Virus record (IMG/VR): IMGVR_UViG_3300030020_000071
Span: 1 to 30,838 of that record
Strand: one strand, 5' to 3'
Length of the DNA: 30,838 nt
From: a virus
Below, piece after piece: positions 1 to 30,838 of the stretch (positions are counted from its first letter, which is position 1; each line of letters starts with the position of its first letter). The translations under genes were made by a program, and so were the position numbers. Under the pieces are notes generated by a model. That model was not told the origin of the DNA. It made no database searches and was given only the letters and a program-made list of their open reading frames with translations.

Positions 1-146
1 GATACTATGAAGTAAAGAACTGGGAAGATTATAATATTGATTATCAGTATTATATAAATAAGGCAAATGAAATAGTTGATAAAGTTGACCCTGTTTTTAA
101 GAGAGATAGAAAACTTAGAGAAAGTGGTCAAATTAGTATGTTTTAG
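1..146 (+). CDS. C-terminal end of a clamp-binding protein, possibly DNA polymerase (partial)
   Basis: The window opens inside this gene; reading from base 3 gives 47 residues to TAG at 144-146. The protein ends in KLRESGQISMF. The last residues QISMF fit the consensus of bacterial sliding-clamp binding peptides (QL[SD]LF), which often form the extreme C-terminus of DNA polymerases such as Pol II. The tyrosine-rich helix before it (DYQYYINKANEIVDKV) recalls the end of family B polymerases. Any other clamp client is possible, since the catalytic part lies outside the window. The next gene starts two bases after the stop. Confidence 0.45.
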   Translation, partial: YYEVKNWEDYNIDYQYYINKANEIVDKVDPVFKRDRKLRESGQISMF

Positions 147-148
147 CT

Positions 149-340
149 ATGAAAAATAAATACAAACTAACAGTATTACCAACTAACTCTCAGGTATATA
201 GGATATACAAACTTGGCCCCCAGGACAACTGGATAGGTGTAGGGTACTACTATCTAAAGAATAAGGCAATATCGGGTAGTTTTGCTATAGGGGATATGAT
301 GGAGATAGTTAATTGTTGTAATGAAGTAAAACTGAATTAA
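149..340 (+). CDS. Small hypothetical phage protein
   Basis: This 63-residue protein is not recognised. It is rich in tyrosine and other aromatic residues (for example VYRIYKLG and VGYYYL), suggesting a small beta-rich domain, and has no signal peptide or metal-binding pattern. It starts two bases after the upstream stop and its own stop abuts the next ATG, so it is almost certainly cotranscribed and translationally coupled with both neighbours. Confidence 0.7.
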   Translation: MKNKYKLTVLPTNSQVYRIYKLGPQDNWIGVGYYYLKNKAISGSFAIGDMMEIVNCCNEVKLN

Positions 341-892
341 ATGAAAAGAACTATAGAGTCAATTAAAGAGAATGAGGTAGTCTGGTGCAAATCCCCCGAA
401 GAGGCAAAAAAGTTTGAAAGGTTACTACATGAATCAGATAAGGCTTGGTGTGATGGTGATAGTTATATAGAATCAAGTAGAAGCACTGAATACTATGGAC
501 ATCTTTGCTATTGGGTAAATGCAGGAGGATATTCTGCTAAAGAATATTATGAAAGTGAAAGTTACATAATCACTCCAGCTATAGAGTTTATAGAAGATCA
601 GCAAACTGCTCCTGTAGAACAAAAAGAGGAGGAGGAAGAAGAAGATATATATGATGCAGTACTTAGTTTTAGGGAAAATCATCCAGAAGAAGTTAAGAAA
701 TTGTTTGATAGTTTAAACCCCCCTGTACAAGTGAAAAGTGTTCCTTATCAACTATGTCCAATGTGTCATGGAGAAAAACAAATAGTTAGTAGTTTAAGAA
801 GGTCACAAGATGGACAAGTACAATCATCAATAACGATAAAGTGTCACATCTGTAAAGGGGAAGGTATTATACCTCAATTTGTAATAGAGTAA
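341..892 (+). CDS. Zinc-finger protein with DnaJ-type CxxCxG motifs
   Basis: The 183-residue product starts directly after the previous stop. Around residues 95-104 there is a run of glutamates (EEEEEEDIYD) acting as an acidic linker. The C-terminal 45 residues carry two CxxCxG units, CPMCHGEK and CHICKGEG, the arrangement of half of a DnaJ-type zinc finger; the four cysteines would bind one zinc ion. Such modules mediate protein or nucleic-acid contacts. The N-terminal 90 residues are not recognised. There is no J domain, so this is not a DnaJ co-chaperone. Role unknown. Confidence 0.75.
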   Translation: MKRTIESIKENEVVWCKSPEEAKKFERLLHESDKAWCDGDSYIESSRSTEYYGHLCYWVNAGGYSAKEYYESESYIITPAIEFIEDQQTAPVEQKEEEEEEDIYDAVLSFRENHPEEVKKLFDSLNPPVQVKSVPYQLCPMCHGEKQIVSSLRRSQDGQVQSSITIKCHICKGEGIIPQFVIE

Positions 893-907
893 CTAAACAA
901 AAATCAA

Positions 908-1141
908 ATGAAAGCATTTATAGTAACTTATGAATTAGCTGACCCCGATACACACAAGTTCGTTTGTCAGATTGATAATGCAAGTATCTTAGTAGAAGAT
1001 AGACCTGATGTTATAAAAGAATTGAGGAGAATGTACCCAATGTTCAAAGTCGATTTGACAACAATAAATTGGGATACTGAAATAAACTCAGCACTTGAAC
1101 ATTTAGGTAAAAGACATAATGAATTTTATAATCCAATGTAA
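908..1141 (+). CDS. Small hypothetical protein
   Basis: A 77-residue protein that opens with a hydrophobic strand (MKAFIVTYEL) followed by alternating strand-like and helix-like segments, with no recognisable motif. It sits 15 bases after the zinc-finger gene and 11 bases before the GHKL-type ATPase gene in the same direction, so it probably belongs to the same transcript. Function unknown. Confidence 0.7.
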   Translation: MKAFIVTYELADPDTHKFVCQIDNASILVEDRPDVIKELRRMYPMFKVDLTTINWDTEINSALEHLGKRHNEFYNPM

Positions 1142-1152
1142 TACAAAAACTC

Positions 1153-2817
1153 ATGAAATATTTAAAAATTACTAATAAAGGAGAACTAGATATAAGGTTG
1201 ATAGCTCTCATGGGAGGAACAACTAAAGCTAATGCAAAATATAAGATAGGTCAATTTGGTACGGGATTGAAATATACCCTGGCATATTTGTTCAGGAATA
1301 ATCTTGATTTTAAGATATTCTCTGGAACTAATGAAGCACAAATAACTACAGAAAAAGAAGATATACAAGGAACAGAGTTTGAGATCATTTGTATAAATGG
1401 ACAGAGGACATCTATAACAATAGGTATGGGTATGGAGTGGAAACCCTGGATGATCATTAGGGAAATTTGGTCAAATAGTTTAGATGAAGGAGATGCACAG
1501 AAGAACATAACAGAAGAAATAGTTGGTGAAGAAGGAATAACATCATTCTACATACAAATAACCCCCGAGATACAGGAAGTGATTAGTAATTGGGAGCAGT
1601 ACTTTATGCCAGAGGAAGAAGTACCAATATTCCAAAATGGAGTATTTAAAGTTTATCCATCATCAGGTAATCTGTGTATCTATAAAAATGGTATACTGAT
1701 ACTAAGAGACCCTGATCAAAAATCAGTGTTTAGTTATGATTACAAAGATGCTGAAATTAATGAACTGCGAGAATTTAAAGATAGTAGGTCACTTGTTGTG
1801 TCATCAGCTATTAAATTGCTAGATTCAATATCCATAAACCACTTTGTAAATAATGTAGGCCCAGATGATTATGAAGGTAGTTCTGCAGTAGATTACAATT
1901 GGTATCAAGATTGGAGTGAGGCATGGAAATCATTTGTGATCAATAGTAGACTTATAACAGACAAGATAAAACAAAGATATAGTAGTTATGGGTATGGCTA
2001 TAATGAAAAAGAATATGCTACTATCCCACAAGTACTATACAATGCTTTATCTAAAGATCTTGGTAATTTAGGAGAAATTGATACAACAGAAGATAAGAAA
2101 GATGGAGGAATTGCATTCTTTCCTATAGAGGGGACAGATGTAGAAAAGAAAGTGAAGATCTGTTTACAGGAGTTATCAGATGTGGGATATATTATACCAA
2201 AGGAAACAAAAATACTATATGGAATATATAGAAGGGAGGATTCTTATATCGTTGTAGAAAATAATAAGATTTTGGTGAATCTTGCTACTAAAGACCTTGA
2301 TAAAAAGGAGATTAAGATTCACTTGATTAGGTCTTACGAACAACTAAAAAAGAGGTTTTCAGGTTCTGAAAATAGTGCTAATTATTTTATCTCAATGTAC
2401 CTTGATCAAATAGTTAAAGATAAGGAAGAATTGATAGATAGTAGCCCTATTGAGCCTATATACTTAGGTTTTGAATTAACTATGCCAAATGTGGGTTCTT
2501 GGAATGGTAGATGGACAGGAGCCGATGATCTACATTATAGTAGCAAGAAAGTAAGTCTGGGTAAGTTAAAAGAACTACTGCAAGATGGGGATGTTGAAAA
2601 CTTCCATTATGATTTTGGTGACGGTTGGGCAGCAAATGTCAAAGTTTATACAACTAATGCCAGGGAAAATGAAGAAAAAACAAAACTATCAAAAGGTTTC
2701 TCGGGTTATGAATGGATGATAGATAGTATCCTAGATATAGGGGAAATAATGACTAATGATAACAGATGGGAATATAAAAAGAATCAGGAAAAAGTAGAAA
2801 GCAAACTTACTCAGTAA
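1153..2817 (+). CDS. GHKL-type ATPase-like protein with permuted motifs
   Basis: This 554-residue protein has two motifs of the GHKL (gyrase, Hsp90, histidine kinase, MutL) ATP-binding fold. A glycine-rich lid motif, IGQFGTGLKY, lies at about residues 32-41, and an N-box-like helix, REIWSNSLDEGD, with the expected Glu, Asn and Asp, lies at about 103-114. In classical GHKL proteins the N box comes first, so the order here is permuted. I recall phage and plasmid proteins of unknown function with this N-terminal pattern. The last 110 residues look like a separate domain (FELTMPNVGSW at about 440, HYDFGDGW at about 485). ATP binding is likely from the motifs; the role is unknown. Nothing in the sequence says whether it remodels proteins, acts on DNA or counters host defence. 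It is the last gene before the structured intergenic region. Confidence 0.65.
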   Translation: MKYLKITNKGELDIRLIALMGGTTKANAKYKIGQFGTGLKYTLAYLFRNNLDFKIFSGTNEAQITTEKEDIQGTEFEIICINGQRTSITIGMGMEWKPWMIIREIWSNSLDEGDAQKNITEEIVGEEGITSFYIQITPEIQEVISNWEQYFMPEEEVPIFQNGVFKVYPSSGNLCIYKNGILILRDPDQKSVFSYDYKDAEINELREFKDSRSLVVSSAIKLLDSISINHFVNNVGPDDYEGSSAVDYNWYQDWSEAWKSFVINSRLITDKIKQRYSSYGYGYNEKEYATIPQVLYNALSKDLGNLGEIDTTEDKKDGGIAFFPIEGTDVEKKVKICLQELSDVGYIIPKETKILYGIYRREDSYIVVENNKILVNLATKDLDKKEIKIHLIRSYEQLKKRFSGSENSANYFISMYLDQIVKDKEELIDSSPIEPIYLGFELTMPNVGSWNGRWTGADDLHYSSKKVSLGKLKELLQDGDVENFHYDFGDGWAANVKVYTTNARENEEKTKLSKGFSGYEWMIDSILDIGEIMTNDNRWEYKKNQEKVESKLTQ

Positions 2818-2823
2818 AAATAG

Positions 2824-2842
2824 TTTCAAAAAGATTTTGAAA
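2824..2842. promoter_or_regulatory. Perfect inverted repeat over the -33 element of the 2836-2865 promoter
   Basis: TTTCAAAA and TTTTGAAA form 8-base arms around a 3-base spacer, directly after the stop at 2817. The right arm contains the TTTG proposed as the -33 element, so this could be an operator. It could instead be a weak AT-only hairpin ending the upstream transcript. A palindrome overlaps the -33 element in the same way at 15340-15359. Confidence 0.4.
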
Positions 2843-2865
2843 TACAAAAGTAATTTGTAATTTTG
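2836..2865 (+). promoter_or_regulatory. Bacteroidota-type promoter for the structured RNA region
   Basis: TTTG at 2836-2839 and TAATTTTG at 2858-2865 match the Bacteroidota -33 (TTTG) and -7 (TAnnTTTG) elements with an 18-base spacer, slightly under the usual 19-21. Transcription would start about five bases after the -7 element, near 2870-2871, just before the first long helix at 2875. This placement suggests that the RNA, not only the genes beyond 3376, is the intended product. Confidence 0.6.
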
Positions 2866-2869
2866 TAAA

Positions 2870-3345
2870 GTCAATGTGAACCGTGGAAAGTTTATTGGCA
2901 AATTGGATAAACTATAAACTAATTCCCCTTTATGGGAATACAGATAAGAGACCCCAGTCAGAACTTCCACGGTTCATAAGGCTGGGGTTTTCTACTGTTA
3001 CTAATCCTCATGATACCTGTAAACGAGTATAACCAGGTAAATTAATAACACAGTAAAACCAGAAAGTCTATAGGCTGCAGTAGATCCTGTAAGATTTAGC
3101 TAACTATAGAAATAAGAATGGATGTTGTGAAATTTCCTGCTCTGTGTGTAACTTCACAACAGGACCTCGTGAGAACTGTAAATGCAGCATCCCCCCGAAG
3201 TCGAGGGAACATAGATTAAGAAGCTATGAGGTTGAGGTTGGTACTGAATTGAAAAGAAGATACTCAGATAACTCTTCTTGAACCTACTGAGAGTACCTCA
3301 AACCCCTTCGGGGTAAAAGGGGAAGGTCTCACGAGGGAAAAAGTT
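2870..3345 (+). ncRNA. Candidate large structured non-coding RNA (about 475 nt)
   Basis: The gap 2818-3375 has no credible ORF but is full of complementary segments. Pairings seen by eye: 2877-2888 with 2965-2976 (12 perfect, extendable to 14); hairpin 2922-2927/2934-2939; 2951-2957 with 2982-2988; 2993-2998/3050-3055 enclosing 3014-3019/3034-3039; 3067-3073/3104-3110 enclosing 3081-3086/3093-3098; 3123-3131 with 3153-3161 (9 perfect); long-range 3165-3174 with 3327-3336 (10 perfect, 152 bases apart) enclosing 3210-3214/3224-3228, 3232-3238/3295-3301, 3254-3260/3273-3279 and an ACCCC-TTC-GGGGT hairpin at 3302-3314. GC content is visibly higher than in flanking genes, and a promoter would start RNA at about 2870. 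Size and phage setting resemble the large ornate RNAs GOLLD and ROOL, but I see no sequence signature of either. The 3' end is uncertain because no strong terminator precedes the ATG at 3376. It may instead be a very long leader. Confidence 0.6.
2948..2995 (+). terminator. Terminator-like hairpin inside the structured region, possible attenuator
   Basis: ACCCCAG at 2951-2957 pairs with CTGGGGT at 2982-2988 and is followed by TTTTCT, the form of an intrinsic terminator with a 24-base loop. The loop contains 2965-2976, the 3' arm of the 12-base-pair helix starting at 2877. The two helices therefore cross: they form a pseudoknot or exclude each other as terminator and antiterminator. Confidence 0.45.
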
Positions 3346-3375
3346 CTTATCAAAATAAGTGTAAGTGTAAAACGT

Positions 3376-3582
3376 ATGGAAAACGAACTAATAGAAGTAG
3401 AAATAACTGTCAGTAAGAAAAACAAATTCAAGTTACTGGTAGATGAGTATACAGCAAGTAATTTACAGGCATGTATAGATAACTGGAGTATGAGAACAAA
3501 TAAGTATACACAGCAGTCATTAGCAGACTATATAAATAGTAAGGATTATGCAGGATGTAAAGCAAAAATAATAAAATCGTAA
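3376..3582 (+). CDS. Small hypothetical protein, first gene after the structured RNA
   Basis: A 68-residue protein with an acidic N-terminus and basic C-terminus (ending KAKIIKS), no recognised motif. The ATG follows the A-rich leader tgtaaaacgt. A hairpin (CTTAT-CAAA-ATAAG, 3346-3359) lies just upstream. It is followed after three bases by the next gene. If the region 2870-3345 is a leader rather than a free RNA, this is the first gene it would control. Confidence 0.65.
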   Translation: MENELIEVEITVSKKNKFKLLVDEYTASNLQACIDNWSMRTNKYTQQSLADYINSKDYAGCKAKIIKS

Positions 3583-3585
3583 GTT

Positions 3586-3822
3586 ATGATAATAACAGAT
3601 GAAATAATTACAAAAGCAGGAGAGTTAGAAGAAACTTTTCACGCACAAATAAATCAGATAATAGAGAAAGGAAGTAGTACTGTTAGTTATGAAAGTATGA
3701 GATCAGCAGTAGTTAATCTCAAATTAGCTGAACTGGAGTTACGTATAGAGAAACTGGAAAATGGTAAAGTAGATAAACTTTCCCCCTCAGAAGCAAGTGA
3801 ACTTTTAAAAGATATTAAATAA
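3586..3822 (+). CDS. Small helical, coiled-coil-like protein
   Basis: The 78 residues are predicted almost wholly helical; the stretch LKLAELELRIEKLENGKVDKL at roughly residues 45-65 has heptad-like leucine and isoleucine spacing typical of a short coiled coil, so a dimer is plausible. No enzymatic motif is visible. Coupled with its upstream neighbour by a three-base gap. Confidence 0.65.
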   Translation: MIITDEIITKAGELEETFHAQINQIIEKGSSTVSYESMRSAVVNLKLAELELRIEKLENGKVDKLSPSEASELLKDIK

Positions 3823-3842
3823 CAATCAAAAAATCAAAAACA

Positions 3843-4130
3843 ATGTTAAAAACACCAAGTACACAGCAATTAGTAGAAGTAGCTAATGAAGGACTCGTAG
3901 CACTTTTAGACCAAAATGTATTAATCTTTTGTTTTAACTATTTCTATTATGGTAAATTAGTAGGAGTAAATGATAGTTGTATAAAACTGCAAAATGTATA
4001 TCAGGTATTTGAAACTGGTGCGTTTAGTGATAGTAAGTACAAAGATGCTCAAAAGTTAGCAGAAGAATGGTATATACAGATATCAGCAATTGAAAGTTTT
4101 GGTAAATCGTTTAAGGTTACTTCTCTTTAA
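3843..4130 (+). CDS. Conserved phage protein of unknown function (GVND / FETGAF type)
   Basis: This 95-residue protein carries the pattern GKLVGVNDSCIKL, then VFETGAFSDSKYKDAQ, then a tail with SAIESFGKS. I recall a widespread phage and prophage family with the same signature (GKL.GVND.C..L, .YETG.F, DAQKL, .ESFG) whose function is not known to me. The central strands could form a small barrel. From memory, relatives often lie beside low-complexity glycine-dipeptide ORFs; here the GGTCAN repeat lies directly downstream. Confidence 0.7.
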   Translation: MLKTPSTQQLVEVANEGLVALLDQNVLIFCFNYFYYGKLVGVNDSCIKLQNVYQVFETGAFSDSKYKDAQKLAEEWYIQISAIESFGKSFKVTSL

Positions 4131-4140
4131 AACTAATTTT

Positions 4141-4356
4141 ATGCAAATAGCAAGTAGGCCACATGCAAATAGATATAGGTCAAGGTCATGGTCAGGGTCA
4201 GGGTCAAGGTCAAGGTCATGGTCATGGTCAAGGTCAGGGTCATGGTCATGGTCATGGTCAAGGTCAGGGTCATGGTCATGGTCAGGGTCAGGGTCAGGGT
4301 CAAGGTCATGGTCATGGTCAGGGTCAGGGTCAAGGTCAGGGTCAAGGTCAGTATAA
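4141..4356 (+). CDS. Possible Arg/Ser/Trp/Gly repeat protein (one reading of the GGTCAN array)
   Basis: From the ATG at 4141, which follows the typical leader aaactaatttt ten bases after the upstream stop, the array is read as TCA plus AGG, TGG or GGG, giving alternating Ser with Arg, Trp or Gly (71 residues, beginning [12 protein letters not shown]). The start context is better than that of the overlapping alternative at 4163. However, every variable base is non-synonymous in this frame, which argues against selection on this product. At most one of the two readings is likely to be expressed. Confidence 0.3.
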
Positions 4357-4369
4357 AAAATTTCTATAA
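4163..4369 (+). CDS. Possible Gly-Gln/Gly-His repeat protein (alternative reading of the GGTCAN array)
   Basis: From the ATG at 4163 the array reads GGT CAA/CAG/CAT, a 68-residue protein MQIDI followed by 29 Gly-Gln or Gly-His dipeptides and YKKFL. A/G differences are synonymous in this frame, and glycine-dipeptide proteins next to relatives of the preceding gene are something I recall from other phages, which favours it. Histidine-rich repeats could bind metal ions. Against it, the GGT codon never varies, pointing to homogenisation by slippage instead of protein-level selection. Confidence 0.4.
4178..4351 (+). repeat. Perfect 29-unit GGTCAN hexanucleotide tandem array
   Basis: Twenty-nine uninterrupted 6-base units, each GGTCA followed by A, G or T and never C, fill 174 bases. 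The unit is open in all three forward frames. A 10-base direct repeat (ATGCAAATAG at 4141 and 4163) precedes it, each copy supplying a potential start codon in a different frame. Expansion by replication slippage is the likely origin. Confidence 0.97.
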
Positions 4370-4402
4370 ACCCTATCACTTATTGATTAAATCGTACACA
4401 AA

Positions 4403-5011
4403 ATGAACTTAATAGATATAAACGAATCGCAAATTAAAGCTTTAAGTAAAGTTTCTCTTAACCTCACACACTTTTGGTTACTACACCTACTCTCGGGGGT
4501 AGATACAGTAGTATATATCCCCCAGATAAGAGAAAGAAAGTTATTAGAAGATAGAGGGTTAATTAGTAAGAAAGGTATCCTACCAGCAGGGGAAGCGTTT
4601 TATAAACAGATATGTGATACTAAGTTAGAAACCCCCGTGAGTAAGAAAGTGAAGGAAGAGGCAATAGATAATGGTTTTAGTGAGTTCTGGAATAGTTATC
4701 CAGCAAGTGCTAACTTCTCATATCGGGGAATGACATTCAAGTCAGAGAGAGCCTTAAGAAGCAATAAGCAAGTATGTGAGATGCTATACAACGCAGCTAT
4801 CTCTAAAGGGGAAGTAACCAAAGAACAGATACTGGCAGCACTTAAATACCAGGTACGGGAAGCAAAAGAAGCAAGTTTTAAAACAGGTACAAATAAGCTA
4901 CAGTTCTTCCCTGGGGTAGAACCCTATTTGAGACAAGAAAAGTATATGGCTTTCATAGAAGTAGCTACAGAACATTCAGATGAACAACCAAGTGATTCTT
5001 GTTGGGCATAG
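4403..5011 (+). CDS. Putative replication initiator or helicase loader
   Basis: The 202-residue protein has an N-terminal segment (about 5-70) with a winged-helix look (ESQIKALSKVSL, then RKLLEDRGLISKKGILPAGE). Its C-terminal part has FSEFWNSYPASANFSYRG at about 93-110 and FFPGVEPYLRQEKYMAF near the end. The pairing FxEFWxxYP with a late (Y/F)P-x-x-(Y/F)L-x-Q-x-(K/R) is seen in replisome organisers and DnaT/DnaD-like helicase loaders of phages. The DnaB-type helicase gene follows less than 900 bases on, consistent with this role. Confident that it is a gene; the function is inferred. Confidence 0.5.
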   Translation: MNLIDINESQIKALSKVSLNLTHFWLLHLLSGVDTVVYIPQIRERKLLEDRGLISKKGILPAGEAFYKQICDTKLETPVSKKVKEEAIDNGFSEFWNSYPASANFSYRGMTFKSERALRSNKQVCEMLYNAAISKGEVTKEQILAALKYQVREAKEASFKTGTNKLQFFPGVEPYLRQEKYMAFIEVATEHSDEQPSDSCWA

Positions 5012-5032
5012 TTAAACCAAAAAAATAACAAA

Positions 5033-5716
5033 ATGGATATAGCAATAATAGCACAGGAGAAAATAAATAAACTTGTGTCAGATGGTTCAATAGACACCAT
5101 GATAGAAACACAGATAAAGAAAACACTGGAATCAACAATAAGTGATGTATTCAGGGAATATAGTGATTTTGGTAAGGATTTGAAAAAGGTAATCAGCGAT
5201 AAGTTAAAAGTTAACCTTGAACAAATTGATATTCCCCTATACAGCAATAAAATAATGCAGGTTATAAAAACTACATTGGTGGCAACTGCATTAGAACCAT
5301 CCATAAAAAGGATACAGGAATCAGTAAATAGTTGTCTTAATCAAATAGAAAAGAAGAACTGGAAATTGTCAGAGATCATACGAAAATATCTAAATGACAA
5401 TTATGGAAATGAAGATGCTACCTATGAAACAACAGAACCTGAATATAGTAGTTTCTGGGTCAATATAGGGAATAAAAAAGCATCATACAGTTATGGTACT
5501 AAAAATGATAAAGATCTACGGTTAATAGTAGACAGCAAGACAAATGTGATCAGGAATGTATGGTATCAAAATAAGCCCCTGAATGGTTTAAAAGTAGATA
5601 GGTTATACAATTTTGAAATGTTCCTAATGGGGTTATGGATAAATGAATGTGTACTGGAAATAGATGAAGATGAATCCGATGAAGCCTGTATAAGAGAAAA
5701 TGAATGTCACTGTTAA
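5033..5716 (+). CDS. Conserved phage protein of unknown function (YSDFGKDLKK type)
   Basis: This 227-residue protein starts with a long helical region (1-110) containing EYSDFGKDLKKVISDKL and LEQIDIPLY, a pattern I recall from phage hypothetical proteins with a SYSDFGK.L.....L segment. The second half is mixed strand and helix, and the C-terminus is acidic then Cys/His containing (DEDESDEACIRENECHC). No catalytic motif. Its position between the putative loader and the helicase suggests a replication-linked role, but that is inference only. Confidence 0.6.
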   Translation: MDIAIIAQEKINKLVSDGSIDTMIETQIKKTLESTISDVFREYSDFGKDLKKVISDKLKVNLEQIDIPLYSNKIMQVIKTTLVATALEPSIKRIQESVNSCLNQIEKKNWKLSEIIRKYLNDNYGNEDATYETTEPEYSSFWVNIGNKKASYSYGTKNDKDLRLIVDSKTNVIRNVWYQNKPLNGLKVDRLYNFEMFLMGLWINECVLEIDEDESDEACIRENECHC

Positions 5717-5728
5717 AAATCAAAAATT

Positions 5729-5878
5729 ATGTACATAGTAATAGAATGTTGGCCTGATGCAGAACATGCAGAAATAGTAAGTGTACCAGAAACAGGTTGG
5801 AACAAAACATTTGATACAAGAGAGGAAGCACAAGAAGAAGTTGATGATTGTCAAAATGGAATAATAATAGAGATATGA
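5729..5878 (+). CDS. Tiny acidic hypothetical protein
   Basis: A 49-residue acidic protein (starts MYIVIECWPDAEHAEIV, ends GIIIEI). The ATG follows the typical leader aatcaaaaatt, and its TGA overlaps the helicase ATG as ATGA, so the two are translationally coupled. The pattern of an N-terminal strand, then TFDTREEAQEEV in a helix, resembles small alpha/beta proteins of phages. Function unknown. Confidence 0.6.
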   Translation: MYIVIECWPDAEHAEIVSVPETGWNKTFDTREEAQEEVDDCQNGIIIEI

Positions 5879-7044
5879 GTTTAAGCTCCGAGTTAGATCA
5901 TCAAATACAAGTAGCAAGGAAAGGTAAATCAGGAGTAATCCCTGTAGCATACAATCGTGTAAAAGATTATATAGACATTGCTAAAAACACACTCTATAGT
6001 ATAGCTGGAGAAACAGGTGTAGGTAAAAGCACCCTTGCTGTTGATATGTTCCTAGTAAATCCGATTATGTGGTATCTGGCTAATAAAAACGACAATATCA
6101 AACTATCGGTTATCTATCTGTCAATGGAGCGAAAGTTGTATATGATGACCAGCCGAATTATCAGCAGATTGATCTATGAGGAACAAGGTATAGAAATTCC
6201 CCCGAAGAAGATATTGGGCCGTAATGGGGGGTATCAATTAACAGATAGTGAATATGCCTTAGTACAAGAGTATTACAAACGAATAGATGAATGGGAAAAG
6301 GACGATGTGTTGATATGTCAGGAAGGTTCAAAGAATAGTACCGGGATAAGTATGTTCCTGGAAGAGTTTGCTAAGAGAAATGGTAAAATAACACTAAAGG
6401 ATAAAGAAGATAAGAGTTATGAGAACATCCTGGCAAAACCAAAAACATACGAACCAACTCACCCAAATCATATAGTAATTATCATCACTGATCATATAGG
6501 TATCTTAACCCCGGAAGACAAGGGTGCAAAAACAAAGAGTACTATAGATGTATTCAGTAGGGTAATGAGGGAAGCAAGGGATGTATATGGGTTTTCCCCG
6601 GTAATAGTGCAACAGATGAATAGAAACCTCTCAGATGTACATAGACATAAAATGGGGGAACTAAAACCTAAGTTGAGCGACATCGCCGATAGTTCAAACA
6701 CTAGTCATGATTCCGATGTAGTCATTATTCTACATGACCCCTTGAGGCATAATGGGGAAGTTAGAGAAGCAGGTTTTGATGTTAAACGATTTAAGGATAA
6801 ATTTCACAGGAATTTTTATAGATCATTGCACATAGTTAAGAACAGTTTTGAGGCTTCTGACGTACCTTTCCCAATGGGCTTTCATCCAATTTACGGTATG
6901 TTAGCCACACTACCTCGAGGGGATAAAATTACGGAAGATATCTACAGAGAAGTATTATCAGGTCAGTACTTTCTTAGTAATGGGGATAGTCAAGAGAACA
7001 TCGAAGAACAAGTTAAAAAACCATTTAAGTTTGGACAAAAATAA
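5875..7044 (+). CDS. dnaB: DnaB-type replicative helicase (RecA-fold domain)
   Basis: A 389-residue RecA-fold ATPase. Walker A GETGVGKST is at 45-53, the DnaB-type motif LSMER at about 82-86, a Walker B strand HIVIIITDHIG near 196-206, and VIVQQMNRNLSD near 245, the equivalent of the QxNR region in DnaB. It should unwind DNA as a hexamer at the phage fork. It is shorter than cellular DnaB (about 450-470) because the N-terminal domain is absent or reduced. I chose ATG 5875, in ATGA overlap with the upstream gene, over an in-frame TTG at 5848. A Sak4-type recombination ATPase is less likely given the SMER and QxNR motifs. Confidence 0.85.
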   Translation: MSLSSELDHQIQVARKGKSGVIPVAYNRVKDYIDIAKNTLYSIAGETGVGKSTLAVDMFLVNPIMWYLANKNDNIKLSVIYLSMERKLYMMTSRIISRLIYEEQGIEIPPKKILGRNGGYQLTDSEYALVQEYYKRIDEWEKDDVLICQEGSKNSTGISMFLEEFAKRNGKITLKDKEDKSYENILAKPKTYEPTHPNHIVIIITDHIGILTPEDKGAKTKSTIDVFSRVMREARDVYGFSPVIVQQMNRNLSDVHRHKMGELKPKLSDIADSSNTSHDSDVVIILHDPLRHNGEVREAGFDVKRFKDKFHRNFYRSLHIVKNSFEASDVPFPMGFHPIYGMLATLPRGDKITEDIYREVLSGQYFLSNGDSQENIEEQVKKPFKFGQK

Positions 7045-7051
7045 ATAAGTT

Positions 7052-7246
7052 ATGATAGAAAATCCTACAGAAAAACAATTAGAATCAGTACTACAAAAAT
7101 TAAAAGATGCTGATCCACAATTCGATTTAAACATTGAATTTGGCAGATTGCTGATGATACATATCAATGATTTTACCCCTGAACAAAGGAATAGATATGA
7201 TGAACTAAAAGTAATTTTAAAACAAAATTATGGAACAACAAAATGA
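7052..7246 (+). CDS. Small hypothetical protein
   Basis: A 64-residue helical, acidic protein beginning MIENPTEKQLESVLQKL. Its leader (aataagttATG) is typical for this genome, and its 3' end overlaps the next gene by 17 bases. It contains DFTPEQRNRYDELK, a pattern common in small phage helical proteins. Function unknown. Confidence 0.65.
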   Translation: MIENPTEKQLESVLQKLKDADPQFDLNIEFGRLLMIHINDFTPEQRNRYDELKVILKQNYGTTK

Positions 7247-7466
7247 TAATGCCCCCGAGACACAGAAAAGTTATGTGCAGGAATTTTTAGAACAAGTTAA
7301 AGATACAGATGGTAATTATCAAAAACTGTTTGCAGAAGATTGTATAGAAAGATATATGACAAGTACTGACTTTCAAGGTTTCTGTAAAGAACTGGAAGCA
7401 CTACAAAATATGAGAGATGCACTAGGTGACTATCTAAAGTATTTAGAAACTAAACATGAACAGTAA
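7230..7466 (+). CDS. Small hypothetical acidic helical protein
   Basis: This 78-residue protein begins MEQQNDNAPETQKSYVQEF and is predicted mainly helical. It overlaps the previous gene by 17 bases and shares one base with the next gene (TAATG). The Pro-Glu at residues 9-10 is encoded within one copy of the recurrent CCCCGAGA octamer (7253-7260). No function recognised. Confidence 0.65.
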   Translation: MEQQNDNAPETQKSYVQEFLEQVKDTDGNYQKLFAEDCIERYMTSTDFQGFCKELEALQNMRDALGDYLKYLETKHEQ

Positions 7467-7894
7467 TGGGATACAGTACACAGTTTAAAGGAGAGTTGCA
7501 ATTTACAAAAGAATTAAAAGCAACAGAGTTAGCTAAGATAAAAAGTTTCTTAGGAGAAGATTGTAGAGATCATCCTGAATGGGGAAGAACCGATCTTACC
7601 TATATCGACCTGGAGTTATTGGATAATTTTTCAGGTCTACAATGGGATGGTGCAGAAAAAACATATGACTTAATAGAAAAAGTAAACCTGATAATACATG
7701 AGATGCAAAAAGACTTTCCCGATTTTGGCCTACAGGGAGAATTGTTAGCTCAGGGGGAAAGTATAAATGATAGGTGGATACTAAACATAGAAAATAATGT
7801 AGCAGTAGAAAGGAGACTAGCGGTGACTGGTAATAAAGTTACATGCCCTCATTGTGGAAAAGAATTCATCTTAGAAGAAAGTAAAAACAACTAA
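7466..7894 (+). CDS. Conserved phage protein with C-terminal CPHC zinc knuckle
   Basis: The 142 residues contain a signature I recall from a widespread phage family: FLGEDCRDHPEW, TYIDLELLDNFSGLQWDGAEKTYD, and GELLAQGESINDRWILNI. The C-terminus has CPHCGKEF at about 126-133; with only one CxxC, zinc would have to be shared in a dimer or completed by other residues. No enzymatic function is known to me. Its constant company with replication genes (helicase upstream, Sak4-like ATPase ten bases downstream) suggests an early role. Confidence 0.7.
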   Translation: MGYSTQFKGELQFTKELKATELAKIKSFLGEDCRDHPEWGRTDLTYIDLELLDNFSGLQWDGAEKTYDLIEKVNLIIHEMQKDFPDFGLQGELLAQGESINDRWILNIENNVAVERRLAVTGNKVTCPHCGKEFILEESKNN

Positions 7895-7903
7895 ATAAAT
7901 TAT

Positions 7904-8692
7904 ATGGAACAACAAGAAAAGAAAAAAGATGAGATCGTATTACCAACAGTTTCCCAAAAAGCAAAAACTGTAAATGCTAAAACAATGTGCATATATGGAA
8001 AGCCTAAAGTGGGTAAGACTACTGCCTTATCACAGTTAAAGAACTGTTTGATAATTGATACAGAAAAAGGTACTGCATTTATTGATGGTATAATAATGTC
8101 CCCTCCAGAAGATGCTGGTCCAGTTACCAGGTTTAATTGGTTAAAGGATGTAGCAAAGAAAATAAAAGAAGCCGGACGACCTTATGATTTTGTAGCAATT
8201 GACACATTATCACAATTGGATTCTGATTCAGAATGGGCAGGAACATTTCGGTTCATGAATAGTATAGCAGGAAAAAACTTCAATAGAGATAGTGCTGGGA
8301 ATAAATTAAAACCGACAGATTCAAGTTATGAAAGTGTACTATCTCTCCCGAATGGTTATGGGTATAGATGGAGTCGCGATGAGATAATGGACCTATATGA
8401 TGAGCTAAAAGACTTGGGTAAAATCTGTACAATCTTTGTATGTCACGTAGCTGATAAGATGGTAGCCAATAAAGGAAATGAGCAGGTTATGGTAAAGGAT
8501 TTAGCACTAACGGGGAAAGTGCGTGATCTGATACCAAGGTTGGTAGATGCTATAGGTAATGTATGGAATGAAGATGGTAAGCTAATGATCTCATTTGTTG
8601 GAGATAATGAGAAGATTGGAGGCGTTCGTGCTAAACATTTACTAGGGTACAATAAAGAATTAATTTGGGACGAGATTTTTATAAAAGAATAA
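7904..8692 (+). CDS. Sak4-like RecA-fold ATPase (AAA_24), recombination protein
   Basis: A 262-residue P-loop ATPase with Walker A GKPKVGKTT at 32-40, an acidic strand LIIDTEKGTAFID after it, and Walker B FVAIDTLSQL at about 94-103. The later segment TIFVCHVADK followed by KDLALTGKVRDLIPRLVDAIGNV is typical of the AAA_24/Sak4 family, single-strand annealing ATPases related to the RecA core. They act with a phage ssDNA-binding protein, and the next gene fits that partner. A terminator closes the two-gene unit at 9681-9717. Confidence 0.8.
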   Translation: MEQQEKKKDEIVLPTVSQKAKTVNAKTMCIYGKPKVGKTTALSQLKNCLIIDTEKGTAFIDGIIMSPPEDAGPVTRFNWLKDVAKKIKEAGRPYDFVAIDTLSQLDSDSEWAGTFRFMNSIAGKNFNRDSAGNKLKPTDSSYESVLSLPNGYGYRWSRDEIMDLYDELKDLGKICTIFVCHVADKMVANKGNEQVMVKDLALTGKVRDLIPRLVDAIGNVWNEDGKLMISFVGDNEKIGGVRAKHLLGYNKELIWDEIFIKE

Positions 8693-8732
8693 TAAATAGA
8701 AACAATTAACTAACAACTAAACAAAAACTAAT

Positions 8733-9662
8733 ATGAAACTAGGAGAAAAGAAAGAGTTTGATAGAAAATTATATACAGGATTTGCTCTTGTCGAGGTTGT
8801 GGCTATAAATCCCACAAGGGAATCCTTAGCAAAAATTAAGGGCTATGAGATCAAACCCCCGGAAGAAGGTAAGAGTGCCCCTACTGAATTTGTATACGAA
8901 GGTATTGCAGATGGTAATGACTTTTTAGATATAGTATTCTATCTAAAGGTACTTAACCATGATGATAAACCAATTATGCCTGTGAGGTTCAGGCTAATAG
9001 ATAAAGATGTAACATCAGAAAAAGATGAGAATGGTGTAAAGACAATTAAGTACCAATGGGTAAACGCTCAGGGTGGAAGTACGTGGGTAGATGAAGAAAA
9101 GAACCTGCTGGAAAAATTTAAAAAAGTACAGGTAAAAGGACAGAACATAGCAGATAGAGTTTATCGTCTTGCTATTCAGGGGGAAGCTAATTTTTATGGG
9201 TTCCTTCAGGCATGGTTGGATAAAGGGGTTGCGTTCTTTGGTGAGGCATCTGTAGATACGAATATCTTGATCGATAAGAAAAAAGCCTTGCGTAACATAG
9301 ACATATACATAAAAAATGAACTTAAACCACTATTGGGGAGTGAACAAGTTGGTAAATTCAACGCATTGGCGATGGTTAATATCTCTGAGAAAGATGGTAA
9401 GATAAACCATTTCCAAAATGTCTATAACAACTTCTGGCCTGAATGGAAGTTTAAGTCAATGGTAACATCTGTTAATACAGGAGACTGGAACATCAATGCT
9501 GATACTATTAAGAGTTATGAGTATCTTACTAAGGCATTGAAAAAGAGTGCTTACTCTTTAGGGTGGATAAAATTGTTTAACCCTGACGAACATCTTTCTG
9601 CAACTAATGAAACATTTAAACCTGCCCCTGGAGAAGAAAAGGAAATTGATGCTGATTACTAA
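8733..9662 (+). CDS. Putative single-stranded DNA-binding protein
   Basis: This 309-residue protein follows the Sak4-like ATPase, a place where phages commonly encode their ssDNA-binding partner. The N-terminal 110 residues look beta-rich (GFALVEVVAINP, DIVFYLKVLNHD, PVRFRLIDKDV), compatible with an OB-like fold, and the protein ends in an acidic tail (GEEKEIDADY) like the protein-interaction tails of SSBs. No family is recognised with certainty. The 40-base leader is longer than most here. The terminator just after the stop suggests end of an operon. Confidence 0.5.
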   Translation: MKLGEKKEFDRKLYTGFALVEVVAINPTRESLAKIKGYEIKPPEEGKSAPTEFVYEGIADGNDFLDIVFYLKVLNHDDKPIMPVRFRLIDKDVTSEKDENGVKTIKYQWVNAQGGSTWVDEEKNLLEKFKKVQVKGQNIADRVYRLAIQGEANFYGFLQAWLDKGVAFFGEASVDTNILIDKKKALRNIDIYIKNELKPLLGSEQVGKFNALAMVNISEKDGKINHFQNVYNNFWPEWKFKSMVTSVNTGDWNINADTIKSYEYLTKALKKSAYSLGWIKLFNPDEHLSATNETFKPAPGEEKEIDADY

Positions 9663-9680
9663 CCCGATAGAGTTCACGAC

Positions 9681-9717
9681 TTAAAGAGGGGAGCAGAAAT
9701 GTTCTCCTCTTAATTTT
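9681..9717 (+). terminator. Rho-independent terminator with GAAA tetraloop
   Basis: Arms 9684-9695 (AAGAGGGGAGCA) and 9700-9711 (TGTTCTCCTCTT) pair over 12 positions with two G-T wobbles and a GAAA tetraloop, followed by TTTTCT at 9714-9719. It lies 20 bases after the putative SSB stop. The wobbles make the + strand RNA the better folded strand. Confidence 0.8.
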
Positions 9718-9741
9718 CTAAAAACTATAAAAACGAGATAA

Positions 9742-10398
9742 ATGAAATTACTATTTAACAAGAACATAGGAGAAGTTTTTTACAAACACCCTGTAACAGA
9801 TGAAGAGGTGAGTATCTTTCCGACAGAAGATATAAATCATGACGCTATAGAAGAAATGCTTAGTGGTTATAATGCAGAGTATTCTCTTAGCAGGGTAAAG
9901 AGTAATATGGAGACAGATACCCGTCTTACAGGGGATGAGATAGACTATATCATAGAACAACTGGAGATGTTTGAAGAGAGTCAGGAAACTGCTGGTAATG
10001 AAGCAGAAACAGGTACTCCCTGGACAGATGAAGACGGTGCAACGTTTGTGCAAAAAGCAAATGCCCCTGTAGGTACTGTAATCGAACCGGAAGATAAGAT
10101 AGATGCACAGATAAAGAAAGGTGAAGAACTGATAGAAGCATTGCCAAAACCAAGGAAAACACGTCAACCAAGAACTACCATATCATCTGTTCCGGGGGCA
10201 AGTAAGAGAACCTTAACTCCACAAGAGTATATGCAGAGTTTGCAGGAGAAAATGGACCTTACTAAACTGTTATCAGAAACACATACCCCCGAGATACCAG
10301 AAGGGTTAACGAAGGATGGTAGAAAACTGATGGTAGAGTTTGCCAGCGATTATAATAAGTTGATAGTAGAGTACCTAGAAAAAATACAAAATCTGTGA
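9742..10398 (+). CDS. Hypothetical protein, acidic with basic linker
   Basis: The 218-residue product is acidic in its first half and has a proline- and arginine-rich linker (LPKPRKTRQPRTT) around 135-147, then a helical C-terminal part (about 158-218). The linker suggests two small domains, with the basic stretch perhaps contacting nucleic acid. It begins right after the terminator, but I see no clear promoter in the 24 bases between them. Function unknown. Confidence 0.7.
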   Translation: MKLLFNKNIGEVFYKHPVTDEEVSIFPTEDINHDAIEEMLSGYNAEYSLSRVKSNMETDTRLTGDEIDYIIEQLEMFEESQETAGNEAETGTPWTDEDGATFVQKANAPVGTVIEPEDKIDAQIKKGEELIEALPKPRKTRQPRTTISSVPGASKRTLTPQEYMQSLQEKMDLTKLLSETHTPEIPEGLTKDGRKLMVEFASDYNKLIVEYLEKIQNL

Positions 10399-10401
10399 GC
10401 T

Positions 10402-10719
10402 ATGGGATATAGATGGAAACCAAATGCAACTCAAAGAAAAGCATTTGCAGAAAAAATGAAAGACCCAGATGAGAAAAAGATTTATGAAGATAGGAAGTGG
10501 GTAAAAACTCATTATAGTAATGATCCAAGAAGTTTCAAACATAAGTCATTTATACCGACTCAATTTCAATATGATAATGCTATGAATTTTCTTAGAGAGA
10601 AATTACTAACTTCTCAACAAGAAGATGCTTGCAATCAAGTAATATCGGGGTTTATTTGTCAGAATAAAATACACCATGACTATATACACATAGTAAATGA
10701 ATTAACAAGAAACAACTAA
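10402..10719 (+). CDS. Small hypothetical protein (YRWKPNATQRKAFAEKM type)
   Basis: A 105-residue basic protein whose N-terminus, MGYRWKPNATQRKAFAEKM, resembles short phage and plasmid proteins I recall with a YRWKP.ATQRKAFAE.M start. The middle is lysine and histidine rich (KTHYSNDPRSFKHKSF). A nucleic-acid contact is possible, but not shown. It follows the preceding stop by three bases. Confidence 0.65.
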   Translation: MGYRWKPNATQRKAFAEKMKDPDEKKIYEDRKWVKTHYSNDPRSFKHKSFIPTQFQYDNAMNFLREKLLTSQQEDACNQVISGFICQNKIHHDYIHIVNELTRNN

Positions 10720-10734
10720 CCAAAAACCAAGGGA

Positions 10735-11007
10735 ATGTTAGAAGAGCAAAAGAATGAACCCCGATATCGACTATGTGACATACTTGGTCTTGCATCGTGT
10801 TTGGCAGATGAGGACTTTAAAAAAGAACTTGCTAAAGAGAAGATACCAGATATAGATATCTATGAGATAGTGCCAAAGATGGTAGAGGGGGAAGGAGAGG
10901 AAGTAATACGATTAGTGAAACAGATAAAACCAAGGTGGGCAACAATTTATTTTAATATACGCGAAGAATATATAAAGCTACTGGAAACGTTTATCAAAAA
11001 GGAGTAG
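10735..11007 (+). CDS. Small acidic helical hypothetical protein
   Basis: This 90-residue protein is helical throughout and acidic, with DILGLASCLADEDFKKELAK near the start and an EGEGEEVIRLVKQIKP segment in the middle. No motif is recognised. It lies 34 bases upstream of the primase gene and may be cotranscribed with it. Confidence 0.65.
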   Translation: MLEEQKNEPRYRLCDILGLASCLADEDFKKELAKEKIPDIDIYEIVPKMVEGEGEEVIRLVKQIKPRWATIYFNIREEYIKLLETFIKKE

Positions 11008-11041
11008 TAAATTTACTCTTCACACACAAAAATCTTTCTGT

Positions 11042-12055
11042 ATGGTGCTCGCAGCAAAAAAGGTAGAAATTACCCGGGACTTCGTATTCTCAAAAATTAG
11101 CTCAAGTGACATATATAGCAGAGAACTTCCGGGAATACAAATAGGACAGGCAGTATGCTCCCCACTACGAAAAGATAGGTCACCGAGCATGATATTAAAG
11201 ATCGGACAGGCAGGTGAGATGAGACATAAAGATATGGCCTATCCAGACGATGAACGGTTCAGTGGAGGGGCAGTAGACTTTGTAATGTCCAGGTATGGGT
11301 TATCATATGGAAAAGCTCTGGAAAAGATATCACAGGACTTTTGCTTACTAGAAGGGGAGAAGGTGTATAGGGAGATAACAGATAAGTATGTAAAGCCTGT
11401 TATGGATATTAAACGTTCATGTTTTATTCAAGTATCAGCGAGGGGTTGGGAAAAACGTGATGTTCAATATTGGGAACAGTTTGGTATTGGTGTAGAACAA
11501 TTAAATAAAGAAAATGTGTACCCCTTGAAGGAAGCATTTATAAATAGAAAGAATGTATTTTCAGAATCAGAATCTAAAAAAGAAATCGCATACATCTATC
11601 GTTACACAAATGGTTTTAAATTGTATTACCCCACTAGAGAAAAATCTGAAAAATGGAAAAATAACATAAAGTCAAATGTTGTCGAAGGATTAGAAAAAGT
11701 AAATGGTCAGGAGAAAGTAATTATAACAAAAAGTAAGAAGGATAAAATTGTGCTCAATAACTGTTTAGAGCCATTTCACGTACTTGTCCTGAGTGTCCAA
11801 AATGAATGTGCAGCAGGAATAACCCCAGAACTTTTAAATCGGCTAAAGGGGAAGCAAATCTATATAGGATTTGATTGCGATGATCCAGGTCGTAAGGCAA
11901 GTTTGAAGATTAATGAAGATCATCCGGAATTTCGACATGTCAATGTACCAACAAGTTTATGGGAAACACAACAGATCAAAGACTGGGCCGATTGGTATAA
12001 AGGTTATGGTAAAGAAGTTCTGTTAGATCATTTCAAAACCAAGAAAATTATATGA
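11042..12055 (+). CDS. DnaG-type primase (TOPRIM), zinc ligands degenerate
   Basis: The 337-residue protein has the layout of short phage DnaG-type primases. The N-terminal part (about 35-100) follows the CHC2 plan, with CSPLRKDRSPSM where CPFHxxKxPSF is usual and SGGAVDFVMSRYGLSYGKALEKI where the GGDAIDFVM helix is usual. Apart from C39 the zinc-binding Cys/His residues are missing, as I recall for several phage relatives. The TOPRIM core follows: VIITKSKKDKIVL near 225-237 and IGFDCDDPGRKAS near 274-286, keeping the DxD acidic pair. It should make primers for the DnaB-type helicase fork. It ends in an ATGA overlap with the next gene. Confidence 0.75.
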   Translation: MVLAAKKVEITRDFVFSKISSSDIYSRELPGIQIGQAVCSPLRKDRSPSMILKIGQAGEMRHKDMAYPDDERFSGGAVDFVMSRYGLSYGKALEKISQDFCLLEGEKVYREITDKYVKPVMDIKRSCFIQVSARGWEKRDVQYWEQFGIGVEQLNKENVYPLKEAFINRKNVFSESESKKEIAYIYRYTNGFKLYYPTREKSEKWKNNIKSNVVEGLEKVNGQEKVIITKSKKDKIVLNNCLEPFHVLVLSVQNECAAGITPELLNRLKGKQIYIGFDCDDPGRKASLKINEDHPEFRHVNVPTSLWETQQIKDWADWYKGYGKEVLLDHFKTKKII

Positions 12056-12228
12056 ATATAAATGACGCAGTAGAAATCTCGTCCAGAGGATATAATAATA
12101 CACTAAATAATGCTCAAATAGTCTTAGTAGATGCTTATATACAATGTGTATTAGAAGAACCAATGTTAGATTATAGAGAAATTATGGAGTTAACAGAATT
12201 GTTTGAACAAATACTAAATAAAATATGA
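12052..12228 (+). CDS. Tiny acidic helical protein after the primase
   Basis: A 58-residue protein (MNINDAVEISSRGYNNT to FEQILNKI), helical and acidic. It starts in ATGA overlap with the primase stop and ends in ATGA overlap with the next gene, strong evidence for a coupled real gene. Function unknown. Confidence 0.65.
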   Translation: MNINDAVEISSRGYNNTLNNAQIVLVDAYIQCVLEEPMLDYREIMELTELFEQILNKI

Positions 12229-12476
12229 GAGAATTATATGGAGATAAAACAATAGAACAATGGGCAGGTCACACCCAAGAAGATGTAGAAGAAACCTATG
12301 ACTACAGAGCAGGTTTTATAAAAGGTTGGACATCTGCACAAGAGGAAGATTACAAAGAAATAGCAAGAATAACACAACTATTAAAAGAGGAACTTCTAAG
12401 TGATAGAGATTGGAGTAAATCACTAAAAGAAGAAACGTGGATAGAGTATTGTCATGCAAATAAAATAAAGATATGA
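12225..12476 (+). CDS. Small hypothetical protein
   Basis: This 83-residue acidic protein contains YDYRAGFIKGWTSAQEED, a pattern (aromatic-x-x-GFxxG...A) common in small Bacteroidota phage proteins of unknown function. Both ends are ATGA overlaps with neighbours. Confidence 0.65.
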   Translation: MRELYGDKTIEQWAGHTQEDVEETYDYRAGFIKGWTSAQEEDYKEIARITQLLKEELLSDRDWSKSLKEETWIEYCHANKIKI

Positions 12477-12697
12477 AGACAATTGATGAAGTAATTAAAC
12501 AACTACACGAAGTAGGAATAGACCAATATGGTTATGAAGTGCTATCTGTGTGGGGGAAAACAATCATTCAGGAATGTGCAGATAATTTTGAGTGTACAAC
12601 TGAAAGTGTTTATGTACCAGGTGCTGAAAACGAGTTACAAGAACATCCTGTATTAGTTCGTGATAGTATTTTACGTGTTAAAGAAATGATCAAATGA
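12473..12697 (+). CDS. Small hypothetical protein
   Basis: A 74-residue protein starting MKTIDEVIKQLHEVGIDQYGYEVL. It has an N-terminal amphipathic helix and no recognised motif. ATGA overlaps at both ends tie it into the small-gene run after the primase. Confidence 0.65.
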   Translation: MKTIDEVIKQLHEVGIDQYGYEVLSVWGKTIIQECADNFECTTESVYVPGAENELQEHPVLVRDSILRVKEMIK

Positions 12698-12951
12698 TAA
12701 CAGCAACAGAAGATAACATAGTTAAGATACTGGATATAGGGAAAAATCAGGTAAGTCCGGAACTTAAAAACCTGCTGGAAGGGCATGAAGCCTGGAAAGA
12801 TACAGATGATGAGTTAAATGAACACATCTACCAGTTTGATGAAACTCTATACACTATACAGTGGGGAGATGAATCGTTTGAAGAAATGAAGGAGATAGCA
12901 ATTTTGTGTAACAAGTTCGAGTGTAATTATTTTAGATTAATAACAGTATAA
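12694..12951 (+). CDS. Small acidic hypothetical protein
   Basis: An 85-residue, strongly acidic protein (GHEAWKDTDDELNEHIYQFDETLY in the middle is split between helix and strand). The charge pattern would be compatible with a DNA mimic, but nothing specific supports that. It starts in ATGA overlap. Confidence 0.6.
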   Translation: MITATEDNIVKILDIGKNQVSPELKNLLEGHEAWKDTDDELNEHIYQFDETLYTIQWGDESFEEMKEIAILCNKFECNYFRLITV

Positions 12952-12954
12952 GTT

Positions 12955-13062
12955 ATGGAATCAGCTAGACAATTTTTCCTAAAAGAGTATCTGCCAACAA
13001 CATCAGATACAGATAGAGAGTTATGGTTAAGAAGCAGTGAAAGTGGCCAGAAGTTCCTATAA
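12955..13062 (+). CDS. Tiny hypothetical ORF
   Basis: Thirty-five codons (MESARQFFLKEYLP to SGQKFL) with the common leader agttATG, three bases after the preceding stop and followed after three bases by the next start. Size limits confidence, but spacing and start context are those of real genes here. It may be the remnant of a longer gene. Confidence 0.45.
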   Translation: MESARQFFLKEYLPTTSDTDRELWLRSSESGQKFL

Positions 13063-13065
13063 ATT

Positions 13066-13270
13066 ATGAAAAAGTATGCTCAAGAGGTTGTTGATGAGTG
13101 CATAGATAGTATTACTTCCTTGGGACGACATAGCTAGTGAAGTAGTAGATATATTACCTGATGACTTTCTCACAGAAATGCCACAATATGCAAAAAGAAT
13201 AGATGATGCTATAGAAAGCAATATCGAAGAGATAGAAAAGAATATAAGGAACGTGTATTACCAAATTTAA
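13066..13270 (+). pseudogene. Small gene interrupted by a +1 frameshift
   Basis: From ATG 13066 the frame reads MKKYAQEVVDECIDSIT and stops at TAG 13137. One base on, the next frame is open through LPWDDIASEVVDILPDDF to TAA at 13268-13270, directly before the DUF932-like gene. The join lies near ACTTCCTTGG (about 13110-13120). Without the shift the gene would make about 67 residues, a normal size here. It is either a broken gene, a sequencing or assembly error, or a programmed +1 shift at the TCC-TTG position. Confidence 0.55.
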
Positions 13271-13274
13271 AGTT

Positions 13275-14399
13275 ATGATAGAAACAGAAATAAATACAGG
13301 AGTAATAGAAAAATCCCCACTAGAAAAGATCGTAGATACTCTTGAGTACCAGAAAAAGATCAAATCAGATATCGTAGTACCCTCAGGTATGATCAGGTAC
13401 GATGGTCTATCGGGGTTATTAAATGCCACTAACTACGAGTATGCACTTACTGATCATACTCACTCACAAATAAGCCAAAAGTTAGAAATACCAATAGGGT
13501 ATTATAAAAGAATGTTATCAGACACACCTGATCTGTTAGCATCTAATATCAATACCTGGTTATCACGTAAAGAAAAGACAAAGTATCTGTTACGGACCTT
13601 TAACTATGACATAGAAGGGACAAGTAACCTTTGTAGGGCAATGTTGTCAGATAGGTACAGCATCTTAGATAACTATGATGTACTCATAGCAGCACTGGAA
13701 GCTATCAAAAAGACAGGCATTCATGTAGAGATAGTAAAGGCAGAGATAACAGAGAGAAGGATGTATCTACATGTAGTCGCCCCCGAGATACACATAGAGG
13801 CTACAGAGTTGTTAGACGGTTATTTAGCCAATACAGGAGAAGCAAGGTTGAATAACGGTATCATCAGTGGTATGGTAATAACCAATAGTGAAATAGGTTT
13901 ATCAAGGTTTGAAGTTTCGGCAAGAGCACAAGTTCTAAAATGCCGTAACGGAATGCACGATAGAGACGCTGCTTTTCGTAAGACACATCTGGGGGCAAAA
14001 ATGAATGAGGGATATGTAGAGTGGTCACAGGGGACAAAGAACAAGAACTATGAACTTATCATCAGTCAGGTATCGGATGCGGTAAAGACGTACTTGTCTA
14101 CAGAGTATTTAGGTAATTTAACCAGCAGGTTGCTGGCACATAAGTATGATAAGATAGAAAACCCTAAAGATGTAATAGAAGTAGTGTCGGCAGAGATAGG
14201 TATCCCCGAGATACACCAACAGCAGATACTTAAACACTTTTACCGGGATGGGGATGAGAGTTCTTTTGGTCTGTTAAGTGCATTTACCAGGGAATCACAG
14301 AAAGTAAATGCTGATCTGGCATACGAAATGGAAAGTACAGCAATGGAGTTATTACCAAAGTTTCACAGGTTTGATAAACAAGTTACAAGTAAAAACTAA
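13275..14399 (+). CDS. DUF932-like phage protein
   Basis: This 374-residue protein resembles the DUF932 group of phage and plasmid proteins (seen also as TIGR03299-like). The supporting pattern is FNYD...LCRAMLSDRYSILDNYDVL near 115-140, then YLHVVAPE and NGIISGMVITNSEIGLSRFEVSARAQVLKCRNGM near 195-225, and a long helical C-terminus. The biochemical role of the family is not established to my knowledge; DNA binding or anti-restriction has been suggested by context only. Highly expressed early position would fit its codon quality and clean spacing to neighbours. Confidence 0.6.
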   Translation: MIETEINTGVIEKSPLEKIVDTLEYQKKIKSDIVVPSGMIRYDGLSGLLNATNYEYALTDHTHSQISQKLEIPIGYYKRMLSDTPDLLASNINTWLSRKEKTKYLLRTFNYDIEGTSNLCRAMLSDRYSILDNYDVLIAALEAIKKTGIHVEIVKAEITERRMYLHVVAPEIHIEATELLDGYLANTGEARLNNGIISGMVITNSEIGLSRFEVSARAQVLKCRNGMHDRDAAFRKTHLGAKMNEGYVEWSQGTKNKNYELIISQVSDAVKTYLSTEYLGNLTSRLLAHKYDKIENPKDVIEVVSAEIGIPEIHQQQILKHFYRDGDESSFGLLSAFTRESQKVNADLAYEMESTAMELLPKFHRFDKQVTSKN

Positions 14400-14405
14400 A
14401 AACAA

Positions 14406-14963
14406 ATGGGACGTATAAGTCAAGACGCAGCACATAGTGCATCAGTTAAAATAGTTGCCCCTATACAGAAGAAGATAGAAGAGGTTAATAAAGAGATCAA
14501 GGAGTTTCTTACAGTAGTTTATCTGGAAACTGTTCCCCCTGAGGTGATGAAGTTATGGAGGAAACATAGTGAGTGGATGTATCACTTATCAACAGTTTAT
14601 CCGAAAGGTGTAGGTATAGCCAGTAGTGGTTCACAATCTATAGAAAGTTCTCCTAATAATAGTGGAGGTTATTCAAAAGATTTACACTTATCAAAAGAAC
14701 AAGCCGCTATTTATGTAAAGCTTATAGACAAAAGAGATGAGCTTAAGGAAAAGTATAAAAATACCCAAAAAGAGATAGAAGTAGCTATCCTATCCCTGGG
14801 TACTCATAAAAAAGTAGCAGACCAGTTTCCTGAGGTAGCTGGTTTTTTCATAGAGGGAGTTAAGGAAAATACACAACTGATCGTACAACTTGCCCCTGTA
14901 CGTGAAAAGGTAAAGTGCTTAGTGAGTGAAGATCAGGAAAAGAAGTGCATAGATAAGTTATAA
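14406..14963 (+). CDS. Hypothetical helical phage protein
   Basis: The 185-residue protein begins MGRISQDAAHSASVKIVAPIQKKIEEVNKEIKEF, a basic start then long amphipathic helix, with a Ser/Asn/Gly-rich loop (about 75-93) and a second helical region of coiled-coil character (about 105-130). The MxRI opening and PPEVMKLWRKH segment faintly recall the Nmad5 nucleotide-modification-associated proteins, but I cannot confirm this. It is the last gene before the terminator at 14987. Confidence 0.6.
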   Translation: MGRISQDAAHSASVKIVAPIQKKIEEVNKEIKEFLTVVYLETVPPEVMKLWRKHSEWMYHLSTVYPKGVGIASSGSQSIESSPNNSGGYSKDLHLSKEQAAIYVKLIDKRDELKEKYKNTQKEIEVAILSLGTHKKVADQFPEVAGFFIEGVKENTQLIVQLAPVREKVKCLVSEDQEKKCIDKL

Positions 14964-14986
14964 AAAACTAGTTACAGGATAAGACA

Positions 14987-15021
14987 GAGAGCAGGTAGGG
15001 GTCTATCTGTTCTCGTTTTAT
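14987..15021 (+). terminator. Rho-independent terminator
   Basis: Arms 14987-14998 (GAGAGCAGGTAG) and 15003-15014 (CTATCTGTTCTC) pair over 12 positions with two G-T wobbles and a 4-base loop, followed by GTTTTATT. The design matches the terminator at 9681 (12 pairs, two wobbles, tetraloop). It ends the primase/DUF932 gene block. Confidence 0.8.
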
Positions 15022-15050
15022 TCCTCTTGAGCAGCAAAAATAAAAAAGAT

Positions 15051-15257
15051 ATGAAAAGTATAAAGAATTGGTTCAGAACCTTAGCGGCGTTATTATTTAT
15101 AACTCTTGTGGCTGGTCCTGCAATGGTAATCTGGGTAGTTTTAAAAATAATTACTCTTGGAGAAATGAAAATATGGGTATCTCCCACAAGTACAGATAGT
15201 TGGTATTATCACACTATAGAAAGAATAGCTGGACCAGATAGTTGGCTTATAAGCTAG
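15051..15257 (+). CDS. Small inner-membrane protein
   Basis: From ATG 15051 (leader aaaaaagat) the product has 68 residues: a basic start MKSIKNWFR, then one hydrophobic helix TLAALLFITLVAGPAMVIWVVL (split as residues 10-31), then a short polar tail. Positive-inside logic puts the N-terminus in the cytoplasm. A TTG 24 bases earlier is less likely. It is flanked by a terminator and a promoter, so it may be read from its own weak promoter or by readthrough. Function unknown; superinfection exclusion is only one possibility. Confidence 0.6.
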   Translation: MKSIKNWFRTLAALLFITLVAGPAMVIWVVLKIITLGEMKIWVSPTSTDSWYYHTIERIAGPDSWLIS

Positions 15258-15339
15258 CACACTTATCTTGTAGTGGGGGAGTGACAGAAAGTAGTTATTA
15301 CCTAGTAACATTAACAATTATTAACAAAATAAATAAAAT

Positions 15340-15359
15340 AGTTTGGTTTATACCAAACT
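15340..15359. promoter_or_regulatory. Palindromic operator candidate over the -33 element
   Basis: AGTTTGGT and ACCAAACT are perfect 8-base arms around TTAT. The left arm contains the TTTG -33 element, so a dimeric protein bound here would block the promoter. The winged-helix protein encoded right downstream is the obvious candidate for autoregulation; that link is inference. Confidence 0.6.
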
Positions 15360-15373
15360 TTTCAGTAGTTTTG
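15342..15373 (+). promoter_or_regulatory. Bacteroidota-type promoter for the winged-helix gene, apparently leaderless
   Basis: TTTG at 15342-15345, a 20-base spacer and TAGTTTTG at 15366-15373 fit the Bacteroidota consensus TTTG-N19-21-TAnnTTTG exactly. The start site, about five bases after the -7 element, falls on or next to the ATG at 15378. The preceding 84 bases (15258-15341) hold no gene that I can support. Confidence 0.8.
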
Positions 15374-15377
15374 TGTT

Positions 15378-16031
15378 ATGAGAAATCCATCAATACTGAA
15401 AACTCTACAAGGAGTAACTATTAATCCAGAAAGAGATTTAAAAAGGTTCAAGGAAATAAACGGTTCTGATATAAAGTTTATGATAGCAATTTGTACTTTA
15501 TCAAATGATTCTGGAGTAATGGAATTATCACCAACTTCTCGTCAAAAAATGATGCAAATTTTTGATATAGGTAAAGCTACCCTATCTGGAAAAATGTCAG
15601 AGCTTAGAGAAAAGGGTTTGATTAAGATTTATAATCATACAGCAATGGTTAACCCCGATTACATGTACAAAGGTTCACAAAAAGATTATAATGTAAGAAA
15701 GAAAATGTTCGAAAAGATTGAACAGGCTTTAAAGATAAAGGGGGAAGTCAAAACTTATATAATGATAGACCTAACAAATGGATATTATAAAATAGGGAAA
15801 TCAGACAATCCAATAAAGCGTGAAAAAACATTGCAATCTGAAAAGCCAATGATAGAACTATTACATGTTATTGATAAAAATGTAGAAGCAAAATTGCACA
15901 AACAATATGCAGGGAAAAGAGTAAGAGGAGAATGGTTTAATTTAGCAACTGACGATATAGAAGAAATTATAAATGGTAACGGTAACAACCAAACTAATGA
16001 ACAAGAGGAATTTGAAAATGATCAAAAATAA
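15378..16031 (+). CDS. Winged-helix (RepL-like) protein fused to a GIY-YIG/T5orf172-like nuclease domain
   Basis: The 217-residue protein has an N-terminal winged helix (about 45-95): GVMELSPTSRQKMMQIFDIGKATLSGKMSELREKGLIKI divides into helix-turn-helix and wing, ending in the VNPDYMYKG pattern known from RepL-type plasmid replication proteins. Residues 125-195 follow the T5orf172/MUG113 branch of the GIY-YIG fold: NGYYKIGKS, KREKTL, VEAKLHKQY and GEWFNL, with Arg, Glu and Trp-Phe in place. A site-specific DNA-binding nuclease or a regulator with an altered nuclease domain are both possible. It has its own promoter and palindrome, starts essentially at the transcript 5' end, and ends in EQEEFENDQK, a tail shared with the gene at 28643. 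Confidence 0.7.
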   Translation: MRNPSILKTLQGVTINPERDLKRFKEINGSDIKFMIAICTLSNDSGVMELSPTSRQKMMQIFDIGKATLSGKMSELREKGLIKIYNHTAMVNPDYMYKGSQKDYNVRKKMFEKIEQALKIKGEVKTYIMIDLTNGYYKIGKSDNPIKREKTLQSEKPMIELLHVIDKNVEAKLHKQYAGKRVRGEWFNLATDDIEEIINGNGNNQTNEQEEFENDQK

Positions 16032-16037
16032 ACAATT

Positions 16038-16316
16038 ATGTCTTGGATAATAATAACAATACTATCATTTATAGTTATAGTAGAAAGTATAATAATATGG
16101 CTACTGAGTTCTTTTATTGATACCACATTAAGTCATAAAGATGATATTGCTCAATCTCGAATAACTGCCTGGAAACAAGTACAGAAAGTGGAAGAAGAAA
16201 GTAATAAATGGAAGAGTATGTACGAGAAAGAAAGGAGACAATCTGAACACAAATCACGTAAGATAGAGTCGTTCTATCGAGGGGTAATTAGAAAAACTGA
16301 AAATGATCAAAAATAA
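16038..16316 (+). CDS. Small membrane-anchored coiled-coil protein
   Basis: The 92-residue product has one N-terminal transmembrane helix (about 3-25, WIIITILSFIVIVESIIIWLL) and then a charged helical region with coiled-coil character (about 45-85). This topology is shared by Rz-type i-spanins, but lysis genes would be unexpected in an early region, so I do not assign it. It ends in ENDQK, as does the preceding gene. Confidence 0.65.
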   Translation: MSWIIITILSFIVIVESIIIWLLSSFIDTTLSHKDDIAQSRITAWKQVQKVEEESNKWKSMYEKERRQSEHKSRKIESFYRGVIRKTENDQK

Positions 16317-16317
16317 A
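16302..16317 (+). repeat. Recurrent gene-junction repeat AATGATCAAAAATAAA
   Basis: The same 16 bases end the two adjacent genes at 16017-16032 and 16302-16317, and near-identical copies end the genes at 29218 (29205-29220) and 29390 (29376-29390). Each copy encodes the last residues (N/E)DQK plus the stop and the start of the next leader. Confidence 0.85.
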
Positions 16318-16321
16318 GAGT

Positions 16322-16519
16322 ATGAAAAAGAAAATAGCAATCAATATAGATGCTAAGGGTAAAGATAAAGAAGCCTGTATAAAAGAAGTAGAAAAAGCAT
16401 TTAAAGAGGTGAGAAGAGGAATAATAAATGATGATTTATCAGGTGGAGGAATACATAGCCCATACGAAGAAAACCCAAATAATTATGAGTACAACTTCAC
16501 TATAGAAACTAATAAGTAA
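16322..16519 (+). CDS. Small basic hypothetical protein
   Basis: A 65-residue protein, MKKKIAINIDAKGKDKEACIKEVEKAFKEVRRG then a loop and a strand. The opening strand-helix pattern resembles small alpha/beta proteins in which a strand is followed by KEA..EVE.AF, with no catalytic residues. It ends in TAATG overlap with the next gene. Confidence 0.65.
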   Translation: MKKKIAINIDAKGKDKEACIKEVEKAFKEVRRGIINDDLSGGGIHSPYEENPNNYEYNFTIETNK

Positions 16520-16845
16520 TGGAAAATAAAGTACAGACAATACAGATACTGGGTCATTGTGTAAAGTATGAAATATTAGAAAGGTATGATGATATAATAA
16601 TTTTAAAAGCAATGATAGAAACTGCTATAAAAGAGGGAGATGTTTATCATGACATAAGGATATCGAATCCATGTGGTGGACTATCCTTAGATATGAAAAT
16701 AGGTAGATGGTGGATAGAAAACCCCTGGAAAGAGTTATGTAATGATATGTACCTAAAATTGTTGAAAAATAATGTGCCTGATATACGTGATAAGTATACA
16801 CTAAATGAACGATATAAAAAACTGAAAGAAAATGATAAAGGATAG
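16519..16845 (+). CDS. Hypothetical protein
   Basis: This 108-residue protein starts in TAATG overlap. The N-terminal 60 residues alternate strands and helix (VQTIQILGHCVKYEIL, DIIILKAMIETAI), followed by an aromatic segment (GRWWIENPWKELC) and a basic helical tail ending KLKENDKG. Not recognised. Confidence 0.65.
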   Translation: MENKVQTIQILGHCVKYEILERYDDIIILKAMIETAIKEGDVYHDIRISNPCGGLSLDMKIGRWWIENPWKELCNDMYLKLLKNNVPDIRDKYTLNERYKKLKENDKG

Positions 16846-17182
16846 AATACAAGTACTACAACATGATATAGACCTGGAACTAAGTGTAAGTATCCCCCTT
16901 ACTGAGAGAAGTAATTTTATGAAAGAACTAATTGTTAATATAGAAGATGAAATTCATAACGGTAGTTCTTCTGGGATGGAACCAATGTACTATACAGAGG
17001 AGATATCAGAACAAGAGTTAGAAACTGATGTTGATGTAATATGGTCAATAGTAAACTGGAAAGAAATCGCTGATCAACTCTATAAAGCAATTAATCAACA
17101 TACCTATCAGGAAACAGGTACAAAGGATTTGATTGAAGCAGTAAAACAATATGAAGATGCAACAGAAACAAAAAAGGTATAA
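16832..17182 (+). CDS. Hypothetical acidic protein
   Basis: A 116-residue acidic protein overlapping its upstream neighbour by 14 bases. It contains a predicted helical start (MIKDRIQVLQHDIDLEL), an acidic loop with GMEPMYYTEE, and a helical C-terminus. No recognised motif; possibly part of an operon encoding host-interaction factors, by context only. Confidence 0.65.
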   Translation: MIKDRIQVLQHDIDLELSVSIPLTERSNFMKELIVNIEDEIHNGSSSGMEPMYYTEEISEQELETDVDVIWSIVNWKEIADQLYKAINQHTYQETGTKDLIEAVKQYEDATETKKV

Positions 17183-17312
17183 AATCTGGATAAAAGGTAG
17201 TTTCTACCAATTAGAAATGTATGCAGTTAATAAAACTGAATGCAAAAAGTTGACAAAAGAATTTTATGGCAAATACCCTTATTTAATAGAAGAAGATGCA
17301 ACAGGAAAATAA
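17157..17312 (+). CDS. Tiny basic hypothetical protein
   Basis: Fifty-one residues (MQQKQKRYKIWIKGSFYQLE to EEDATGK) in an ORF that fills the gap between two accepted genes, overlapping the first by 26 and the second by 17 bases. The product is strongly basic at its start. The start region, GAAGATGCAACAG, recurs at the start of the next gene (17292). Real by fit, function unknown. Confidence 0.5.
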   Translation: MQQKQKRYKIWIKGSFYQLEMYAVNKTECKKLTKEFYGKYPYLIEEDATGK

Positions 17313-17511
17313 TGAATTAGATAAAGAGGTTCTGAAAGCTGTTTCTAAAATAGTTACAATGAGAGAACTGTTAGATGATATATACAGTTACCTGTTTGAT
17401 ATGTATGGAGAAGCAAATATAGATAGTGGTTCAAGAAGTGGAGATTTGATGAAACGTTATGAAAAACTAATGGAAAATGAGAGTCAAAATAGAAGAAGAT
17501 GTACTAAATGA
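17296..17511 (+). CDS. Small hypothetical helical protein
   Basis: This 71-residue protein (MQQENNELDKEVLKAVSKI) is helical, with MRELLDDIYSYLFDMYGE in the middle. It shares the start sequence ATGCAACAG with the preceding small gene, suggesting a local duplication of the start region. It overlaps the next gene by 35 bases, the longest overlap in the window. Confidence 0.6.
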   Translation: MQQENNELDKEVLKAVSKIVTMRELLDDIYSYLFDMYGEANIDSGSRSGDLMKRYEKLMENESQNRRRCTK

Positions 17512-17686
17512 CGCTCTTGATACAATAAGAGGAGCTACAGATTGTGTAAATCATCTAAAAGCTGAGAACAAGAAACTTAAAGAAGTATTACAACTAATAG
17601 TAAAGAGCTTTCCAAGAGAAGTATTAAGTGATCAAATAGGTGAGGAATGGAATGATATAGAGGAATTGATAAATAACTTACCATGA
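17477..17686 (+). CDS. Small helical protein, coiled-coil-like
   Basis: A 69-residue protein containing CVNHLKAENKKLKEVLQLIV, a leucine-spaced coiled-coil segment at about 23-42 of the type found in phage proteins of unknown function. It overlaps the preceding gene by 35 bases, since no later ATG would keep this helix, and ends in ATGA overlap. Confidence 0.6.
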   Translation: MRVKIEEDVLNDALDTIRGATDCVNHLKAENKKLKEVLQLIVKSFPREVLSDQIGEEWNDIEELINNLP

Positions 17687-17880
17687 TAACAAAAACAGTA
17701 CTAAATAAAGAAGATACGAAATTAGTATCACGGATATTATCAGATTACTGGTGTTTAAAAACAGGAAGCACAAGTCTAAATAGTGATGGATCTGGTAATA
17801 TAAATGATCTGGAGATACTGGATAAATTGAGTTTTATAAAAGAAATAATACAAGAACCTGATGAAGAAAATAGAAATTGA
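17683..17880 (+). CDS. Small hypothetical protein
   Basis: A 65-residue acidic protein (MITKTVLNKEDTKLVSRIL) starting in ATGA overlap and itself overlapping the next gene by 20 bases. A Ser/Gly/Asn-rich loop (SLNSDGSGN) separates two helices. Not recognised. Confidence 0.6.
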   Translation: MITKTVLNKEDTKLVSRILSDYWCLKTGSTSLNSDGSGNINDLEILDKLSFIKEIIQEPDEENRN

Positions 17881-18082
17881 TCCAATACCAGATAAGTTAC
17901 TAAAAATAAAGAATGGGTATAAAATAGCAGCGATAACATATATTGTTCATTGTATAATGGGGAATATAGCAGATTGTACAAGTCATCTCAGTATCAAAGA
18001 ACGAGAGAAGGTAAATAAAGAAGTGGATAAAATTGTAGATGGTTTAATGGTTAAAAGGAGAAAATTACATGGACTACAGTAA
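17861..18082 (+). CDS. Small basic hypothetical protein
   Basis: This 73-residue lysine-rich protein has a hydrophobic middle (IAAITYIVHCIMG) too short and polar for a sure membrane span, then a basic helix (KVNKEVDKIVDGLMVKRRK). Its 3' end overlaps the uracil-DNA-glycosylase homologue by 14 bases, so the two are probably coupled. Confidence 0.6.
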   Translation: MKKIEIDPIPDKLLKIKNGYKIAAITYIVHCIMGNIADCTSHLSIKEREKVNKEVDKIVDGLMVKRRKLHGLQ

Positions 18083-18890
18083 AATAGAAAGTAAGTTTGG
18101 AAAATGGGGGAAATATTTTCGCCTTTTCATAGAGAGTGAAAAATTTGATGAGATATTCAGAGCACTTAAAGCACGTAAGGGAAAGGTAAATACAGCCCCC
18201 GAGAGTAGTGATTTATTCAGAGCTTTTTCTACCTGTGATCCTGATAACCTAAAGGTGATACTGTGTGGTATCGCACCCTATCATACCTTCGTAGATAAGA
18301 AGCCTGTAGCAGATGGCTTAATGATGTCAACAAGCAGAACTAAAAAACTACAACCTTCTCTTGAACAGGTTTATGGGGACTGGGAAAAAACATACAATGA
18401 CACAATAGATGTACAAATGATACAGGACCCTGACTTGGAGTATTTAAGTAAACAAGGGGTGTTATTGTATAATGTAGCATTAACAGTACAGGAAGGTAAA
18501 CCCTGCAGCGACAATGACCTATGGAAAGAGTTTGATAAGTTCTTCTGGGAAGAGGTTATTAATAAGTATTTTCGTGGAATAGTATGTGTTTTTATGGGAG
18601 TACAGTGTCATAAGAGTGCTAACTATCTGTTACCAATGGTACACTATCCCTTTACCATTTCACACCCCGCGAGTGCGTCATATAATAACACAACTTGGGA
18701 TAGTGGGGGGATATGGTTAAAGATAGATAAAATACTGGAACAGAACAATGGAGTAAAAATTAAGTGGTATAAAAGAAAAGGAGAGGATGAAGAAAATTAC
18801 CCCGAATGGGTAACAAAATCAATGTATCAGAAATCACAGGTAAATGAAGATGAAGTTTTATCGGATCTCCCCTGGAGCAAAAAGAAGTAA
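18069..18890 (+). CDS. Uracil-DNA glycosylase homologue lacking the catalytic aspartate
   Basis: The 273 residues align by motif with family 1 uracil-DNA glycosylases: KVILCGIAPYHTF near 62-74 replaces VxxxGQDPYH, then ADGLMMS, KLQPSL, GVLLYNVALTVQEGKP for the GVLLLNTxLTVxxGxP segment, VFMGVQCHK, and FTISHPASASY for the HPSPLS DNA-intercalation loop. The usual Asp that activates water (second residue before the PY) is Ala at residue 69, and Gln is Ile. In known enzymes loss of this Asp nearly abolishes cleavage. The protein may therefore bind uracil or act as a replication partner, as poxvirus D4 does, instead of excising bases. crAss-like and other large phages commonly encode UDGs. Confidence 0.75.
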   Translation: MDYSKIESKFGKWGKYFRLFIESEKFDEIFRALKARKGKVNTAPESSDLFRAFSTCDPDNLKVILCGIAPYHTFVDKKPVADGLMMSTSRTKKLQPSLEQVYGDWEKTYNDTIDVQMIQDPDLEYLSKQGVLLYNVALTVQEGKPCSDNDLWKEFDKFFWEEVINKYFRGIVCVFMGVQCHKSANYLLPMVHYPFTISHPASASYNNTTWDSGGIWLKIDKILEQNNGVKIKWYKRKGEDEENYPEWVTKSMYQKSQVNEDEVLSDLPWSKKK

Positions 18891-18914
18891 TTATGAAAAC
18901 AAAAATAATAGAAA

Positions 18915-19079
18915 ATGAGCAGAATAGAGTATGAATACACAGATCGGGAGCAAGAACTGTATTCGCAATCACAAGAACAAGGTGATGGTAACGAACCCCC
19001 AGACAAGGTAACTAAATGGATAGTACTCGCTATTGTGATAGGAGTACTCCTTGGAACATTAATAACACATAAACACTAA
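18915..19079 (+). CDS. Tail-anchored small membrane protein
   Basis: Fifty-four residues: an acidic, glutamine-rich N-terminal half (MSRIEYEYTDREQELYSQ) and one C-terminal transmembrane helix (about 36-50, WIVLAIVIGVLLGTLI), ending THKH. This is the shape of a tail-anchored inner-membrane protein with the N-terminus in the cytoplasm. The gap to the preceding gene holds only a 13-codon ORF. Function unknown. Confidence 0.6.
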   Translation: MSRIEYEYTDREQELYSQSQEQGDGNEPPDKVTKWIVLAIVIGVLLGTLITHKH

Positions 19080-19082
19080 GTA

Positions 19083-19286
19083 ATGAGCACAAGAATAGAT
19101 AAAAAAGATACCCTTGATATAGCAGATGGAATAGCAAAACAGATATATACAGCTCTTCAAAATGCACATATAGGAAATATAAATTCTCCTCATGTATGGA
19201 TAAGGGAAATCATACAAGAAGGTCTAAATGACTGGATAAGTGATTGTGAAATAGAAGATGCCATGAATGGTGATTATCAACCTTAA
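19083..19286 (+). CDS. Small hypothetical protein
   Basis: A 67-residue acidic protein (MSTRIDKKDTLDIADGIAKQIY). It follows the membrane protein gene by three bases. Predicted helical, ends DAMNGDYQP. No motif recognised. Confidence 0.6.
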   Translation: MSTRIDKKDTLDIADGIAKQIYTALQNAHIGNINSPHVWIREIIQEGLNDWISDCEIEDAMNGDYQP

Positions 19287-19298
19287 TACTACACATAT

Positions 19299-19550
19299 AT
19301 GTCAAAAACGATAGAAGAAATACAAGTAGATAAAAAGTTTCTGAAATGGTTCTCAAAAAATGGTTACCATGTAAGCTATTCCAATAAACATATTCCTGTA
19401 TATTGGAATAAAAATGACTCCCCGGGAACTAAAGATAATATAACAGGAGATACTCTAGGACAAACTTGTTACGATTTGGTAGAAATTTATAAAATTTACG
19501 AAAAAAGAAATAACGCAAATCATGCCAAAGACAATAACAATTTATGGTAA
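19299..19550 (+). CDS. Small hypothetical protein
   Basis: This 83-residue protein contains FLKWFSKNGYHVSYSNKHIPVYW, mixed helix and strand with many aromatic residues, and ends KDNNNLW. It overlaps the next gene by 29 bases. Not recognised. Confidence 0.6.
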   Translation: MSKTIEEIQVDKKFLKWFSKNGYHVSYSNKHIPVYWNKNDSPGTKDNITGDTLGQTCYDLVEIYKIYEKRNNANHAKDNNNLW

Positions 19551-19806
19551 TTACGGAGAACTGATAGCAAGTGTCAGGACAGGTAAGGTAACTGAGTACA
19601 GACCAGAATCAGAAGATGATAAAGAGTATGCAGCTATTACCCAAATAGATGTGAGAGAGTATGAGAATGCTTATCATCAGAAACTACGTGGCGGGGAAGT
19701 TATTGATATTCTGGATGTTGGGTATCATTACATAAATAGTTCCGGGGATAGTTGTTATGAGCCATGTATTAAAGAACGAAGAGAAGAAAGAAGTAAAATA
19801 GATTAG
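19522..19806 (+). CDS. Hypothetical beta-rich protein
   Basis: A 94-residue protein beginning MPKTITIYGNYGELIASVRTGKVTEYR, strands consistent with a small beta domain, then DVREYENAYH and GEVIDILDVGYHY. This opening (ITIY...G.L...V..G.V..Y) is reminiscent of small Bacteroidota phage proteins of unknown function. It ends in a basic tail. Confidence 0.6.
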   Translation: MPKTITIYGNYGELIASVRTGKVTEYRPESEDDKEYAAITQIDVREYENAYHQKLRGGEVIDILDVGYHYINSSGDSCYEPCIKERREERSKID

Positions 19807-19808
19807 TT

Positions 19809-20012
19809 ATGAAATGGATACAACTATATAGAGATGGGGAAGAGATAATAGCAAGTGATGGTGTCTTACCTGTATATACTAAGCTATTTAAAGAAGAAGT
19901 TATAGAAAGAAACAAAAGGTTTGAAAAGAATTTCCCCCACAAGGTAGCAGATGAATTTGCTGTATATAGGGGAAGAATTGGTTCAGAACAAGGTAAACGA
20001 ATAAAGTTATGA
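19809..20012 (+). CDS. Small hypothetical protein
   Basis: The 67-residue product (MKWIQLYRDGEEIIASDGVLPVYTKLF) combines short strands with a basic helical tail ending GKRIKL. It ends in ATGA overlap with the next gene. No function recognised. Confidence 0.6.
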   Translation: MKWIQLYRDGEEIIASDGVLPVYTKLFKEEVIERNKRFEKNFPHKVADEFAVYRGRIGSEQGKRIKL

Positions 20013-20197
20013 TAGAAGATATAATAATAGCCAAGAATATAGTAAATCAACTATTCGATCTGGCAGAAGTACCAGTAGAGAAAAGACAGGAGATAAATGA
20101 TAGGTGTGATGAGTTTGTAGTATCGATAATAGAACCATATACATTAGATGCCGCTAAATGGAAAGCATTTATAAGAACCTATAACAAAAAATCATAG
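20009..20197 (+). CDS. Small hypothetical helical protein
   Basis: A 62-residue protein starting in ATGA overlap (MIEDIIIAKNIVNQLFDLAEVP). It is helical, with the segment EKRQEINDRCDEFV, and ends in a basic stretch. Not recognised. Confidence 0.6.
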   Translation: MIEDIIIAKNIVNQLFDLAEVPVEKRQEINDRCDEFVVSIIEPYTLDAAKWKAFIRTYNKKS

Positions 20198-20200
20198 AAA

Positions 20201-20395
20201 ATGGCAAAGTACATAATAATGAATCATACAGACGGGATAACTGCTACACCAGATTTGTATACAAGTAAGAAAAAAGCACAGGAAGTAATTGATAAACTAC
20301 GAGATAACTTCAGACGTATACAGGGGTATTACAGAACAAACAGAATGGAGAAAATTAGTCCAGATGATATAAACTATCAAATAATAAAGTTATGA
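20201..20395 (+). CDS. Small basic hypothetical protein
   Basis: This 64-residue protein (MAKYIIMNHTDGITATPDLYTSKKKAQEVIDKLR) has the layout strand-loop-strand-helix with lysine and arginine rich helices. Several short phage proteins begin with a similar strand followed by Y.S...A...ID.LR, but I cannot name a family. It ends in ATGA overlap. Confidence 0.6.
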   Translation: MAKYIIMNHTDGITATPDLYTSKKKAQEVIDKLRDNFRRIQGYYRTNRMEKISPDDINYQIIKL

Positions 20396-20619
20396 TAAAT
20401 GGTGAAATTATGAAGAAAGGTCAAATAGCAGATGCAGAAAGATATGCACTAAACGAGTTTGATAAATGGAATGATATAACAGGTGCAATAGAAAAGAACT
20501 GTGGTTGGTATTATGAAATGCAGTCAGTGATAGAAGATGCTGTTCATATAGGTATACAAATGGCACTTTATGGAAAGGTAAATTATAATGAAGATAATGA
20601 AGTAATCAAAGAGAAATAA
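20392..20619 (+). CDS. Small hypothetical protein (AVHIGIQMALYGKV type)
   Basis: A 75-residue protein whose C-terminal helix SVIEDAVHIGIQMALYGKVN resembles the A...GA.FAL..G helices at the end of many small Bacteroidota phage proteins. It starts in ATGA overlap; an in-frame ATG at 20410 is an alternative start. Function unknown. Confidence 0.6.
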   Translation: MINGEIMKKGQIADAERYALNEFDKWNDITGAIEKNCGWYYEMQSVIEDAVHIGIQMALYGKVNYNEDNEVIKEK

Positions 20620-20620
20620 C

Positions 20621-21022
20621 ATGGAAAAAGTAAAAAGAATACCAATAACAGCAGCAAAAGAAATTGCTAAATTAGGATATGATGAAGTAATCATAGTAGG
20701 TTGCCAATACGAAGATGGTATACAACATGTAACAACTTATGGAAAATCCCAAGCTGCATGTGAAAATGCAGCACTTGGGGGTAATGTTATAAAGAAGTTA
20801 TTGAAATGGCCTGAAGACAAGTGTAAGGCAAAACCTACCCGGCAATGGAAAAGAGAGAAGTACGAAGCTATGGAAAAAGTACTGAAAGGTTTTGTATCAG
20901 CAGTAGAGAATCCAGATGAAAATGATTCACTAAATTTGGCAAGGTTAGTGGGATTATCTGTACTAGCAAGAAATATAGTAGGTGGAGAAAAAGGAGAAGC
21001 AATTGATAAATATAAAAACTAA
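20621..21022 (+). CDS. Conserved phage protein of unknown function (HVTTYG type)
   Basis: This 133-residue protein opens RIPITAAKEIAKLGYDEVIIVGCQYEDGIQHVTTYGKSQAACENAA (residues 6-52). I recall a phage family with the same order (AA..IA...GYD.V.I.......G..HVTTYG......C..AA), often annotated only as hypothetical. The C-terminal half here is a longer basic and helical extension. No catalytic motif. Confidence 0.65.
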   Translation: MEKVKRIPITAAKEIAKLGYDEVIIVGCQYEDGIQHVTTYGKSQAACENAALGGNVIKKLLKWPEDKCKAKPTRQWKREKYEAMEKVLKGFVSAVENPDENDSLNLARLVGLSVLARNIVGGEKGEAIDKYKN

Positions 21023-21026
21023 AATT

Positions 21027-21353
21027 ATGACAGAAATACAAGATTTTATAGAAAAATTTTACCCTGATTATAGTAATAGCGATGAGATAGCATACCTAAA
21101 TGATTTAAATAAATTAGTAGAAGGTGATTATGAAGATGGGGATAGTGCAGATATACTGCTACAAAGAGTTTGGTATGGTCATATCGAAAGTAATTTAATA
21201 CCAATAGAACAACAGAAGCAATACATAAGAGTATTAGAAAAAGCTATAGAATCATTTATAAATAATGAATCATTAGCAAATAAATTAATGCCTTTTCAAA
21301 AAATATATGATGACGCAGTACATAAAATACAAACAGAAATAAAAAACAAATAG
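21027..21353 (+). CDS. Hypothetical helical protein
   Basis: From ATG 21027 (leader taaaatt) the product is 108 residues, acidic and helical throughout (MTEIQDFIEKFYPDYSNSDEIAYL). An upstream non-ATG start that would overlap the preceding gene is less likely. Not recognised. Confidence 0.6.
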   Translation: MTEIQDFIEKFYPDYSNSDEIAYLNDLNKLVEGDYEDGDSADILLQRVWYGHIESNLIPIEQQKQYIRVLEKAIESFINNESLANKLMPFQKIYDDAVHKIQTEIKNK

Positions 21354-21355
21354 TT

Positions 21356-21628
21356 ATGACAGACGAAGAATATGATTTAATAGGAAACGACTTTGGTCGT
21401 CCTGGTTATACTAATTATGGTAAGAACAATATCCCCGTAACAAGTGACATACCGAGAAGGGTAAGACTTGATCTAAGTCTTCCGGCAGAATTAGCAATAA
21501 GAAATGCGGTAGACGAAGTAGAGAAATTACGTGCTGACGTACGACTAACAGAAGCTGTAATTTTATTAGATAAAGCAAGGAACTTGGTTGCTGATTATAT
21601 AGATGAACAATTAGCTAAAACAAAATAA
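21356..21628 (+). CDS. Small hypothetical protein
   Basis: A 90-residue protein: an extended, glycine-rich N-terminus (NDFGRPGYTNYGKNNIPV) followed by PRRVRLDLSLPAELAIRNAVDEVEKL, a long amphipathic helix pair. The phrase LDLSLPAELAIRNAVDEVEKLGAD-like is seen, as I recall, in other phage proteins with a two-helix C-terminal part. Function unknown. Confidence 0.6.
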   Translation: MTDEEYDLIGNDFGRPGYTNYGKNNIPVTSDIPRRVRLDLSLPAELAIRNAVDEVEKLRADVRLTEAVILLDKARNLVADYIDEQLAKTK

Positions 21629-21629
21629 C

Positions 21630-21827
21630 ATGAATAACTATCAAGAAAATATACAAGACGATATCCTAAAAATGAAAGCAAGTTTTGAAGGTAGTGGGGA
21701 TTATATGGCAGGTGTAGGGGATGGTTTATGGTATCTATTTAATAAAGTAGTTACCGATAATGAAAATGATCTTATAGAAAAGATAATCGAAGCAAGGATA
21801 TTCTACATGGAGAGTAAAAACAAATAA
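21630..21827 (+). CDS. Small acidic hypothetical protein
   Basis: This 65-residue acidic protein (MNNYQENIQDDILKMKASFEG) is helical with a Gly-rich middle (GSGDYMAGVGDGLW). It is separated by one base from each neighbour and directly precedes the methyltransferase-like gene. Confidence 0.6.
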   Translation: MNNYQENIQDDILKMKASFEGSGDYMAGVGDGLWYLFNKVVTDNENDLIEKIIEARIFYMESKNK

Positions 21828-21828
21828 T

Positions 21829-23325
21829 ATGAGTTATAGCGCAAAAAGAAAGTTAGAAGATAATATAGCGGCCCTGGAAGTACTAAACGATAGGTTACAA
21901 AATAGTTATTTCCCTCTATCAGAAGAAGCGCAACAAGAGTTACTGTCTCACTATTCTGGTTGGGGGGGATTGAAAGGAGTACTTAATAACTGGGATGTTA
22001 CTAAAGAACAATGGATAGAGGATGGGGCAAGTAAACAGGATATAGAACTCTACGATAGGTATCAAAAAGCCTTTGAGTTAGTTAGAGAGATATTCCCCTA
22101 TAGTCAGCATAAGGAGGTTATCAATAGTATTAAAAACTCGACACTTACTGCTTTCTATACCCCTTCAGTGGTGCCTGCAACTTTTTATGAAGTACTCAAG
22201 GACTACATGAAGGTAACTACTATCTATGAACCATCTGCAGGTAGTGGGGTGTTTCTGCAAGAAGCATTTAAAGTATTCCCCTCGATAGACGAAGGAGTTG
22301 CTTATGAAAAAGACATATTAACATCAAAGGTGTTAGAAGCAATCTCAAATTGTAAATACAGAGTAAACGTATACGCAAAACCATTTGAAGAAAGTAGCGA
22401 TAAGGAAAATGGCAAGTACGATTTAATAACTTCAAATATACCTTTTGGAGATATGAAGGTCTTTGACCCGAAGTTTAAGGACAATAACCTTACAGGCAAA
22501 ATACACAACTACTTCTTTGCTAAAGGGGTTGATAAAATTCGTGAAGGTGGTATCTTAGCATTTTTAGTGTCAGACGCATTTTTAAATACTGTTTCAAATC
22601 GGACGGCACGTAAGTATCTCTTTGACAAATGCGATTTCATAAGCCTTGCCGTTATGCCGGATAACCTTATGAATGACACAGGAGGTACAATGGCTCCAAG
22701 TCATTTCCTGGTAGTACAAAAGAATAGTAGCAAGACAGAACTTTCCCCGGAAGAAGAGATGTTAATTGAGAGTAGTTTCGTAGAAAATGAAGGTAAGAAG
22801 TATGCAGTAAATAGGTATCTACAGGAAAATTCATTAACGTGTCTGTTTAAAGATTGTAAAACAAAAATAGGTAAGAACCAATATGGTAAACCAAGTGTAG
22901 AAGTTCATTGGGATAAAGCCATAGAGGAAATTGCGTTACCCTTCTCGGAAATTCTCAGACGTGATTTCGCTCTCAGGGGGAAGTTCGATCCAAAACCTGT
23001 CGCAAAAATAGTAGATAATTGCGACAAGGGAATAGAAATCCCAGTAGGTAAAGTAAAAGTAATAGATAGGAATCACTGGGGATGGGATCAGGAAATTCAT
23101 GAAAAAGCAATTGATATAGCATTAGAACAATCAGGACTATCGGGGATGTTCAAACCAAGTTCTGAATGGGAACAGGAAGAAAAAACTTTCAGTCAGGCAG
23201 GTCTAACAACTACAGAGATAGTAGATAATTACACCAATCCAGAACAGGTAGTGCCCCCAATACAGATAAGTGATGTGTTACCAAAATATGTACCATTTAA
23301 GAACGGTTTAATAATTGAGAAATGA
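21829..23325 (+). CDS. N6-adenine DNA methyltransferase-like protein of the helicase-methylase type
   Basis: The 498-residue protein begins like the large methylase-helicase proteins of plasmids, conjugative elements and phages: EEAQQELLSHYSGWGGLKGVL near 32-52, FYTPSVVPATFYEVL near 109-123, SAM-binding motif I EPSAGSGVFLQEAF at 134-147, and SNIPFGDMKVFD near 202-213 in the place of the catalytic NPPY/F. The YFFAKGVDKIREGGILAFLVSD segment (228-249) completes the Rossmann-like core. The Asn of motif IV is present one residue shifted (S-N-I-P-F-G), as I recall for this family, so activity is possible but unproven. It normally forms one polypeptide with an SNF2-like helicase; here the helicase is a separate gene 1.2 kb downstream. 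Its stop overlaps the next ATG. Confidence 0.75.
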   Translation: MSYSAKRKLEDNIAALEVLNDRLQNSYFPLSEEAQQELLSHYSGWGGLKGVLNNWDVTKEQWIEDGASKQDIELYDRYQKAFELVREIFPYSQHKEVINSIKNSTLTAFYTPSVVPATFYEVLKDYMKVTTIYEPSAGSGVFLQEAFKVFPSIDEGVAYEKDILTSKVLEAISNCKYRVNVYAKPFEESSDKENGKYDLITSNIPFGDMKVFDPKFKDNNLTGKIHNYFFAKGVDKIREGGILAFLVSDAFLNTVSNRTARKYLFDKCDFISLAVMPDNLMNDTGGTMAPSHFLVVQKNSSKTELSPEEEMLIESSFVENEGKKYAVNRYLQENSLTCLFKDCKTKIGKNQYGKPSVEVHWDKAIEEIALPFSEILRRDFALRGKFDPKPVAKIVDNCDKGIEIPVGKVKVIDRNHWGWDQEIHEKAIDIALEQSGLSGMFKPSSEWEQEEKTFSQAGLTTTEIVDNYTNPEQVVPPIQISDVLPKYVPFKNGLIIEK

Positions 23326-23543
23326 GAGCAGAACAAGCAAGAGAATTATCGGATACATATCATGAAGAGTATGATTATAAATTAATACAAATGCGAATAG
23401 CTAAAGAAGCATCTAGTGGTAATTACGAAGTAGTCCATCTCAATATACCAGAACAAACAAAGGCTATGTTAAGAGCAGATGGTTATAAGATATTAGATAA
23501 TGGTATAGGAATTGCAGGACCAAGTTATAAAATAAGCTGGTAA
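23322..23543 (+). CDS. Small hypothetical protein between methylase and helicase genes
   Basis: A 73-residue protein (MRAEQARELSDTYHEEYDYKLIQMRIAKEASSG) in ATGA overlap with the methylase gene. The pattern, a helix then a strand-rich end with ADGYKILDNG, matches many short phage proteins that I cannot name. Function unknown. Confidence 0.6.
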   Translation: MRAEQARELSDTYHEEYDYKLIQMRIAKEASSGNYEVVHLNIPEQTKAMLRADGYKILDNGIGIAGPSYKISW

Positions 23544-23555
23544 AATTGTAGAAAA

Positions 23556-23903
23556 ATGACACAAGAAGAAATAATAGAAGGAAATAAACTAATTGCTCAA
23601 TTTGTAGAATTAGATGGTGGATATACAGATAAAGGATATTTAACTGTAGTTAATTATCATCGTTCTTGGGATTGGTTAATGCCAGTAGTTGAGAAAATAG
23701 AAGCTATTAGATGGATACCCCCTGGAGGAAATGATGAAAACTACTTTAGGGTATGTATAGATGGAGACCAATGTAGTGTTGATAGAGAAACACATAACTC
23801 ATCTGGAACAATAGTAGATAGCTGGATGGGAGATAAACCGAAGATAGAAAGAGTATACGAAGTTGTAGTGGGATTTATACGATGGTATAATAAAGAGAAA
23901 TAA
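23556..23903 (+). CDS. Conserved phage protein (EGNKLIA...YHRSWDWLMPVVEKIE type), paralogue 1
   Basis: This 115-residue protein has the signature EEIIEGNKLIAQF, then NYHRSWDWLMPVVEKIE, and at the end KIERVYEVVVGFIRWYN. I recall this family as very common in Bacteroidota phages and prophages, with no known function. The aromatic and charged surface would suit protein binding. A second copy lies at 24183, separated by one gene. It shares one base with the following gene. Confidence 0.7.
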   Translation: MTQEEIIEGNKLIAQFVELDGGYTDKGYLTVVNYHRSWDWLMPVVEKIEAIRWIPPGGNDENYFRVCIDGDQCSVDRETHNSSGTIVDSWMGDKPKIERVYEVVVGFIRWYNKEK

Positions 23904-24220
23904 TGATGAACAAACAAATACTGAAACCCAAGTTAAGGGGTAAACGAAAACAATTACCAAAATGGGAAGGTTTGTGGCAGAAACTACAACAATCCACAAC
24001 TATACACAAAACAGCTAGTGTAGGATTTAGTACTAGTCTATTCATGCAGGAGATATATAACTTCTTCAATGGTCCTAAATTAGATAGCCCCAGACCTATA
24101 ATGATACAGATGGGAGTAAGCGCAAAAAGTGATAGGGCTGCAAATAGAAAAGCAAGAAAGAAACTGAATAAATTGATGATAAATGAAAATGACAACAAAA
24201 GAACTAATCCACGGAAATAA
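23903..24220 (+). CDS. Small very basic hypothetical protein
   Basis: A 105-residue, strongly basic protein (KPKLRGKRKQLPKWEGLW at the start, KSDRAANRKARKKLNKLM near the end), starting in TAATG overlap. The charge suggests nucleic-acid binding or a need for an acidic partner. It lies between the two paralogous genes and overlaps the second one by 38 bases, or by 32 if the latter starts at its second ATG. Confidence 0.55.
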   Translation: MMNKQILKPKLRGKRKQLPKWEGLWQKLQQSTTIHKTASVGFSTSLFMQEIYNFFNGPKLDSPRPIMIQMGVSAKSDRAANRKARKKLNKLMINENDNKRTNPRK

Positions 24221-24545
24221 GTTGATAGCAGAGTATTATGAACATATAAAGTTTGCTACCAAGAATAATAACTATGTAATTGATGATGGTAAGAATAATA
24301 TAAGGTACTTTGATTGGACAGATGCATTTAATTATCATGAAAGTTGGAGTAAATTGATCCCTGCAACAAAGAAAGTAATGACTGAATTATGGGAAAATGA
24401 TAAAATAAAACATCCTGACACAAGTGTGTTTAACAATTTGAGATTAGTTATACCTGAGTTAGAAATAGAGAAAGTGTTTACTGCTACTGTTGAGGGGATA
24501 AAACTTTTAAATAGAATAAATGAAACAAATACTGAAATTAAGTAA
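24183..24545 (+). CDS. Conserved phage protein, paralogue 2 of the gene at 23556
   Basis: The 120-residue protein repeats the signature of the gene at 23556 in diverged form: KELIHGNKLIAEYYEH, FNYHESWSKLIPATKKV, and LEIEKVFTATVEGIKLLN at the end. Two adjacent paralogues imply a local duplication. The second ATG (24189) is an alternative start. It overlaps the helicase start by 26 bases. Confidence 0.65.
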   Translation: MKMTTKELIHGNKLIAEYYEHIKFATKNNNYVIDDGKNNIRYFDWTDAFNYHESWSKLIPATKKVMTELWENDKIKHPDTSVFNNLRLVIPELEIEKVFTATVEGIKLLNRINETNTEIK

Positions 24546-27500
24546 AGTAGGCGAACAACTAGTAACAGAGGTACTGGACCTATCACCCCGGGAACATGAA
24601 ATACTCTCTATGTATATAAAAATACGTAACAAGTATTTTGAGTTACATAGTTGTGAAGAACAATCAGATCATGGATGTAGTGAGGTTAGGAACCAACTTC
24701 TCGATCTGTACACTGATTTTTGCCAACTATTCGGGTCACCTAATAAAACGAGGAACAAGAATATTATTCTTAATGATGTTATGGGGTTCCTAATCCTGGC
24801 ATCTATAGAGGTGAAGGTCAATAATCAGTTTATTCCCGCAGACGTACTTACCAGGTCACCAAAAGGCGAGATCGAAGTTTTTCGTACACAAGATTGTACT
24901 GAGGCATTAAGTCACTGTTTAGGTATCTATGGTAAAGTTGATCTCTCTATCATATCTGGTATAACTGATAAGGAACAGGATGAAGTACTGAGAGAGTTAG
25001 GGCAAATGGTATATCTAAACCCCGAGACCAAGTTATGGGAAACCAGTGATAGCTATTTGGCAGGAAACGTTTACAAAAAAATGTTAATAGCGAAGTGGGA
25101 ACTGGAATCATGCAAAGAACCTGATCTGGCAAGAGAAATACAAAGATCACTCAATGCAATTAAAGATGTCCAGCCCAATAAAATACCCTGGGATCTCCTC
25201 GAATTTAATTTAGGTGAGCGATGGATTCCAGTAGAATATTATCGTGACTTCTGTACTGAATTATTAGAGGTTACTGTTAAAGTGTACCATTTTGTAACAG
25301 CAGATAAGTACAAAATAGAAAGTAGTGGGATGCATAGTAGAAAAGCATACAACGACTGGTTTGTAAGAAGCCAGTTATCTCACTCTACAGTAAACGGTTA
25401 CGAATTACTGGAACATGCTCTTGAGAATACCTGTCCGAAGTTCAGCTATACAGTTGGTAGTGGAGATGATAAGGTAACTATGTATGATAGTGAAGCAATT
25501 CAATTAGCTAATCAGAAGATAGAAGATATCAGGAATGAATGGGGTCAATGGTTACTGCGTCTCCCCGAGAGCAGGAAAGATGAGTTGGTAGATGTGTATA
25601 ATAACCTATATAACTGCTATGTGCTACGTAAGTATAATGGCGATCATCTGAAACTACCAGGCATAGATCTATCGAAACTGGGTAAGAACAATACACCAAT
25701 TGAGTTGTATAAATCACAAAAAGATACAGCATGGAGAATAATAACAGATAGAGGGGCAATAGTAGACCATGAAGTCGGATCAGGAAAAAGTTTAATATGT
25801 GTGATAGCTGCCCACGAGATGAAAAGGATGGGGGTTAGAACTAAACCGGCTATCTTATGTCTTAAAGCAAATGTACAGGAAATAGTAACTACTTATCGTA
25901 AAGCATACCCAAGTGCTAAAGTACTTGCTCCGGGGGAAACTGACTTTGAGAAGAGTAATCGTGTAAGGTTGTTTCACGAGATGAAGAATAACGACTGGGA
26001 CTGTATCATAATGACACATGACCAGTTTGGTAAGATCCAGCAAGACCCCCAGATAGAAAAAGAAATAGCACAGGAAGAAGTAGATAACCTGGAAAAAGAT
26101 CTGGCAACTTTACAGAAGTGTGGGAATATCATCTCCAGGGGTATGAAAAAAGGTCTGCAAAAAAGGAAAGCTAATACAGAAGTAGCAATCAAAAAATTAC
26201 AGGCACAGATCAATAGTAAAAAGGATGATGACATCAACTTTGTAGACATTGGTATAGATCATTTACTAATAGATGAAAGTCACAAATTTAAAAATTTAGC
26301 ATATGTTACCCGTCATGATCGTGTAGCAGGATTAGGTAATCAACAGGGATCACAACGAGCTACAAATATGCTGTATGCCATACGTACCTTACAGAAAAGG
26401 TTTAATGGTGATCTGCAGGTAACGTTTCTATCAGGAACCCCGATAAGCAATAGTCTTACAGAAATGTATCTGTTGTTCAAGTACCTGCGTCCCCGTGAGT
26501 TGGAAAGACAGAATATCAGCAACTTTGATGCATGGGCAGCAGTATTTGCCAAAAAGACTACAGACTTTGAGTTTAGTGTTACTAACCAGATCATAGCTAA
26601 AGAACGGTTCAGGCATTTTATCAAAGTACCAGAGTTGGCACTGTTCTATAACGAAATAGCCGACTTCCGTACCAAGAAGATGATCAACATTGAGGAACCG
26701 GAAATGGTAGAAGAGTTAGTTAATCTTCCCCCTACAGAAGATCAACAGGACTATATACAAGCTCTTATCAATTTCGCTACTACAGGGGATGCCAGTTTTA
26801 TAGATAGACCACCTCTTACAGATGGAGAGAAAGCAGCTAAAATGCTTATAGCAACTAACCTTGCTAAGAAGATGTCTACAGATATGAGGTTAATAAACCC
26901 TGCATTGTATGACGATCATCCTGGGAATAAAGTGAATGTCTGTACAGAAAAGGTAAAGTCGTTCTATAATAGCTCTACGGAGTTTAAAGGTACACAGTTG
27001 ATCTTTTGTGATATGGGAACCCCCGGAACAGAAGGGTTTAAACTGTACGAGGAGTTGAAGAAGAAGTTAATATGGTCCGGAATACCTGCAGAAGAAATAA
27101 CCTTTATCCATCAGTGGAATGAGCGCAATAAACATGAGTTGTTCAAGAAAATGAACGATGGTGACATCAGAGTACTCATAGGATCGACAGACAAGGCAGG
27201 TACAGGGTTGAATGTTCAACAGAGGGTAGTTGCTATGCATCAACTGGATATCCCCTGGAAACCAGCAGAATTGACACAAAGAGTAGGTCGAGGGGTCAGA
27301 CCAGGTAACTGGGGAGCAAAGTTGTACCAGGATAACAAGGTATACAACTTCATCTATGCAACAGAAAGGTCACTGGATAACTACAAGTTCACACTATTAA
27401 AGAACAAGCAGACCTTTATCAGCCAGATGAAACAGAATGAGCTACAGGTAAGGAGTATTGATGAAGGTTCTATAGATGAACAGAGTGGTATGAACTTCGC

Positions 27501-28404
27501 GGAGTATATAGCTGTTCTCTCGGGGGACACAACTCTGTTAGAGAAAGCTAAGATAGATAAGAAGTTGGCAGTACTGGAAAAGTTAAAGAGTGCTCACTAT
27601 AGGGAGATCAGTAATAACAAGTATCTGTTAGCACATAAAGAGGAAAGGTTAGAGATAGTTACCCCGTTAGTGAAGGAACTTGCAAGGGATGATATACAAT
27701 ATCAAAAACTACTTACGAAAGATGAAACAGGTACTAAGGAAAACCCCCTTGAAATCCCCGCTATCCTGGGAGTTATACAACAGGAGCAGGAAAAATGGGA
27801 GAGTATTAAGAAACAGAAGGAAGAGATAGAAAAGAATGAGGAACTACAGCCGGGAGAAAGAAGAGCACAACTTAAGGAGTTACGCAGACAGGAAGAAGAG
27901 ATCAAGGATAAACCCGTAATAGTAGGGGAGTATCTTATGAAGTTGTGCAAGTTATGGGAGCCTTCCCCCGGACAAGACAGAGAGATAATAGGTAGCCTGT
28001 ACGGATTTGACCTGTACATAGAGCGAGTGAATCACATGGAAAGAGAGATCGAAAGTGAGGCAACAAGAACTATCTATGGTAGCAATGCAATTAACTATAA
28101 GAATAAGTTCTTTGCTATGCATCCCGGGGGGACTATAAAGTATACGTACAATCACGGTATACCTAGTTTTGCTTCAAGTCGTATCGCGTCAAGGCAATTC
28201 CTAAATTCCCTCGAACGCATCTCCGGGTTATATGAAACCTATACAAGAGAAAGAGAAAATCTTCTTAGGGATGTGGATGGCCTTAAAAAGATGGAAGTAA
28301 AAAGTTTCCAAAAAGAAGACGAGATCATCTTCCTCCAGGGGGAAAGCAAAAGGTTAGAAAAAGAGATAAAAGTTAAGATCGGTGCTAAACCAATTACTGT
28401 TTAG
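24520..28404 (+). CDS. Very large SNF2-type DNA helicase/translocase
   Basis: At 1294 residues this is the longest gene of the window. The first 400 residues are not recognised. The helicase core follows: HEVGSGKSL (motif I, about 417-425), IMTHDQFG (motif Ia/b region), LLIDESHKFKN (motif II, DESH box, about 583-593), FLSGTPISNS (motif III, about 636-645), GSTDKAGTGLNVQQ (motif V) and QRVGRGVRPGN (motif VI, about 920-930). Between motifs Ia and II there is a coiled-coil insertion (about 505-570), and the C-terminal 250 residues are again coiled-coil rich. This matches the helicase half of plasmid and phage methylase-helicase proteins; it would translocate on double-stranded DNA with ATP. Separation from its methylase partner is unusual. 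A terminator follows. Confidence 0.85.
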   Translation: MKQILKLSKVGEQLVTEVLDLSPREHEILSMYIKIRNKYFELHSCEEQSDHGCSEVRNQLLDLYTDFCQLFGSPNKTRNKNIILNDVMGFLILASIEVKVNNQFIPADVLTRSPKGEIEVFRTQDCTEALSHCLGIYGKVDLSIISGITDKEQDEVLRELGQMVYLNPETKLWETSDSYLAGNVYKKMLIAKWELESCKEPDLAREIQRSLNAIKDVQPNKIPWDLLEFNLGERWIPVEYYRDFCTELLEVTVKVYHFVTADKYKIESSGMHSRKAYNDWFVRSQLSHSTVNGYELLEHALENTCPKFSYTVGSGDDKVTMYDSEAIQLANQKIEDIRNEWGQWLLRLPESRKDELVDVYNNLYNCYVLRKYNGDHLKLPGIDLSKLGKNNTPIELYKSQKDTAWRIITDRGAIVDHEVGSGKSLICVIAAHEMKRMGVRTKPAILCLKANVQEIVTTYRKAYPSAKVLAPGETDFEKSNRVRLFHEMKNNDWDCIIMTHDQFGKIQQDPQIEKEIAQEEVDNLEKDLATLQKCGNIISRGMKKGLQKRKANTEVAIKKLQAQINSKKDDDINFVDIGIDHLLIDESHKFKNLAYVTRHDRVAGLGNQQGSQRATNMLYAIRTLQKRFNGDLQVTFLSGTPISNSLTEMYLLFKYLRPRELERQNISNFDAWAAVFAKKTTDFEFSVTNQIIAKERFRHFIKVPELALFYNEIADFRTKKMINIEEPEMVEELVNLPPTEDQQDYIQALINFATTGDASFIDRPPLTDGEKAAKMLIATNLAKKMSTDMRLINPALYDDHPGNKVNVCTEKVKSFYNSSTEFKGTQLIFCDMGTPGTEGFKLYEELKKKLIWSGIPAEEITFIHQWNERNKHELFKKMNDGDIRVLIGSTDKAGTGLNVQQRVVAMHQLDIPWKPAELTQRVGRGVRPGNWGAKLYQDNKVYNFIYATERSLDNYKFTLLKNKQTFISQMKQNELQVRSIDEGSIDEQSGMNFAEYIAVLSGDTTLLEKAKIDKKLAVLEKLKSAHYREISNNKYLLAHKEERLEIVTPLVKELARDDIQYQKLLTKDETGTKENPLEIPAILGVIQQEQEKWESIKKQKEEIEKNEELQPGERRAQLKELRRQEEEIKDKPVIVGEYLMKLCKLWEPSPGQDREIIGSLYGFDLYIERVNHMEREIESEATRTIYGSNAINYKNKFFAMHPGGTIKYTYNHGIPSFASSRIASRQFLNSLERISGLYETYTRERENLLRDVDGLKKMEVKSFQKEDEIIFLQGESKRLEKEIKVKIGAKPITV

Positions 28405-28556
28405 CTTCTATAGGGGAGGTTTAGAAAGTGTTCAAAAACCGACAATGGTAAAATCTCTGGAAAGCCTCTGTGGTATTGCACTACAGGGGTTTTTCATTGA
28501 TACTATTCCAGCGGTAGAGAATAGAAGGCGCAAGAATACATATAATAACTAAAAAC
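28405..28556 (+). other. Intergenic stretch after the helicase gene
   Basis: These 152 bases contain the terminator at 28461-28495 and otherwise nothing I can assign. There is no TTTG/TAnnTTTG pair with normal spacing. The small gene at 28557 begins after it. Confidence 0.6.
28461..28495 (+). terminator. Rho-independent terminator after the helicase gene
   Basis: AAAGCCTCTGT (28461-28471) pairs with ACAGGGGTTTT (28483-28493), 11 pairs with two G-T wobbles, an 11-base loop, and a run of five T from 28490. It ends the methylase/helicase block 57 bases after the helicase stop. Confidence 0.75.
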
Positions 28557-28658
28557 ATGAATCAATACTACAAAGGCTTTCCGCCAAAATATATAAAAAA
28601 TTATGGTGTCAAAAATGGACATAAAAATAAATTTGTCAAAAAATGGAAGAAAGTATAA
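28557..28658 (+). CDS. Tiny basic ORF upstream of the second winged-helix gene
   Basis: Thirty-three codons, rich in Lys and Tyr (MNQYYKGFPPKYIKNYG to KKWKKV), with the standard leader ctaaaaacATG. It overlaps the next start by 16 bases. If the -7-like element at 28628 is real, this ORF spans it, so it could be an upstream leader peptide or fortuitous. A near-repeat (GTCAAAAATGGA at 28608, GTCAAAAAATGGA at 28635) lies inside. Confidence 0.4.
   Translation: MNQYYKGFPPKYIKNYGVKNGHKNKFVKKWKKV
28628..28635 (+). promoter_or_regulatory. -7-like element TAAATTTG before the second winged-helix gene
   Basis: TAAATTTG fits TAnnTTTG and would start transcription about three bases before the ATG at 28643. 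No TTTG lies 19-21 bases upstream, so this is weak as a promoter on its own. It is noted because the related gene at 15378 has the same near-leaderless arrangement. Confidence 0.35.
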
Positions 28659-29218
28659 GAATATCAAAAGATGGTAGTATATTTGTCCAAAATCTGATAA
28701 TGAATAAACTCCCCGAAATAGATGAAAGCAAGCTAGGTAAAAACCCCTTTAGTCAGGAATTAGTAATAGAAGTAACAAAAATACAAGATGAGGGAAAGTT
28801 CATAAAAGACGAAGATGGTATAATGTTACCTGCTCATCATTATGTAGAAAAACAGAAGTATGTAAAGTTCTACAAGTTTAAAGGAGCAAGGGATCACATA
28901 CTAAGTCTCTCTGGGGGGGCATTAAAAATGATAATGTATATAGGATTTACTATAGATGGTAGTAAGGATTATCTACGATTAACTCCTGATACATATAGCA
29001 AAAAGACTGAAAAAGGTAGTCTTAATACATATAAAAGAGCAATAGAAGAATTGGTGTTAAAAGGTTATTTAACCCCCACTATGTACAAATATACATACTG
29101 GGTAAATCCTGCAATGTTGTTCTCTGCGAATAGAATAAATAAGTATCCGGATAAAACAAAAATTAAAGGTACTCATACTAGTACTGAACAAGAAGAGTTT
29201 GAACAAGATCAAAAATAA
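28643..29218 (+). CDS. Winged-helix (RepL-like) DNA-binding protein
   Basis: A 191-residue protein whose residues 105-170 form a winged helix: YLRLTPDTYSKKTEKGSLNTYKRAIEELVLKGYL broken as helix-turn-helix, then TYWVNPAMLFSANR, the NP...F wing pattern of RepL-type replication proteins and of the gene at 15378. The N-terminal 100 residues are strand-rich and unrecognised; the nuclease domain of the other gene is absent. The tail TEQEEFEQDQK matches that gene's NEQEEFENDQK. A regulator or replication protein acting on the phage's own DNA is likely. Confidence 0.65.
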   Translation: MEESIRISKDGSIFVQNLIMNKLPEIDESKLGKNPFSQELVIEVTKIQDEGKFIKDEDGIMLPAHHYVEKQKYVKFYKFKGARDHILSLSGGALKMIMYIGFTIDGSKDYLRLTPDTYSKKTEKGSLNTYKRAIEELVLKGYLTPTMYKYTYWVNPAMLFSANRINKYPDKTKIKGTHTSTEQEEFEQDQK

Positions 29219-29225
29219 ATAAATT

Positions 29226-29390
29226 ATGATAACCTGGGAAAAAGAAAGGAGCATAGAAGAAATCAATCAGAAATTAATAACTCTATGCATACTAGCAATT
29301 CGTCATCGTAGTGCTGTAGCGGATAAAGTGATTAACTACAGGGAAGAAATATTACAGAAAATAAGAGAGTTTGAGAACGATCAAAAATAG
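29226..29390 (+). CDS. Tiny helical protein ending in FENDQK
   Basis: Fifty-four residues (MITWEKERSIEEINQKLI to IREFENDQK), one or two helices, leader aaataaattATG. It ends with the DQK tail shared with its upstream neighbour and with the genes at 15378 and 16038. Its stop is followed after one base by the next ATG. Function unknown. Confidence 0.6.
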   Translation: MITWEKERSIEEINQKLITLCILAIRHRSAVADKVINYREEILQKIREFENDQK

Positions 29391-29391
29391 T

Positions 29392-29670
29392 ATGGAAGAT
29401 AGAAAATATCTATGGTCATGGGATAGAGGAGCAGATAATACCTCTGGTATAATTACTATACAAATAGTGCCAATGAAAGAGTTTGATGAAGTAGGTCAAT
29501 ATACAAAAGCCGAATGTCAATTATTGACAAAACTATCACAGGAGATCCCTGCCCCTGTATGGTTAGAATGGAAATGGCTTCCAGATGGAACTAATACAAA
29601 TGATCAAAACAGAAGAAATGCTGAAGCGTTCAATACAGAATTAATGAAAAGGTTTAATGAACAAAAATAG
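29392..29670 (+). CDS. Hypothetical protein
   Basis: From ATG 29392 this is a 92-residue protein (MEDRKYLWSWDRGADNTSG) with tryptophans in WLEWKWLPDG and a basic C-terminal helix ending RFNEQK. A TTG start 21 bases earlier would overlap the preceding gene and is less likely. Not recognised. Confidence 0.6.
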   Translation: MEDRKYLWSWDRGADNTSGIITIQIVPMKEFDEVGQYTKAECQLLTKLSQEIPAPVWLEWKWLPDGTNTNDQNRRNAEAFNTELMKRFNEQK

Positions 29671-29676
29671 AAATAT

Positions 29677-29835
29677 ATGACACCAAGAGCAAATAAGTAC
29701 ATAGCAAAAAAGAAGAGAAAAGGAATTAACCATATGGTAAAACTCTCATCGGGTGAATTGGTGATGGTACTGCCAGATGAACCAGTACAGGTAAATGGGG
29801 GATATGAATATACAGTAAAATTGGTTAAAAACTGA
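29677..29835 (+). CDS. Small very basic hypothetical protein
   Basis: Fifty-two residues, basic N-terminus (MTPRANKYIAKKKRKGINHM) then a strand-rich part (VKLSSGELVMVLPDEPVQV). The start follows six bases after the previous stop in A/T-rich context. It could bind nucleic acid through the basic arm; not recognised. Confidence 0.55.
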   Translation: MTPRANKYIAKKKRKGINHMVKLSSGELVMVLPDEPVQVNGGYEYTVKLVKN

Positions 29836-29841
29836 ATTAAT

Positions 29842-30144
29842 ATGACAAACGAAGAATTAATAGAGTTAGTAAATGAAGTAGACAGTATAAATGCTGATCT
29901 GTATAATCAATGTACAACATTAGATGAAAAAGGTAAACACCAAACTGACCCTTGGATATGGATGGAGATACAATATGGAGTAGGTCAAGAAGTAGTTGTA
30001 GAGTTTTTAGGTGAGTATCTATACAACACTCAAGATGACCCGAGAAAGTTTGATGAAGATAAGAATAACTATGAACCTATAGAGAGATTTCTGAGAAATA
30101 AGGCAAATGAATTAATAGATAAACTACAAAAGATAAAGTTATGA
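29842..30144 (+). CDS. Hypothetical acidic protein
   Basis: A 100-residue acidic helical protein (MTNEELIELVNEVDSINADLYNQ) with a Trp-rich turn (TDPWIWMEI). Its stop overlaps the next ATG (ATGA). Not recognised. Confidence 0.6.
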   Translation: MTNEELIELVNEVDSINADLYNQCTTLDEKGKHQTDPWIWMEIQYGVGQEVVVEFLGEYLYNTQDDPRKFDEDKNNYEPIERFLRNKANELIDKLQKIKL

Positions 30145-30458
30145 GCTATTTTGAAGGAACAAATTATCAAGCGAAAAAAGAAGATCAGGGTAAGTCGCTA
30201 TTTGGAAAAGAAGATAAAGTTGTAAAAGAACTAACTCCGGAACTGTCAGAGAAGTTATGGAAAGGTATACAACAGAAACTACATGACCAGAGAGTATCAA
30301 AGGATATGGTATTGCATCATCTTAAACAAATAAAAGCACAGTTGGGAAAAGAAAGAGTGAAACCTGTAATAGGAGAATGGGATAATGGATATAGACAAGG
30401 TATTTCAATGGCAATAATAATGATAGATAAGAAAATAGAAAAAGTAAATAAGTTATGA
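30141..30458 (+). CDS. Hypothetical basic protein
   Basis: This 105-residue protein starts in ATGA overlap; its middle is helical (LTPELSEKLWKGIQQKL) and the C-terminal part, NGYRQGISMAIIMIDKKI, is a hydrophobic amphipathic helix. The GYRQG...A pattern occurs in many small phage proteins. Function unknown. Confidence 0.6.
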   Translation: MSYFEGTNYQAKKEDQGKSLFGKEDKVVKELTPELSEKLWKGIQQKLHDQRVSKDMVLHHLKQIKAQLGKERVKPVIGEWDNGYRQGISMAIIMIDKKIEKVNKL

Positions 30459-30652
30459 TTAGCGAAAAAAGAATGAAAGAATATGCAATTAAGTCTGAAA
30501 AAATAGATACTGTCTATTATAAGTTTAAAGAAACTTTAAAGTCAACAAGATTTTATGCAAAAGATGAAGATAATAGAAAAAGATTGCAAATACAAATGTC
30601 AGTAATGAGAAACATAGCATTAGTACAACTTGAACAAATCTATAATAAATGA
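30455..30652 (+). CDS. Small basic helical protein
   Basis: Sixty-five residues (MISEKRMKEYAIKSEKIDTV), helical and lysine-rich, with ATGA overlaps at both ends. Not recognised. Confidence 0.6.
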   Translation: MISEKRMKEYAIKSEKIDTVYYKFKETLKSTRFYAKDEDNRKRLQIQMSVMRNIALVQLEQIYNK

Positions 30653-30838
30653 AACTAAGCAAAGAAAATAAGACGAATAGACAAAAGTTAGCAGCTTTAG
30701 AGCATCCTGGAGCACTACTGATGTTAGTTGACTTTCTTAGAGAAACAGAAGGAGATATAGTAAATTATCTAAGTGATGATAGTTATATACCCAATCAAGT
30801 AGCAGAAATAGCAACAAGATTGAAAGTACAGTACCTAA
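30649..30838 (+). CDS. Hypothetical protein, cut by the window end
   Basis: The gene starts in ATGA overlap and runs open to the last base: 63 residues visible (MKLSKENKTNRQKLAALEHPG, then MLVDFLRETEGDIVNYL). Helical, no recognised motif. Its full length is outside the window. Confidence 0.55.
   Translation, partial: MKLSKENKTNRQKLAALEHPGALLMLVDFLRETEGDIVNYLSDDSYIPNQVAEIATRLKVQYL

Follow-up and report, generated by a model that had tools for sequence, protein, structure and literature searches.

The question raised by this locus is what is encoded in a stretch of 558 bases (2818–3375) that holds no gene, between the open reading frames (ORFs) 1153–2817 and 3376–3582 of a virus fragment of 30.8 kb (IMG/VR record IMGVR_UViG_3300030020_000071; 30,838 nt, analysed in full and hereafter called the window). 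A reading of the DNA letters alone, whose 558-base gene-free gap is present as described, had proposed that it encodes a new, large and structured RNA behind a Bacteroidota-type promoter of its own. The genes of the window form a replication cluster (DNA polymerase, DnaB, primase), and those downstream of the gap (3376–14963, plus strand) are co-directional, with an ORF of 68 aa in first position and an initiation-like protein, DnaB, a Sak4-like protein and a primase among them. The portal proteins of related contigs share 21–29% identity with those of Crassvirales and of the Cellulophaga phages phi17:2 and phi4:1, which indicates that the phages studied here are distant relatives of these groups. 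Judging from this kinship and from the promoter type, the host is probably a member of the Bacteroidota; a scan of genome contigs for the host, by helicase alignment, gave no relatives.

The ORF upstream of the gap (1153–2817 in the window, 3157–4434 in the sister phage L006 and 875–1678 in L002) encodes a protein with a GHKL-like N-terminus, assigned to phrog_8203. Its C-terminus is swapped among relatives, being PRiA4-ORF3-like, an N6/N4 methylase or of no assigned type.

Search for homologous sequences

Three sister contigs (in the range L004–L013) were near-identical to the window downstream of about position 2994, but differed from it in the first 125 nt of the RNA and in the upstream genes, which puts the junction within the RNA gene. 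By following relatives of the helicase gene, we reached contigs in which a TAnnTTTG box precedes a long gap. Two of them, L051 and L053, have the elements in the same order as the window: promoter, 5′ strand of helix P1, hairpin, 5′ strand of helix P2, 3′ strand of P1, 3′ strand of P2 and TTTTCT. When 232 kb were searched with a covariance model built from L051 and L053 alone, just two further sequences matched significantly, the window (28.8 bits, E = 2e-4) and its sister (34.3 bits, E = 9e-6). A four-sequence covariance model identified a fifth homolog, G007 3764–3898 on the minus strand (the same as L105 1501–1635, minus strand), with 70.1 bits and E = 2e-13. On this strand, G007/L105 (contig IMGVR_UViG_3300012667_000413) aligned with the window RNA over about 490 nt, nearly to the end of the RNA, with 65% identity; the E-value of the L105 alignment with the sister L006 was 9e-43. 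G007, found by covariance model R2, is also the homolog of the 3′ domain. A model covering the central part of the 3′ domain matched the window lineage and G007 only, and not L051/L053; thus, a short form exists, and in this second phage lineage the RNA is reduced to the 125 nt at its 5′ end. The comparison is made on five distinct sequences for the 5′ domain and effectively two for the 3′ domain, all from metagenomic contigs.

No significant match to the RNA was obtained by BLAST in phage and plasmid records. Scans of IMG/VR for exact patterns gave sister contigs and chance matches in coding sequence only, a pattern scan of the genome collection gave no match, and none of 22 phage records (most of them crAss-like) searched with the models gave a convincing one. 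MT835539 was discarded as a homolog, since its match is coding.

Promoter

The promoter is found at 2836–2865 on the plus strand, as TTTG (2836–2839), a spacer of 18 nt and TAATTTTG (2858–2865), and transcription is expected to start near 2872. When the plus strand of the window was scanned with the pattern TTTG-N17-23-TANNTTTG, the site TTTG-N18-TANNTTTG at 2836/2858 was one of two in 30.8 kb, with no further one between it and 15342. The sister phage L006, whose flanks differ from those of the window, has TTTG-N19-TAATTTTG, and the −7 box, TAnnTTTG, is kept in 5/5 homologous sequences with the same spacing to the first helix (9–10 nt upstream of P1), so that the Bacteroidota-type promoter read from the sequence is supported. 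The RNA is preceded by its own promoter in three lineages.

The only other plus-strand site, at 15342, and a terminator-like hairpin at 14985–15018 may mark a second operon boundary. For the 15342 site, the −7 box nearly coincides with the ATG at 15378, which may point to a leaderless transcript or to a later start.

Inverted repeats and folding energy

Perfect inverted repeats of at least 7 bp number 20 in the gap, while dinucleotide shuffles have 10.0 on average and none of them reached 20 (0/100); those of at least 10 bp number 2, against 0.17 in the shuffles. The folding energy was moderately lower than that of shuffled sequences, with z = −2.7 for 2836–3345 and z = −3.4 for 2868–3345 on the plus strand; because the minus strand has z = −4.5, energy does not tell the strand. 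In a fold scan of the whole window, the 170-nt tile 2891–3060 (plus strand) ranked 4 out of 362. Taken by itself, the folding energy is moderately unusual and constitutes weak evidence, the comparative evidence being far stronger.

The 5′ domain

All the elements of the RNA are given here on the plus strand. The helix of 12 bp that had been pointed out at 2877–2888/2965–2976 lies exactly there and covaries. This helix, P1, reaches 14 bp when G·U pairs are counted (2875–2888 with 2965–2978), and its 3′ strand is inside the loop of P2. Among five distinct sequences all 58 cells are standard pairs, with two-sided changes in 8/12 pairs, and the covariation score is 0.75, compared with 0.26 in shuffles, none of which reached the observed value (0/500), and with at most 0.13 in slid controls. 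In the sisters, P1 is rebuilt from the GAACCGTGGAA/TTCCACGGTTC of the window to GGACCCTTGGAA/TTCCAAGGGTCC. Helix P2 (2952–2959, CCCCAGTC, with 2980–2987, GGCTGGGG) crosses P1, forming a pseudoknot; it has 8 pairs common to the five sequences, which covary, with a bulge in L051, and it becomes CCTCAATC/GATTGGGG in the sisters. The P2 loop is 16–22 nt long, and TTTTCT stands directly 3′ of P2 in 5/5 sequences. Folds predicted with P1 forced and with P2 forced are within 3–4.4 kcal/mol of each other and, when folding is predicted for prefixes of increasing length, P1 is the first to form and is replaced by P2 in L053.

Hairpin Pb (2922–2939, ATTCCC/GGGAAT) is located within the P1 loop, and L051 and L053 have a hairpin of different sequence at this position. 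In L053 (1228–1355) the hairpin between the P1 strands repeats the 5′ strand of P1 (GAGGACTGG vs. GAGGACCGG) and could compete for the 3′ strand of P1. A stem P0 (2870–2874/2895–2899), perhaps partly upstream of the transcription start, was left out of the claimed structure.

The 3′ domain and the overall fold

The structured RNA extends over about 475–480 nt (2870–3345), with an approximate 3′ boundary. When 12 helices were compared between the window and G007, 75/76 pairs were standard in both, with 24 compensatory double changes, whereas a slid control, in which the partner was moved by 1–3 bases, gave at most 25 standard pairs and at most 2 double changes. The 12 helices were hand-picked by eye, which biases the slid control in their favour; two-sided changes that preserve pairing are not creatable by the choice of helices. 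RNAalifold, run independently, gave 18 pairs with two-sided changes and added the helix 3051–3060/3236–3246.

Starting from the 5′ side, hairpin B (3015–3038, ACCTG/CAGGT) has a largely conserved loop, TAAACGAGTATAAC, with two two-sided changes and one G·U change relative to G007. The added long-range helix, LR, pairs 3051–3060 (CAGTA..AACC) with 3236–3246 (GGTT..TACTG), shows one two-sided change and crosses helix E, giving a second pseudoknot. Stem C (3067–3073/3104–3110) and its inner stem C3 (3081–3086/3093–3098) show four and three two-sided changes, respectively, and one broken pair relative to G007. The sequence-only reading had also placed a 9-bp helix at 3123–3131/3153–3161, whose complementarity is present in the window, but only 4/9 of whose pairs are found in G007; it is replaced here by hairpin D (3136–3139/3160–3163, spanning 3136–3163), with an invariant CCTG/CAGG and all 4 pairs in G007. 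By contrast, its 10-bp helix, 3165–3174/3327–3336, was located exactly and covaries, becoming CTGACAAGA/TCTTGTCAG in G007; helix E, derived from it (3166–3174 with 3327–3335), keeps 9/9 pairs in G007, with four two-sided changes. Hairpins F (3190–3193/3205–3208) and G (3210–3214/3224–3228) have one and two two-sided changes, respectively, and hairpin H (3254–3279, pairing 3254–3260/3273–3279) has two. Since two sets of helices cross (P1/P2 and LR/E), the fold contains pseudoknots.

The wobble pairs of P1 and P2, as well as the one-sided changes between the window and G007, are G·U on the plus strand and A·C on the minus strand. Because the promoter is on the plus strand and these G·U pairs would be A·C on the other, the RNA is assigned to the plus strand. 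The compensatory changes found in the homologous phage gaps run across both the 5′ and the 3′ domain, over hundreds of nucleotides, as expected of a large structured phage RNA. They bear out, with the conserved promoter and the absence of an Rfam family match, the new large structured RNA that had been proposed, and it appears almost certain from the comparison that the gap encodes an RNA whose fold is conserved by compensatory changes in several phages.

Position at the head of operons

The first proteins downstream of the RNA in the three lineages have no detectable similarity to one another. The genes farther downstream in G007 correspond to those of the 16.8–18.2 kb operon of the window, not of 3376–5000, and in L051/L053 the RNA is at the head of a DNA polymerase operon. 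No T-tract or terminator was found 3′ of helix E in the two full-length copies (window and G007), in which the next ATG is at most about 60 nt past this helix. Since no terminator follows the last helix, the downstream operon may have this RNA as its 5′ leader, in which case it would not be a discrete RNA of 0.4–0.5 kb; as the first genes are, in addition, not homologous, such a leader would serve operons in general and would not be a switch tied to a particular gene. In fact, the unrelated first genes, the missing T-tract and the near ATG argue against a gene-specific riboswitch or translational operator, and the same placement argues for a general leader or a processed non-coding RNA (ncRNA). 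In both the window and G007 the RNA stands, according to the promoter, at the start of the transcript with no terminator before the genes, as an antitermination leader should.

Comparison with known RNA families

Rfam 15 gave no match at the gathering threshold in the whole window and, at permissive thresholds, only far sub-threshold matches in the homologs G007, L051 and L053. The covariance models of GOLLD and ROOL found no match with E up to 10 in the gap and G007, and up to 5 in L051 and L053, in agreement with the first reading, which saw no recognisable sequence of either. The likeness to these RNAs that it had put forward holds for the size, the pseudoknots and the phage setting, and fails for the covariance models. 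GOLLD and ROOL form RNA-only multimers of function not known and are often near tRNA islands, and the solved ROOL has 659 nt (PMC12286853). GOLLD is likewise large and phage-encoded, with many helices and pseudoknots, but it has 800 nt or more compared with about 480 here, and no tRNA was found by ARAGORN in the 30.8 kb of the window. ROOL, whose multimer is a nanocage, is likewise phage-encoded, large and pseudoknotted, but longer (659 nt, PMC12286853, vs. about 480). Unlike both, the window RNA heads an operon behind its own promoter, and it is not matched by either covariance model.

Several other identities were rejected. Freshwater-1 (RF02979) gave a sub-threshold match at 3126–3213 through CCUGCUCU..CAACAGG (18.4 bits, E = 0.2; gathering threshold 72), which is absent in G007 at E up to 10 and was considered a chance match. 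A tmRNA or tRNA was discarded on the ARAGORN result, and a solitary repeat of the Cas13b type at 3124–3160 because its hairpin is not kept in G007. An HDV-like ribozyme and a group I intron do not fit by the order of the helices. By Rfam, this is a previously undescribed RNA family; an unnamed earlier prediction may be contained in the motif list of a survey of structured RNAs in human microbiomes (PMC8040213).

Two kinds of leader are closer in placement to the window RNA. The HK022 put and Bacillus EAR antitermination leaders, of about 70 and 120 nt, respectively, are structured RNAs behind a promoter, which head long operons and for which the first gene is irrelevant. Through such leaders RNA polymerase comes to ignore terminators. 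The window RNA shares the three features of placement, but it is several times longer, pseudoknotted and without a sequence or Rfam match. The phage P4 CI RNA and the c4 antisense RNAs are self-complementary segments of the leader of a replication operon, one of which is in a hairpin loop. The window RNA also has self-complementary leader segments with one in a hairpin loop; however, its 3′ half is itself a conserved fold. Control of the P4 type works through a processed short RNA that causes early termination within the leader, and P2 with TTTTCT is terminator-like only.

Possible role of the RNA

The reading that we prefer, with a probability of about 0.45, is that of a new family of large pseudoknotted phage RNAs, which would act in cis as the leader of a long early or replication operon and make up its first 480 nt. 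From its own promoter, the RNA would be transcribed as the beginning of this operon and would work in cis whichever gene comes after, most likely by affecting RNA polymerase during transcription or by making the long transcript more or less stable, in a mode like that of the put and EAR leaders. Its 5′ end would be held in P1, and the P1/P2 pseudoknot would lie just past the promoter, where such an element first emerges. We observe a plus-strand fold, located immediately behind a promoter, whose pairing several phages conserve by compensatory changes, and from this placement and conservation we infer the action in cis; the mechanism is suggested tentatively, as a leader that is perhaps antiterminating, which we favour over a free ncRNA. 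Some observations count against a leader: its size, 475 nt, is far above that of put and EAR, the P2 helix with TTTTC looks terminator-like and transcription could end at about 2993, the second lineage (L051/L053) has no 3′ domain, the minus strand folds no less well by energy, and the 3′ end of the RNA could arise by processing.

In a less probable explanation, the RNA would be a free-standing ncRNA similar to GOLLD and ROOL, processed out and acting in trans, possibly as an oligomer held by the complementary P1 strands. Its size, several crossing helices, the phage setting and the lack of a fixed downstream gene are consistent with this, as is the formation of RNA-only multimers by GOLLD and ROOL (PMC12286853), and the location of the P1 strands, one at the free 5′ end and the other within the loop of P2, would make pairing between molecules possible. 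However, the 3′ end has no terminator or obvious processing site, the window has no tRNA genes, near which GOLLD and ROOL often lie (PMC12286853), and pairing within one molecule fully accounts for the covariation. Rather improbable, in our opinion, is a leader for replication control of the P4 CI-RNA/pT181 type, in which P2 with its U-tract would be a terminator, P1 would compete with it or be sensitive to an antisense RNA, and a short RNA ending near 2993 would feed back on the replication operon. The TTTTCT present after P2 in all five sequences, the closeness in energy of the P1- and P2-forced folds, the predicted displacement of P1 by P2 in L053, the L053 hairpin that repeats the P1 5′ strand, and the fast change of the P1 sequence with its pairing kept would agree with such a switch, but P1 and P2 have no bases in common and need not compete, a loop of 16–22 nt is long for a terminator, and in the window and G007 the 3′ domain past this putative terminator is conserved, which would be pointless if transcription ended there. 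Finally, inverted repeats form hairpins in DNA too, and the element sits within a replication gene cluster; nevertheless, it is very improbable that it acts as DNA, for example as a replication origin with cruciforms, given the G·U pairs on the plus strand only, the conserved promoter immediately upstream, the conserved loops and the absence of a GC-skew switch from the window.

Considering the cis-acting leader and the free ncRNA together, the RNA may either reprogram RNA polymerase at the head of operons or assemble into multimers through the P1 strands, an alternative to which, as a whole, we give somewhat less than even odds. If true, such a class would belong to distant relatives of crAssphage. 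Few large structured RNAs combine strong covariation with absence from Rfam, and the phage examples, GOLLD and ROOL, lack an assigned function. The RNA described here has a defined promoter and a defined position at the head of a replication operon. It occurs naturally both in a long form and in a short one limited to the 5′ domain, and its natural compensatory variants are directly usable in pairing tests; its function should therefore be easier to test than that of GOLLD or ROOL.

Other features of the window and of a related contig

In the gap 12952–13274 an ORF is apparently broken by a frameshift, which is the same in a sister contig. The DarB-like antirestriction homology is divided over two ORFs, 21829–23325 and 24520–28404. 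In a related contig of 94.8 kb, G014 (L089), two giant ORFs of 2996 and 2140 aa occupy 215–15632, and the first 1262 aa of the larger one have no PHROG match. In the window, the 5′ arm of a terminator-like hairpin, GGAAAGCCTCTGT (28458–28470), could also pair over 13 nt with the beginning of the ORF that follows, ACAAAGGCTTTCC (28569–28581), and a strand-exchange switch at 28458–28581 is possible.
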